Assembly (NCBI GenBank): GCA_020975725.1 | Contig: QXJR01000028.1 | Span: 742,974-806,973, forward strand | Direction of reading: 5' to 3' | Source of the DNA: Picocystis sp. L7 | Lineage: Eukaryota > Chlorophyta > Picocystophyceae > Picocystales > Picocystaceae | Length of the DNA stretch: 64,000 nucleotides | Part shown: positions 1-64,000 of the stretch, piece after piece | How positions within the stretch are numbered: position 1 is the first letter of the stretch | How the letters are laid out: each line of letters begins with the position of its first letter | Program-made: the position numbers and the translations under genes | The notes under the pieces: model-generated | Told to the model about the DNA's origin: nothing | The model's input: only the letters and a program-made list of their open reading frames with translations | Database searches by the model: none

Positions 1-514
1 ACATGTAGATGATTCAGACCGACGCGGACGCATGCACGAGGATGCATGGTGGCGTGGAGACAGGACCCTTCCCTGGTTTCGGGGCGGGCATTGTCGGGGT
101 GGATGGCTGTAAAAAGTCTGTAACAAAATGAGAACGACGCTGAAGAGGAACCTTTGTTTTTTTTTTTTTTTTGAAAGGACGTGCTTGGTGTCCCACCTGG
201 GACGATCGGTCGGTTCTTTTCGCGTCCTTGATGTGCGGCGGGTGGTCCATGACCTCCCCGTTTGGCTCCTGCACGTTTCCCACCCCACTCCTGCCTTCGG
301 TGGTGTGGATGCATGGCTTCGTTCCCACCTGGACCGCGTCGATTCGGATGCAGCCGTCGACCTCGCTCGATGACGAGAATCGCGTGGTTCCCACTCCACC
401 GCGTGGCAACCACCACGGCTTTCCCTTCGATCCTCTCCGATGCAGGCGACACCCGCGCGAGCGTCGCTTCTCGTTCCTCTCGTCCGCCGCCTCGTTCCGC
501 CACGGACGCGAGCG
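1..514. other. Intergenic, no gene seen
   Basis: No conserved protein is recognisable on either strand. A run of 15 T lies near 158-172. The stretch is downstream of the minus-strand BLISTER-like gene, so it holds that gene's 3' UTR and whatever lies beyond. Long open frames crossing here and into 2.5 kb on the plus strand are antisense shadows of GC-rich coding DNA. Confidence 0.5.
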
Positions 515-1658
515 CTACGTGCGCTTGGACGCAGGGAGGCGCAGTTCCTCGTGCGTTTGGCGCAAAGGACGCACTTGCAGGTCGTCGTGGCGCGGATCCG
601 CTTCCTCTTCTTCTACTTCTTCCACGTCGGATTCGGAGGGGATGGACGAACCTTCCGTCTCCATCGCGTCCGACGAGGGAGGCGCAGCGTTCGGGACGTG
701 CTTGTCCGCTCGCTTCTCCCGTCCGAGCCGTTCGATCATGGCGTGGATGGCGTGCACCATCTCCCAGTGCCATTCGTCCACCCATCCGTCGTCGGTGGAC
801 GCGAGGGGATGGATGGAACGACGACGCGCTTCTCCTGGACGAAAAGGCGTCGTTTGCGTCGATGCGTCCTTCATGGGACCGCGACACCATCCTTCCACGT
901 CTCTCACGTCCTTGGCACCGCCTCGGCCTGCCGCGAGCTCCCTCAAACGCACCAGCAGCGCCTTCCTCTCGCGCTGCAAGGCGTCGGAGGTGCGTTCGGC
1001 CGCCTCGCCAGTGCGCCTGGCGCGCTCCTCGCTCGCCTGCAGCTGTCGCAGTTCGTCCTCCAAGGCCACCACCTCGTCCGCCAAGCGCCTCGCACGTGCG
1101 TCTGCGGCCTCCGCGCGCGCGCGTTGGTCGTCCAAGGAAGCTTGGACCGCGTGCCAACGCTCGCGATGCGCCGCCTGCTGGTTCCACGCCTGCGCCAAAG
1201 ACGCGTTCTCTTCCGCAAGCGCGTCCAGGAGGGTCCGCTGGGACTGCAAGCCGCGTTCCAGCTGGAACTTCTCGCGCGTGAGGTTGTCGATGAGGTCCTG
1301 GAGGGAACGCGCGTCCGTAAAGGTGCGATGCGAAGACGGAACCAGGCGCGTGGACGTGGACTCGGACGGACCAGCGGACGTCGAAGGTCCACGAGCGGAC
1401 ACGTTCGTATCGAAAGACGTCCTGGAAGCCACTGCGAGGCGCTCTTCGTCCAAGGAAGCCGCCTCCTTCGCGTGGCGCGACGCGGCGACGTCCGACGCGC
1501 GTGCGTCGGACGCGTGCGGGATCGGTTTCCCGCGTCGGAACGCCTCCAACTGCGCCTTTTCGCGTCAGCCGAACCCGTCCAACGTCCGAAACGCGACCTC
1601 CTTGCACGTCCAAACGCACCTTCTTGCGTCCCAAGGCGACGAGCTCGTCGCGCTCCAT
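515..1658 (-). CDS. BLISTER-like coiled-coil protein (two exons)
   Basis: Inferred as exon 1 at 1658-1620 (13 codons from an ATG) joined to exon 2 at 1549-515, with a 70-bp GT-AG intron between; predicted length 357 aa. Exon 2 alone has no ATG near its start and is preceded by a good CAG acceptor. The joined N-terminus reads ALGRKKLEAFRRGK, like the KRKLEEFRKKKA start of Arabidopsis BLISTER, a partner of the Polycomb methyltransferase CURLY LEAF. The long coiled coil contains DNLTREKFQLERGLQSQ, a LAEENASL stretch, and VVALEDELRQLQ, in the same order as in BLISTER. A downstream MVHAIHAMIERLGREK matches the conserved block after the coiled coil, and the C-terminus is acidic. Similarity is from memory and coiled coils mislead, so the family call is moderate. 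The gene itself is well supported. Confidence 0.55.
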
Positions 1659-2057
1659 CCCGGCGTGCGAGTGCGCGGCATGCGCACGTCCACCCTCGAG
1701 GTGAACACGTGCAGAAACACCGAACAAGAGAGGGAGGCCGACCTGCCCAAAAGAAAGGACCCACACGGCATGGAACGAGTAGGAGAGGTGCTTCCAAGTC
1801 CATCGTGCATTGCATGGATGAAGGTGGCGTCCAAAAGGACGAGAACAAGGGGGAGGAGGGTCCAAACGAGGATCCAACCGCACAAGGTGCACCTCCCCAT
1901 TGCGGAACCATGCGGTGCAGGAGATCAACCTGGAGCCAGAGGACACGCATCACGAGATCCAACGCCCGGCGCTTCCCCGAGGAAGGAAACAGACGCACTC
2001 CCGGGCTCTCCAAGCAAACGCCATCGTCGAGAGCGGGAGATGGGGCGAGGCACGGGA
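1659..2057. other. Intergenic between two minus-strand genes
   Basis: About 400 bp between the 3' end of the signal peptide peptidase gene and the ATG of the BLISTER-like gene. It must carry the 3' UTR of the former and the promoter of the latter. No TATA box or repeat stands out. Confidence 0.4.
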
Positions 2058-3193
2058 TCATTGAGACTTCTTGGACCCGTCCTTCTCCGCCGGTTCCTCC
2101 ACGGCCTCGCTGTAATGAAAGACCTGGCTGAACTCGCCCCGGATCAAGGCGTGGAGACCCACGCATCCCAACACGGCAGGGACGATGTACAGCAACGCCG
2201 GCTGGGCGGCGTTGAAGACCAGCATGACCAGGATCGTGGTGCTCAGCCCCAGGATGTACCCAAAGTACGCGCTGGCGAAATAACGAGTGCGGTACTCGTT
2301 GTGTGCGTCATACCTCAAGATCAGTGCCACGAATATGCCCGGGATCACGATGTCTCCCAGTCCCAGCATGGAGAACGGCTTGGCCAGCGCGACGGCGGCC
2401 TCGTCGAACCGCGGGAACAGCAGCTTGATCGGCGCTTCGAAGGACTTGGCGACGCTCACCATGACGGGCGTGCAGAATACCCAAAAAATGTCGTAAAAGA
2501 ATAGACCCACCAGCAGGATGCATCCGATCTGGATCGAGCCCAGGGAGAGGAACTCGATCCCTTGGATGGAGAACGCCAACCCCAGGACGTTGTTGGCGAT
2601 CCAGTGTTTCTCCATGTAGTACCAGACGCAGAATCCCATGCTACACAGCCCCACCAGCACGCCCGGAACGTCCACGGTGACGTCTTCCGGCTCGCTCATG
2701 AGCACAGGGATCTTGAACTGCTTCCATTCGTACTTCCAGTTGCGCAAGGTGCTCGGGGTGAGCTTGCACATGAAGGGATAGAACGTCGCCGTGAGCGCGG
2801 CCGCGCCGAGCACCACGAAGTAGATGGCCAGCACCGCGTTGACGAGATCCTTGGGCAGGAACTTGAAGCACAGGAACAGCCCGAACAGCATGACGCTCCC
2901 GATCAGCGGGAAACGCATCGCGTCCTGTTCCCGTCGTCCCCGTCCCCGAGTCTTCCGTCAGCCTGGATTCGATCCATCGTGGGAACGGTCCTCGTTCCTG
3001 TCCCTGCACGCACCTGTTTCGACATGGATTCTTCCGGCGGATCCGGCTTGACCGACCTCTTCGCGCCGACGTACACGGCCAGTGCGGCGGTGAGCACGAC
3101 GTTCGGCGAGGCCGGCACGGGCACGAGCAGCGGCGCCGTGCCCACGGCCGCCAGGGCGGCGTGCGCCCAGGGCGCGGGCATCTGTCCTTCCAT
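2058..3193 (-). CDS. SPP: Signal peptide peptidase, intramembrane aspartyl protease (two exons)
   Basis: Exon 1 is 3193-3014 (60 codons from ATG) and exon 2 is 2924-2058; the 89-bp intron 3013-2925 is GT-AG, phase 0. The product is 348 aa, the normal size for plant SPP. Exon 1 supplies the first membrane segment and the NVVLTAALAVYVGAKRSVKP block; exon 2 continues with AMRFPLIGS, contiguous in plant SPPs. Active-site motifs are present: FYD (Asp about 205), GLGD (Asp about 251) and QPAL (about 301-304). Multiple membrane segments fill the rest. The C-terminus ends KKSQ, a KKxx ER-retrieval signal. SPP cleaves leftover signal peptides and type II membrane proteins in the ER membrane. It shares a promoter region with the divergent PRP4 kinase gene. 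Without the intron the ORF starts at an internal Met and lacks the first membrane segment. Confidence 0.93.
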
Positions 3194-3871
3194 CGCACGT
3201 GGATCCCAGCACCTCCTGCGACGACGCGATGCGCGAAGGACACGCCTTCGATGGACGAAGCGATCCGCGCGAAATGGACGCCATGGCCACGTCGGAAGCC
3301 ACCCCCCCCCTTCCCGAGGGGATCCGACCCCTCGCCGACGAGGAATCGTGGGTGTTGGAGGGAAAGAGCCTCCGCGGGCGCGGGAAGGGAGAGGAGGGGG
3401 GCCCACCCTCGGGAGTGCCAACGGGGTCCGATCGATCGCGGGAGGCATCGATACCTCTCGGAAAGATCTCGATGAAATGGGGGAAGGTATCGATGGAACG
3501 GCAGAGGTGTCGATGGGCGGGACGGTCGACGACGGCGATGGCCCACGGAGGCGATTCCTCCCATCGAGCGCGTCCATGCTCTCGCCAAGGACCTCCAGAC
3601 GCCTCCGCGGATCCCTTCCCTGCGTCCTCGCGTGTCCCGCACGTTCCGAAAACCGCCGTGGACGTGGTCGAGGCGCCGCTTCGGACCACCACCACTCGGA
3701 CTGGAACCGACAGCGCACCCACAACCGTTTCAAATCCCACCAAACGGTTACCGACAATGTCCACAACGGAATGGATCGAGGTATCGATATCTCGATCGGA
3801 GATCTCGATGGGGTATCGATACCTTTCGGTTTCGGTGGGAGATGGGCGCGACATTTCGGCGTCCGACGACG
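3194..3871. promoter_or_regulatory. Divergent promoter with TATCGATA-type palindromes
   Basis: This 680-bp stretch separates the ATGs of SPP (-) and PRP4 kinase (+). It contains several copies of a (G)GTATCGATA(C)C-like palindrome: near 3444-3454, 3486-3496, 3780-3788 and 3812-3823. They are interleaved with GATCTCGAT boxes near 3475 and 3800. The TATCGATA core equals the Drosophila DRE motif, but no equivalent factor is known to me in algae. It is read here only as a clustered palindromic motif suited to bidirectional control. A 10-C run lies near 3302-3311. Confidence 0.4.
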
Positions 3872-5287
3872 ATGGCGACGCGCGATCGCGCATCCGACCT
3901 CGAAGAAGGGGAATTGGAGGCGGATTCGGACGGAGGGAGATCCCCTTCGATCGCGGAAGACGCAGGCGAGGAACGGGAGTTGGACGAAGAGGCGTGGATC
4001 GAAGCCAGGAGGCGGAAGAGGCGGAAGATCGCGGAGAAATACGACCAGGAGGATCACACGAAGGCACGAGCGTTCAAGTTGGAGGAGGTGATGGACGAAC
4101 GCGTCGCGGAAGATGACGGAGGAGAGGTCGGTAGGAAGGTCGAAGAGGAGCTGGACATGTTCTCCGACAGCCCGGATGGTAAGGACGTGGACGGCGTCGG
4201 CGTGGCCCACGCCACCACCGGATTGCGCGACAGTTGGGACGACGTGGAAGGATACTACGTCTTCCAAGTGGGAGAAGTGATGGACGGAAGGTACAGGGTG
4301 AGCTCCGCCCATGGAAAGGGCGTGTTCAGCACCGTCCTGCGCGCCACCGACCTGGAAGCCGAGAGCGCGGGATCGAACACGTCCGAAGTGGCCATCAAAG
4401 TGATACGAGCGAACGAAGTGATGCTCAAAGCAGGGAGGCAGGAACAGGACATCCTGCAGACGCTGGCCAAGTACGATCCCAAGAACGAAAAGTTCTGCAT
4501 CCGAATGACCGACAGCTTCGAGTACCGGAACCATCTCTGCCTGGTGTTCGAACCCATGGCCCTCAACCTCAGGGAGGTGCTGAAAAAGTATGGCCGAGGC
4601 ATCGGCATCAGCATTCGTGCCGTCCAAGTCTATGCCACCCAGTTCTTCGTGGCGCTCCAACACCTCAAGTTCTGCAACGTCATCCACGCGGACATCAAGC
4701 CGGACAACATCCTGGCCAACGACGAGAAGAATCCCACGGTGGTCAAGATCTGCGATTTAGGGAGCGCCATGACCCGGGGAGAAAACGAACTGACGCCGTA
4801 CCTGGCTTCGAGATTCTATCGAGCTCCGGAAGTCATCCTTGGGCTGCGATACGATGTGCCCATGGACATCTGGAGCGTCGGATGTTGCCTCTTCGAACTC
4901 TACACCGGAAGGATCTTGTTCCCGGGGAGAACGAACAACGAGATGCTCAAGTACATGATGGATTACAAAGGTCCCTTTCCCAAAAAATTGCTGAGAAGAG
5001 GCATCTTCAGCTCCAGGCACTTTGACGACAACGGTGCTTTCGGACTCCTGGAAGAAGACAAGGTGAGCGGCCAGCAGGTGAGAAAAATCCTGCACGTGAT
5101 AAAAGCGTCCAAGAACCTTACCAGGGAGCTCCAGGGCTCCACCCTGCGCCCCGAACCTGCTACGAAGCGCAAGGTGAATCAGCTCGGGGACCTGCTTGAA
5201 AAAATATTCGTCCTCGACCCGGACAAAAGGATCACGGTCGAGGAAGCACTGGCTCACCCTTTCGTCCGAGAGCCGCTCCAAAACTGA
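3872..5287 (+). CDS. PRP4K: PRP4-type dual-specificity splicing kinase
   Basis: 471 aa from the ATG at 3872; an upstream in-frame ATG at 3632 would add a low-complexity leader lying in the promoter, so I reject it. The N-terminal 130 residues are charged (EEGELEAD, RRRKRRKIAEKYD), as in PRP4 kinases. A full kinase domain follows: AIKVIRANEV with the ATP-binding Lys, HADIKPDN catalytic loop, TPYLASRFYRAPE activation segment, DIWSVGCCLFELY, and GPFPKKLLRR, which is diagnostic of PRP4/PRPF4B among CMGC kinases. The metal-binding motif is DLG rather than the usual DFG. PRP4 kinase phosphorylates U4/U6-U5 tri-snRNP proteins to activate the spliceosome in the nucleus. No intron is needed. The convergent DHHC gene ends 113 bp downstream. 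Confidence 0.92.
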   Translation: MATRDRASDLEEGELEADSDGGRSPSIAEDAGEERELDEEAWIEARRRKRRKIAEKYDQEDHTKARAFKLEEVMDERVAEDDGGEVGRKVEEELDMFSDSPDGKDVDGVGVAHATTGLRDSWDDVEGYYVFQVGEVMDGRYRVSSAHGKGVFSTVLRATDLEAESAGSNTSEVAIKVIRANEVMLKAGRQEQDILQTLAKYDPKNEKFCIRMTDSFEYRNHLCLVFEPMALNLREVLKKYGRGIGISIRAVQVYATQFFVALQHLKFCNVIHADIKPDNILANDEKNPTVVKICDLGSAMTRGENELTPYLASRFYRAPEVILGLRYDVPMDIWSVGCCLFELYTGRILFPGRTNNEMLKYMMDYKGPFPKKLLRRGIFSSRHFDDNGAFGLLEEDKVSGQQVRKILHVIKASKNLTRELQGSTLRPEPATKRKVNQLGDLLEKIFVLDPDKRITVEEALAHPFVREPLQN

Positions 5288-5319
5288 AGGCCTTTGGAGC
5301 AGGGCGGTGGGCACGCGAC

Positions 5320-5325
5320 TTTATT
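5320..5325 (-). terminator. AATAAA poly(A) signal for DHHC gene
   Basis: TTTATT on the plus strand reads AATAAA on the minus strand, 76 bp past the DHHC stop. It lies between the PRP4 stop and the PRP4 poly(A) signal, so the convergent transcripts would overlap. Confidence 0.4.
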
Positions 5326-5342
5326 GAACGTTGCACGCACAG

Positions 5343-5348
5343 AATAAA
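5343..5348 (+). terminator. AATAAA poly(A) signal for PRP4 kinase gene
   Basis: AATAAA lies 56 bp after the PRP4 kinase stop codon. It falls inside a 113-bp intergenic space shared with the convergent DHHC gene, so the two 3' UTRs probably overlap. Confidence 0.4.
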
Positions 5349-5400
5349 CGCCTTGAACAACTGGCGCTCGCATTTTGCCCTGAAATCGAAACACAACTTC

Positions 5401-6342
5401 TCATGCGTCCGACTCCAGCTCTCCGTGCGTGGACCCTGTCCTCTTCCTGCACATATCCACAAACGTGGGATACGCGAGGCCGTCGCCCATCATTGTTCCC
5501 TTCCCAGGAAAAAACCACCACGAGGGATGCGTTCCCAGCACCTGCTGCACGTTTCTGAGGAATCCAAGGTCGTACAGATGTCTCTTCAAACGGCACGCAC
5601 CTTCCTGTTGGTTCTCCAGGACCCTCACGCCTTCGTAAAACTCGATCGTAGTGAGATTTCTAGACACGAGGTACACATGCCAGCCGAAGAGTATGGCAAG
5701 CGCGATGCACAGAGGCATCAGCATGGATACGCAGAACATTTGCAGGACGGAACTGACCACCACGTAGTACCCCGAGGTGAGGATCGCGGATTGAGGATTT
5801 TCCGTGAGCCTGGTGGCAGCTCTCAGTGCCGTCTTTTCCCGGTGCCTACTGTGCATGCTATATATGGTGTAGGACATCGTCAAGACCAGGCAGTGCACGC
5901 AGGCCGAGAGAACGTACAAGAGGAACAGGACGAACGACTTGTAGTTCGCGTGTCCGAGACAATTATTCACCCACATGCAATGGTGGTCCATCCTCAGCAC
6001 GCATCGTTTGCACTCCTTGCAATGATGTGCCCTCGGCGGTTTGTACCTCGGTGGGATGCATTTCCTGCACTGCCTTGGTCCTCCGCTTTTCTTGACGTGT
6101 GTGCCCACGGCTCCATCTTCCTGTTCGGGAAGCCAATCTACGCTGCTGAACCCAGGGTCTCCGTACACGCACTTGAGGTAGCAGAGGAGCGCCATGAAGG
6201 TCGTGAAGGAAAGCACGCCAGCGTGCACCACACCGGGAACGCTGAAGCTGAGCCAAGGAACCACGACCAGGGCCATGGTGGTGCCGTAGATGTAGGCGAA
6301 CAGGAGCAGGACGATGGCCACCACCACGTTCACGCCCGCCAT
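5401..6342 (-). CDS. DHHC-type protein S-acyltransferase
   Basis: 313 aa from the only usable ATG at 6342. Order: two membrane segments (about 5-20 and 28-55), a cysteine-rich domain with CRKC, HHCKECKRCVLRMDHHCMW (catalytic DHHC at 119-122) and NNCLGHANYK, two more membrane segments, then a TTIE motif (the TTxE signature) and a soluble tail. These are the hallmarks of palmitoyltransferases, which attach fatty acids to cytosolic cysteines at Golgi or plasma membranes. The open frame continues without ATG up to 7302, but the part beyond 6644 is transposon TIR and is not counted. The left end of MULE element 1 lies only about 300 bp upstream of the start, so this gene's promoter is bounded or altered by the insertion. 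An upstream exon cannot be excluded. Confidence 0.88.
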   Translation of the reverse strand: MAGVNVVVAIVLLLFAYIYGTTMALVVVPWLSFSVPGVVHAGVLSFTTFMALLCYLKCVYGDPGFSSVDWLPEQEDGAVGTHVKKSGGPRQCRKCIPPRYKPPRAHHCKECKRCVLRMDHHCMWVNNCLGHANYKSFVLFLLYVLSACVHCLVLTMSYTIYSMHSRHREKTALRAATRLTENPQSAILTSGYYVVVSSVLQMFCVSMLMPLCIALAILFGWHVYLVSRNLTTIEFYEGVRVLENQQEGACRLKRHLYDLGFLRNVQQVLGTHPSWWFFPGKGTMMGDGLAYPTFVDMCRKRTGSTHGELESDA

Positions 6343-6643
6343 GGTTTTCCACCTCGCCCACGGCCTTGTCTTCAGCGCCTCTTCCGCCTCGAAGCGCGTG
6401 CAGTGCGGCTCGAGAGCATCGTCCAGTCGGTTTCGGACGCCTCGACGCACGTACGTCTTTGGTTTCGGAAGGGTTCGAACCCGGCGGGCTTTCCCTTTCG
6501 AAAGGGCGTTTGGGTTTCCAACGAAAAGGGAAGTCGGCTTCCTTCGAAAGGCCGTCGCGTGGATGGCCCGGATTGTTTTCGATCCAGTTAAGTCGAGCGG
6601 ACGTAGGAGGGGGGGATGGACGGACCTCGAAGGAGGAGGAGAC
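6343..6643. other. 5' flank of DHHC gene up to MULE element 1
   Basis: 300 bp between the DHHC start and the left end of element 1. The minus-strand frame is open across it but lacks an ATG. The right 11 bases (6633-6643, GAGGAGGAGAC) are the left copy of the target duplication of element 1. Confidence 0.5.
6633..6643 (+). repeat. Target-site duplication of element 1, left copy
   Basis: GAGGAGGAGAC, 11 bp, repeated exactly at 15073-15083. This is the direct footprint of MULE insertion. Confidence 0.9.
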
Positions 6644-7340
6644 GGTTGCGACTGAAAAATGGTCCCCCCCAGGGGCTGAATTTTGGGCCCCCCCCCTCCA
6701 GATGCACTTTCGAACAGATGCACCCCATGCGATCGACTTAACCCATTGTTTACGAAGAGACCGGTTCGACCCGGGTGGAAAGGGGACCCTTCCTTACTGT
6801 GCTTCCCAATCGATCGGAAAACTTCGACCGATCGAATCGACGACCACCCCCAACGATAGGTGTAGGTCACCCAGATCGATCGTGCAGAAAACGACGACCG
6901 ATCCTTCGGATGCGACGACGTGGCGTGCGAGAAGCGGCTGGACGCGACGACGATGGAAGGAAGACGGAGTTTTGAAGACAAGGAAAGGTGGAGATGCAGT
7001 AAAAGAAGGAGAAGGGTGGCAGCAGAGGAGGTGGGAGGAAGACACGTGCGAAGACGAGCGTGCCTCCGCAGCACGATTCCGAGGCTCGGCCACGGAATCG
7101 TCCTGCACAGGCATGCCTTGGGGTGGGGTGGGGGTTCAAATGGACCCTCCAGGTGGCGGGAACGACGTGGCGCAGGTGCGACAGGGCGGGGCTGCAGTGG
7201 GTCGCGTGAGCAAGTGTTGCCAACCGAGGCGACGTGGAAACGAAGGTGGGAGGAAAAGAAAAAAGATGCAGCCGTCCGACTCGTCCTACGTCTATTCAGC
7301 AAGAGTTTCTTCTCCAGGGGAATCCTTTGAGGGAACCAAG
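6644..7340 (+). repeat. Left TIR of MULE element 1
   Basis: 697 bp, inverted copy of 9484-9980 plus 14873-15072. GC-rich, with two C runs in its outer 60 bp (near 6662-6670 and 6688-6698). The transposase stop codon (7292) lies inside it. Confidence 0.92.
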
Positions 7341-9430
7341 CCGTCCACGCCAGCTTTCAAGCGCTTCAAGCGTAAAGCATTGCTAGCCTCCCTCGCTTTT
7401 TGCTTCTTTGTACGTTCACGCTGATGATGAAGCTTCAACTGTTCAAATTTGCTGTATTGTAGGACCTTTGCATGGTCCGGTACCTTCAAGTCGTTGCACT
7501 CGACTTTAATAGCTAGGGAATGTTTGCAGATGCCCTTGTCTTGGAAGTTGTGGCAAGTGCAATTCTTCCCAAGCACAACCCACTTGGATGTGCGGCTGAA
7601 AAAGCTTTCCATGCACTCGTGTTGGGGGGGAAGTAGACCTTTTTCAAACAAGGCTGTAGATTCCTCACGTAGTACATTCTGTAGTTGTAAATCGACTTCC
7701 TCCATCATTTCTTCTGTGGCCATACTTGAGTGAACCATTAAATTTTTCATAGAGTCGATGGCTCTTTCTCTGGCGATTAACAATGCATCGTCTAGTATTG
7801 CCTTTGATGGAAATAGGGTAAATTCACCTACTATTTGGCGGAGTGTCCAATCACTGCACATCATGAATTGGTTGACTTTTTCCCAGAGCTTGACAGACGC
7901 GAGTGATGCACCATGCGGATGAAACTCATACTCTCGCATCTTCTCACGCACAAGTGAGGAAATTGCATGTGTAAGAGGTAGCAGTGCCTTGTGGATGTCC
8001 ATCCTCCTTTGAGTAGACCTACTTGGCATATGAACCCTCTTAAAGGTATTATTATTGCTCTCATGTCCTTGATTGCTTACGGGGTATCCAGGTGGTGCAT
8101 CACAACGGCCCCAATACTGAAAAGGGCCACCATACGTCGACCTCCACCAACTTATGAACTTTTCGTGCTTGGAAAATTCATGCTCAAACTTTTCTAGCAA
8201 GATTTCCTTCACCTCTTTGCTTGTGGCGTATGAAATACGCTTGACATAGCTACCAATCAATGTGCCAGTACATGGTGGAATGTGGTATCGCTTGAAGGCT
8301 TGTTGAAGATTGCCGTCCACCCGAGAGAGATGTGCGTAGCAATCTTGTTGATGCCAAGTATATCCTCTTAAGTTAAAGAAGTTTTGCACACCTGCATGAA
8401 GCCCTGCACCGGCATCCTTGAGGACGTAGATATCATCGAAGAAGCCCTCTGCAGAATCACCCATTAGCATCCAGAATGATTGTAAGTGAAAGGTTGTACT
8501 TTCCATGCTCTCGGTTGGTACAATGCTGTAAATGATAGGAAACCAATGTCCTGCTCCATCCGTGATTCCGCTTGCTAACAAGATCAGCATGTCATTCGTG
8601 AAAATCCTAAATGTCGCATCGATTGTCATCTGTCTAGCCATCCCCGTAGCAATGGACTTCTTTGCCCAATCTACCATTTGAGGAGTTGAGAAGCTCATCA
8701 TCAATGATTTGAGAAAGTCTTGCTCGCCCATTTCATGTGCCAAATTGTAGTCAACGATGAAACATTCATCTTTGCTGTAGCTCTTGCTCTCCCTCCAAAG
8801 ATTTTCTTCAACGAACCTTTCAAAACCTCCTACGGTATTGGAAGGGGTGCGGCCTTTCCTTTGATAGGATAAAAAGTTTTTAATTTGCTTCTTTGTGATA
8901 CCTTCCAAGTCATATCCATTAAGCTCTAATTGGCGCATAATTTTTGGTACCACAATGTCGCTGTCCACAAAACTAAGCAATGTCACCTTCAATTTGTGTG
9001 GAAGCCCGGACGAAGTCCTTCTATGAGGAACCTCATCATGAACATGGGATCCCTTTGTCAGCAAAACAAGTTGACCTAAGTCGTTGCGTATTAACTTTAG
9101 CTCCGCTTTGCAATGGCACTCCTTAGTGGCATTGCAACACCATTTTTTCAAGAGAAGGTTCTCATCTTTGTCACGACGAGGCAATTTGTGCTTGAGACTC
9201 TTCGGCTTCTTCACTATCCACTTCCCAATCGCATCACTTTGGTGTTGCAACAATTCCTTGGACACCCAATCTTTCTCGCTTTGAGACAAGGATGTGCATC
9301 CCAATGCCCCTTGCATGGAGCATTGTGAAGACTCAACCCATTCCTCATGGAGGGGATCATGTCCCTCCTCATCATGAAGCGATTCAAATGACCTTTCTCG
9401 CGAAGGGCAAGGCGAATTTGCAACTTCCAT
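7292..9430 (-). CDS. Mutator-like (MULE) transposase of element 1
   Basis: 712 aa, intact from ATG at 9430. The N-terminal third carries a zinc finger of the WRKY-GCM1/FLYWCH type (a WCCNATKECHCKAE cysteine cluster followed by SHVH). The central MULE DDE domain has Asp271 (TIDATFRIF), Asp339 (VLKDAGAGLH), the DCYAHLSRVDGNLQQA block with the C/D(2)H motif shared by MuDR and hAT transposases, and Glu457 (SNQGHESNNN). A SWIM zinc finger follows (CTCHNFQDKGICKHSLA), then a basic tail (RERTKKQKAREA). It cuts and pastes the element by its TIRs. Its base composition is visibly AT-rich compared with host genes and with its own TIRs. The stop lies 48 bp inside the left TIR; the start is 53 bp short of the right TIR. 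Confidence 0.93.
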   Translation of the reverse strand: MEVANSPCPSRERSFESLHDEEGHDPLHEEWVESSQCSMQGALGCTSLSQSEKDWVSKELLQHQSDAIGKWIVKKPKSLKHKLPRRDKDENLLLKKWCCNATKECHCKAELKLIRNDLGQLVLLTKGSHVHDEVPHRRTSSGLPHKLKVTLLSFVDSDIVVPKIMRQLELNGYDLEGITKKQIKNFLSYQRKGRTPSNTVGGFERFVEENLWRESKSYSKDECFIVDYNLAHEMGEQDFLKSLMMSFSTPQMVDWAKKSIATGMARQMTIDATFRIFTNDMLILLASGITDGAGHWFPIIYSIVPTESMESTTFHLQSFWMLMGDSAEGFFDDIYVLKDAGAGLHAGVQNFFNLRGYTWHQQDCYAHLSRVDGNLQQAFKRYHIPPCTGTLIGSYVKRISYATSKEVKEILLEKFEHEFSKHEKFISWWRSTYGGPFQYWGRCDAPPGYPVSNQGHESNNNTFKRVHMPSRSTQRRMDIHKALLPLTHAISSLVREKMREYEFHPHGASLASVKLWEKVNQFMMCSDWTLRQIVGEFTLFPSKAILDDALLIARERAIDSMKNLMVHSSMATEEMMEEVDLQLQNVLREESTALFEKGLLPPQHECMESFFSRTSKWVVLGKNCTCHNFQDKGICKHSLAIKVECNDLKVPDHAKVLQYSKFEQLKLHHQRERTKKQKAREASNALRLKRLKAGVDGLVPSKDSPGEETLAE

Positions 9431-9483
9431 CGATTCCTACGAGGCCATCAAAACATTCGTTAGACAAGACTTCAGGGCCTTCC

Positions 9484-9980
9484 CTTGGTTCCCTCAAAGG
9501 ATTCCCCTGGAGAAGAAACTCTTGCTGAATAGACGTAGGACGAGTCGGACGGCTGCATCTTTTTTCTTTTCCTCCCACCTTCGTTTCCACGTCGCCTCGG
9601 TTGGCAACACTTGCTCACGCGACCCACTGCAGCCCCGCCCTGTCGCACCTGCGCCACGTCGTTCCCGCCACCTGGAGGGTCCATTTGAACCCCCACCCCA
9701 CCCCAAGGCATGCCTGTGCAGGACGATTCCGTGGCCGAGCCTCGGAATCGTGCTGCGGAGGCACGCTCGTCTTCGCACGTGTCTTCCTCCCACCTCCTCT
9801 GCTGCCACCCTTCTCCTTCTTTTACTGCATCTCCACCTTTCCTTGTCTTCAAAACTCCGTCTTCCTTCCATCGTCGTCGCGTCCAGCCGCTTCTCGCACG
9901 CCACGTCGTCGCATCCGAAGGATCGGTCGTCGTTTTCTGCACGATCGATCTGGGTGACCTACACCTATCGTTGGGGGTGG
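9484..9980 (-). repeat. Right TIR of MULE element 1, inner part
   Basis: The inner 497 bp of the right TIR, cut by the copia insertion at 9980/9981. The outer 200 bp resume at 14873. Confidence 0.92.
9976..9980 (+). repeat. 5-bp target duplication of copia element, left copy
   Basis: GGTGG, repeated at 14868-14872. Joining the flanks across one copy restores the sequence found in the left TIR of element 1. Confidence 0.9.
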
Positions 9981-10287
9981 TATTGAGAAAAGGGGTGCAG
10001 GATCCCTCTGTGGGAGTTTATTCTCTACCGCAGACGAGGACGTCGTCCCCGAGAACCAAGCCGTGTCCGTGCTCGCCTCATCATGCGCGTGACTTAACTT
10101 TGATGAAATACCACCCACTATATGTACTGAGTGGGTTAATGCATGTGTTACACTCTCTGGTATCCACGTCGAGCAACCCCTTGAGCCGCCACGCCATCGT
10201 CCCATCCATCGTCCGAAACCGCCACGCTCGGTTCGGCCAGGGGATTTCAGACCCCCTTTTCAGGCAGGACAGACGAGTCTCACAATA
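9981..10287 (+). repeat. 5' LTR of copia element
   Basis: 307 bp, starts TATTGAGAAAAG and ends CTCACAATA, identical by eye to 14561-14867. It contains a TATA-like CTATATG at about 10118-10124, a plausible promoter for the genomic transcript. Confidence 0.95.
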
Positions 10288-10302
10288 GGTTAAGAGCCTT
10301 GC
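10288..10302 (+). other. Primer-binding site, likely tRNA-Lys(CUU) anticodon-stem primer
   Basis: GGTTAAGAGCCTTGC abuts the 5' LTR. Its complement GCAAGGCTCTTAACC equals, as I recall it, the anticodon stem-loop of plant tRNA-Lys(CUU), where CTCTTAA holds the CUU anticodon. It does not match the CCA end of a tRNA: no TGG follows the LTR. This points to priming by an internally cut half tRNA, as known for Drosophila copia with initiator tRNA-Met. Confidence 0.6.
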
Positions 10303-10341
10303 AAGCTCGTTTTTCAGCGAAGTAAAGCTTCGAAAACAAAA

Positions 10342-13300
10342 ATGGCGTCCAACCAAACCCTAGAATCCGTGGATCGGGATGGAATCCCCGAGCTAAGCAA
10401 CACGAATTGGCCGGAATGGTCCTACAAGATGAAAAATAGCCTCATCTTGATGGACCTTTGGGACTATGTGGATCAAGAACCCCGACTTTCAACAACCAAT
10501 GCCGAGCATTACACATCCGACGACCTTGAGAAGGTCAGAATCGCCACAAAGGCGCAAGCTCGTATCCTCATGAGAGTGCCGCATTGTTTCAAAGGGATCC
10601 TTGAAGGGTGCACAACGGCGAAGAGCATATGGGAAAAGCTCCAATCCCTTTACAAGCAACAATCGCTCTCTCGGACTTCTCACCTCCTCAAGACACTCCA
10701 CAACATACGGATGGAAGACAAGGAGCAATCGGATGACTTCATCAAGCGAGTCACAAGTCTTGCAAGCGAGCTCCGAGACAATGGTTACGACATTGGTGAA
10801 ATGGCCATATGCACGGCCATACTCAACGGCTTGCCATCTCAATACTCCATGATCAAACATGTGGTTGAAAATGACCATCAAGAACTCAACATCGAGAATG
10901 TCCGCAATGCAATATTGCGATTCGAGTCCACGGAGTTTAGCGGAAAGGCAATGACAGCCTCCTCCACCAAAGGGAAGCCCAGAAAATCAAGACCATTTTG
11001 CACATATTGCAAATTTCATGGACACGTCCGTTCCGAGTGTCGCAAACTGAAGAAAAAGAACAGCCAAGGTGGAAAACATCAAACACCTGGACAGAATGAG
11101 GTGTTGGAAGCTCAACATGGGCCCAAACGTGAAGAGAGTCCAATTGGATTCTCCCTCACGGCCATCGGCACCACGCATCCAAGCATGCCAAGACAAAATG
11201 GTCTCACAGCCCATTCCTCTACACCATCAGGCATATCACTCTCTTCAAGTGGCAGCTTAAGCATGGAGAACACCTGGATCATTGATTCTGGTGCCTCATT
11301 TCATATGACAGGTGATCCCGGCTTGATTGACCCAGCAACTCGTCAAACAGCCCATGTGGCAATCACATGTGCCAACGGGCAGCAGTTAACAAGTGAATTT
11401 AAGGGAAACAGTGTGATTAGATCAAAAACAGGCACACCTGTGCGCCTCACAAATGTTTACTACATCCCTGGTTTTGCACACAACCTGTTTTCAGTACCTG
11501 CTGCCACAAAGGCAGGGGCCCAGGTCCTATTCACCCATGGGACCTGCAGGGTGGAATGTGCAAAAGGGGTCATCGAGACTACCCCGAGTGCTGACCACGT
11601 CTATGCCCTGGTGACTACCGCTCAGCGATGGCATGAACGCCTTGGGCACGCAAGTGCACCCCGGCCGAAGCTCCTTGGATTGCCCCACAAGCTAGACGGG
11701 GCCTGTGAATCCTGTATCCAAGCGAAGCAGACTGCTCAACCATTTCGCCCCAGTAACTATACCTATGAGCCCTTGGATCTGGTCTATACAGACCTTGTCG
11801 GACCCATACCAGAAACTCCAGGTGGACAGACTTACTATTTGTCCTTATATGACCAGGCTTCCAAAGCAAGCCTGGTGTTTCTCTTACCCAACAAGTCCAG
11901 TGCATCAGGTGCGCTGATGGAAGGAATCAACACATTCGAGAAAATCGCAAAAGCAGGCTACAGGGTGAAAGCCATACGATCAGATCTGGGATCAGAATTT
12001 CAGTCAAATGCATTGCAAAAGTTCCTCAAAGATCGAGGAATCACGCATGAAACAACAGCAGGATACACGCCTCAGCAAAACGCTGCTGAACGATTGCACA
12101 GAACGCTTCATGACAGCGCCCGTGCAATGCTCATCCGTGCAGGACTCCCTGAAACTCTCTGGGGAGAGGCTGTGCGCTGTGCCAATTTTGTGCGTAATCG
12201 CACACCAGTCTCCCTTGCCTTGGATGGCAAAACACCACTGGAAGTATTGACGGGCACCTTGCCCAACTTGAACCAATTCCGCACCTTTGGGTGCGATGCC
12301 TGGGTCCTCATACCTCCTGAGAAGCGAAGCAGCAAATTCAGCGCAAGGTCAGTGAAAGGCACATTCATCGGCTATCACAACAGCTCCACTTACCGCGTCC
12401 TGGTGGACAACAAAATTGCTCTCAGCAGAAACGTGAGCTTTGTGGAAGACAAATTCAGCAGTCAGTCAATGAACCAAAGCCAAACACCCGACAGCGCACA
12501 GGTCGTCCCAGACCTGCTCCCTGAACCTCCACAGTTCAGCCAATCATCTGCAGCAAGTATGGATGGACCTCCAGGGTCACATCAGGCATCACCACCAGTC
12601 AGTGAGTCGCAAACAACCATCCAGCAGGATGGTGCAGCAGCAGAAAACTCGCAGTTGCTGCCTGAAGACGGCAGCAGCACGCCCACAGCTGCTTGTCCAA
12701 ACAATGCTCCAGGTGTGTCCTTCACACCTCCTGAGCATCATGAAAGTGTTGAGGAAGCCACTCTTGTGGCTAAAGAAGCTCCCTCAGCACTCCCAGAACC
12801 TGGCCATCCGCAAGCAGTGGAACCCAAGTCCATCCATCCAGCAGCTCCAGCGCATCCATACAACCTGCGTCCAAGAAAAGGCAGCGCCATGAGAGCGAAA
12901 GCAACGCGTCAGTGGGAGCTTGACGACAGCTTTTCCGGTTACGCTCGCGCCATGGCTCGTCCAGACGCCGAGCTCTGGCAACACGCCATCACCGACGAGC
13001 TCACCTCTTTGGCCAAGAACGGCACTTGGCGCCTGGTCACTCTCCCTCCTGGTCGCACCCCCTTGACCACCACGTGGGTGTTCAAGGTGAAGACCGACGG
13101 CGACGGTCAGGTGGAGCGCTACAAAGCCCGCCTGTGCGTGCGTGGCTTCGAGCAGCGTGCAGGAGTGGATTTCCACGAGGTGTTTGCCCCCACCTCGGGC
13201 AAAGTGGCTCAAAGGGCCTTTCTCACCTATGCAGCCCTGGTTAACTATGAGGTTCAGCAGGTGGACATCAAGACCGCTTTCCTCAACGCAGAACTGAACG

Positions 13301-14547
13301 AGGAAATTTACCTCGAGATCCCTGAGGGACTGAGGGACGACCGACAACTTAACCAGGAACCGAACCTGGTACTTAAACTGGAGAAGTCCCTCTATGGATT
13401 GAAGCAGGCCCCCAGAATGTGGTATCAGCACCTCACAAACACATTGAAGAAGGAACTAGGATTCCAATGCAACTCTGTGGATGACACCATCCTCAAGTGC
13501 AAGCATCAGAAAACTGGCAAGGAGTGCCTCATCCTAGTGTATGTGGATGACCTGCTGGTTGCTGCTCAAGATCTCAATACCACCCAGGCAGTGATAGATA
13601 CCATCTGCAGGCACTATGATGCCAGAGACCTGGGTGCAGCCTCCTTCTTCTGTGGCATGAAGATTAACAGAGACAGAAACAAGAAGTTAATCTATCTCAG
13701 TGAACCTGACAAGATCCAGAAGTTAATCAAGCAGTTTAACATGGAGGACTGCAAAACCAAGAAGATTCCCTTGGATGTGGTGTTAACCAGTGAAAAGGAT
13801 GGTGAACCCTGCGACACCACGGAGTACCAAATCCTTGTTGGGAGTCTACTCTACCTCTCAACTACTACCAGACCAGACCTCTGCCAAGCTGCCTCACAAC
13901 TGTCCAGATTCATGGCTTGTCCCACTAAGTACCACCTCAAGGCAGCCAAAGGGGTACTCAAGTACTTAAAAGCAACAGTTAACCATGGTCTGTGTCTGGG
14001 GGATCGCCTCGATATCCTGTCTGAAGATCTCGATCAAGCAATCGATACCTTTACCCTTACTGGCTACTGTGATGCAGACTATGCCACGGACAAGGAAACC
14101 AGAAAGTCCAGAACAGGATATCTTTTCTTACTGAATGGAAGCCTTATCTCATGGCAGAGCAAGCTTCAATCTACTGTATCAACCTCCACAACAGAGGCTG
14201 AGTATCAATCGGCATCGAGTGCCGTCAAAGAGGCACTCTGGTTAAAAAACCTGCTTTCTGACTTAACAAGTGGCAGTTTAAACAAACAGGTAGTCACCTA
14301 CTGTGACAATCAGGCATGCATCAAGATCTTGGACAACAACCACAGCATGCAGAAAACCAAGCATATTGATGTGGCCCATCACTTCGTCCGCGAGCGGGTC
14401 ATGTTCGGCGATATCACGTTCCGATATTGCGAAAGTGCGGAGATGTTGGCTGACTACTTAACTAAAAATTCAAATCAGCAAACATTTTGGAAGTGCATTA
14501 CAAGGCTTGGTATAACTCCAATCATATCAAGAGATGCCACAAACTGA
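10342..14547 (+). CDS. Copia Gag-Pol polyprotein
   Basis: 1401 aa, one uninterrupted frame from ATG. Order: Gag of the UBN2 type (about 40-200); zinc knuckle C-x2-C-x4-H-x4-C at 220-233; aspartic protease (Asp315 in IIDSGASFHMTG); integrase with an HHCC-type zinc region (His436, Cys455, Cys458) and catalytic Asp484, Asp548 and Glu583; a low-complexity Pro/Ser/Gln linker (about 710-840); reverse transcriptase starting near WVFKVK with YVDD at 1067-1070; RNase H with Asp1244 (GYCDADYATD). Integrase before reverse transcriptase marks it as Ty1/copia rather than Ty3/gypsy. The protein packages the element's RNA, copies it and inserts the DNA. Nothing is broken or missing in the domain set. Confidence 0.96.
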   Translation: MASNQTLESVDRDGIPELSNTNWPEWSYKMKNSLILMDLWDYVDQEPRLSTTNAEHYTSDDLEKVRIATKAQARILMRVPHCFKGILEGCTTAKSIWEKLQSLYKQQSLSRTSHLLKTLHNIRMEDKEQSDDFIKRVTSLASELRDNGYDIGEMAICTAILNGLPSQYSMIKHVVENDHQELNIENVRNAILRFESTEFSGKAMTASSTKGKPRKSRPFCTYCKFHGHVRSECRKLKKKNSQGGKHQTPGQNEVLEAQHGPKREESPIGFSLTAIGTTHPSMPRQNGLTAHSSTPSGISLSSSGSLSMENTWIIDSGASFHMTGDPGLIDPATRQTAHVAITCANGQQLTSEFKGNSVIRSKTGTPVRLTNVYYIPGFAHNLFSVPAATKAGAQVLFTHGTCRVECAKGVIETTPSADHVYALVTTAQRWHERLGHASAPRPKLLGLPHKLDGACESCIQAKQTAQPFRPSNYTYEPLDLVYTDLVGPIPETPGGQTYYLSLYDQASKASLVFLLPNKSSASGALMEGINTFEKIAKAGYRVKAIRSDLGSEFQSNALQKFLKDRGITHETTAGYTPQQNAAERLHRTLHDSARAMLIRAGLPETLWGEAVRCANFVRNRTPVSLALDGKTPLEVLTGTLPNLNQFRTFGCDAWVLIPPEKRSSKFSARSVKGTFIGYHNSSTYRVLVDNKIALSRNVSFVEDKFSSQSMNQSQTPDSAQVVPDLLPEPPQFSQSSAASMDGPPGSHQASPPVSESQTTIQQDGAAAENSQLLPEDGSSTPTAACPNNAPGVSFTPPEHHESVEEATLVAKEAPSALPEPGHPQAVEPKSIHPAAPAHPYNLRPRKGSAMRAKATRQWELDDSFSGYARAMARPDAELWQHAITDELTSLAKNGTWRLVTLPPGRTPLTTTWVFKVKTDGDGQVERYKARLCVRGFEQRAGVDFHEVFAPTSGKVAQRAFLTYAALVNYEVQQVDIKTAFLNAELNEEIYLEIPEGLRDDRQLNQEPNLVLKLEKSLYGLKQAPRMWYQHLTNTLKKELGFQCNSVDDTILKCKHQKTGKECLILVYVDDLLVAAQDLNTTQAVIDTICRHYDARDLGAASFFCGMKINRDRNKKLIYLSEPDKIQKLIKQFNMEDCKTKKIPLDVVLTSEKDGEPCDTTEYQILVGSLLYLSTTTRPDLCQAASQLSRFMACPTKYHLKAAKGVLKYLKATVNHGLCLGDRLDILSEDLDQAIDTFTLTGYCDADYATDKETRKSRTGYLFLLNGSLISWQSKLQSTVSTSTTEAEYQSASSAVKEALWLKNLLSDLTSGSLNKQVVTYCDNQACIKILDNNHSMQKTKHIDVAHHFVRERVMFGDITFRYCESAEMLADYLTKNSNQQTFWKCITRLGITPIISRDATN

Positions 14548-14560
14548 TCCTGAGTGGGAG
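14546..14560 (+). other. Putative polypurine tract of copia element
   Basis: GAGTGGGAG ends immediately before the 3' LTR at 14561, where plus-strand priming is expected. It is short and imperfect. Confidence 0.45.
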
Positions 14561-14867
14561 TATTGAGAAAAGGGGTGCAGGATCCCTCTGTGGGAGTTTA
14601 TTCTCTACCGCAGACGAGGACGTCGTCCCCGAGAACCAAGCCGTGTCCGTGCTCGCCTCATCATGCGCGTGACTTAACTTTGATGAAATACCACCCACTA
14701 TATGTACTGAGTGGGTTAATGCATGTGTTACACTCTCTGGTATCCACGTCGAGCAACCCCTTGAGCCGCCACGCCATCGTCCCATCCATCGTCCGAAACC
14801 GCCACGCTCGGTTCGGCCAGGGGATTTCAGACCCCCTTTTCAGGCAGGACAGACGAGTCTCACAATA
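14561..14867 (+). repeat. 3' LTR of copia element
   Basis: 307 bp, identical by eye to the 5' LTR, followed by the second GGTGG copy. Confidence 0.95.
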
Positions 14868-14872
14868 GGTGG

Positions 14873-15072
14873 TCGTCGATTCGATCGGTCGAAGTTTTCC
14901 GATCGATTGGGAAGCACAGTAAGGAAGGGTCCCCTTTCCACCCGGGTCGAACCGGTCTCTTCGTAAACAATGGGTTAAGTCGATCGCATGGGGTGCATCT
15001 GTTCGAAAGTGCATCTGGAGGGGGGGGGGCCCAAAATTCAGCCCTTTGGGGGGCCATTTTTCAGTCGCAACC
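14873..15072 (-). repeat. Right TIR of MULE element 1, outer part
   Basis: The outer 200 bp of the right TIR, displaced by the copia insertion. It ends CAGTCGCAACC and is followed by the GAGGAGGAGAC duplication. It includes a G run near 15017-15028. Confidence 0.92.
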
Positions 15073-15755
15073 GAGGAGGAGACGCCCGTTCCCGACCGTT
15101 CCGGTGGGTCCACCGGGTTCGATTCCCGATCGATCGGGTTCAGAAGGGGGACGCGTCCCCCGTTCGATTGGAAGGATGGGAACCTTTCGAATCGGAACAA
15201 GGAGATGCTCTTCCCTTCCTCGGGATCGAGCGGGTCGTGTGTGGGGTGGAGAACCCGGGCACCCCGTCCTCGTCCGCACACGTCGTCTTTCCCTCCATCC
15301 TGCGGAGGTCCATCCCACGCCCTTTCCCGTCTCGAGACCTGGACCCGCAGAGGCGCTCCGTCCCCACCCGCGAGGGCTTCTCTTCTCCCCGTCTCCCGGT
15401 TCAAGGATTCCCTTCTGTCCCGATCAAGCCCTCGGGTCTGAAAGGGAACGCATGACGGTTAGGGTTTCGGTTGGACCGGCGATGGCGGCGGATCCATCGC
15501 TTCGAACGACGCCATTCACACGCGTGCTTCGCTCGCGAACGGTGCGTGCTGCGCGCGAATCGAGGCTCCAGGAGCGCCGTCGGACGGTCCAGGCGTGTTC
15601 CCATCCCGACAGCACCGAAGCACGGAAGAAAGCACGCGAGGGAAGGCGTGGAGGCTGACAAGAAGCGGACGGTGGTGCAGACGAAAGGAACGACACGTGG
15701 CCAGGACACGCGCCGTAGTATTCGTTTCGGAGGCGATCGCGAACGCACGGTCGGG
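15073..15755. other. 5' flank of the enolase gene
   Basis: Starts with the right copy of the element 1 target duplication (15073-15083). A short ATG frame at 15482-15658 (58 codons, Arg-rich) precedes the enolase ATG in another frame. I cannot tell whether it is a uORF, a 5' exon or noise. Confidence 0.4.
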
Positions 15756-17192
15756 ATGAGCGTCCAGGAGTACATCGACAAGCACGGCTTGTCCAAGAAG
15801 GTCGAAGATGTGGTGAACGCGTGCGTCAAGGCCAGGCCCGAAGAACCGTCTGCGTTCATGGCCGACTACCTCACGAAGACCACGCCTCCCTTGATCACCA
15901 AGGTGGTGGCGCGCCAGATCTTTGATTCGCGCGGCAATCCCACCGTGGAATGCGACGTGACCACCTACAAGGGGACCTTCCGCGCGGCCGTGCCCAGCGG
16001 AGCCTCCACTGGCGTCTACGAGGCCGTCGAGCTGCGCGATGGGGACAAGAAGAGCTACATGGGCAAGTCCGTGTTCAAGGCGGTGGACAACGTCAATACC
16101 ATGATCGCTCCGGCCCTGATCGGCAAGGATCCCACGCAGCAGAGAGAGCTCGACGAGCTCATGATCAAGCTCGACGGAACCGAGAACAAGGGGAAGCTTG
16201 GTGCCAATGCCATCCTGGCCGTCTCCATGGCCGTGGCCAAGGCCGGAGCGGCAGAGAAGGGAGTGCCTTTGTACCAGCACCTCGCGGACCTTGCCGGAAA
16301 CACCAAGCTGGTCCTTCCGGTGCCTTCGTTCAACATCATCAACGGAGGATCGCACGCCGGAAACCAGCTCGCCATGCAGGAGTTCATGATCCTTCCCACG
16401 GGCGCTTCCTCCTTCACGGAAGCCATGAAGATGGGCAGCGAGGTGTATCACCACCTCAAGTCCGTCATCAAGGCCAAATATGGCCAGGACGCATGCAACG
16501 TTGGGGATGAAGGCGGGTTTGCACCCAACATCTCCTCCAACAAGGAGGGTCTGGACCTTGTTGTCGAAGCCATTGAAAAGGCAGGGTACACCGGCAAGGT
16601 CAAGTTGGGCATGGACGTGGCTGCCTCAGAGTTCCTGACGGAAGACAAGATGTACGATTTGGACTTCAAGACGGAGAACAACGATGGGTCGTACAAGAAG
16701 ACAGGCGATGAGATGGCCGAAATGTACAAAAGCTTCTGCGAGGATTACCCTATGGTATCCATCGAGGACCCCTTCGACCAGGACGACTTCGAAAACACGA
16801 AGAAGTTCACCGACATGGGAGTCTGCCAGGTCGTCGGCGATGATCTGCTGGTAACCAACCCCAAGCGTGTGAAGTCCGCCATCGATGACAAGGTTTGCAA
16901 CGCTCTGTTGCTGAAGGTGAACCAGATTGGGACCATCACCGAGTCCATCGATGCGGTGCGCATGTCTAAGGAGGCTGGCTGGGGTGTCATGGCCTCCCAC
17001 CGTTCAGGAGAAACCGAAGACTCGTTCATCGCTGATCTCTCGGTGGGCCTGGCAACCGGCCAAATTAAGACCGGTGCGCCTTGCAGATCGGAGAGGCTTG
17101 CAAAGTACAACCAGCTCCTGAGAATTGAGCAGGAGCTGGGAGACAAGGCTGTTTATGCTGGAGACAACTTCCGCCACATCGGGTGGAACTAG
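15756..17192 (+). CDS. ENO: Enolase with N-terminal extension (ENO3-like)
   Basis: 478 aa from ATG at 15756. The first 45 residues ([20 protein letters not shown]...) precede the normal start of enolase ([15 protein letters not shown]). They resemble the extension of Arabidopsis cytosolic ENO3, which also starts MSVQEYLDKH. Core motifs are intact: [54 protein letters not shown] with the catalytic Lys, and SHRSGETED. It catalyses 2-phosphoglycerate to phosphoenolpyruvate in glycolysis. The extension looks like a Dpy-30-type dimerisation helix and lacks transit-peptide character, so the protein is probably cytosolic. The frame stays open upstream to 15471, but that leader is Arg-rich and not conserved. 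Codons are strongly GC-biased, fitting a highly expressed gene. The NASP gene converges on it. Confidence 0.95.
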
Positions 17193-17453
17193 GTGCCTTG
17201 GGCTTGCACCGCATGATTCTGTAGTAGACATTCCATGGACAGAATAATTTTGACCCTTTACGTTTTTGTTTCTTCATTCATCCAATGCAGGGGATACTCT
17301 CGGAGGCCTGCATGCACGAGCAGTCCTGCCAAGTGCACCTGGACAGGTCTGCAGGAGTATCAGGACGACCGTGGATGGCAAGGATATGTACAAAGGTTCG
17401 TCGCTCGACGTTAACAGGAACAAAAATGTGACAGAAAAGTTCGTCTCGACGAC

Positions 17454-18638
17454 TCATGCAGAATCTTTTCCTTTGGAGGGTGCCAAACGACGCTTCTTCT
17501 GTGCTTGCTCGACATCTTCCTCCACAGAGAGTACATCCGGAGAACCTTTTTCACGAGCTGATTTGACGTGAGGTTCTTGGACGTTTCCTTCCATTGGCGT
17601 AATCTGCACGGGAGTGACCCTTGACTTTCCGCGGCCGACTACGCCTAGGTTCTTTACTTGTGCGGGTGCGGTGTTGGCATTGAGCTTGGGTGCGTCAAAT
17701 CCTGTGGATTCCACAGGTGTTGGTTCCATGGACGGCCTTTCCTTGGTCTCGGCTGGAAGGCCAAAGGCCTGTTTCAGCGCCACTTTGGCCTTCTCTTCCA
17801 TCTTGAGGGCCTCCCTCAACTCGTCGGCTTTGGAACGTAACTCATCGATGATATCCTCCATCTCGTCTACTTCTTCCCTTGTCTGCAGTTTCCTTGCATG
17901 GTTCATATCCGACGAGTTTCGCAGCGTCAGCTGCAGGTCGATGCACCTGTCTTCGAAGATGCGTATGGCGGTGAGGCAGTTCTCCAGGGCGTCTGGGAGC
18001 TCTCCCTGGAGCTGCAGTGCCGTCGCTTTTCGAAAGAAGACGGAGGCCAGCGTCCTATCATCTGCATCTTCTTTTGCTTCCAGCAGCTCGATGGCTCGGT
18101 CGAGGTCCACCATACAAGCGTCGTAGTCTTCTCTTTCGAGGCTGACTTCCGCCAGCTTGAGGTGCACATCCACCAGTTCGAGGACGTGTTCGTTTCCTTT
18201 CTCTATGTAGATGAGTTTCGCCACTTCGAGCATTTTCCAGGCGAGATCCAGGTCGGTCTCTTCTTCTTCATCGTCATCTTCTTCTTCTGCATGTTCTGCA
18301 GTCTCTCCTTCTTCCCCTCCCGCTCCACCTTCTTCTTCTTCTTCTTCTTCTTCGTCTGGCACGGCCTCTTTCTCTTCGGAACCTTCCTTCTCTTTCCCTT
18401 TGCTTGATCCTTGGAAGACGTCGGCCTCTTGCTTGGCCAGTGCGAAGAGTGCGTCGGCATACGCCACGTAGAACGGTGCCGTGTGTGGATGCATCTCTCC
18501 GTGCTGCTGCACCGCTTCGGCCAGTGCCCTTCCCAGCGTGTCCGAGGCTTCTTCCCACGCGCCACGCACCAAACACACGCGTCCACGCTCCAAGAGGCGC
18601 TCCTGGGAGCCGCTGGAAGCGCCCATGGACTCCGCCAT
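17454..18638 (-). CDS. NASP/SHNi-TPR family histone H3-H4 chaperone
   Basis: 394 aa from ATG at 18638. A first TPR-like helix pair (ERGRVCLVRGAWEEASDTLGRAL... YVAYADALFALAKQE) is followed by a long acidic Glu tract (about 88-126), then further TPR helices (DLDLAWKMLEVAKLIY, VDVHLKLAEVSLEREDYDACMVDL, VFFRKATALQLQGELPDAL). It ends in a coiled coil and a basic KKRRLAPSKG nuclear signal. An acidic tract interrupting a TPR array is the signature of NASP, Sim3 and Hif1, which carry histone H3 (including CENP-A in some species) to chromatin. The Glu tract is encoded by a pure TTC/GAA run near 18329-18352 and may vary in length. The start is only 80 bp from MULE element 2, so the promoter is probably disrupted or supplied by the element. 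Confidence 0.75.
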   Translation of the reverse strand: MAESMGASSGSQERLLERGRVCLVRGAWEEASDTLGRALAEAVQQHGEMHPHTAPFYVAYADALFALAKQEADVFQGSSKGKEKEGSEEKEAVPDEEEEEEEEGGAGGEEGETAEHAEEEDDDEEEETDLDLAWKMLEVAKLIYIEKGNEHVLELVDVHLKLAEVSLEREDYDACMVDLDRAIELLEAKEDADDRTLASVFFRKATALQLQGELPDALENCLTAIRIFEDRCIDLQLTLRNSSDMNHARKLQTREEVDEMEDIIDELRSKADELREALKMEEKAKVALKQAFGLPAETKERPSMEPTPVESTGFDAPKLNANTAPAQVKNLGVVGRGKSRVTPVQITPMEGNVQEPHVKSAREKGSPDVLSVEEDVEQAQKKRRLAPSKGKDSA

Positions 18639-18704
18639 CGCGACGAGGCGTGGTCCCGCGTTCCCGCCAAAACGACCGATGGGGGGGGGGGACGAAGGGG
18701 AATT

Positions 18705-18718
18705 CTACCCCCCCCCCC
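18705..18718 (+). repeat. CTA + 11 C: left target duplication of element 2
   Basis: CTA followed by 11 C directly precedes element 2. The same CTA followed by 12 C directly follows it at 22508-22522. The 14-base match exceeds the usual 9-11 bp, as expected if the C tract slipped after insertion. Confidence 0.8.
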
Positions 18719-19416
18719 GGTTGTGGCTGAATTTTGACCCCCCCCTTGGCTGAATTTCGACCCCCCCCCCCCTTTCGTAAACTTTGTCGATGTTTATCGA
18801 GGGACGGCCCCCCGAACCGTGGGAAAGGGACCCCCCTCTGGATCCACCGCAGATCGGCGCTTAAAATCGAACTTAACCACACAGAGCCAGGGAGGCAGAG
18901 GTGGAACCCCTGACCACCGACCAGGGCCGATCCAGAAAGAAAAAAGATCGGCCGACGCCGACATCGGAACACGTGTGGTGCGTCGGAACGGGCGCGCGAG
19001 GTGCACCGTTTCGAACCACCACACGTGAACGCGTGCAGAGGGAGGAGAAGAAGGAGAAGAAGGAAGGGACGAGGAGGAAGCGCTGCGAAGAGGGACAGGA
19101 GGGCTGGGTGACGACCTGCTCTTGGGACGACATCGTCCTGCCCAAGAACAGGTCGTCTCCCCTACCAGGCTCGAAAGGGGGGTGGAAAGGGGATGGCAGG
19201 GACCGTGGAAACGTGCGGGACGAGGACGCTGGAGCGTGGCCGGTCGGGATGGGGGACGCGACCACGTGGCTCGAGGGGGTGCAGGACGGCCGTCGGTGGA
19301 CCACAGGGACCGCCGTGGGAGCGTGCGCGTGCTAGCAAACCGTGCTGTGGGGAGTTGCTCCAGCACCGCTTGCTACCAATCGCAAGGAAACAGGGGCGAG
19401 GTACCGTCAAGCCTGG
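18719..19416 (+). repeat. Left TIR of MULE element 2
   Basis: About 698 bp, inverse of 21811-22507, nearly identical by eye except for C-run lengths and scattered single changes. GC-rich. Confidence 0.9.
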
Positions 19417-19495
19417 AGTGAGGGAAGGAGTTATGATGACGAGCCTGACCGACTTGCTCATGAAAGGTTCGATATTAAACGAACGCTGATTCTGC

Positions 19496-21715
19496 CTATG
19501 TCTCTAGAGACTCATTGCTTGGGTTGTCGACGAATGCCTGGCTTGCTTGCAAGGTCTCCAGTTCTTCAAGGCCCACCTTGAATCTTTTCTTTCTTTGCTG
19601 GTGGCTGGAAAGCGTAGCTCTTTGCTTCCTGGTCAGGTCTTTCACATATTGCAGCTTCATAATTTGGGTCCTCGATCGTTGGAGAATCCTCTGATCTTGA
19701 GGAAATACCCGTACACCGTTGTGCACTTGTAGAGCCAAGATGTGCTTGCACAAACCACAACCTATGTAATCGAAACAAGTGCACGTATCCTTGACCACTA
19801 TCCATTTTGCTTTCCTCTCGCAATATTGTGAAAGACTTTCTCGCTTTGAAGGTTCCAATCCACAAGTGATGTGCTTGTGAGCTTCCTTGAAGAGCAATTT
19901 TTGTACTTGTGCCTCACATTCTTGAAGAAATTCTTGCTCTACGACTTTAGAATGAAACAACCCCTTTTGAACTACTTCCTTTGCAATACTTTGCGCTTCT
20001 CCATACACATGTTGAAGGAAGTTGTTTGATGGTAGCAATACACAATCATCAACCTCTTGCCGGAGGGCCCAATCAGCACTTAGTAGGAGCAAGTCCACAT
20101 CTTCCCACATTGTCCTTCGAATAACCAATTGACGCTCGTTTGAAAAGGTGTATTCCCGCATTTTTTCACGTACCAATGATCCAATTCCTACCATGAGCGG
20201 TTTGAAGGCCTTGTGCACATCTAGCCGCCTCTGTGTGGCTCTGCTTGGCATATGTACCGTCTTAAAAGTTCGATTGTTGCTCTCATGTCCTTGGTTGCTC
20301 ACCGGGAATCCGTGTGGTGCATCGCAACGAGCCCAGTTTTTGAATGGTCCACCATAAGTACTCTTCCACCATTTCTTGAAGGCTTCGTATTTGGCGCACT
20401 CTTGTTCAAATTTATCCAACAATTCCTCCTTCACTTGCTTGGTTGGACTAAAAGATATGTGTTTGATGTATCCGGCAATTACTGTCGCGCTATTTGTCGG
20501 CACTCCATACTTTTTGCAAGCTTGCTGTAGATTTCCATCCACTCGGCTCAAGTGCGCATAACAGTCCTGCTGATGCCAAGCCAACTGTCTTTCATTGAAA
20601 AATGCCTGGATTCCTGAGTGCAAACCTGCACCTGCATCTTTCAAAATGTAAATACCATCGAAAAATCGTTCAGCATCAACTGAGAGGATGTTCCAGATTG
20701 AATTCAAATGAAAAACTGTGGTAGCTTGACTCTCAACAGGAACAATGCTATAGAGGATTGGAAACCAATGATTACCACCATCAGTGACTCCGCTTGCCAT
20801 GAGTATGAATCGGTCACCGGTGAAAACTTTGAAAGTTGCATCTATCGTGAATTGCTTTGCGTTGTTTGTTTCACATAATGCTCTTGCCCATTCTACCATT
20901 TGAGGGCATGAGAAGCTCACTTTGAATTCTTGAAAAAAAGATGCTTCATCAACTTCAAGTGGCAAACACCAATCGACAACGTATACTTCATCCTTTTGGT
21001 ACGATTTGCTTGCATCATAAGAGTTCATCTCAAGCAAATGTTTGATGTCTTGAATGCTACCTTGACAACCATTTTTTTGCCTTTGATACACCAAGAAATT
21101 TCTTAACATCTTCTTTGTGATGCCGTCCACAATTAGCCCTTCCTTCTCAAGTTGTTGCATTATCCGCGGAACACGTAAATCACTATCAACATATTTGACC
21201 AATTCCACTCGAATACCCAATGGAAGGCCTTTCTTGGTCTTTGAACAAGGAAGCATGCATTGACTATGGTCATGTTTGTCCTTCGAGAGCAAAGCCAAAT
21301 GTCCACTACTTTTTCTTATCAAAATTGCCTTGGCCGTACAACCACTACTTTCAGCTCCATTACAAACCCATCTTTCCATGAGAAGACAATCATCATGAGT
21401 TCTACGAGGATACTTTCCTTTTTTCTTTCCTTTCGAGGTCTTTTTCTTCCATTTTCCCACCACATCAGGTTGAAGAGCTTGCAAATTTGACTTAAGCCAA
21501 TCTTGCTCAACTTCACAAAGATGAATACATCCTTGTCGGCACACATCACACCTCGCCCCTTCTTTCCAATCCTTGAATTCAACACAACCATCGGGATCGG
21601 ATACGATTTGAACCGCTGTGTCTACTCCACAAGTCCCGCTCATTAGCATAGGCAGGCCGTGTGCGCTGCCCGAACCCCCGTCCAACATTTCCTCGCGCCC
21701 CTTGTCGTGCCCCAT
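19496..21715 (-). CDS. Mutator-like (MULE) transposase of element 2
   Basis: 739 aa from the ATG at 21715. The frame is open for 130 more codons to 22105, but that part is right-TIR sequence and unlike the other two transposases, so the internal ATG is preferred. Domains: a Cys/His cluster (CDVCRQGCIHLC) with a WRKY-GCM1/FLYWCH-like finger (VCNGAESSGCTAK...HDHSQC); MULE catalytic core (TIDATFKVF, ILKDAGAGLHSG, DCYAHLSRVDGNLQQA, SNQGHESNNR); and a SWIM finger (CTCFDYIGCGLCKH). The coding sequence is strikingly AT-rich against its GC-rich TIRs. It is clearly diverged from the element 1 and 3 transposases, so these are separate lineages, not recent copies of one another. No frameshift or stop is seen. 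Confidence 0.92.
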   Translation of the reverse strand: MGHDKGREEMLDGGSGSAHGLPMLMSGTCGVDTAVQIVSDPDGCVEFKDWKEGARCDVCRQGCIHLCEVEQDWLKSNLQALQPDVVGKWKKKTSKGKKKGKYPRRTHDDCLLMERWVCNGAESSGCTAKAILIRKSSGHLALLSKDKHDHSQCMLPCSKTKKGLPLGIRVELVKYVDSDLRVPRIMQQLEKEGLIVDGITKKMLRNFLVYQRQKNGCQGSIQDIKHLLEMNSYDASKSYQKDEVYVVDWCLPLEVDEASFFQEFKVSFSCPQMVEWARALCETNNAKQFTIDATFKVFTGDRFILMASGVTDGGNHWFPILYSIVPVESQATTVFHLNSIWNILSVDAERFFDGIYILKDAGAGLHSGIQAFFNERQLAWHQQDCYAHLSRVDGNLQQACKKYGVPTNSATVIAGYIKHISFSPTKQVKEELLDKFEQECAKYEAFKKWWKSTYGGPFKNWARCDAPHGFPVSNQGHESNNRTFKTVHMPSRATQRRLDVHKAFKPLMVGIGSLVREKMREYTFSNERQLVIRRTMWEDVDLLLLSADWALRQEVDDCVLLPSNNFLQHVYGEAQSIAKEVVQKGLFHSKVVEQEFLQECEAQVQKLLFKEAHKHITCGLEPSKRESLSQYCERKAKWIVVKDTCTCFDYIGCGLCKHILALQVHNGVRVFPQDQRILQRSRTQIMKLQYVKDLTRKQRATLSSHQQRKKRFKVGLEELETLQASQAFVDNPSNESLET

Positions 21716-21810
21716 CGCTACTTTTCCGTCGCGGTCTGTAGTGTCACTCCCCACTTGCGGACAACACCCTCTGCCTCGTCCCTGTTTAAATAACCCAGAG
21801 GGCGGCAAAC

Positions 21811-22507
21811 CCAGGCTTGACGGTACCTCGCCCCTGTTTCCTTGCGATTGGTAGCAAGCGGTGCTGGAGCAACTCCCCACAGCACGGTTTGCTAGCACGC
21901 GCACGCTCCCACGGCGGTCCCTGTGGTCCACCGACGGCCGTCCTGCACCCCCTCGAGCCACGTGGTCGCGTCCCCCATCCCGACCGGCCACGCTCCAGCG
22001 TCCTCGTCCCGCACGTTTCCACGGTCCCTGCCATCCCCTTTCCACCCCCCTTTCGAGCCTGGTAGGGGAGACGACCTGTTCTTGGGCAGGACGATGTCGT
22101 CCCAAGAGCAGGTCGTCACCCAGCCCTCCTGTCCCTCTTCGCAGCGCTTCCTCCTCGTCCCTTCCTTCTTCTCCTTCTTCTCCTCCCTCTGCACGCGTTC
22201 ACGTGTGGTGGTTCGAAACGGTGCACCTCGCGCGCCCGTTCCGACGCACCACACGTGTTCCGATGTCGGCGTCGGCCGATCTTTTTTCTTTCTGGATCGG
22301 CCCTGGTCGGTGGTCAGGGGTTCCACCTCTGCCTCCCTGGCTCTGTGTGGTTAAGTTCGATTTTAAGCGCCGATCTGCGGTGGATCCAGAGGGGGGTCCC
22401 TTTCCCACGGTTCGGGGGGGCGTCCCTCGATAAACATCGACAAAGTTTACGAAAGGGGGGGAGGGTCGAAATTCAGCCAAGGGGGGGGTCAAAATTCAGC
22501 CACAACC
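21811..22507 (-). repeat. Right TIR of MULE element 2
   Basis: About 697 bp, ends CAGCCACAACC at 22507. The inner border is at the CCAGGCTTGACGG match with 19404-19416. Confidence 0.9.
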
Positions 22508-22522
22508 CTACCCCCCCCCCCC
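22508..22522 (+). repeat. CTA + 12 C junction between elements 2 and 3
   Basis: Serves as right duplication of element 2 and, through its C run (22511-22522), as left duplication of element 3. No other sequence separates the two elements. Confidence 0.85.
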
Positions 22523-23182
22523 GGTTGCGACTGAATTTTGGCCCCCCCCTCGACTGAATTTTCACCCCCCCCCAGATGCACCCTCGTTTGGGAAGATCAC
22601 ACCCTTGTCCCACGAGTTAAGTCGAAGGGGGACTCCGATCGATCCCCGCGGGAATGGAAGGGATCGAAACAGAAGGGAGAGGTCCAACCCATAGGACTTC
22701 GGGTCGATTGGGAATGGACCGGGTTCGACGTACCCATCGAAACCAAGGGAAAAAGGACCAAGACCCGAATCACAGCCCCAGATCCAGACGAAGAAAAAAG
22801 ACCGACGCATCGGTACGGATCGGAACGCGACGCGGCGTTCGTCGCGGGCAGAGGACGCGCAGCAGGTCAAGACGCCGCAGACGAAGAAGGAAGAGCACCT
22901 GGATGGGCAAGACGCGTCAAGCCATGCGGAAAGGACGCGGGAAAACGAGTGTGGGAAAACGTGGGAGCGTGCGAATGCACGGCACATCTGTGGCTCTGCC
23001 ATCGATGGGCCCTGCACTCGCACCCAACTCGACTGGGTTGGACACCCCTGGGTACCTCGTCACGGTAGGGGAGGGGGCGAAAAGGGGGCGAACACCAACG
23101 TGGGGGGAGGACGACGAAGACACACCAACGCGACTGCAACGACGGGACGGATCGAACGTGACGAGGACAGGACGGATCGAAC
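22523..23182 (+). repeat. Left TIR of MULE element 3
   Basis: About 660 bp, inverse of 25641-26301. C runs sit in its outer 55 bp. It ends in two copies of a GACGGATCGAAC motif. Confidence 0.9.
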
Positions 23183-23292
23183 GTGAGAGGAAGGCTGTGA
23201 ATGCTAGGATATTTGGAACCACCCATAGAGTGAAGGAGAATGAACAATACACTTTACAGTCGTAGGTATTCGTAGCACTAAGTGATGGACAA

Positions 23293-25371
23293 TCAAGTTC
23301 CTTGGAAGTTATGTTCTAGTATCCCTTCTTTGAAGCGCTTCTTGCGTTGGAGGTTGGCTGCCTCTCTTGCTTTTTGCTTCCTGGTACGCTCTTGCTCATA
23401 AGTCAGTTTTAAACGATCGAATTTGGAATGCTTCAGCAGTCTTGCGTTGATTGGAATCTGAAGCTCATTGTTGTGGACTCTTCGAGCTAGGGAATGCTTG
23501 CAAACACCTTTATCTTGAAATGTGTAACAAGTACAAGTTGTACCAAGCATCACCCAAGCACTTGTGCGTTCAAAGAACTTTTGTAGTGTTTCATTAGGAT
23601 GAGGCAACAGTCCTTTCTCACAAAAGTTGCTTGCCTCTTCAAACAACAACTTGTGCATTTGTAAGTCCATCTCTTCCACCAATTCTTTGCTTGCATCTAA
23701 TGAGTGGATCATCAATTCCTTGAATTGTGTAGATGTTCGCTGAATCGCCAATTTCATGGTGGATTCTATTGTTCTTTTCGATGGGAACAATGCAAGGTCC
23801 TTCACTTCTTGTCGGAGAAACCAATCCGTGCACATCATGAATTGGTCTACTTCTTCCCATAATTTGAGTGGCAATGATGACTCATTTGTGTGACCACACC
23901 GATACTCTCTTTCTTTTTCTCTCACCAAAGATGAGATTGCTTTCTTTAAAGGCACAACTGATTTATGGAGGTCGATTCTTCGTTGCGTACATCTACTAGG
24001 CATGTGTACCTTCTTCAAGGTGTTGTTGTTACTTTCGTGACCTTGGTTGCTAACTGGATACCCTTCGGGTGCGTCACATCTAGCCCAATTCTTGAATGGC
24101 CCTCCATAAGTTGATTTCCACCACCTCATGAAGTCCTTGTGCTTCTCAAACTCTCTCTCAAACATTTCCATCAACACCTCTCGAACTTCTTTACTTGGTG
24201 AGTATGAGATTTGCCTCACTACTCCGGCAATGTAAACTCCGATGGCACTTGGTACTTGGTACTTCTTGAATGCTTGTTGCAAGTTGCCATCGACTCGACT
24301 CAAGTGTGCATAACAATCTTGTTGATGCCATTTGCATCCCTTCGAATTGAAGAAAGAGTGCACACCTGAGTGGAGTCCTGAACCTGCATCTTTCAACACA
24401 TAAACACCATCAAAAAAAGCACTCGCATCTTCTCCCAACAAGTCCCAAAATGAATTCAAGTGGAAGGTGGTTGTAATTGTACTTTCTCCCGGCACAATGC
24501 TATAAAGTATTGGGAGCCAATGCCCTTGTGGATTTGTGAAACCACTTGCCATTAAGATATGCTCATCCCCTGTAATTATCTTGAATGTCGCATCAATCGT
24601 AATTTGCCTAGTTCCACCCCTTTCCATGCATTCTTTCAACCATGTGACCATTAATGGGCATGAAAAACTGATCATCAATGTTTTCAACGTATCTTCATCT
24701 GAGAATTCGTCGACAATTTCATGATTGACCACAAAGCACTCGTCCTTGGCATAGCTTTTGTTTTCCATGTGGACATCCTCTTTGATGCTCTTGATAAAAT
24801 CTCCGAGCTTGTTGCTGCTTGCAAGTAGCGTCCGCTTGTAATTCAAAAAGTTCTTCACTTGCTTCTTTGTGGCTCCTTCCAACTCGAATCCCGAACTCTC
24901 TAGGTGGCAAATAATTTTCGGGACAATCAAATCGCTTTCCACAAATTTCAATAGCTCTAGTTTGATTTTACGAGAGAGACCGTCTTTTCTACCTTTTGGA
25001 ATCTTCTCGATTTCATGATTGTGCGCACCTTTCGAGAGCAATACAAGGTTCCCTTGGGGTTCTCTTTGCATCAATGCTTGAGCTTTGCATCCGCATACAC
25101 ACGATGCATTGCATACCCATCTTCCCAATTTGGCGACTCCATCCAAACCAAGGATTGGGTACTTGGCCTTTGCAGCACCCTTTGAGCTTTGCTTGACCCA
25201 CTTGGCCAAGCTATCCCCTTGCAACTTGGAAAGCTCTACTGTCAACCATTGTTGTTCCTGATCACAAAGGTGAAGGTGCCCCTGCCCATGGAAAATTGGA
25301 CACGTTGCCCTTCTCACCCACTCGGATGGCAACACTGTCTCCGGGGTTGGACATGCCACGGATGTATCCAT
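23293..25371 (-). CDS. Mutator-like (MULE) transposase of element 3
   Basis: 692 aa from the ATG at 25371 (MDTSVACPTPETV). The open frame reaches a non-ATG codon at 25419. Layout matches the other two: zinc finger of WRKY-GCM1/FLYWCH type (RWVCNASCVCGCKAQ then HNHE), DDE core (TIDATFKII, VLKDAGSGLHSG, DCYAHLSRVDGNLQQA, SNQGHESNNN), and SWIM finger (CTCYTFQDKGVCKHSLA). A basic RERTRKQKAREA-like tail is also shared with element 1, to which it is closer than to element 2. Strongly AT-rich codons. No break seen, so it could supply transposase in trans. Confidence 0.92.
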   Translation of the reverse strand: MDTSVACPTPETVLPSEWVRRATCPIFHGQGHLHLCDQEQQWLTVELSKLQGDSLAKWVKQSSKGAAKAKYPILGLDGVAKLGRWVCNASCVCGCKAQALMQREPQGNLVLLSKGAHNHEIEKIPKGRKDGLSRKIKLELLKFVESDLIVPKIICHLESSGFELEGATKKQVKNFLNYKRTLLASSNKLGDFIKSIKEDVHMENKSYAKDECFVVNHEIVDEFSDEDTLKTLMISFSCPLMVTWLKECMERGGTRQITIDATFKIITGDEHILMASGFTNPQGHWLPILYSIVPGESTITTTFHLNSFWDLLGEDASAFFDGVYVLKDAGSGLHSGVHSFFNSKGCKWHQQDCYAHLSRVDGNLQQAFKKYQVPSAIGVYIAGVVRQISYSPSKEVREVLMEMFEREFEKHKDFMRWWKSTYGGPFKNWARCDAPEGYPVSNQGHESNNNTLKKVHMPSRCTQRRIDLHKSVVPLKKAISSLVREKEREYRCGHTNESSLPLKLWEEVDQFMMCTDWFLRQEVKDLALFPSKRTIESTMKLAIQRTSTQFKELMIHSLDASKELVEEMDLQMHKLLFEEASNFCEKGLLPHPNETLQKFFERTSAWVMLGTTCTCYTFQDKGVCKHSLARRVHNNELQIPINARLLKHSKFDRLKLTYEQERTRKQKAREAANLQRKKRFKEGILEHNFQGT

Positions 25372-25640
25372 CCTTCTGAAATCGCAATGCCCGGTCAACA
25401 CTTCTAGCCCCTTTGTCAAAATGGAAGAGCCCCGAAATCAACCTGTCGACCCCCCTGTGCAAACTCGCGACCTTGCTCGTACAGCAACCGTGGCGACTTG
25501 GTTTGTACGACCCACTTTAGGACCCCCGTTTTGAACAACCTTTTTGGCGGGAAAGAATCGCTGCCGATGCAGGTACCCACGATGTACTTTGACTCGACGA
25601 CTCCTTCGGACAGTTGCGCTACCTTACCCAGAGTCGGCTA

Positions 25641-26301
25641 GTTCGATCCGTCCTGTCCTCGTCACGTTCGATCCGTCCCGTCGTTGCAGTCGCGTTGGTG
25701 TGTCTTCGTCGTCCTCCCCCCACGTTGGTGTTCGCCCCCTTTTCGCCCCCTCCCCTACCGTGACGAGGTACCCAGGGGTGTCCAACCCAGTCGAGTTGGG
25801 TGCGAGTGCAGGGCCCATCGATGGCAGAGCCACAGATGTGCCGTGCATTCGCACGCTCCCACGTTTTCCCACACTCGTTTTCCCGCGTCCTTTCCGCATG
25901 GCTTGACGCGTCTTGCCCATCCAGGTGCTCTTCCTTCTTCGTCTGCGGCGTCTTGACCTGCTGCGCGTCCTCTGCCCGCGACGAACGCCGCGTCGCGTTC
26001 CGATCCGTACCGATGCGTCGGTCTTTTTTCTTCGTCTGGATCTGGGGCTGTGATTCGGGTCTTGGTCCTTTTTCCCTTGGTTTCGATGGGTACGTCGAAC
26101 CCGGTCCATTCCCAATCGACCCGAAGTCCTATGGGTTGGACCTCTCCCTTCTGTTTCGATCCCTTCCATTCCCGCGGGGATCGATCGGAGTCCCCCTTCG
26201 ACTTAACTCGTGGGACAAGGGTGTGATCTTCCCAAACGAGGGTGCATCTGGGGGGGGGGGGGAAATTCAGTCGAGGGGGGGGCCAAAATTCAGTCGCAAC
26301 C
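25641..26301 (-). repeat. Right TIR of MULE element 3
   Basis: About 661 bp, ends CAGTCGCAACC at 26301. Confidence 0.9.
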
Positions 26302-26313
26302 CCCCCCCCCCCC
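26302..26313 (+). repeat. 12-C junction between elements 3 and 4
   Basis: Exactly 12 C between the CAACC end of element 3 and the GGTTG start of element 4. Confidence 0.9.
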
Positions 26314-26530
26314 GGTTGTGGCTTAATTTTGACCCCCCCCGGTGCTGAATTTCGACCCCCCCCCCCCTTTTCGTAAACTTTGTCGATGTTTATCGAGGGA
26401 CGGCCCCCCCACGAACCGTGGCAAAGGGACCCCCCTCTGGATCCACCGGAGATCGTAGGATCCAACCCATGGGAACGCGACGGGGCCCGACCCAAGCGGA
26501 AATCCATGGAGCGATCGAACAAGACCGAAC
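26314..26530 (+). repeat. Left TIR of element 4
   Basis: About 217 bp, inverse of 26988-27202, starting GGTTGTGGCTTAATTTTG. Confidence 0.88.
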
Positions 26531-26987
26531 TAGTTTGTAAGAAGATCGACCGAGGCCAACACCGGATCACGTGTGGTGGGTCGGAACGGACGTATGAGAT
26601 GCACCCTTTCGAATCACGACACGTGCATCGGAGAAGAATTAGGAAGGAACGGAGACGGATTGAGGAATTGAGGTAAAGAGGATGGAACGGTGAAAAGTAG
26701 GGAAGATACCTACATTTGCGAAGACATCGTCTTACATATGGTCAGGTTGTCTCCCACGTGGCCCTCGAGGGTGGAGTGGAGGGGATGGACGACAACGTGG
26801 GGTCCGAGGACAATGCTCTTCTCGACCCTCTCGGACGCCATATGACCACCAATCTTCCTATCCCCTTCTTCGTCGATTTCCTACACGTCCATGATTATGC
26901 TCGAGACAACGCCATTTCCGTGGCCTCCGTTGGCACCTGTTTCATCGAATGAGTCGGCTTGTAGACTTGGCACGTCGCTTGCTCGTG

Positions 26988-27202
26988 GTTCGGTCTTGTT
27001 CGATCGCTCCATGGTTTTCCGCTTGGGTCGGGCCCCGTCGCGTTCCCATGGGTTTGATCCTACGATCTCCGGTGGATCCAGAGGGGGGTCCCTTTGCCAC
27101 GGTTCGTGGGGGGGCCGTCCCTCGATAAACATCGACAAAGTTTACGAAAAGGGGGGGGGGTCGAAATTCAGCACCGGGGGGGGTCAAAATTAAGCCACAA
27201 CC
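26988..27202 (-). repeat. Right TIR of element 4
   Basis: About 215 bp, ends TTAAGCCACAACC. Confidence 0.88.
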
Positions 27203-27214
27203 CCCCCCCCCCCC
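27203..27214 (+). repeat. 12-C junction between elements 4 and 5
   Basis: Exactly 12 C between the end of element 4 and the GGAAGCGACTG start of element 5. Confidence 0.9.
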
Positions 27215-27340
27215 GGAAGCGACTGAAAAATGGTCCCCCAAGGGGCTGAATTTCGGTCCCCCCCCCCTCCAGATGCACTTTCGAACAGATGCACCCCACT
27301 CGATCGACTTAACCCAGTGTTCACAAAGGGAAGACGGGGA
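27215..27340 (+). repeat. Left TIR of element 5
   Basis: About 126 bp, inverse of 27807-27931. Shares sequence with the element 1 TIR for roughly the first 115 bp. Confidence 0.88.
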
Positions 27341-27806
27341 CAATCGAAAAGAACGGAACGGCTACAAACAAGAAGGTCGATTCGACACCAACAAAATTGT
27401 CAAAGGGTTCCTGCTATGGGTCATACATCACGTGGCCCGTTTGGAAGCGAATTGTACATCACGAACTCCGAAGAAGGGATGCAACATGGAGGGGTGGCAA
27501 CGCTAACTTACAGACGTTTTGTCACGGAACCACCACGTGAGGCTTCGAGATGCTTTCAACGTGGTATCCTTGAGATCGCATGAAGATCGTCTTGCATTAG
27601 TAGTGTGCAAGGATGAGAGATGTTTTGTACATCCATTTTGTTCTCCCATGAAGAACCTAGAAGGGAGGAAAACTTGCATCAACGGTGCCTTGAGACGGAA
27701 GGGAATGACCTCGTGACCACCCACTAGGTTTGTTTCCGTTCCGCGGATCCACGTTCTTCCCCGTTCCTATCCTTTCGTGCATGGTAGTTCCGTCCCTCTT
27801 CTTGTT

Positions 27807-27931
27807 TCCCCGTCTTCCCTTTGTGAACACTGGGTTAAGTCGATCGAGTGGGGTGCATCTGTTCGAAAGTGCATCTGGAGGGGGGGGGACCAAAATTCAG
27901 CCCTTTGGGGGACCATTTTTCAGTCGCTTCC
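27807..27931 (-). repeat. Right TIR of element 5
   Basis: About 125 bp, ends CAGTCGCTTCC. Confidence 0.88.
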
Positions 27932-27942
27932 CCCCCCCCCCC
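27932..27942 (+). repeat. 11-C run closing the MULE array
   Basis: Right duplication of element 5. The host flank GGGCTTGCTCC follows. Confidence 0.85.
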
Positions 27943-29028
27943 GGGCTTGCTCCAGGGGCGGAAGATTTCGGGGTGGTGGTGCACCTTGGACCCGACTGGG
28001 AAGGGGCTTGCAGGTGGACCCCCACCAGTGTATGCAGCAGCATCCAGAGGTGGGGGATCCAACCCGACCCGACCCTCCACTGGATCCCAATGGGACACAG
28101 GGTCGACCCATCCGTCCAAAAACTGGAACCCACACCTCGAGTGGAGGACCAGGACTGGGACAGGTTCTTCAGGACCTGCCCAAGACAATGGAACACGTAC
28201 CCTATCCGATTGGATGCCATCCAAAGGGACAGCAGAAACGTCAGGAAACGACCTTGCGGTGACCTCGAAACAAGCACCAAGCAGGACACGTTCCAATCCA
28301 CCGCCTGCAGAACACCGATAGGTACCACAAACAAAGGAAATGCATTCGTGCTGTTTCGTTCGCCGTTCAGTCCGCGCTCGCTCGAAAGCACACTAGAAAC
28401 TGGAGAATGCTGTGCGTGAAGATGGAGCCAACGGCAGTCCCCAACAATGGCAGACGAGGATGAGCTCCTCGAAGCAAAAGGAATCCTGCATCCCTAAACC
28501 TACCGCGCCAGGAAGGGCCTGGGGAAAGGAGAAATCAACACTCGACAAAAAATTGAAAGCCTGCTCTCGTGGCATGGAAGCAACATTGCTACGACGTACG
28601 GTCCCGTGCTTTTCACATGATCCGAGGCAGACGGTGACGTCCATTCAGGACGGGCAAGCGCGAACATCGTCTGATGCGATGCCATCTCGTCGGTGAACGA
28701 TCATGAACACGAGCAAGTCCTAATCGTCCGCTCTTCGAGACCTGCCCCCACCCGACGCAAAAACAAAGGTAAGGCCCACTTGCAAAAGCATCAATCCCTG
28801 GAATGGACGTGGCCAAAGCGTTCTTTGCGAAGCAGCCGGAAGTTTTTCCTCGTGCACCGGTTATTCTCACGAGGATCCCAGCCCCAGCCGGTCACGTGCA
28901 CTTTCTTCCTTTGACCAATCAAAAACCTGATTGGTGTATCAACGGAACACGTAGGATCGGCTACACCAAGTGTCGAAAGCACAGAACCCAACATGCGATG
29001 CCCGAATCTTCAACGGGGAACCACGCCC
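27943..29028. other. Intergenic, no gene seen
   Basis: About 1.1 kb between the MULE array and the 3' end of the fasciclin gene. Open frames here are short or lack ATG and show no conserved motif. It must contain the fasciclin 3' UTR at its right edge. Confidence 0.5.
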
Positions 29029-32000
29029 TCATTCCTTTTGTGGTTCTCCACTGAGCACCTTGCCCGCACTGTAGTAACTAGGAAAAGGACAAGCTTTCTG
29101 GCCCTCGCAAAGTGGCTGGATGTGCTCCTCTGAGAACTTGCATGTGCTGGGATAAATCACCTGCTCCTCGTACACCAGCAAAGAAAATATTTTTCCACGC
29201 CACTCTGTGTATTTAAGGGCTGAGAACCCGCAGGCGGCAAACTCGTAGAATGACCCAACCTCCGAGTACTGATCCAAAGCGGACCCGCAATTCTCGAAAA
29301 AAGCTGTATTTTGTTTGAGCGCCGGGGTCGGAATGCCAAAAAGCCAGCTCCATTGGCTTGACAATCCAGAGTCTCTGAGGAGCTCCTCTGCCGTGATAGG
29401 GCCGCGGCCATCAAAAATAGAAAAGTCACGCAGCCTGTCAGGCTGCTGCTTGAACCGCCACGGGGGTGCAGTGGCAAACAATTCTGCAACAGCACTGCCC
29501 AATTCATTGGACAAGCTCTCCCGCAGCAAATCCAACCTCTCCGCAAACGGCCAGTCCATCGTATCCTCCAGGACCTCCTCAAAAGAACCTACCAATGACC
29601 CAGACCAATCAGCGACTGTCTTCTGCACATCCCCCATAAAGGCTGCCAAATTGGAACCCCTCACATCGGGTCTTTTTGCACGTTTCAAGAGGCCACGGCG
29701 TCGGACCGCTGTTTTGCCTTCCTTATCTTCGTTGGCAAACCCATGCAGTTGAATAGTGGCGTTCAGCGTCTCCTTTCCCACGCCAGCCTTCTGGCTGATT
29801 TCTGACAAGATTGCTAAGAACCACTCAGGAACAGATCCCTCCATGCAAAGCTTGAGATCTCCTGGTGCAAGGCCTGCATCAGATGCAAATAGGAGATGCA
29901 CGCAGTTGCGTACTTTGTTCCAGAAACTTGCACTTAGATCGATGAGGTCGGCAAAAGGAGAAAGGCACTCCACGAGCTGATCCCGCGAAATGCTATGAGT
30001 TTCTGAGAACTGCATAGCAACACATTCTTCGGCCGTCAAATAGGCTGTGTGCCAGGAGTTCAGCGCATGCTTTGCTCCACCGTGCCCGCTTGAACGTATG
30101 TCTTCAGCGATGCTCTCCGGCATGAGTGGCGCGAAACATTCTGCGATATCTCCCATGTGTACCTCTTTCGCATCAACACTGCTTTTCAGCTCCTGCACAC
30201 AGTCCAGCACTTGTGCATTCAGAGACTGGTCATTCCACGTCCATTTACCAAGCCGGCCCTCTTCAGCTACGTCGGAACTCTTTTCAAAGACAACGCGGCC
30301 GTCTAAACGAAAGAGACACTTTGCCAAGTCTAGGAAATTGGTGCCAGCAGGCAAGGCAGTCACACACCTCACCATCTCTTTTCTGCTCTTCACATAGCCC
30401 TCAACGGCATCCTTGTAAATGCCCGCCACGTCCTCGATCATTTTGGGAAGAGAGACTAGGTCATGAAGGAGGAGATCCACCAACCCCGCGCCTCGCAATA
30501 CTCCATTGATGTACAACTTCACAATGCCACAGAACGAGTCAAGCGTTGCAAGGACTGTAAAACGCTCTCCCGGGTATGCAATGAAGTTGCTAGCCACTAT
30601 AGATGGACCGATCAGCTCCAAACCGACAGGACGAATATTGAAACCACCCGCACCCCAATCCAACTGGCTGAAGCCGGGCACAATCCCGAAACGAACCTCG
30701 CCAATATTGTTCACATACAGGACCACTACTTGCCCTTCCAGCTCACTGATGACTTGGCTGTAAATAATCTGAGCCCCAAAAGGACCACACAAGCTGCAAG
30801 TAGTGGGGTCGAATTCGACTGAGTTTATATCATGCATGAAGAAACTTTGATTGCGCTCCAGAAAGCCTTCCCAATAGCCATGTGCCTGGTCTTTGCCATC
30901 CATGTAATCTTCAAGGTTATGGTACCCGGGAAAGCAAAAAAAGCTACAGTTGGGGCCGGCATATTGTACATCTGCGAAGATAGAAAACTCAAAGAACAGG
31001 AAGGGAAACAGAATTTCTTCATCAAAAGGTTCTGCATCAACTGGCTTCAGGCACTCCGGATCTTTTGGCCACAGCAACACCCGATCAATCACTTGCAATA
31101 CCCCATTTAAGGCAAAATTGTCCCCACTGATGATTTTCGCAGGACACTTGCTTCCATCTCCGGAGAAGGAAGGGGCACAGCTTTGGCCAAACAGAGTCAC
31201 ATTGGTGCTAACGATACCCTTCACAGAGTCCATTGAATCGGTCCTTGTGGACGTGATAAAGGCTGAGGTTTCCCAATAAGCATTGACTAAGCCGAAGTAT
31301 TGTTGGTTCTCGGGCTCCTTCGGAAAGCGTACAATCCCTGGGGGAATGGCAGGGTCGACATCAAATTCCTTGTTGTACACATACTGCAATGCCTCGATTT
31401 TTGGAGTGGTGAAGACCAGGACATCCAGGATAGTGTGATAGCCAACAATGTCGTAGAGAAAGGGGGTATAATACTGAAAGACTTTCTCCACGTCCTCGGT
31501 ACCAAAAAATTCTCGAAAGAGTTCAAGGAAAGCCGCATCGCTTGGTGCAAAAGAAGTGAATTCGTCAAAGCAGATCACAGAGGAAGCACAGAACTCAAAC
31601 TCAAAGCCCAGAGCATACACCAAGATAGCATATATGTTAGTCACAGGGTTCAGCTCCAGAAGCTCACAGAGCGTTTTGCATATCACTGAAGGAGTAAGCA
31701 TTGTATCTAGCACATGCACAACCCCATTCACTGCTTTCTTGTTGCTGAAGGGACGGAGAATGCTAGCCCGGTTACACGGGCCTGTCAGAAAATACTGCTC
31801 CAGCCACTTTGGCCCCACAACCTCTACAATCAGGATGTCAGACCTGCTGTTTTCTCCCGTCAAAAACCCATCCTTCAGCTCAAAAAGAAAAACACCTTCA
31901 CCGTTTAAGATGGTAGCGCTCACGATGATTTGCATCAATGACTGAGAGGCCTCTTCAGGAACCCCCAGGTTTAGTGCATGGAAGGCGTAGCGAACAGCTG

Positions 32001-33408
32001 CATCTATTGGAGCGAAGACAGTTGCCTGAGCAGCTGGATTCAGGAATATATTCCTCGTTGATTCACCTGCCTCGTTTACAAACAAGCAGAAAAGCTGCAG
32101 ACTAGGGTTAGCGCAAACAATATCCAAAAGAGTCACCTGGTAGAACAGGGTGGGGGGCAGGAGAACCTCGTCGGTCAAATAGACAGAAGATCCAGTGTCG
32201 CCACAGGCCACGGCTTCCGGGGTTAGAATTCTTGCCGAGCTCCATTGGCTGGACACCACTACACGTTTTCCTGGATAAAGTCCTTTAGCCGCTTCTCCAC
32301 AGAGCCTTTCAAGAACACTGTATGCCTTGATCTTCAAAATGTACGACACACTGCGGCCACGAAAAGCCACTTCATCAGTTGGTATGAAGGCTTCCCCATC
32401 TCGGAACTGGACGGAGCAGCGCAAGCTATGGCCTTCCGTTGGGGACCTGTTGAAGTTCACAATGTTGCGCAGCAGCTCATAGTCACCAAATACCTGCCGT
32501 TTAGTCAAGTGCATGACCTCGAACGCACGTCTCCAGGCTGCATCGACCGGGGCCAGATTGAAGGAAGCCCCAAAATTGTCTCCCAGAAGTTGTAGAGCCT
32601 CACAATACAAAGAAAGTTCAGGAGTGGTGCAAGCTATGTCAATGACTCTTGGGAAAACATCACACGTTCCAGGCAAGGGGATCCGGTTTATCACTTGAAT
32701 AGTAAGGCCACCTCTACACAGTTCCAGATTGGGCACCACCACTTTTGCAGGATCCAGGCATTTCTGAGCCTCCAATTCACCGCGAAAGTTTATGTCCCTG
32801 ACGCTGCCTCTGGCGTAGCTATCCACAAAGACTTCCAGGTCGGTCTGGAGGAGAGTGGGACCAAGAACATTCCCATCCACCAAATTTTTTGTCAGTACCT
32901 TGCCTTCAAACATGATGTTCAGCAGAATATCTCGCACTGCAAGGGGGTCCGAGAACAAGCCTTCGACAGTTGTACCGAGAAAAGCAGCCGTATCACTCCA
33001 TGCGACATCGGTGGGAGCCAGGATTGTATCACCATACCCAATCGTCCAAGTGTCGTATCCAGGGCGACCTAACGCACCGAGAGCGTCCAGTGCGTTGATG
33101 GCATTGGCGGTGGTTGAAAGGGAGGGTGGGGGCAAGGACCGCCCTTGCTGCTGCTCCCAAGGCTGTCGTTTAGGCTCCCATCCCCCCACCTTTTGTCCAC
33201 CGAATATGTACACCTCGTTCGCACTGTATATTGCATGAATGAGGCCCAATCCATCTGTAAATACACAATCGTCCCGACTTCGTTCAGACAATGTGCTCAA
33301 ATCCACTGCTGGCTCGGTCAGGTTGGAGGTCGCTGATGCCAGTTTCGACATCAATACAAAGTTGAGGATCAACTTGATGTTCCTCAATACACTGCATCTT
33401 GCGAACAT
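29029..33408 (-). CDS. Large secreted fasciclin (FAS1) and LamG-like protein
   Basis: 1459 aa from the ATG at 33408; the frame extends 19 codons further without ATG. A hydrophobic stretch at about 9-26 (IKLILNFVLMSKLASA) looks like a signal peptide. Four FAS1-like segments follow, recognisable by TILAPTDVAW, FNLAPVDAAW, TVFAPIDAAV and TSFAPSDAAF and by the H2-type VNGVVHVLDTML and LNGVLQVIDRVLL. A LamG/concanavalin-like jelly-roll region (IIYSQVISELEGQVVVLYVNN... LYINGVLRGAG) comes next. The last 400 residues are mixed and unrecognised. FAS1 proteins mediate adhesion or sit in the extracellular matrix or cell wall. No C-terminal membrane anchor is seen; the end is rich in Cys and Pro. More than 1400 codons without an intron is notable. 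FAS1 assignment is confident, LamG moderate. Confidence 0.82.
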   Translation of the reverse strand: MFARCSVLRNIKLILNFVLMSKLASATSNLTEPAVDLSTLSERSRDDCVFTDGLGLIHAIYSANEVYIFGGQKVGGWEPKRQPWEQQQGRSLPPPSLSTTANAINALDALGALGRPGYDTWTIGYGDTILAPTDVAWSDTAAFLGTTVEGLFSDPLAVRDILLNIMFEGKVLTKNLVDGNVLGPTLLQTDLEVFVDSYARGSVRDINFRGELEAQKCLDPAKVVVPNLELCRGGLTIQVINRIPLPGTCDVFPRVIDIACTTPELSLYCEALQLLGDNFGASFNLAPVDAAWRRAFEVMHLTKRQVFGDYELLRNIVNFNRSPTEGHSLRCSVQFRDGEAFIPTDEVAFRGRSVSYILKIKAYSVLERLCGEAAKGLYPGKRVVVSSQWSSARILTPEAVACGDTGSSVYLTDEVLLPPTLFYQVTLLDIVCANPSLQLFCLFVNEAGESTRNIFLNPAAQATVFAPIDAAVRYAFHALNLGVPEEASQSLMQIIVSATILNGEGVFLFELKDGFLTGENSRSDILIVEVVGPKWLEQYFLTGPCNRASILRPFSNKKAVNGVVHVLDTMLTPSVICKTLCELLELNPVTNIYAILVYALGFEFEFCASSVICFDEFTSFAPSDAAFLELFREFFGTEDVEKVFQYYTPFLYDIVGYHTILDVLVFTTPKIEALQYVYNKEFDVDPAIPPGIVRFPKEPENQQYFGLVNAYWETSAFITSTRTDSMDSVKGIVSTNVTLFGQSCAPSFSGDGSKCPAKIISGDNFALNGVLQVIDRVLLWPKDPECLKPVDAEPFDEEILFPFLFFEFSIFADVQYAGPNCSFFCFPGYHNLEDYMDGKDQAHGYWEGFLERNQSFFMHDINSVEFDPTTCSLCGPFGAQIIYSQVISELEGQVVVLYVNNIGEVRFGIVPGFSQLDWGAGGFNIRPVGLELIGPSIVASNFIAYPGERFTVLATLDSFCGIVKLYINGVLRGAGLVDLLLHDLVSLPKMIEDVAGIYKDAVEGYVKSRKEMVRCVTALPAGTNFLDLAKCLFRLDGRVVFEKSSDVAEEGRLGKWTWNDQSLNAQVLDCVQELKSSVDAKEVHMGDIAECFAPLMPESIAEDIRSSGHGGAKHALNSWHTAYLTAEECVAMQFSETHSISRDQLVECLSPFADLIDLSASFWNKVRNCVHLLFASDAGLAPGDLKLCMEGSVPEWFLAILSEISQKAGVGKETLNATIQLHGFANEDKEGKTAVRRRGLLKRAKRPDVRGSNLAAFMGDVQKTVADWSGSLVGSFEEVLEDTMDWPFAERLDLLRESLSNELGSAVAELFATAPPWRFKQQPDRLRDFSIFDGRGPITAEELLRDSGLSSQWSWLFGIPTPALKQNTAFFENCGSALDQYSEVGSFYEFAACGFSALKYTEWRGKIFSLLVYEEQVIYPSTCKFSEEHIQPLCEGQKACPFPSYYSAGKVLSGEPQKE

Positions 33409-34839
33409 TCGTGCAGCCACCTTGTCTGACGAGGCCCTCGGCCTTCTTTCAGTCCGACTGAACACGCCAGATCGACCCCTTGAAGCTTACCTGGCAAGCT
33501 CGTCGGATGCGTTGTTAGACTTCCAGTAACCTTCACCCTTTGTGGCTTACACAAATTTGAACACTGACGTCTCCAAGGGTGTCTTCAAACATCACACCGC
33601 CAAGCGTCGGTTGGCTTGCCTTGGAAACGAAACGCTTCTCCGCCACGGGTCCGAGGAGAAACCTTCCGGACGCGCCTCCGATCAACAGGTCGCAGCGACC
33701 GCTTGCGTTGTGCAATGCAGGATGCCAGTGCAGTTGTTTTCGGTGTCGTACTGCTCCTGTTTCCGCGACGTCGACGGCTTCGTCGCGAACCAGCGTCGAC
33801 CTTGGTCGACTCCGGGGACCCGATCGAACGTCCTTCGGGATTGAACCCGAATGTCTGATCGGGACCAATCGAGGAGGTCTCCGGGTTCGAAAGGGGTTGG
33901 ATCTCCGATGGATCCGGCGGGGTACCCGGTCCGATCGAGACGAAACGGTGCATGGGAACGATCCGATGCATTTTGTAGGTGGAGGGAAAGACCAGGGATG
34001 CAAGCCAGGCGGACGCAGGTGGGAACGCGAATGGAAGATGCGACGTCCTGCCGTTCCTCACGCGTGCTGGTTCGCGAGAAGGGTCTCGATGCGATGATCA
34101 TGCCGATCCGCTCGGTCCCGGAAAGGACCATGGAGGACGGAAGGAAGGGTGGCGCGATCTTCGAGACCGGTCCAAGTGGCCACGAGGTTGGGATCCATCG
34201 GATGCATCCCATCGCGCACGGCTCCCGACACGTCGCGTTCCATCCCTGGACACACGCCACCGTCCGATCGGTCCGGTTCCAGGCGATCCACGTGCACGTG
34301 CATCTGTCGTCCATCCATCCGTCCATGCTTTCCGGTTTTATCGTCTTGGTTCTTCCAAGGTCATTCGTCACGCTCCCAGTCTTCCAGGACCACGCGGGTG
34401 TGGTTCCACCCCCCATCACTCCACCGTGCGATCTCAGGATCACTCAGCACACATGTCCTGGACGCCACGCCCCACGATGTCGACCCACCCACCCCGGGGT
34501 CGATCCCGGACCAATCGGGGTCGGCCAGCTGGCACTTCGGGGCGACCCCCCTGGGGGGTGCGTGGGGGACACGTGGAGGGCACGAGCTTCCACCGCGGAC
34601 CCCGTCATGTCTCGTCCACCGCACATCCCACACGTCGAGTGTCGACACCAAGACGATCCATGCCCACGTACGCATGCACTCATCGACGAAGTAGCGATCG
34701 AGAGGCACAGGACGGACGCCGCCGACGAGGAGAAGAAGGTGCGCCACCAAGGAATACCTCCGATAGAGACGGAGCACGTGCAAAAGGGGATCCGAGACCC
34801 AAGCCAACGAAGCCGAGCACGTGAAGCGTCGCCGCAACG
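33409..34839. other. Divergent intergenic region, no gene seen
   Basis: 1.4 kb between the fasciclin gene (-) and the first ZIP gene (+). Several overlapping GC-rich open frames exist on both strands with no recognisable domain. Promoters for both genes must lie here. Confidence 0.5.
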
Positions 34840-35939
34840 ATGCCCAGCATGAACAACGCGAAGATCGGCCTGCTCCTCCTCCTCCTGGCGAACTCGACAT
34901 CGCCTCTGATGGCGGTGAGCTGCGGACGAGAAGATGTGGAGTACAACCGAACGTTGTCCATCGTCAGTATATTCGTGGTCTTGGTCGTTTCTTTCGCGGG
35001 CTTCATGACGCCAGCGATGCTCGTCATTCAGAAACACCCCTTCTTCAAAATGATGGTCCTGGCTTGCACATTCGGATCGACGGCTGTGCTCTTCACAGTG
35101 GGAATCGTGCACATACTTGGGGATGCCGATGATGATCTGAGCAATCCATGTCTACCACAAGCATTCTTGGACGCGTTTCCAAGCTGGTCCGACCTGTTTG
35201 CCTGCATTACAATCATGCTCTGCCTCATGCTGGACTTTCTAATGCATTCTGCCATCGCGAACAGAATGGATGCGGCAGCAGCAGCACAGACCAACGATGC
35301 TGAGAAAGCCAAAGCACACAGCCACCAAGGAGGAGACGACGACGAGGATGTTTGGGGTGCAGAGTTGCCGAAAGGCGTCGATGCTTCGGTTGTACGCTAT
35401 GCAGTCTTGTTCGTGGAAGTCAGCGTGTGCACGCATTCGATACCCGTGGGACTGGACTTGGGATTACAAAGTTCCGACAACTTTGTGGCCCTGTTCATTG
35501 CGGTGATATTCCATCAGGTGAGGCAAGCGGTCGGCAGTTGGCCCGATCCGCGGAAGAGCACGACTGACCATCTTGGCGTACATTCATTAAGATATTGGAA
35601 GGTTTTGGTGTAGGGGCGGCGGTTATGAATGCTGGATACAACATGAAAATGCATGTTGTGTTTGCCCTGTTCTTTGCGTTGACTGCACCATTGGGCATTG
35701 CAATCGGAGTTGGCCTTCAAGGCGTGTTGAACACCAACAGCCCTGAATATTTGATGACCCTTGGAATCGTCAATTCCATCGCGGCTGGTATGCTCATATA
35801 TGTTGCTTTTGAGCACATGAACGCATTTCGGACCAAAGGTGAGTGGTTGCGAAAACAAGGCATTGCCACACACCTCGTCTGCTTTGGAGGATTCATTGTC
35901 GCGGGTGCTGCCCTCTTGGTGGTTGCCAAGTGGGCATAG
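34840..35939 (+). CDS. ZIP family metal transporter, copy 1 (two exons)
   Basis: Exon 1 is 34840-35517 and exon 2 is 35592-35939; the 74-bp intron 35518-35591 is GT-AG, phase 0. The product is 341 aa with a hydrophobic N-terminus and about eight membrane segments. TM4 carries HSIPVGLDLGLQ, the ZIP signature, and TM5 carries FHQILEGFGVG, which the intron splits after FHQ. The cytosolic loop between TM3 and TM4 is short and has an AHSHQGGDDDED metal-binding stretch. ZIP (Zrt/Irt-like, SLC39) proteins import zinc or iron into the cytosol from outside or from organelles. Without splicing the frame would run into intron sequence and lose the last four helices. It is a tandem paralogue of the gene at 37165. 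Confidence 0.92.
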
Positions 35940-37164
35940 GAAGAATTGCTGCAATTGGATGCAAGAACATTACCCAGAGATCATGGCAGAGTCCTTCTAT
36001 GGTATATCGATGTGTGTGGGCATGCACCAATCGGGCATTTGCATGCTTGCAAGCACAATCATGTTCAAACCTCTGAATCCCACTACAGTCGGCAGATTTC
36101 TCTACAGCAGTAAATGACGTTTATTGGAACCCCAGTGGTTAAAGACCACTGGATGGCAAGATAGATTCGCACTCCAGGATATCTCCAAGCACACTCTTGA
36201 ACGATCTGAAAATGCTGATGGACGCAAAAAAGGAATTTTAAAAATAGGTGTCTCACCATTCAACAAGCACAACCCGTGCAGTGGCAGAAGCTAGTAGAAG
36301 ATCAACTCCCACATCAGGTTGTTCGTCCAAATGTTCGGTCAGATCTGGCCCTGTGAGCAGTTCCATTCTGCACTTATTCAGTCTAGAACACGTGAACCGG
36401 TTTTGCGCAAACCGTGTGGAGCGCTCTTAACGATCACATTTGCAACTCTGATGCTTCCGCTCCGATTATGCTCAACTGAAGCATCCTGTACTTCGTGGCA
36501 TGTTAAGGATGGCCATAGGAAATGGTGACAACCATCCTGTCGGGCTGATGGACAGAGCCATTCCATTCCCAATATGACTGCAAGTTCCATGCACTGTCTG
36601 TAAAAAGGTATCCAAGCGTGCACTCTGGGCTTATGCTGAGCGTTTTCGTAGTATTGGGTCGAGACCTGTCATTCCTCTGCAGCATCAGCAAGTTCGGGTG
36701 CTTTCCCAGGAATGGGCCGTTTCATGCCACCACGAGGGAGAGAGCAGGTCAACGCCTCCGTTCCATCGGACCTGTCCGTTTGTCCCCATGATACGCCAGC
36801 CTTTTGCACCCTGCAGGTAGGATCCCATGATCTGTGTCTCGTTGTCATGGGTGCTTTCCCCCACCCGATTTTTGTGTCCGTTTCGGGTTCTGTGCCCTCC
36901 CCATCTCCGATGTCGACACTTCTTCCCCGACGGGGCACCCTCCGCCGAACCCGGACCAATCGAAACGCAGCATTTCCCGGGTCGACGAATCCGGGGCGAG
37001 GTCCTTTCCTCCTCCCTGGGTCTGCCCGCTGGACAGGTTGGCGGGAAAGGTGGGGGTCCATGCCGACACCGTCGGTTCAGCCGCGACACAATCGTCGACA
37101 AGACCGACGTGTACAAAGCAAGTGGTCGGAATTGGAGGCGCAGGAGCATCTGAATCAGGACGTG
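35940..37164. other. Spacer between the two ZIP genes
   Basis: 1.2 kb with no credible gene. The left part (to about 36660) is AT-richer and should hold the 3' UTR of copy 1. The right part is GC-rich and should hold the promoter and 5' UTR of copy 2. Confidence 0.5.
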
Positions 37165-38249
37165 ATGAAGGCGGAGAGGAAGATCTTGATGGTGCTCGCC
37201 ATGGCGACCATGGTGTCCCCCCTCCTGGCCAAGAGCTGCGGTCGGGAACACGTGGAATACGACCAGACGATGTCGATCGTCAGCATCTTCGTCATCTTTG
37301 CCGTCTCTATCCTGGGGTTCATGACCCCTGCATGGCTGGCCAGACGAAAGGATAGGGACATGAGATTGATTGTCGCAGCATGCACGTTCGGTTCTACTGC
37401 CGTGCTCTTCACCGTTGGAATCGTGCACATTCTTGGGGATGCAGACGAAGATTTGAGCAATGAATGCTTGCCGGAGAGCTTCCTCAAAGCGTTTCCAGGA
37501 TGGTCCGACCTGATCTGTTGCATTACCATCATGGTATCTGTCATGTTCGATTATTCAATGCACTCTTCCTTGCAGAACAAGATCGACCGAGCGGATGCCC
37601 TTGCGTGCTGTGAGAATGGGCTAAAGGAACCGCTGAACAACAGGGGCGAGGAAGAAGAGATATGGGATGCAGAATTTCCTTCGGGTCTCGATGAATCCAT
37701 TCAAAGATATGCTGTTTTGCTGGTAGAAGTTAGTGTGTGCACGCATTCAATCCCAGTCGGATTGGATTTAGGCCTTCAAAGCGCGGACAAGTTTGCGCCC
37801 CTCTTCATTGCTGTGATTTTTCACCAGGTGCGTCGTGTTGTGATTTTTTCCGATGGATCTGCGATTGACTGAGGCTGACAAGTCTAACTGTAACGCCGTA
37901 GGTATTGGAAGGATTCGGCGTGGGGGCTGCTGTTTTAAATGCAGGATATGGCATGCACAATCAGGTTGTCTTTGGTTTCCTCTTTGCACTAACTGCCCCG
38001 GTTGGCATAGCGATCGGAGTTAGCCTGCAGGGTATCTTGAATACCAACAGTCCCGCATACCTTATGACTTTGGGCATTGTTAATTCGATTGCGGCTGGAA
38101 TGCTCATATTCATTGCTTTTGAGCACATGAATGCGTTCAGGAATAAGGGCAACTGGCTTCGGAAGCAGGGGCTTTCGGCCCACCTCCTTTGCTTTGGATC
38201 GTTCGTGGTTGCTGGGAGTGCTCTACTGGTTGTTGCGAAATGGGCCTAG
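37165..38249 (+). CDS. ZIP family metal transporter, copy 2 (two exons)
   Basis: Exon 1 is 37165-37827 and exon 2 is 37902-38249; the 74-bp GT-AG intron 37828-37901 sits at exactly the same codon as in copy 1 and has the same length. The product is 336 aa. Signature motifs: HSIPVGLDLGLQ in TM4 and FHQVLEGFGVG in TM5. It closely resembles copy 1 throughout the membrane segments but differs in the TM3-TM4 loop, which is acidic (GEEEEIWDAE) and lacks the histidines of copy 1. This suggests a different metal preference or regulation. An in-frame upstream extension to 36712 has no conserved character, so the ATG at 37165 is used. The pair arose by tandem duplication followed by divergence. Confidence 0.92.
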
Positions 38250-38695
38250 ACCGTTCTACCTTTCCAGGCCTTCAACATCTCGACTCCTGTTTTGAAGCTT
38301 CAATTTTTGCACTTTTGTTACCCATGCTGCACATCCGAGTGGGCCAGTTGCGTCCACTGTAACATAGCGGCGTGAGGCGCTGCGAGCGCTGCTTGCTGGC
38401 CTCTTTGTACAATGTGTGGATGCCTCGCCCATCCCTTGATACGAGCATCGCTGTTGTCTTTCCCTTCAGAAGGCGTTGTGACGGACCCTGGTGGTGCAGT
38501 AATCATGTCACTTGTCCATCCTTTCTTGACCCTCTCTTCACCACCTCCAGGGGTGATCCGAGTCGCATCTCCAATGCCACCATCCCATTCGACCGGTCGG
38601 TCGGGTTCAAGCACTTCCCATCTGACCCGAATCTCATCCTTTCGATCCGGAAGGACGGCCAGTACGTGTCGCAAAGTGGCAACTCCGACGCCAAG
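38250..38695. other. Intergenic, 5' flank of methyltransferase gene
   Basis: About 450 bp. The methyltransferase frame is open through much of it (from 38372), but that part has no conserved character. Confidence 0.45.
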
Positions 38696-39532
38696 ATGCG
38701 CACCACCACTGCACCTTGGCGAGCCACGAGCGCACGTGGAGCGAAAGCGAGAACGGGCAGGATGGTCGATTCCGTCCTGGTTCGATGCACAAGTGCTCCT
38801 CGGCGGGAAAGCCGACGATCGTGGCAAAACAAGCCGAGACGAGTCGCTGGGAAGGCGCTGGAGAACGTCGCCATCGCCGAAGGTCCCATGCTCGCGGCTG
38901 CCATCGCTGTTCCCGTGGTTGGACTCCTGGCGCTGCGCATCTCCGTGTACTTCCGGTTGCAGTACATCACGGCGGCAATGATCGGGAACAACGTTCCCAA
39001 GGGAGAATCCAGAGTCGCGGAACTTGGAATCGGCACCGGCAAGAACCTCTATTACTATCCAGAAGGGACCATCTTAGTCTACGGAGTGGATGAAAAGGCA
39101 AAGCAAGGGCTGCTGGAAAAGACTGCAATAGCAGCAGGTGTGCCTGTGAAAGTCATCAATGCGGCACCACCCAACACCGGACTTCCAAGCGCTTCGGTGG
39201 ATGCAGTGGTCAGCACCGGAGCCCTGGGCATCTCGAACGATAGACGAGGATGTGTCAAAGAATCTCTCCGCATATTGAAGCCGGGAAAGCCGCTCATATT
39301 TGTGGAAAGCTTGACTGGGGCAGCAGCAGACATACCAGAGGTGGTAAGGAATGAAGGCGGATTCAAGGCGGTGCAGATCGACGAAGAGTGGGAAAAGTCA
39401 CTGTGGGCTCCGCATGCTGTAGGAGTAGCCTTGAAGGAAGACGTAGGTGCGGGGAATGCCTCGGTGGAAAAGGAACGGCTGGCAAAGCTTGAGAGGACGG
39501 TGGGCAAGGGTGGAAGGAAGAAACGAAAGTGA
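38696..39532 (+). CDS. SAM-dependent methyltransferase, probably organelle-targeted
   Basis: 278 aa from ATG at 38696. The first 60 residues are rich in Arg, Ser, Thr and Ala with almost no acidic residues, like a plastid or mitochondrial transit peptide. A hydrophobic segment (MLAAAIAVPVVGLLALRISVYF, about 70-90) follows and may anchor the protein in a membrane. The class I Rossmann methyltransferase core then shows VAELGIGTGKNLYYYP (SAM-binding motif I), VYGVDEKAK (motif II), SVDAVVSTGALG (motif IV region) and LRILKPGKPLIFVESL. It resembles the METTL7/UbiE-type methyltransferase 11 family, but the substrate cannot be told. The basic C-terminal tail ends GKGGRKKRK. Confidence 0.78.
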   Translation: MRTTTAPWRATSARGAKARTGRMVDSVLVRCTSAPRRESRRSWQNKPRRVAGKALENVAIAEGPMLAAAIAVPVVGLLALRISVYFRLQYITAAMIGNNVPKGESRVAELGIGTGKNLYYYPEGTILVYGVDEKAKQGLLEKTAIAAGVPVKVINAAPPNTGLPSASVDAVVSTGALGISNDRRGCVKESLRILKPGKPLIFVESLTGAAADIPEVVRNEGGFKAVQIDEEWEKSLWAPHAVGVALKEDVGAGNASVEKERLAKLERTVGKGGRKKRK

Positions 39533-40192
39533 TGTTGGGTTCTTGGCGTTCTCTTTCCATTGGAAAGGGGAACTGTGCCGCTGGACGATGTGCATGCTTT
39601 GAAGACGATTGGTACAGTGCTTGTGTGCTTCTACGCGATCCTTGTGTTGCATTGGTTGTCCGGAAGCATTGCAGAACCGTCATGTTGTGGGGGGAGCTTT
39701 GGGTCTAGGACGGCACGATCCGGGCATGGGAACGTCGCACAATGACGATTCACGCGGTCGGAAGGACCTTTTTTTGGGGCGGGTAGGGTCTTCCCACATC
39801 TGTGGTTGCAACGGTTCTGTTGGTTCTGTCGGTTCTGTTTCCGAAGGGTTATTCCGCCAGGTTTCCTGGCATCCGTTGGGGTGTTGGAAGACACGTTTTC
39901 TTTTTCCTCCCATCCATCCGCTTCTTGCGATCCACGGGTGTTCCCCTGGACATGTTACTCCGCTGTGTTTCCCCCCTCCTCATCCCTGTGGATCTCTGCT
40001 CTTGTTCGGTGCCTCTTCCTCTTGGGTCCAGGCCATCCCTCTTCCCCACCCGGATCGGATGGGTGGATTCTTCGTCCCTTCTTCCCCCCCCCCCCCAGTA
40101 TATCGCCAAGGATCCTGGGTTCGCGGAACCCGATCGAAAGGGAGTGTGCGTCCCAACTACAAGGGCGAGGTTGGTTCGGGGAAAGGAGGGCG
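39533..40192. other. Intergenic, 5' flank of LPA2-like gene
   Basis: 660 bp, no gene. A run of 14 C lies near 40085-40098, followed by AGTATATC at about 40099-40106. This resembles the poly-C targets used by the MULE elements, but no TIR is present here. Confidence 0.45.
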
Positions 40193-40690
40193 ATGGAAGG
40201 GACGAATCGGACGTGGACGAGGTTGGCGACGATGGGAACGGCGATGGCGACGAAAACGATGCCTGGGAGGTGGATGCGCCGTGGGAGGGGAGAGAGGGCG
40301 TATCGCGTGAGAAAGGTACAGGTGCGAGCGTCGGGAGACGAAGAAGGAGAAACCAACAAGGAGAGTCCACGCATCGCCTTCGAACCCAAGGCGAAGAAAC
40401 GCGAACCCAGGAAACGGTCCACTGCAGACATCAGGACGCCCACCAAAGATGCAGCCATCAGAAAGGATGGAGAGATGCCGATCGAGTACCAGCTGGAAGC
40501 AGCAGGAGTGGCGGTGCTGGTGCTGCTGTTCGTGGCCATCCTTCTCGGCGGAATCTTCTTGGGTGCGTCGGCTTTCCTGTCCGAGGAGCTCGACCAAATC
40601 GCACAAGACGTGGTCTATCCCAACTATTCCAAACTGGTCGTGGCGTTCTTGCTGGGATCCACCGCCTATGGCTTCTACAAGAGCCGATGA
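40193..40690 (+). CDS. LPA2: LOW PSII ACCUMULATION 2-like plastid membrane protein
   Basis: 165 aa from ATG at 40193 (Arabidopsis LPA2 is about 185 aa). The N-terminal 45 residues (MEGTNRTWTRLATMGTAM... VRKVQVRAS) look like a chloroplast transit peptide with a likely VRA/S cleavage. A basic linker (EPKAKKREPRKR) follows, then two membrane helices with the conserved stretch FLGASAFLSEELDQI, VVYPNYSKLVVAF and GSTAYGFYK. This lines up with the FLPEELDK...YVYP...GTTAYG stretch of plant LPA2 as I recall it. LPA2 is a thylakoid protein required for CP43 assembly into photosystem II. Its presence implies a photosynthetic host. The convergent peptidase gene ends 145 bp downstream. Confidence 0.75.
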   Translation: MEGTNRTWTRLATMGTAMATKTMPGRWMRRGRGERAYRVRKVQVRASGDEEGETNKESPRIAFEPKAKKREPRKRSTADIRTPTKDAAIRKDGEMPIEYQLEAAGVAVLVLLFVAILLGGIFLGASAFLSEELDQIAQDVVYPNYSKLVVAFLLGSTAYGFYKSR

Positions 40691-40835
40691 ATGGAAGGAG
40701 AAGAAGAAGGAGACCAACGCCGTGGAAATACCCATACACCCGGAACGATCGGGACGGGAACGCACGCGACCGATGCACCTCGCCTTGGGACGTTTGCAAC
40801 GTCCTGGACCAAGGAACGATGCTTCGCATCCGACG

Positions 40836-42242
40836 TCAACGACGTGGACGCGTGCCGCGAACCAGCGACAGGAGCCTCTCCAAGATGCGTGGACCGTCCT
40901 CGCGCACGCCTGAATGCATGTATTCGTTGGTCACCCAAGGACGGATCCCATGAATGCTCCCAACAGATTCCATGGACAAATCGAAGTCCACGTAAACGTC
41001 CTCGTAATACGTGGCCGAAGCCACGGGAACGCGGTTCTGCTTCAACATTCCCACGTCGTACAGCTTCGACCAGGAAGTCTCTTGGGCCAACAATTGAGCC
41101 GCCTCCTTCGATGCTCGCAAGTACACCATCTCCTCAAACATCCAAGGAAACACCATCTCGCCCGTGAAGTACACCGGACGATCGCTGGTGAGACCTTCCA
41201 TCAGCTCCGGGAAATCGTCCGCAAACTCCTCCTCTCGGACGCGTTGGGCAGCCCACATGGCAGCCTGACCCGGACCGTTGCAATAGGCAGATTCGTGCAG
41301 AAGGGCATACAGCGGATTGGTGTCGAAGTGAAGGCTATTCTCTGCCTCCCTCAAGAAAGTCGGACTCAACTGCTCGCCATCTTGAAAGGGGGGTCCGTCC
41401 CACGCGCTCTCCACCAAGTAATGAAGTCTTTCGAAACCGGTGTGATTGCCCACCGCACTGAGACCCAAGAGCTGAAACATGCGGGGCGAAAGCTTGGTGC
41501 CGGACGGGAGAGCCGGCCAATCTCCTGTGGATGCCTTGTGATCATGGAGGTGCTGCACGATCTTCCTCACCTTGTCCACGTCCTCTGGATATCTTTGGTA
41601 GAACTTCTCGTTCTGGAGCTTCACCCGTGGGAAGAGTTTCCTGTACACCTGCTCTGCACTACAACCTTCCCACAGCGGTGGTATGCCCCCGGTGATGAGC
41701 GCTTCCCGCACCCCTTGAGGAAAATAGGAGAGGTAACTGAGCACGCAGAAGCCTCCGAAGCTCTGTCCCATGATCGTCCATTGGGTGTCCTTCCCCACGA
41801 TCTCTCTCCGCACTGCTTCTGCATCCCTGACGATGGAATCCGCACGAAAGTGTTTCAAATACTCGGCCTGTTGCTTCGGACTCCCCAGCCTCTGCAAGGA
41901 GGTGGTGGAGATGGGAGCCGACCTTCCGGTCCCTCGTTGGTCCATGAGCATCACGCGGAACTCCTTCACCGCTTCTCCGATCCATCCTCCCGTCTCGAGC
42001 GGCCTCGCGCATTCGAATCCCGGACCGCCTTGGAGGAAGAGCAGGCACGGCTTGTCGTGGGACGAGCCTTGGCTCGCCTTCCCATTGGCCTCTTCCACTT
42101 CGCGCACGAACACGTCGATGTGCTGGTCGTTTTTCTGTCCCAGGTGATCCAATGGAACCTTCACGGTGTGCTCTCGCAGCACCAATCCAGCGACGCGGCT
42201 CTCTTTCGCCGTCGCCATCGCCTTTGGCACGTGCATCCGCAT
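40836..42242 (-). CDS. Prolyl iminopeptidase-like alpha/beta hydrolase (S33)
   Basis: 468 aa from the ATG at 42242; ATGs at 42236 and 42218 are alternatives. Family motifs: LQGGPGFE oxyanion region (about 72-77), MDQRGTGRS (about 100-108), and nucleophile GQSFGGF (Ser161). An Asp lies in the VDFDLSMESVG region and a His in EYMHSGVREDG near the C-terminus (catalytic assignment inferred). Prolyl iminopeptidases remove N-terminal proline from peptides. This eukaryotic form is longer than the roughly 310-aa bacterial PIP because of a helical cap domain between the core halves. The N-terminus (RMHVPKAMATAKESR) gives no clear targeting signal. The gene is convergent with LPA2. Confidence 0.88.
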   Translation of the reverse strand: MRMHVPKAMATAKESRVAGLVLREHTVKVPLDHLGQKNDQHIDVFVREVEEANGKASQGSSHDKPCLLFLQGGPGFECARPLETGGWIGEAVKEFRVMLMDQRGTGRSAPISTTSLQRLGSPKQQAEYLKHFRADSIVRDAEAVRREIVGKDTQWTIMGQSFGGFCVLSYLSYFPQGVREALITGGIPPLWEGCSAEQVYRKLFPRVKLQNEKFYQRYPEDVDKVRKIVQHLHDHKASTGDWPALPSGTKLSPRMFQLLGLSAVGNHTGFERLHYLVESAWDGPPFQDGEQLSPTFLREAENSLHFDTNPLYALLHESAYCNGPGQAAMWAAQRVREEEFADDFPELMEGLTSDRPVYFTGEMVFPWMFEEMVYLRASKEAAQLLAQETSWSKLYDVGMLKQNRVPVASATYYEDVYVDFDLSMESVGSIHGIRPWVTNEYMHSGVREDGPRILERLLSLVRGTRPRR

Positions 42243-43297
42243 CGCCCAAGTCCGTCCTCGCGGTCTCCCTTCGACCCTCCCTTTTCGCACCTGGGCGAAC
42301 CTCCTATCCTTGTGGGACTCTCCCTTTCAAGGATCCAGGTTTAGACCGGCGCGACTCCGAAAGGAAAGGAAAGGAAAGCCCCAGCGATGGGTTGGTGTGG
42401 GTATGGATGAACACTACTCCATGTGGAATACTTGTGTTGCCATGCATCGTTTCGTCACCAAGCGACGATTCGTATCGTCTTGATTCGTGCAGCTCCAAGC
42501 ACAGATCGTGCGAAAGCCAATGGTCCCGGTCGGACGACCCGCAACACGTGCATGCGTGCCATCTTCCACGGTGCAAATGCGGAGCATCGATAGCGGCACC
42601 GGTTGGTCGAGCGTGGGTGTCTTCCTCCATTATGGTGGTAGGATTCCCCCGAAGGCTTGGAAGAGCAAATCGCACCGCGCTTTCGAGTCATATTGATGTG
42701 GTGTCTCAGAGCTCGCAATAAGGAATAGAGAGCCATGGTTCGATCGTGGCGCGGTGCGTCTGCCAAGTGAAAACAATGGCTTGCAAGCACAGCGTGATTG
42801 TATTTGAACATGACCGGTGCTTGCATGGGAAGGGAATGGATGTATGGTCCCCTTGCGTGTGTTCCGTTCTTTCGGAACGATCTCTTGCCCCCAAACGCAT
42901 GCATGCACGAGCGTCGCGATCCCACCTGGACGAACCCCGCGCTCGTGTGTTTTTCGTTCCACTCGTTGCACGTCCATCGCGTTCCATCCAAGTTCCACGT
43001 CCATCGGGTTTCTTCCGTCTCTCTTTCCATGCATGCACGCCCGGCGTGGGTGGGTCCACCTCGCCATGGGTTCGTGTGCGATCGAGAGGATCGACGGTGA
43101 ACCGGGAACGATTCGCGTGTGGGTTGAATGGGAACCCCCCCTTTCTACCCTGGTCTCGGCTCCCTTTTCCTTGGCCCTTGTATCGCTCGTGTTCCGAAGG
43201 AACCGACCATTTCCCATCCGGGTTCGTGGACGGGGTGGGAAAGGGGACGTCCTTGGGAACGTGTTCCTTTTCGTTGGTTGAAAAGCGCACGAGACCC
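42243..43297. other. Divergent intergenic region, no gene seen
   Basis: 1.05 kb between the peptidase (-) and phosphatase (+) genes. Open frames here are long only because stops are rare in GC-rich DNA; none has a domain. Confidence 0.5.
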
Positions 43298-44156
43298 ATG
43301 CGTTTGCACGTGGTGCGCCATGCCGATCCAGACTACCGCGTGGACGGACTCACCGATCGAGGACGTGCAGAAGCAGCAGCACTGGCCCAGTGGATGAAGC
43401 GTCCCAGCGAATACGAAGTGGATCGAATCTACACCTCGCCGATGGGACGCGCCGTGCAGACCGCACAGACCATCGCCGATGCGATCGATAAGAACGTGCT
43501 CGTGGAACCTTGGGCGAAGGAACTGAGCGAATGGAGGGCGCTGGGAGGAACGGGAGATGCCGGAGGGGGAGGAACCGGTGCGGTGTGGGACGTCGACGGA
43601 GAATCGGTGCGCAGAGCCATGCGCATCGGGGAACCCGACAGCGGATCGGAATGTGGGACACAGGTGCGTGCACGAGAGACGGATGAAGCGGCACAGGATC
43701 GCAAAGGAAGGTCAGGGCTGATGGATGCGGATGTGAAACCCGACGCAGGAAGCCTGGGACGTCGTGCCGGGATACGCCAAGTACAAGGATCGATACCGTG
43801 CCCTGTGCAGCGACGGAGACGAGTTCCTGGAACGATTGGGATTCAAACGGGAAGGACCCGTCTACAGAGTCTGCCAAGAAAGGCCACAACATCGAGGGAA
43901 AGGACTGGAAGTGGTGCTGGTGTGCCACATGGGCATGGCACTCACCTGGCTGTCGCACCTCCTCGCCTTGCCCACACCCTTGTGTCACACCGGATTCTTC
44001 CTGCCGCCCAGCAGCGTGACCACCGTCCTCTTCGAACAGAGGAACGAGGCCGTCGCCGTCCCCAGGATCGTACGCATGGGATGCACGGCGCACCTGTACA
44101 AAGCCGGCATCAAACCACATCCCAAACCCGCAGGCATACAGGCCAACTACTACTGA
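43298..44156 (+). CDS. Histidine phosphatase (phosphoglycerate mutase-like) superfamily protein (two exons)
   Basis: Exon 1 is 43298-43663 (122 codons) and exon 2 is 43749-44156; the 85-bp GT-AG intron 43664-43748 is phase 0. The product is 257 aa. Exon 1 starts MRLHVVRHADPDY, where VRHA replaces the usual RHG and His8 is the phospho-acceptor. It continues LTDRGRAEAAALAQWM and RIYTSPMGRAVQTAQ, both hallmark motifs. Exon 2 starts EAWDVVPGYAKYKDRY and contains LVCHMGMALTWL with the second catalytic His. Neither open frame alone is a complete phosphatase, so the splice is well supported. RHA is also seen in SixA-type phosphohistidine phosphatases, but size and C-terminal half fit the broader phosphatase branch. 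The substrate is unknown. It converges with DUS3. Confidence 0.85.
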
Positions 44157-44257
44157 ACCGCACGCGCGCGGAATCCCTCCGCTGCCCACCTCCTCGCGCG
44201 GATGGGGTCCGCGTACCTGGAGAGCGCTTGGACGATCGGGACCGTGCTCGTGCGAAC

Positions 44258-44263
44258 GTTTAT
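44258..44263 (-). terminator. AATAAA poly(A) signal for DUS3
   Basis: TTTATT on the plus strand gives AATAAA on the minus strand, about 58 bp past the DUS3 stop, in the short convergent spacer with the phosphatase gene. Confidence 0.4.
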
Positions 44264-44320
44264 TTCTGGAGAGCATGCCGCCGAACAGGCCGCCACCTGC
44301 AGCCTCGGTGCGCGATTCCT

Positions 44321-46090
44321 TCAGCCTTCCACCTGCTCGACAGTGTTGGGCATTCCTTTGTCTGGAGTGGCCCAGCCGACGCTCTTGTGCTTGGGCACAA
44401 AGACAAAATTTTCCGGAGGAGGACCGAGTAACATAGAGCTGATTTTCACCCAGTCCGAAGGATTGTTACTGGCAAAGAGAGTCTCCAGGTCGTTGCGGCC
44501 AAAGTAGGGCTGGGGTTTCAAGTGCATCTTCTGCGGCACTCGTTCCAAGAGTCCCATGGGAACGTATCTGCAAAGGAAGGATAGCCATTCCAAAAGGAAA
44601 CGTCTGGTTGTCTCCACGCCACGGCTGTCCGATCCCCAGTGCTCCAGGCCGTACTTGCAGTAGGACCGAAGCAAGTCCATCCGCTCGTTGGCGGAAATGT
44701 CCCAGTGCCGCCGCTCTTTGATCTCCCGGAAGATCCACGGCTTGATCAGCGCCCCCCGGGCCACCATCACCGTGTTCACTCCGGTCTCCTGAATGCACCG
44801 CTCGTAGTCCGTGTACGAGAAACAATCCCCGTTTCCAATCACCTGCTGCCCGTTGCTTTGTTGCACGCAGGTTTTGATGTACTCCCAGTCCGCAAGCCTG
44901 CTGTACCTCTGGCATCGTGTTCGCCCATGCAGGGTGACCATGGATGCTCCCCAATCCTGCGTCAAGGGTACCAGCTTGTGTGCCACTCGTTCGTCCTCGC
45001 GATCCGCGTAGCCGGTCCTTAACTTCACCATCAGAGGAGCGCTCACAACTGAAGAAGTGCAGCGGAGAATGTTCTCAAGACGCTTTGCCGACTTTAGCAG
45101 GGACGCACCGGCGCCCTTGTTGCAAACAAGGTCAATGGGACAACCGCAGTTGACGTCGAAGAAGTCCACCCGACACTCCCTCTCCACCAATTCGCAGGAC
45201 CGAGCGATGCTGTCTGCGAACCCCCCGCACACCTGCACTCCAAAGATGTCTTCTGAGGGGTGGCGTCGAAGTAACGCCCACTCCGAGGTCTGACCCTGCA
45301 GAATGTTCACGCTCATGGCCATTTCGCAACACGTAATGTCTACTCCTAGGCCCTTGCACACCCTTCTGAAGGGCAGGTTCCCCAGGGTCGTGAGCGGTGC
45401 CAGGTACGTCTTGTCGGTAAAATCGATCAATTTCTTCTCGCGAGGGTGGGTGCGTGTATCTCGATGTTCTACCCTCTCTTCCTTCAAAGACGTGTTCCCA
45501 TCCTGCGTTGCAGCTCCTCCGCTTCCACGGCCTTTGTCGTACGAGATCCTAATACCCTTTTCTTTGAGTACGGCATCGGCCATGGGAAACCTGACCATGT
45601 TCTTGCGCAGCATGTGCTGCAATTCTTTGCCAAGCCCGTTCCATTCGTCCTCCGGTCCCGTGAGTGCTTTCCCGTCCCAATCCTCGGTCATCACCGGGTG
45701 CGTGCCTTCAAAACGGCATGTGATCCCGTAAGGACAGGATTTTCCATCCACGACGTAGGGACAGGTCCCGGGCAGATCTTCAGGCTTGGATGCACGGAAT
45801 TGTTCCACGTCGTGGCTGAACTTGCATTTTTCTGCGTGCACGCACTTTCCCCTTGCGTAGAGCGTGCAGAATCCCGGCACAGCACGTTCAGCCTTTCGTT
45901 GTCGTTTGGATTTCTTCTTCGGCCTGTCTTCCTGTTCGTGCCTTTCTCGTCCACATCCTCCTCCGTTCGCTTCCTTTCTTTCTTCCCCTTGTTTCTTCTC
46001 TTCCACCTCGTTCGGGAGGCCGTCCGAGACGCGCAAGAACTCCGGTTTGATGCGGATGGCATCGCCGTCTTCCTTCGCCGCCATTCCCAT
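44321..46090 (-). CDS. DUS3: tRNA-dihydrouridine(47) synthase, DUS3 type
   Basis: 589 aa from ATG at 46090. The N-terminal 75 residues are charged with a basic nuclear-type stretch (RPKKKSKRQRK). Two CCCH zinc fingers follow (FCTLYARGKCVHAEKCKFSH and a CPYVVDGKSCPYGITCRFEG stretch), typical of DUS3/DUS3L and absent from other Dus enzymes. The FMN TIM barrel begins TYLAPLTTLGNLPFRR and has DVNCGCP with the catalytic Cys region, a KGAGASLL loop, LHGRTRCQRYS, IGNGDCFSY and MVARGALIKPWIF. The enzyme reduces uridine 47 in tRNA variable loops using FMN and NADPH, and in other eukaryotes also modifies mRNA. It is single-exon and intact. The start is 400 bp from the divergent LysM gene. Confidence 0.95.
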   Translation of the reverse strand: MGMAAKEDGDAIRIKPEFLRVSDGLPNEVEEKKQGEERKEANGGGCGRERHEQEDRPKKKSKRQRKAERAVPGFCTLYARGKCVHAEKCKFSHDVEQFRASKPEDLPGTCPYVVDGKSCPYGITCRFEGTHPVMTEDWDGKALTGPEDEWNGLGKELQHMLRKNMVRFPMADAVLKEKGIRISYDKGRGSGGAATQDGNTSLKEERVEHRDTRTHPREKKLIDFTDKTYLAPLTTLGNLPFRRVCKGLGVDITCCEMAMSVNILQGQTSEWALLRRHPSEDIFGVQVCGGFADSIARSCELVERECRVDFFDVNCGCPIDLVCNKGAGASLLKSAKRLENILRCTSSVVSAPLMVKLRTGYADREDERVAHKLVPLTQDWGASMVTLHGRTRCQRYSRLADWEYIKTCVQQSNGQQVIGNGDCFSYTDYERCIQETGVNTVMVARGALIKPWIFREIKERRHWDISANERMDLLRSYCKYGLEHWGSDSRGVETTRRFLLEWLSFLCRYVPMGLLERVPQKMHLKPQPYFGRNDLETLFASNNPSDWVKISSMLLGPPPENFVFVPKHKSVGWATPDKGMPNTVEQVEG

Positions 46091-46487
46091 CCTCCTCCTT
46101 CTGGACGCGATCCTCGGTCTCGTTTCCCTTTCGAACCCGATCTCGTTCCCCTATCGATCGGAGACGGCACTTCCTTTCGAAGCGTGGACGCTTTCCTTTC
46201 TCCTTCCTCCCACCACCCTTTCGTTGGGGACGGGAAGGACGTCCCTTTCGGGTACGCCACCAAGGGGTTCGTTCCCGATCGAACCTCGGTCTACCGGGGT
46301 CCATGCTTGGGTTCGAAACCGGATGTTCACCCGTGGCTGGTCGGGGTAGAAGGACAAGGGGACCCAGGAAAGAGGGGGAGCGTTGGACCGACGAAGCGGC
46401 ATTTCCAACGCGACGCGCGAGGCACTTTCACGTGTCGCGTGGGAGACGAGCGGACGAGGCACCGCCGGATTCGGGGGTGGTGGCGTG
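46091..46487. promoter_or_regulatory. Divergent promoter between DUS3 and LysM gene
   Basis: 400 bp head-to-head spacing implies a shared or back-to-back promoter. No TATA box or palindrome cluster is evident. Confidence 0.35.
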
Positions 46488-47423
46488 ATGGGACAGCAAG
46501 AGGACGGATCCGAGCGGTCGGAAGGCGAAAGGAACGCGTCCCACGGACGGGATCAAGGGAAAGAGAGGGGTGCAGAGACACACTTCCAAGGGAAGGTCTT
46601 GCGTGAACGAGGGAACGGCACCGATGCATGGGACGCCGAAACGTCCACCGCAGCAGACGAGTTCTTCCTCTACCACAAGCTGGCCAGCAAGGACACGCTG
46701 GCGGGGCTGGCGGTCAAGTACAACGTGCAGCTCACCGACATCAAACGGGCCAACCTCATCGACACCGAAAACGGACTGTACGCACTGCACGTGGTGAGGA
46801 TACCCAGGAAACCCATGCAGGTGGGAGCCCTGCAGAGACTGGCCTACGCAAGGAGAGAGAACAGGAACAAAAAACAAGGCCATGCCAAGGGGAACGTGGA
46901 CCTGTCCGCAGCCGCAGAAGCCGCACTGATGAAGCTCCAGAGACACTATTCCACCAGCAGCTTGGCTAGCTACGACGATCCAAGCGGAGGAAAACAGGTG
47001 GGATTCCTCGGAAGAGCTGCTCGACAGGCCAGGAGAAGCGTAGGAGCCCTGCTGGACCAGACCTGGAACCATCACCAAGTCACCCTCATCGGAGGAAAGG
47101 GAACGGAAGCGGGATACGTCCTACCAGGAGAAGACAACACCAGGTTGCGAAGGAGGACAGAAGGAGCGGGAGGAGCCGATCCTGGAACAAACCTGCTTGG
47201 CATCGAAATGACCGAAACCAACACATGCATGCACGAAGCAAACACCACGGAGTCCAGCGTAGAGCCGCCCAACCCCACAGACGCAACAGCGTCGACGGCC
47301 CTGGAACGAAAGAGCAAGAACCCGCGGTTCCCAAACCTCACAACCCTCAAACAAAAGTCTTCCATGAGCGCGGCTAGGCTGAGCAAAACCCTCCCCTTCA
47401 AAAGCAACAGCAAATTGGATTGA
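46488..47423 (+). CDS. LysM-domain protein (LYSMD-like)
   Basis: 311 aa from ATG at 46488. A polar N-terminus of about 58 residues is followed by one LysM domain (FFLYHKLASKDTLAGLAVKY, then NVQLTDIKRANLID and HVVRIPRK). The motif order D-T-L-xx-L-A-x-K-Y-x-V, DIKRAN matches intracellular eukaryotic LYSMD proteins. There is no signal peptide and no membrane segment, so this is probably a cytosolic or peripheral protein rather than a chitin receptor. The rest is low-complexity and basic, with Ser, Thr and Gly. Function of this branch is poorly known. Confidence 0.78.
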   Translation: MGQQEDGSERSEGERNASHGRDQGKERGAETHFQGKVLRERGNGTDAWDAETSTAADEFFLYHKLASKDTLAGLAVKYNVQLTDIKRANLIDTENGLYALHVVRIPRKPMQVGALQRLAYARRENRNKKQGHAKGNVDLSAAAEAALMKLQRHYSTSSLASYDDPSGGKQVGFLGRAARQARRSVGALLDQTWNHHQVTLIGGKGTEAGYVLPGEDNTRLRRRTEGAGGADPGTNLLGIEMTETNTCMHEANTTESSVEPPNPTDATASTALERKSKNPRFPNLTTLKQKSSMSAARLSKTLPFKSNSKLD

Positions 47424-48518
47424 GGGCACTCCTGTCGGCGTGGTCGCTTGTGAGGCCCAAGGTGATCCAAGCGAGGTCTCCCACTTTGGATGGGGACGCA
47501 TGCTGGGTCGACGTCCAGACTCCACCATGGAAGGGTGCATCAAACGCCCTGTGCCGAGAAGCTGCCCAACCAAGGAAGAGGTTAGTGTATCGCAACTTGC
47601 TTTTCGGGGACCGGTAGAATGGCCTTGGAGGAAGCGCCCATCCCTTTGGTCTCCCGGCGGGGTCGGACCCGAAGGCAGATTTTCGTTCGCAACGGGGTGC
47701 GCGGGAGGCGATCGTTGTCTAGTGGTAGGATTAGTGCACGAGGTTCATTCTTTCTACCGGGGACCCGACCATGCACTGCACATATTGTTTTTCTTCTTCA
47801 AGGCAACCATCTGCGTGTTGCTTTACCGTTGGTGTTGGGATCATGCAATGTTGCTCTCTCTTTCCATCCACCGAAGGTGAACGTTTTTCCACATCATAGC
47901 AGAATGGACGTTCCGACACGTGTGGACAGGGAAGTTCCTGGTGTGCAGTAATTCATTACGTCTTTGGTGCTCTCCGTCGTTGATGGCGTCACCGTTTCGT
48001 CTTTCCCACGCTCTCGCCATGCTGCAGCATCGAAGGCGAGGCGAATGGACGGGTGCCTCGTTCCCAGGGAGTTCCTGCAGGACTTGACGAACGGTCGTTC
48101 GTGTTCTCCAGGAACGATGGATGGACAGGTTTTCCTGGTAGATCCGGCAAGCACATGGATCCCTCCATTCACCTGTATCTATCATCTGGGAGGGTAGTTT
48201 TTATCGTGATTAGGATCGATCGATCTCGCAAGCCTTGATTGGATTCGGTGTACGTTTCCGGTCTGTCCATTCACGGTGCAAGTCTAGGGGGGTTTTCTTG
48301 GGTGTTGCGATACATGCAATGATGGGAGCGTAGGCAAGGTTGGTAGGGCGGTCATGGATTCCTTCCTTCCTTTGCCACTTCCCCACCGGATCCGTGAGGA
48401 ACGTCCCGAGGTGTCATTTACCCCACATTCTGGTGCTTGAACCGCATCGGAACCGGTTCTTGGGGGTGGCGAGACGGGGTGGTGCGGGTCTCCTTCTCCC
48501 GTTCGGATCCGAAGGGTA
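47424..48518. other. Intergenic, no gene seen
   Basis: 1.1 kb downstream of the LysM gene. A TCTAGTGGTAGGA stretch near 47715-47735 resembles a tRNA D-arm but has no matching remainder. Confidence 0.5.
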
Positions 48519-48824
48519 GGATCCTTGGTCTCCTTTCCCATGGGGATCGAGGCTTCATCCCCCTTTCCCACCGGTTCCATCGATAGGGTAGGATCCTGGG
48601 TCTCCTTTCCCATGGGGATCGAGGCTTCATCCCCCTTTCCCACCGGTTCCATCGATAGGGTAGGATCCTGGGTCTCCTTTCCCATGGGGATCGAGGCTTC
48701 TTCCCCCTTTCCCACCGGTTCCATCGATAGGGTAGGATCCTTGGTCTCCTTTCCCATGGGGATGGAGGCTTCTTCCCCCTTTCCCACCGGTTCCATCGAT
48801 AGGGTAGGATCCTTGGTCTCCTTT
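48519..48824 (+). repeat. 72-bp minisatellite, about 4.25 units
   Basis: Unit starts GGATCCTTGGTCTCCTTTCC at 48519, and the unit recurs at 48591, 48663, 48735 and 48807, exactly 72 bp apart. Copies differ only at a few bases (CTTGG/CTGGG, CATCC/CTTCC, ATCGA/ATGGA). As 72 is a multiple of 3, frames stay open on both strands: minus strand 24-residue units around GKETQDPTLSMEPVGKG, plus strand units around FPMGIEASSPFPTGS. I cannot show that either is translated. Confidence 0.9.
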
Positions 48825-49123
48825 TGAACACTCCCGAAGGAACGAACCAAAGGGACATCGACGTTTGGATCCGACTCGATCCCAAGGTGGAGGTCGATTG
48901 GTGGATGATGGCGTCTGCGGTGGTCATGCGCGGTCGATGCACGTGGGGATGGGACGGGATCGCGCCCAAAAAGGACGGATCCGAATGGAAACACACGCGA
49001 AAGTGCGCAACGAAACAGGACAGGAAGAGGAAAAACCGACACGTGCGGATCCAGGCCAACTTCGGCGACGGTGGACGTGGCGATCGAAAGGTAAGTCGCA
49101 CACGCCGCCAAACAACGCACGCC

Positions 49124-49648
49124 ATGACGTCGGATCCGCCAACAGGAGGAGGAGAAGGAGGTGGGAACGAGAGACACGTGCGAATGCTGACCATAGGAGG
49201 ACGCACGTCGAAGGACGCGGCAAGGAAGGCCCTGGAAGAAGCACTGCAAGGGAAGAAGGACTGGTTCCGCGACGCCGATCAAACGTCGCAAAACACGAGC
49301 ACGTCCTCGTCGCACGAGGCAAGATCCGGCGGTTGGTTCGGAAACGCGTGGTCGAAAGCATGGCTGAAAAGCACGCAGAAGCGCGTGGTGCGGGGGATGG
49401 CGGAGGTGTGGCGAACCACCCAAGCCTTGCTGGTGCTGGCGGCGCTGGTGCTCGCCGTGGCGCTCTGGCGTCCCGCCTTGAACAAAATCACGTCCGCCGC
49501 ACGCGCGGTGCTGCCCAAGAGCCGAAGCGTCGTGCCACCACCGCAACTGGAAGGTTGCACGGCGGAAGAAGACATCATGCGTCGATGGGGAGACTACGAA
49601 GAACCCGTCCAAGAAACGTCCAACCTCGCGGAAGGGAAGACGTCCTGA
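49124..49648 (+). CDS. Small single-pass membrane protein, unknown function
   Basis: 174 aa if started at the ATG at 49124; I do not recognise the family. A Gly-rich start is followed by a helical amphipathic region (SKDAARKALEEALQGKKDWFRD) with a GGWFGNAWSKAWLKSTQKRV basic-aromatic stretch. One clear membrane helix follows (ALLVLAALVLAVALW, about 108-122), then a basic and finally acidic tail (GDYEEPVQETS). A strong GTAAGT donor at 49091 and a CAG ending at 49145 define a possible 55-bp intron. Splicing would instead join an ATG frame from 48937 (basic, transit-peptide-like) to the same downstream frame at Gly-Gly-Glu. Which start is used is unresolved. Confidence 0.45.
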   Translation: MTSDPPTGGGEGGGNERHVRMLTIGGRTSKDAARKALEEALQGKKDWFRDADQTSQNTSTSSSHEARSGGWFGNAWSKAWLKSTQKRVVRGMAEVWRTTQALLVLAALVLAVALWRPALNKITSAARAVLPKSRSVVPPPQLEGCTAEEDIMRRWGDYEEPVQETSNLAEGKTS

Positions 49649-52600
49649 TCGAAGGATGGCGAGATCCGTGCCCGAACACGTGCAGCATGCGTGGAAGAGC
49701 AGACGGGTGTGTAACCAAGACCCCCCTCAAGAACACAAATCAAAGGATCCAACACTTGTCCACGGGCGTATGGCACTCGATCCAGGCCCTGGATGGGAGA
49801 CCAAGGAACCACCACATGCGCGCGTGAACAACATGTCGGAGAGGTCTCGGAAGAGGGGATGCTTCGTCCACCGCTTCGGAGATCGGACACAGAACGCTGG
49901 TGTCGAACCGTCCCGGAGGATTCCAAGCCATGGCATGCACGGTTTCGAGGACGCAAATCGCGATGGCATGGTGTTGTAACCGGTCTCTCCTGCACACCTC
50001 CTCGTCCTTCCCACTCCCAAGAGAATCTCCCTGGTAAAGTGCAACCGCGGGTCCACCCGCCACGGGGATATGCGGTCAACGATGCTGCGACGAGAGCTTC
50101 TTCTGCCCACGCTCAAAGGGCGAGATTGGAGGAACGAAGGATGGAAGAAGAGCGGGCCGATCCCGGTGCAACCAGCCTTGCCCCACGTTTCCTATTGCAA
50201 TCTCCAACACTGCACCCCGCTTCCAAAACGTCACCGGCAGGATCCGGTGCAGCGGAAGAGCGGCTCGGGGTCTGCGCTCCCGCGGACTTGCATCATGCAG
50301 TGGCTTTCCTCCGGCATTCCGAAAGTCTGGAATCATCTGCATCCTGGTTGTTCATCGCTGGGATGCGAATCAACGAAAGACATTCAAACCACCGTACAAA
50401 GCTTGTTTCCCAAAGCTCCAGGCATATCCATGCCTATGCCCTGACAAGTGCAGATTCCCCGGTCGCCCTCAGATGCCCGCACTTGTAGCTATGGGGGAAG
50501 AGAGAATGCGCTCTTCTAAACCCTGCATCCCAAACCAGAGAAACTAGCCGTGAATTGAAGCGGAACGGGGCAGGCTGCAAGACCAACACAGATCCAATGG
50601 ATCTCCACTCGAAGCCACGAACAAGTGCAACGCATCCATCGTTGGGTGACGCGAGTAGACCGGTTGCAGTAGCCGGTGTAGTATACCTTCCACCAGCACC
50701 CTTTGGTTCAAGAACGCCCAGCAACAAAACCTCGATTCCATGACATGTTGAAAGGTTTTGGAGGCACGCAAAGCCAAACACAAAGGAAGTAGAAGCAATG
50801 CCCTGCACCGCTGTTCTTGGCAATGTGACTGCCAGCAGAGTCCACTAAGGCGGAAACAATTATAGACGCGGAGGGGTATTCAAAAATTGGTACAACCGAT
50901 GGGGAAGAAGCTCCATGGACAGAGAGGACGTGCCGTCACAGAAGGCCAGAGGTTGTTCGACGACTAGGAACGGATGGAGGTATTCCGGGCTTGGTTTCCA
51001 GTCCTGATGGCTCGCGGTTGCAACTCAGCGGAAACATCTTCTGAACAAGTCCTGCCAAGCAAGGCAAGGGCTCCTTGGATCGGTTTGTTTTACGGACAAG
51101 GCGGTTTTGAACATTAACAAGTGAGGATGTTGTAACAATGCTTCAACTGGATGGGGGCGGCCAATCAATTCTGGAAGTTTAGAACTGGCAGAAGTTTGCC
51201 TTATTTCCAAGCGAACTGCACCCATTGCAAGTCTTCTGGCTGATTCTGGCCAGTCGTTGCATTGCTTTGTGTTCGCCACATGAGACCTTTTCTTGAAGCC
51301 TCCAATCGAAACTTGGCAAAAATGCGATCTCCTCCTTCCTCGACCTTGGATGGGACAGGATTGGACCTTCTCTACAAGCCTGAAAGTTCCAGATCGTTCT
51401 GGCGATGCACTCAACACGTTGAACTCCCATCACAAGTTCTCACTGTAACAAAGGATCCACGGCAGAGGGAACAGATTGCTTGCACATTTTACTAGGTACC
51501 AAGTGCAATTCAAAGAAGCTTGTTCATAGGCAAGAAGCCGTGGACCACGAATGCCCTAGACGCGACCACACCGTCGGCCGCTGCACCCAAGTCCGCACAA
51601 GCGACGATGACTGAAGAAGCACATATACGAAGGTGGCGATTCCCGTCATGGCCACATCCGCTACGGGTACGCCAATCCAAACATACGCGAGTTATGCCAG
51701 ATTATCACTTGCTACATTGCTGTCTTTGTTCGGCTTGTCGCAGAACATGCAGATCAATCTTGAAGCTTGCAGCAATGCTTCATCCTGACTCAAGCCTGCA
51801 GTTCGACGAGGTGCAATGCACGACATGGGATAGACTGTGTTTGGCTCGTCTTTTTTGCCTTGCTGATCTTGAGGAGCAGTGCGCACCAACGTAGACAGAA
51901 AGTCACGTTCAGGTCTGCCTTCATCAGGGCTTGCATTGAAACGCAAGGTGAACATACTGTGCGCTCGACATTCTAGTGTTCACTTGCACTTGGCTGAACG
52001 GCTTACGTTTCGACAGGGCCGTTCTGGCCCAACCCTTCGTGACACGCCGTGACCGATAGAAGAATAACATGGCCACCCTCCTTCCTCCATGTCTCGTCCA
52101 TGTTGTCCAGGTTCGCCAGGGCAACATGACACGGACGATCAAGTGTGCAGGTCCACCTCGAGTTTCGCAGCGCCCACATCGTTCCGCCCTCACCCAAACG
52201 CCTGGTTGGGCTTGCCAAGGAACACGTGCGATCGATGGGTCGACCCGGGGTGGCCTGGAGGCATAGGGTCCGTTGGATCGCGTGCACGTGATTCGCATCG
52301 TGCGATCGACAGGGGCTGTGGCCAGCCACGTGCCCCGAACGAGAGGGTTCGAGAGGGGCAAGCTTTCGGTCCGTTGGGATCTCGTGTCGACAGGATCGGT
52401 ACGGGGTGGGGTCAGGGTGTCGTGCATGCCAGCCTGTCCGGTTCCCTCCGTCCCTCACGAAATGCACCCTGCCCGGGGGACCTCCTCGGAACCTCCGATC
52501 CACGTGATCGTTTCCCCCCCCCCCCTCGTCCCACATGGGAGTGAAACCCAGCCCCACACGATGTGTACACCGTGACCCCGGTTCGGGGCGAAATGGCGAA

Positions 52601-52717
52601 TCCCTGCCCTTCGCCAGGGATCGGAGGGTCCACCCCTGCCAACCAAAGGATGGAGAGGGATGAAGCGATGCAGGATTGGATCACAACCTGAAACACCCAT
52701 CCCCTCGACCACGCGAC
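49649..52717. other. Gene-poor 3.1 kb, no gene seen
   Basis: Many short frames on both strands but none with a recognised domain or consistent coding character. A C run lies near 52516-52526. The rightmost few hundred bases should include the promoter of the YcnI-like gene. Confidence 0.5.
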
Positions 52718-53554
52718 ATGGCGCCGGTCCCACGCTCCACCCTGCTGTCATGCCTGGCCCTGCTCGCACTTGGGAGCGGCCCTTGGAAGGTGCTCGGTCA
52801 CGTCACCCTCAATCCCTCCAGAGGAGCAGAAGGTGGCTTTTTTGGGGTCCACGTCCGGGTTCCACACGGATGTTATGGAAAGGAGACCACCAAGCTCGAA
52901 ATCCAAGTCCCAAAAGGCATCCCGATGGTCACACCAGAGCACAAACCGCATTGGACGACCAAGGTAGACAAGTACGATTTGGACGAGCCCGTACCCAGCA
53001 TGCACGGAAACATCACCCAAGGGCCCGAAACGATTACGTTCGAGGCGCAGGATGAAGAGGCGCACTTGCACCCCGAGTATCTCCTGGATTTTGCAATGAA
53101 CCTGAGGCTCGGGTGCAATTTCAACGACCCAGAAACCACGACCCTCTGGAACGGCGTGCCTACCCTCTGGTTCAAAACCACCCAAACTTGCACTGATAAT
53201 GAAGTCCACCAGTGGTATGAGATTCCGCAAGATGGGGAAGCCTGGGGCCCGGGACAGCCCGCTCCATACCTGCAGATCAGCGCGCTGGGCGATTGTGACG
53301 ACATGGAAATTTTGGGACAAACAGGGCTCGTCGAAGAGTTCAATGAGCACAACCTCATTCATGTGTCCGACAACCTAGGAAGTCAACTGAAAAGCCTCCT
53401 TGATGATCATGACCAGACGCGCAGCATTGCAATCGCAGCTATCGTACTGGCTTGCTTGTCCTGTACAGGCTTGCTGGTGATTGGGTTCCTCTACACGAGA
53501 AGGCCCTCCAACCAGTTTGTATGGAGCGATGATGTGAAAGCATCGATTCCCTGA
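52718..53554 (+). CDS. Secreted/membrane YcnI-like (DUF1775) protein, predicted copper binding
   Basis: 278 aa from ATG at 52718. A signal peptide (about 1-27, hydrophobic LLSCLALLALG) is predicted to be cut before His28, giving a mature protein starting HVTLNPSRG. A DUF1775/YcnI domain follows: FFGVHVRVPHGCYGKETTKLEIQ in the first strands, VPKGIPMVTPEHKPHW with the conserved Trp, and later LWFKTTQTCTDNEVHQWYEIP. A C-terminal membrane helix (about 245-267, IAIAAIVLACLSCTGLLVIGF) and short cytosolic tail complete it, the same layout as bacterial YcnI. In Bacillus YcnI the mature N-terminal His and this Trp bind Cu(II), a monohistidine-brace site. Both are present here. It should act on the outer face of the plasma membrane or in the secretory lumen, in copper handling. 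It is intronless. Confidence 0.85.
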   Translation: MAPVPRSTLLSCLALLALGSGPWKVLGHVTLNPSRGAEGGFFGVHVRVPHGCYGKETTKLEIQVPKGIPMVTPEHKPHWTTKVDKYDLDEPVPSMHGNITQGPETITFEAQDEEAHLHPEYLLDFAMNLRLGCNFNDPETTTLWNGVPTLWFKTTQTCTDNEVHQWYEIPQDGEAWGPGQPAPYLQISALGDCDDMEILGQTGLVEEFNEHNLIHVSDNLGSQLKSLLDDHDQTRSIAIAAIVLACLSCTGLLVIGFLYTRRPSNQFVWSDDVKASIP

Positions 53555-56500
53555 GACGAAGTCTTTTGACCAGAGTGCTCATGGCAGAGTTTTTACGATC
53601 ATCGAGTTGGAATCTGTCCTGTGTGGCAATCAACTGCTCAAGACGCAGCAAAGTAGTGGCAGATGGCAGTTCAACGACACAGAAAGGAGCCTTCGACAAT
53701 TGTTCAACCTTTAAAGTTACCAGCATCAGAGGTAATATATTGCTCTCCATACATTTGCGTACATGCTACAGACGATCACGTAGGGTACCCATGCCATCAA
53801 CAGTAAAACGTGTCGATGGTGGAGCCGTCTCCATTTTCGCTGAAATCAGCTGCAATACGAGCACCACCCTCTTATGGTCATGTCAACAAACAACTGCGAT
53901 GGGAGGTACAGCCGTACATCCTGTCCTATCGCATTGCTGCCATGAACCCCCATACACTTATTCCAGCCACTCGGCAATGATCCTTGTAGAGACGCCTCGA
54001 TGAAGGCTGGAATATGAGTACCGCAAGCTCAGAGCAAGATGGAAATGCAGGAGTAGCACATCTTCTGCGAGTAGGTGATCCCTTCCAGAGGAGACGGAGG
54101 ATGGATGAAAGTAGATATTTCTGGTGGTTAGAACACAATGCAAGCGGTATGCACTTGTTCATTGTCAAAAACTGCCAACATCTATGATGAATACAGCAAG
54201 ATCTCCCAACGCGGTCGGACAGCAACAATTGACTCAGCTACATTGATCAGTGCAGCTGGGTATAAGAACACGATCGATGCTCACAGCTGACACAAGGAAT
54301 GCGGTCAAAGTCTCGCAGGGTGAAGAAAGGAGGAAAGCAGGTCAACAGCTCAAGCACGCCGTCCTAAGCATACTGAGAATTGCTTAGACAAACTCAACTT
54401 TGACTTTGGCAAGCTCACATTTCCCCACCAAAGAAAACTAACAAGCACGGACTGTGTATATCAAGTCTGCCCTGCACTACTGATGGACATATACCTTGAT
54501 TGAGGGTCTCTCTACTCTTTACGAAGGTCTAATCTGCAGCTCTTCTCAAGGTGAGATGCTGGTGCTTCTGGAAGTTGCGCGCCTAAAATGAGCATCTAAA
54601 GTAAAGTACTCATCATCAACAAATATCGTTCGCCGATTCGATTTAGATCCTGCCTCCATTTTGCCAAATGTAAAATTGAAGGAGCGAGCACTTCCAAAGC
54701 GAGTAAAGCTCGAGCATCCCAGTGAACAAAGCTTTGTACAAGGGCATTTTCAGCAGAATTCGATTCAGTTTATGAGTAACCAGCAATCCTTCACTTGGTA
54801 CAGAGTAAGCTAGGATCCTAGTATATGGTTGCCAAATTTTATTGACACTGTTCTTCACGTACACACGTGTCAAAGGCATCGTAGGGTCAAGGGGCTACAA
54901 TTTTAGGGGAGCACCAAGATAGTAGCTGCAAGCTCATAAGAACGTTTCTACTGTTGCATTGTACATTTGAGCATGAAAGCGTCTAAAGACAATGCACCTA
55001 GCAGCCGTGATGTTGTCTTCATCCGTGTTTTGTAATGAACTCTTCACAAACTTTGCACTATACATCCATATATAAGGTGTAAAGTTACCTTCCCTGTCAG
55101 ATGTACTAATTCATGAACCCAAAAATGTATGACGATAAAAGTTGACCTTCTGTTGAACATCGATAGGGCCGACTTCTATTCATGCCATTTTTACATTGAC
55201 ATAACGATACAAGATAAATTCGAAATTCGCGTTGCGAGGCAAGTCTTGCAATAAAACGCAATGGTGGATACTACAAACATAAGGAACGAATATTCGTAGG
55301 ATGCTTTGAACGTCAAAGGCCAATTTACCTAGTTATCTTTGCTAGACGCAAAAAGTATGAACTAATGACCATCATCGTACCTTCCAAGGCTTGCAATGAC
55401 AAGCGTTGGGCCCTTCAATACTATGCTAAGAATCGACATGCCTTCATTTCATTCTACGTCCACGTGCTGGATGAGTGGCGACCCGGCGGGGAAAGTGAAG
55501 GTTCAAGCTTTAAAGCGCAAAGGATGACGACACATCGTTTCTAGATATTCTTCTTTGAAATTCTAGTATTTAGGCCGTTGCGGCACCAATCATGGAAAAT
55601 TGGACATGCGATGATAATAGTAGGGGGAATGCATTCACACGACGAAAGCGACCACAAATACTTGCCATGCCGATACTGACGCTATTCGATATGTAGTACA
55701 CCTTTCGATGGGTATGTATATTTGGCACGAAACGTAAGGTTGCATGATCTATTGCCTATCCTTGCCCCTCGACTATGTGGATCCACTCAGACGAGGAACC
55801 GTCGTGGCCATTCATGGCGCGTTAGAGAATTTAATCGCCTGTACTCGTGTTGACAATTACTCGTGAGTGCTTCAATGGGAAGGGTCAAGACTCGCTCAAA
55901 AACGGATGCTTAACAGCGGATGGTTCGTCGACTTGAAAGATGAATCCTTTGTGGAATCGCTCGGATTGGACTAAAGGTTTTCAAAAGCAACTCAATGGCT
56001 AGGCTAAAGTAACGTGGATCATGTCAAGGCCGGCAGTAAATATCACTTGGAAGAAATGATCAAAGCAAGAGCATACCTGTTGGATCTTGTTCCATGTAGT
56101 GAGTGGATATCCTCTCAACGAGAAGGTGTACATGCCCAGCCCACGTTTACCAGTGTTGGTAAAGTTGCTCTTGGCGTTGCCAGCTACGGGATGTCACAAA
56201 GCCTCTCCAAGTCCTTGATTGCAAATACATCTACTCAAGTGGAATTCAAGCCGGAATCAACACGCTCATACGAAAAAGATACAAGCACCTACTTCCCAAT
56301 TTCATGCTCGTTTGCCCTTGTACAAAGCGCTTTTGAGCCAAACATGTTTGATCCTTTAATTTGGAAACCCAACATCATGGCACAAGCATCTCAGAATTAC
56401 TATGTGCTGCACTGCCTCCTATTACAAGACCACAAAGCAAAGCATGCCACCGGGGACTATGCTTACAACCGAATAATTAGTATTCTTTTTGAGATTCGAT

Positions 56501-57223
56501 ACTTGGAAGTAGAATAGGTCTTTCAAAATTCTTCGATTCTATTCGATAGAGCACCCCTCCATGGTAGGAAAGCCGCTCAAGTTGGAAGAGTTTACCAATC
56601 GAAGCTTCCGAGCTCGATCTTCCATGTGCTTTACAACTTAGCTACTATGTTCATCCATGAAACATGAGGCAAGGAAGACGATTTAGGCCATCACATCTTC
56701 GTCGTGATGGAACATTTCACTTTTTGCCTCATTCGCTATTCAAAGAAGTGCAAGACATAGTGGGCATGGCAACCTAAAAGTCAGAGTTCGATACACCCTC
56801 GAGCTATTGCATCGAGCACAAAGGACCCACAATGTTACAATCTTGATCTTCCAGACTCCAAGCTTGGACGGAACCACAGAATGGACATTGCTATGTGGAA
56901 AGATAGGTTATCTCTCTGTGTGTGCATCTTGTGTTGGCACCGATGAATCGGTGCTTCAGGCTTCGAGTGTCTCCATGTTTCTACTTGCGGATGGTCACAC
57001 CTAGGATGTTCGGCATCCCCATTGTCGATCAACCCTTATCCCATCAAGAACTGGCGTCCCGTCGTCGAAGTTCCCTCGGTTCTGTTCCCGTGGATCTGAA
57101 AGGCTGCAACCTCGATCCGACCAGGGTGATTCGCTGTTCTTGTTCAGGGAAAGAGAGGGTACAGACCTACGGGTCCAACCCATGGATCGCCACTAGAAGC
57201 TATCATACTCCAACTTCTTTCGA
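53555..57223. other. Gene-poor, AT-richer 3.7 kb
   Basis: Visibly more AT-rich than the rest, with stops in all frames. The longest frame (56014-56517) begins at GTG, has an inner ATG and no known domain; I do not call it a gene. No TIR, LTR or tandem repeat is seen. Confidence 0.5.
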
Positions 57224-58153
57224 ATGAGCTGGTGCGCGTGGTTCGTCGGGGCATCGATCGCACCGCTGGTCCTGTCATGGGTGACGTATTTGATCCATCA
57301 TGCGTACCTGGGATGGAAGTGTAAAGAACAAGACTTGAAGAGAAAGTACGGGGCCGAATGGGCACTCGTGACGGGCTCGTCCAGCGGTATCGGTAGAGCC
57401 TTGGCGACACGACTGGCCGAACAAGGACTCAACGTCGTGCTCGTGTCGCTGGACGACGATTTACTGCAAGCGACATACGAAGACCTAGTCCAGCGATTTC
57501 CTGAGTGCTCCTTCCGCAAAGTACCGGTCAACTTGGGCCTACCTGGATACATGCCTCACATACAGGGTGCGACTGACGACATTGATGTACAGCTTGTCTT
57601 CAACAATGCTGGATACATGCTCACTGGGTTCTTTTACAAGACCTCACTGGAAAAACAGATGGCCAACTTAGAGTGCAACGCGGTTTGTGCCATGCAGATC
57701 ACGCACCACTTTGTCGGGAAAATGATTGACAAGAAGCTCTCTGGATGTGTGGTGTTCACATCTTCTGCCGCTGCTTCTATGCCAAGCCCTTTCACTGTGC
57801 TCTATGCTGCAACCAAGAGCTTTCTTTCATCTTTTGGGGCGTCGTTAGCAGCAGAAGTGAAGTCTCGTGGTATCGATGTGCTTGTGGTGCATCCGTCTCC
57901 GGTAGCTTCCAGGTTCTACGACCAGGCACACAAACTCGACGCCCTAGATTTCTTCAAAAAGTTTTCTGTAGGTCCCAATGAGCTTCCAGATGTAATATTC
58001 GGAAGTGTTGGTAGGACGGTGTGGAGAGATATCGGGCCTGTGGCGCTTCTTTTCCGACTTTTGATGAAGATTGTCGATTACAATTTCTTGGCGACCCTGA
58101 CAGCTAGAACTGCTCATGCTATGACGGACTTTAAGCGGCATGCTGACCGATGA
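57224..58153 (+). CDS. Short-chain dehydrogenase/reductase, HSD17B12/KCR-like
   Basis: 309 aa from ATG at 57224. An N-terminal hydrophobic segment (about 7-30) is followed by the NAD(P)-binding motif TGSSSGIG at 50-57, NNAG at 127-130, catalytic Ser in VVFTSSAAASMPSP (about 180-181), and YAATK with Tyr194 and Lys198. HPSPVASRFYDQ follows at the expected place. Membrane-anchored SDRs with this layout include very-long-chain 3-oxoacyl-CoA reductases and 17-beta-HSD type 12 enzymes of the ER, which reduce the keto group in fatty acid elongation. The exact substrate is not certain, since hydroxysteroid-dehydrogenase-like proteins look the same. Intact and intronless, in an otherwise gene-poor stretch. 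Confidence 0.88.
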   Translation: MSWCAWFVGASIAPLVLSWVTYLIHHAYLGWKCKEQDLKRKYGAEWALVTGSSSGIGRALATRLAEQGLNVVLVSLDDDLLQATYEDLVQRFPECSFRKVPVNLGLPGYMPHIQGATDDIDVQLVFNNAGYMLTGFFYKTSLEKQMANLECNAVCAMQITHHFVGKMIDKKLSGCVVFTSSAAASMPSPFTVLYAATKSFLSSFGASLAAEVKSRGIDVLVVHPSPVASRFYDQAHKLDALDFFKKFSVGPNELPDVIFGSVGRTVWRDIGPVALLFRLLMKIVDYNFLATLTARTAHAMTDFKRHADR

Positions 58154-59226
58154 CTTAAGAAGATTGCATCAATGGCAGCGGCTAGGGACGATCACAAGCA
58201 AGTTGTAACTTCAATGCAATTTGTTTCCAAGCTCGTGGAAGACTCTTTGCTATTGAAACAAACATAGAGGGTGGTAGAAACACTGCAAAGTTTTGAAACT
58301 GTCAGCAACTATGCACCTTTCTTTACATTGGCTGAATGTCGCTCTACTCTGATCTCTAATTTTCTATACACCGATTATTCAAGAGGATTCAAATCCAAAG
58401 GCGAAGCTCTTGACCCCCTTCCCAACTCTGATCTGGCGAATCGAAGGCTGTCGTCTTTGACCCACATTACTACCAAGTCAATAGGGTCACAGGAAGAAAT
58501 CTTCTCCGCTGTAAGGATGTGCAAAGCCAGGGTGACCCTGTTTGGAGGGGCATGGAACCTACCAAATACTAAAGTCCCGAGCATTTTCACAACGATGTTC
58601 ATTAACACTAATCCCGGTAGAGAGAGTATGCTTTGTTTTGAGCTTCGTACACGTGTCTTTTGTTATTGCTAGTGATTGTGGCTTTCTTGCACGCCTTGCT
58701 GGAGGATTGGGAGTTGCTTTATATTATGTTCTCATGTATTGCTTCGGCATTCAGCTGCTTCTTTCAAGTGTTTGTTACGTCAGGGTCACACATCTGTCTC
58801 CAGCATTTTGAGAGTTCTTTTGTAAGATTCCGTAAACATGGGTCTATCTTGTCATTGATAGCATGCCTCAAGAAGCAGTGAAGGCCCAAGCACTGAACAC
58901 GAATTTTCTTGCCAACTCCGTCCAGGGTCCCCAGGCACGGATCGTGGAGATGCCCCCTGTCCCTGTGCCACCCCGACCCTGCCCGTGTGTCCTTCGATGG
59001 GGCGGGGGGCTTCTGGAAGCCTCCGGAATCGGGGCGCCCCACCCAGCTGAGATGAAAGCTGGACGCCCCATCCTCTTACGGGGGCTCCCACCGCCACCCC
59101 AGTCTCCTATCCGCCCTCGGGAGGTACGGGTACAGCCACAACTGTCGTGGACGACCCTGGGACGAAGGGCAAAGGCGTGGAGGGAGGGAACGACCGAACC
59201 GTGCGCCACGGCCTGCCGCTCCAGCC
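58154..59226. other. Intergenic, no gene seen
   Basis: 1.07 kb. The left part is AT-rich with many stops; the right 350 bp become GC-rich toward the BspA-repeat gene and should hold its promoter. Confidence 0.5.
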
Positions 59227-60837
59227 ATGACCTCGCCCACCTTCCTCCTCGCCATGCTCCTGCTCGTCGGAACGGGCCTCCAACAAACCTTCGCGGGAGA
59301 TGGTCCGAACGTGTTTTTTCTGGCCGACAACGACGTGACCGTGCTGTGTCCCGATGCCGAAGTGGGCGATTCAGGGGAGGTCAATGGGAATACCTACACC
59401 AAACGGACCCGCGAGCAGCTGGACACTCTTATTGAAAATAATCCAGCGGACGAGCAGATACGACTGACCTGCACGACCGGGATCACGGACATGAGCACTT
59501 TGTTCAATACCAAAGGGACCTTCAACCAAGACATCGGGAGCTGGGACACCAGCAGCGTGACCGACATGCTTCAAATGTTTAGGTCCGCCAGCAGCTTCAA
59601 CCAAGATATCGGGAGCTGGGACACCAGCAGCGTGACCAACATGCTTCAAATGTTTAGGTCGGCCAGCAGCTTCAACCAAGATATCGGGAGCTGGGACACC
59701 AGCGAGGTGACCAGCATGGGAGCCATGTTCGAATTTGCAAGCATCTTCGACCAAGACATCGGGAGCTGGAACACCAGCCAGGCGACCGACATGGGAGCCA
59801 TGTTCTTTGGTGCCAGCAGCTTTGACCAAGACATCGGGAGCTGGAACACCAGCCAGGTGGCCGACATGGGGTCCATGTTTAGGTCCGCCAGGAACTTCAA
59901 CCAAGACATTGGCGGCTGGAACACCAGCAGTGTGACCAGCATGGGAGCCATGTTTAGGTCCGCCAGCAGCTTCAACCAAAGCATCGGGCGCTGGGACACC
60001 AGGGAGGTGACAAACATGGGGTCCATGTTTAGGTCCGCCAGCAGCTTCAACCAACACATCGGGAGCTGGAACACCAGCGAGGTGACCAGCATGGGAGCCA
60101 TGTTTGAGTCTGCCACTAGCTTCAACCAAGACATCGGGAGCTGGAACACCAGCCAGGCGACCGACATGGGAGCCATGTTCTTTGGTGCCAGCAGCTTTGA
60201 CCAAGACATCGGGAGCTGGAACACCAGCCGAGTGACCACCATGGAGGGCATGTTCAATTCTGCCAGCAGCTTCAACCAAGACATTAGCAGGTGGAACACC
60301 AGCAGTGTGACCAACATGGGAGGCATGTTCGAATTTGCAAGCATCTTCGACCAAGACATCGAGAGCTGGGACACCAGTAGTGTAACCAGCATGACGTTCA
60401 TGTTCAATTCTGCCAGCAGCTTCAACCAAGACATCGGTAGCTGGGACACCAGCCAGGTGACCACCATGAGATCCATGTTCGAGTCTGCCAGCAGCTTCAA
60501 CCAAGACATCGGCAGGTGGAAGACCAGCAGTGTGACCAACATGGGTGACGTGTTTAGGTCCGCCAGCAGCTTCAACCAAGACATTGGGAGCTGGAGCACC
60601 AGCAATGTGACCAGCATGGGAGCCATGTTTAGGTCCGCCAGCAGCTTCAACCAAGACATCGGGCGCTGGGACACCAGGGAGGTGACAAACATGGACTTCA
60701 TGTTCTTTGGTGCCAGCATCTTTAACCAAAACCTCTCTGGTTGGTGTGTAGAAAAAATTGGGTCTCTACCTGTCTTTTTTGACCAAGGCGCAACCGCCTG
60801 GACTCTCCAGAAGCCAGTGTGGAATACTTGCCCTTGA
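59227..60837 (+). CDS. BspA/DUF285-type repeat surface protein
   Basis: 536 aa from ATG at 59227. Signal peptide (about 1-23, [19 protein letters not shown]), a short N-terminal domain including ITDMSTLF, then about 16 repeats of 25 residues starting [20 protein letters not shown]. The consensus is F-[ND]-[QD]-D-I-x-x-W-[DN]-T-S-x-V-x-x-M-x-x-M-F-x-x-A. It closes with the typical cap [12 protein letters not shown] and PVWNTCP. The repeats form BspA-like leucine-rich-repeat solenoids (Mycoplasma/BspA DUF285 family). In bacteria these bind matrix proteins; in microalgae they are abundant, probably cell-surface, and of unknown role. At DNA level the unit is a 75-bp tandem array from 59521 to about 60740, with neighbouring units nearly identical (for example 59521-59670). 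This shows recent unit duplication. No membrane anchor is seen. Confidence 0.93.
59521..60740 (+). repeat. 75-bp coding tandem repeat, about 16 units
   Basis: The TTCAACCAAGACATCGG-like start recurs every 75 bp (59521, 59596, 59671 and so on). Blocks are also shared at a distance: the stretch beginning near 59746 recurs near 60121, consistent with multi-unit duplication. Confidence 0.9.
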
Positions 60838-60954
60838 TCCCTCCCAGAACCAGGAGCAACAGTTCGGTGGATCGTAATCCAACATCCTCCTTTCCTAGGA
60901 CCGCAATCCTCTCAGTTTGCGCATACTAATTGAGGGGTTTAAGTGAGCAGGTTT

Positions 60955-60960
60955 AATAAA
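60955..60960 (+). terminator. AATAAA poly(A) signal for BspA-repeat gene
   Basis: AATAAA about 118 bp after the stop codon. Confidence 0.35.
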
Positions 60961-61756
60961 AGTCTACTAACTGAGTGTCGAATGGCTTCCCCACCAAAAC
61001 GAGTACCTTGGTGTTGTGTAGGTATGCATGTGGTCTGTAGCTCGACGGGTGTGAAGAAGTCAAGGTCCATGCTTCCAATTGTCGGAAGCTTGAACTATAA
61101 GATTGGGAGATGGATTTATGGAACACGGAGTCCCAAGCCCCCCTCCAAAGAGCCTCTTTCTCGACGTGTTCTCCTCCACTACCCAAACGGGGGCACGGGA
61201 CTCGGATTTGCCTGCTTGAAGGGATGGTAGAAATTGGGGCGAAGTGTTGGAAGGAACCCCGTTGGACTAGAGTTTCCGGGTTTAGGACAAGGATCACAAG
61301 ACAAGCTACGGACCCTCCAAAACCCGAAGGCCTGGCAAGTCGAGACGGAACCTCCGACGACAAAAAGAAGACGGGCGCCCTCCCACTTACGCCGTGAAGC
61401 GCCTCGAAGACCTGGAAAGTGGACATTAGTTAGCGAAAAACTCCATGACACGTGACGTGGTACGTCACGCTGGAGCGCACTATGTAAGAGCTCGCGACTT
61501 CACATGTAAAGCAGTTTTTGCCTTGCTACGAAACCAGGTGCTCCGCCACCAGCGAAACTCGTCCTCGACCACTGCCAAGCAGCCAAACGAATCGCTACCA
61601 GCAGCCCTTTGCCGCTTGAGAAACCACAAGTGCCCTCCCCCAGATAGACAACACCAACAAGTCCAATCCACTTGTGGTGTTATGACCCAACACCCCGATT
61701 GGGTCCTCACCCATTGGAACCTTCCAATGGATGGTGATGTTTAAAGGACTAGTGAG
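60961..61756. other. Intergenic, no gene seen
   Basis: About 800 bp with frames broken by stops. A purine-rich AAAGGACTAGTGAG precedes the LTR-like sequence at 61757, in the place a polypurine tract would take. Confidence 0.4.
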
Positions 61757-62072
61757 TATTGAAAAGTTAAGTACAGGACCAGTTCTATGGAGTTTATTTT
61801 CTATGGGACTGGTCGTGCAGGTCGTCCCTTCCGACCAGGACAGCCGCACGTTCGGCGGCGGCTGTGGATAGGATACCCTATCCACAATGCCACGTAGGCA
61901 TTGTGGCGGCTATTAGGGCCCAAGGGGCCACGCCTTGAATGCATGCCACACACTCTTTCCAACCTCGCTCCTCCGTGCACCTCCGTGCTCCGAACTCCTA
62001 AGGACCTTCACGAACCCAGGTCCTCCAACGCTGCCTGTTAACCTTGCGGTTAAACAGCAGATCCTTTCAACA
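61757..62072 (+). repeat. LTR-like sequence, possible solo LTR or relic
   Basis: Starts TATTGAAAAG and ends CCTTTCAACA, about 316 bp, near the 307-bp copia LTR. Its head resembles that LTR in order: TATTGAgAAAAG, a GTgCAGGA-like box, GTTTATTcTCTA-like box, then a direct-repeat GAC/CGTCGTCC region. A hairpin (CTGTTAACC with GGTTAAACAG) lies at 62034-62057. The adjacent integrase frame is on the other strand, so it may instead be that element's LTR. No matching second LTR was found in the window. Confidence 0.4.
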
Positions 62073-63365
62073 GGGGGACTGTCTGTCTTCAATCAAGCCA
62101 GTAGGGGCCACCCACGCATAAGCTAGTATAACCGAATCCTGGGGCCCTTGGTTGGGTGACCCAGGATGGAGGGGAGACCGAGGCTCCTCGTAGGGGGGCC
62201 TGGGACCCAGAGTCCCTTTCAGAGCAGGAAGATGTTGGGTGGAGGCAGCCTGTTGTTTGGCGCGGTCCACCAGTAAGTCTTGAATGGCACTGTATACTTT
62301 TCTCTGTGCTGTAAGCAATCTAGTGATCATTTTGTTTGGGGAAGTAAGCAGATTTCTTGTTTCAGTACCAGTGGTCACCAACTGCAGGTGCCACGGTAGG
62401 CGGGAAGGGCAGCCATATAGCATTTCAAAGGTGCTGCATTCCAAAAGCGAGTGCACGCTGTCGTTGTATGCGTGCGCTGCGGCCTGCAAATACTGATCCC
62501 AATTCTCTGGTTTATCGGTCATCGTTCGCAGTGTTAGCAACAGCGTGCGATGTTGGCGTTCGACCGGACCTTGAGACCGTAAATGATAAGGGGTGCCTGT
62601 CTTGTGGCTAGACCCCAAAGCTGTGCAATAAGCACCGAACAGCTTCCGATAGGCTGGACCATTATCGGTACGTATGATGGTGGGTGTGTGGTACTTGTAC
62701 ACCACATTGTCCAGCAAGGCACGAGCTTGACGAGTGGCTGACCATGATGTATGCATGGGAACGTAAACAGCGAACTTCGTAAGCCGATCCACTACCGTGA
62801 TCACTGCATTGTGATGATCACGGGTGAGTGGCAGGCCTTCTACCACATCAAGCACTACTGTATGGAGAGGATGTGGATAGTACTTCATTTCTGGCAGCTG
62901 CGGGCGCGCACGACTGGTGTTTGTAGGCTTCATCCTCTGGCAGGTGGGACACCGTGCCACAAACTGCTTGATGTGGGCCTTCATGCCGGGCCAATAAAAG
63001 TGTCGGCAGGCAGCTTCATATGTACGATGGGCGCCAAAGTGGGCGCGATCGTGCACCAGGTGGAGCATGTCTTGGCGGAGAGCGTTGTCCAAGGGGGCTT
63101 GGAGAATTGCTGGTCCTGCATAATGTCCCAGTGGTGATGTTGCGTTGTCGCGGAATAAGAGGCCATCTCTGCAGATGTAACCTTGAGGTGGATGCTTCAG
63201 TTTGTTTTGATAGTCCTTGTCATGCAAGATTGCTGTGCGAATACGCGATAGCAGCGGTACGTTGGTGATGTGTGCTGCGGACCCATTGTCGTTGGACGAG
63301 CTGCGCTGCGTCCGTATTGCGTTCACAGAACCACAAGTTGTATTATTTATACCGGTTTTGCGCAT
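62067..63365 (-). CDS. Ty3/gypsy-type integrase, stand-alone ORF
   Basis: 432 aa from ATG at 63365, uninterrupted. It begins in the linker before integrase (GYICRDGLLFRDN), then has the HHCC zinc domain (H-x3-H in HDRAHFGAH; CPTCQRMK), the catalytic core with VVLDVVEGLP, IIRTDNGPAY and GPVERQHRTLL (D, D, E), and a C-terminal basic/Pro tail. This order and the motif style are Ty3/gypsy, not copia. No reverse transcriptase, RNase H or protease lies upstream, where 63366-64000 has no related frame. It is therefore either a 5'-truncated fragment or an exapted integrase gene. The intact frame with an ATG at the domain border fits both. Confidence 0.85.
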   Translation of the reverse strand: MRKTGINNTTCGSVNAIRTQRSSSNDNGSAAHITNVPLLSRIRTAILHDKDYQNKLKHPPQGYICRDGLLFRDNATSPLGHYAGPAILQAPLDNALRQDMLHLVHDRAHFGAHRTYEAACRHFYWPGMKAHIKQFVARCPTCQRMKPTNTSRARPQLPEMKYYPHPLHTVVLDVVEGLPLTRDHHNAVITVVDRLTKFAVYVPMHTSWSATRQARALLDNVVYKYHTPTIIRTDNGPAYRKLFGAYCTALGSSHKTGTPYHLRSQGPVERQHRTLLLTLRTMTDKPENWDQYLQAAAHAYNDSVHSLLECSTFEMLYGCPSRLPWHLQLVTTGTETRNLLTSPNKMITRLLTAQRKVYSAIQDLLVDRAKQQAASTQHLPALKGTLGPRPPYEEPRSPLHPGSPNQGPQDSVILAYAWVAPTGLIEDRQSPC

Positions 63366-64000
63366 GCGCGAGGAAACATTAGGGATTAGGGTATGAACCG
63401 TATCGACCTTCCAAACTCGGTACGGTGTAGAAAGCGGAATCCCGATCCTACGATAAGGGATTCCCTCCTCTCGCCCGGTCGCAAAATCCGCGGTCCCCTC
63501 AACACACGGTCCCTAGTCGATGGGAATGGGAAGGAATCCCGATCGGTTGGGGCGCCTCGGCGGGGCGTGGCGTTGGAATCACCGGGGTGACCCGTTCGAT
63601 CGAACTTCACCGTTCAAGTACCTGCACACCCGTCGAGGAAAAACAGCGGGCCTCGACCAATGAAAACGAGGAAACGAAAGGAGTTTCGACCAATCAGAAT
63701 GCATAATATAAGGGGGGCATTTGCATCCGGTAATTCCGTTCGACCCACATAAGCAAGGGGGTATTCAAGCGCTTCTATCGGAGGGAGGAGAGGGACCGGA
63801 ACCGGGCTGGCTCGAGGCTGCGCACAAAAGCACGAACGACATGTAAGACTGAACAGATGCTTCTGCAGTTTCTTCGCATCCAATTCCCATGACAATATCA
63901 AAGAAGCCAGCCAAAGTGCGGTGAAAATGTACACAAAACATCGTTGGCTTCAATTGAAGCCAAGCTCTCCTCACTCAAGTCAAACACTTGCAACCAACCA
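63366..64000. other. Right edge of window, no gene seen
   Basis: 635 bp, short frames only. No reverse transcriptase remnant belonging to the integrase is visible. Confidence 0.5.

Follow-up and report, generated by a model that had tools for sequence, protein, structure and literature searches.

What lets one short run of cytosines gather four complete transposons end to end? The question is raised by a locus of the green alga Picocystis sp. L7, lying in a window of 64,000 nucleotides, by which we mean the whole stretch of DNA that was analysed. Five MULE-type elements are present in the window, one (E1) at a separate locus and four (E2 to E5) as complete DNA transposons placed end to end at 18719-27931, where none interrupts another element of the array (Table 1). 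A sequence-only reading of this DNA had described four stacked elements separated by CTA+C12, C12 and C12, with CTA+C11 and C11 at the outer edges; its coordinates and base counts agree with ours, and both edges read as it had reported. By letter count, N is absent from the whole window. The array starts 67 bp upstream of a TPR ORF start (18638, minus strand).

Table 1. Elements, target copies and transposase reading frames in the window.
Feature	Position	Strand	Remark
E1 left target-site duplication	6633..6643	+	GAGGAGGAGAC
E1, MULE-type element	6644..15072	-	separate locus; right TIR split by Copia element
E1 transposase ORF	7292..9430	-	712 aa
Copia LTR retrotransposon in E1 right TIR	9981..14867	+	5-bp duplication GGTGG; boundaries read by eye
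E1 right target-site duplication	15073..15083	+	GAGGAGGAGAC
Left outer target copy	18705..18718	.	CTA + C11; identical, in direct orientation, to the first 14 bases that follow E2
E2, MULE-type element	18719..22507	-	3789 bp; TIRs ~698 nt; transposase ORF
E2 transposase ORF	19496..22105	-	869 aa; mechanical TTG start, inside TIR; true start may differ
E2/E3 junction	22508..22522	.	CTA + C12
E3, MULE-type element	22523..26301	-	3779 bp; TIRs ~661 nt; transposase ORF
E3 transposase ORF	23293..25419	-	708 aa; mechanical TTG start
E3/E4 junction	26302..26313	.	C12
E4, E2 family	26314..27202	.	889 bp; TIRs ~217 nt; without transposase match
E4/E5 junction	27203..27214	.	C12
E5, E1 family	27215..27931	.	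717 bp; TIRs ~146 nt (93%); tip GGAAG; without transposase match
Right outer target copy	27932..27942	.	C11

The position of the C tracts relative to the element tips identifies them as target DNA. Read on one strand, a C tract precedes the left tip (C11/GGTTG) and follows the right tip (CAACC/CTA+C12, CAACC/C12). A tract that keeps the same orientation on both sides of inverted tips is a direct repeat outside the inverted repeat, and the tracts are therefore best read as target sequence beyond the elements. Assignment of the C tract to the TIR itself was ruled out, because the left-hand flank consists of C rather than G. The longest exact direct repeats at the element ends measure 14 bp for E2 (CTA+C11), 12 bp for E3, 12 bp for E4 and 11 bp for E5. 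The flanks of E2 share CTA+C11, so that the CTA is duplicated on both sides, and this duplication, together with that of GAGGAGGAGAC at E1, fits a staggered cut.

The flanks of E3 to E5 are pure C, which leaves the individual lengths of their duplications indistinguishable. We enumerated the histories of the array with target-site duplications (TSDs) of 8-12 bp for E3-E5 and 8-15 bp for E2. Histories that need no change in C-run length all combine a 14-bp duplication at E2 with 8, 9, 10 or 11 bp at the other elements, and they require an empty run of C23, C20, C17 or C14, respectively. Another possibility is a cut of 11 bp at every insertion, with the run to the left of E2 lengthened by three. 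The maize element TAFTA offers a precedent for a run longer than the cut predicts, its target repeat expanding after insertion, as related second hand in the available text of PMC5907723.

The terminal inverted repeats divide the elements into three families. E2 and E4 form one (91-92% over 140-141 columns, 78% over 315), E5 and E1 form another (90-92% over 113-114 columns), and the TIR of E3 has no partner among E1-E5 and stands as its own family; the alignment thus bears out the earlier proposal that three TIR families meet in the array. Two CTGAATTT-like units, with C-rich runs after them, occur in each of the ten TIR tips, the inverted tips reading GGTTG...CAACC or, in E5, GGAAG...CTTCC. 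A TIR profile search of the window at E < 1 returned only the ten known TIRs. The inverted ends are 99.6% identical over 698 columns in E2, 99.5% over 661 in E3, 98.2% over 217 in E4 and 93.2% over 146 in E5, a spread that suggests insertions of different age. The corresponding arm divergences (~0.4%, ~0.5%, 1.8% and 6.8%) suggest that E5 may have arrived earliest in the array and E2 and E3 latest, an order to be read with the caveats that TIR arms may be homogenised and that differences in C-run length count more in short TIRs.

TIRs of MULEs are often hundreds of bases long, and those analysed here span ~698, 661, 217 and 146 nt in E2-E5 and 697 nt in the left arm of E1. Target duplications of MULEs measure 8-11 bp (PMC6446971, available text); that of E1 is exactly 11 bp, and the exact repeat of 14 bp at E2 is outside this range. 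E1, E2 and E3 each contain one long minus-strand ORF, and the three proteins are 43-53% identical, the E2 transposase matching those of E1 and E3 at 43-46% identity by tblastn; in E4 and E5 no transposase match was found. A SWIM zinc finger, present in many MULE groups, was detected in all three transposases at E up to 1, exceeding the Pfam cut-off in E1 only, and a FLYWCH-type zinc finger, present in some groups, in two of the three at E up to 1, both under the cut-off (groups as described in the available text of PMC6446971). The E3 values were E=0.0019 for SWIM and E=0.0044 for FLYWCH, neither reaching its Pfam cut-off. At E up to 1 the MULE domain PF10551 was found in one of the three, that of E1 (E=0.00099, 19.9 bits versus a cut-off of 27.6), and the E2 transposase matched no Pfam family at E up to 0.01. 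Five residues, numbered after E1, do not vary among the three aligned transposases: D271, D339 and E457, which we take to be a putative DDE triad, and C364 and H367, presumably a CxxH motif. An AlphaFold model of the transposase had a mean pLDDT of 44.6, which made it unfit for a fold search. MULE is the best classification for these elements, given TIRs of ~660-700 nt in E1-E3 and the 11-bp duplication at E1, although the domain match by itself is weak; the sequence-only reading had also called them MULE-type, a view that TIR lengths, the E1 duplication and the SWIM matches support.

Searches for relatives covered viruses, phages, plasmids and prokaryotes, so that absence from these collections says little for a eukaryotic host. 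The E2 transposase had no relatives among phages and one unconfirmed pattern match in the viral_contigs collection, and the E3 transposase had none among plasmids. An alignment of the three transposases gave 64 pattern matches in viral_contigs and 395 in genome_contigs, none of them confirmed, and TIR patterns gave zero matches in either of these two collections. No family reached its cut-off in an Rfam search of the window.

E1 provides a second, independent view of target choice. Its duplication GAGGAGGAGAC is exact, 11 bp long and not poly-C, and a perfect trinucleotide run of 11 bp, a short GGA repeat, takes in nine of its 11 bases. A strictly poly-C target, as had been proposed from the array, is thus not supported, since E1 belongs to the TIR family of E5 and sits in this GGA repeat. 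The two loci are both simple-repeat tracts, which suggests targeting of simple repeats. The Copia element that splits the right TIR of E1 has the ends TATTG...CAATA; a search for TG...CA ends as LTR boundaries found none. The end of E1 is upstream of an enolase ORF, ~400 bp from its mechanical start. A DUS3L-type protein is also encoded in the window; like the Copia element and the MULEs, it points to a probably eukaryotic host.

In the background, that is the window outside the elements, 6 of 46,292 11-mers consist entirely of C or entirely of G. C/G runs of at least 11 number three in this background; 100 first-order Markov simulations averaged 0.06 such runs, and no single simulation contained as many as 3. 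By a broader measure, chosen post hoc once the E1 site was known, 98 of the 46,292 background 11-mers (0.21%) have at least 9 bases in a period-1-to-3 run of at least 11, and 28 of these 98 are homopolymeric. C/G runs of at least 11 are unoccupied at three places outside the elements (18681 G11, 40084 C13, 52514 C12) and at three inside them (18761 C12, 26250 G13, 26356 C12). An urn calculation that treats the three other C runs as equally attractive and excludes runs within elements gives a probability of 0.11 that the array receives each of three further insertions; self-renewal of the site could therefore account for the stacking without a special hotspot. The four array insertions represent one locus and may not be independent of each other.

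A G-quadruplex had been suggested as a feature that the transposases recognise, and the two loci give different answers. At the array site the absolute G4Hunter score is equalled or exceeded by 0.6% of the background windows of 25 bp and by 7.4% of those of 35 bp, in keeping with the suggestion, but at the E1 site it is equalled or exceeded by 71% and 77%, respectively, so that a G-quadruplex is unsupported as a common cause. The G11...C11 hairpin at the left flank of the array folded no better than its shuffled versions (z -0.60, 52 of 200 as good).

Taken with the junctions, these observations make it likely that E1-E5 are cut-and-paste MULE-type transposons that prefer short simple-sequence tracts, and that the array arose by serial, self-renewing insertion. 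Movement would be by cut-and-paste, with a preference for simple repeats that takes the form of poly-C at the array and a GGA repeat at E1. An ancestral CTA-C(n)-GGGC site at 18.7 kb would have received four separate insertions, at each of which a staggered cut, of the 11 bp seen at E1, would duplicate part of the C run. A C run would thereby remain on both flanks of every new element, again long enough to serve as a target. The run left of E2 would have been lengthened through slippage or repair, or else the E2 duplication would be 14 bp. That insertion duplicates the run and renews the target was already the proposal of the sequence-only reading, and it gives the best account of the junctions, the direct repeats and the duplicated CTA at E2. 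Against serial insertion into preferred tracts stand the facts that the preference for poly-C comes from a single locus and E1 lies outside poly-C, that six C/G runs of at least 11 are unoccupied, and that the 14-bp repeat of E2 exceeds the 8-11 bp range of MULEs. More tentatively, several MULE lineages might share a preference for poly-C/poly-G or G-rich purine tracts, through an unusual DNA shape or a match to the C runs of their own TIRs, with each insertion renewing the site and homopolymers serving as havens for stacking.

Other routes to the same arrangement carry less weight. It is unlikely that the resident elements are themselves the attractant, a transposase on C-run-bearing TIRs capturing adjoining DNA of any sequence so that later elements land alongside. 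The elements of the array do all adjoin one another, and the C-rich runs and repeated units shared by the ten TIR tips suit such capture, but the array duplications consist of CTA and the C run without any TIR tip base, and the site is common to three TIR families. A generic hotspot, in which an open, GC-rich, gene-proximal region attracts MULEs without sequence preference, is quite unlikely. It would resemble maize Mu, which prefers GC-rich DNA and open chromatin (PMC2774946, available text), and it is favoured by the array and E1 lying 67 bp and ~400 bp upstream of the TPR and enolase ORFs; yet four of the five insertions entered one short run and not just one region, for which a rough formula of random placement, with a 20-bp site and the 46.3 kb of background, gives 4e-10.

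Homologous recombination into the C run of circular intermediates carrying repeat filler, a model offered for the SaTar elements in a paper that itself calls it speculative (PMC5907723, available text), would account for modular stacking and for a 14-bp repeat at E2 that is not a standard TSD. We consider it very unlikely here: recombination through the C run alone would not duplicate the CTA beyond E2, the duplication at E1 is a clean 11 bp, and 11-12 bp is very short homology. Most improbable is an assembly artefact that fused distinct C-flanked elements at their C runs. Such runs are prone to error, but ordinary assemblers would probably not join sequences on a 12-base overlap, even misjoined elements would each have C flanks, and the CTA of the left flank of E2 recurs on its right flank.

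Simple-repeat targeting by MULEs has published parallels. The SaTars (guayule gSaTar, the autonomous AgS-MULE and rice rSaTar) are MULEs in non-nested, microsatellite-joined arrays; 11 of 15 guayule families include members with ordinary 10-bp duplications, and autonomous relatives are repeat-flanked and stated to join clusters too (PMC5907723, available text). Stacking of unrelated MULE families, non-nested and with simple-repeat joints, is the architecture of E2-E5 as well, and the earlier supposition that such stacking was undescribed does not hold, as SaTars stack likewise in guayule and rice. The comparison is one of published architecture, and repeat targeting is taken here from two loci of the window. 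According to the available text of the same source, SaTar targets are mostly (TA)n, alongside diverse other microsatellites, whereas those described here are poly-C and a short GGA repeat, and many repeat-targeted SaTars reportedly lack TSDs, whereas E2 and E1 duplicate non-repeat or mixed bases.

MuTAnT and AutoMuTAnT of Medicago truncatula, a MULE family whose preferred target is (TA)n and in which 14 of 218 copies lie outside perfect (TA)n and have 9-bp duplications, resemble our elements in simple-repeat preference, foldback-type TIRs and some off-repeat copies; they differ in their (TA)n target, and the available MuTAnT text does not mention stacked arrays (PMC4486113). TAFT/TAFTA of maize and Micron of rice also target simple repeats but again (TA)n (second hand, from the available text of PMC5907723 and PMC4486113). 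Dada transposons are likewise DDE DNA transposons with sequence-specific targets, but they target small RNA genes, make 6-7 bp duplications and form a separate superfamily (PMC3706591, available text).

Poly-C is apparently a new target type for simple-repeat-targeting MULEs. Titles and abstract openings among the literature matches listed, which left most subscription journals uncovered, named no MULE with a poly-C target. The terms 'poly-C', 'homopolymer' and 'mononucleotide' are absent from the main text of PMC5907723; in its available text microsatellites are repeats of 1-6 bp units, and the main text points to a figure with diverse non-TA repeats, which may thus include poly-C. If true genome-wide, poly-C targeting would extend the simple-repeat targeting of MULEs to the homopolymer, and the class of target would vary among MULE lineages. 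The CTA+C target of E2 and the clean 11-bp duplication at E1 favour staggered-cut insertion over recombination of circles, and so bear on a question of insertion mode that the SaTar paper, in its available text, leaves unsettled (PMC5907723).

Two similar CTGAATTT-like units make up the tip of each of the ten TIRs belonging to the five MULE-type elements in the window, and each unit is followed by a C-rich run. These paired units are possibly binding repeats for the transposase.

At the left flank of the array, in which four of these elements are joined end to end by C runs, G11, a 16-base spacer and C11 make up a possible hairpin; its fold does not stand out from that of shuffled sequence (z -0.60). 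A TIR profile search of the window matched this flank only at E=1.8, too weakly to establish an old TIR remnant there.

Coordinates of the features described here (window positions)
Feature	Position	Remark
TIR tip	18719-18772	nine other tips alike
Possible hairpin	18681-18718
C/G run	18681-18691	without insertion
C/G run	40084-40096	without insertion
C/G run	52514-52525	without insertion
Direct duplication	35051-38199	diverged (72-73%), spacing ~2310 bp
Tandem array	48441-48872	72-nt units
DUF285-repeat ORF	59227-60837	75-nt tandem units; Pfam 698.6 bits
Integrase ORF	62067-63365	Integrase_H2C2 and rve

Elsewhere in the window, the direct duplication overlaps a ZIP transporter ORF, the tandem array of 72-nt units overlaps a minus-strand ORF, and the retroelement integrase domains lie close to the window end.

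Outside the elements, C/G runs of at least 11 number three, far in excess of the simulated mean of 0.06 (100 first-order Markov runs of the background), and all three are candidates for targets that are still empty.
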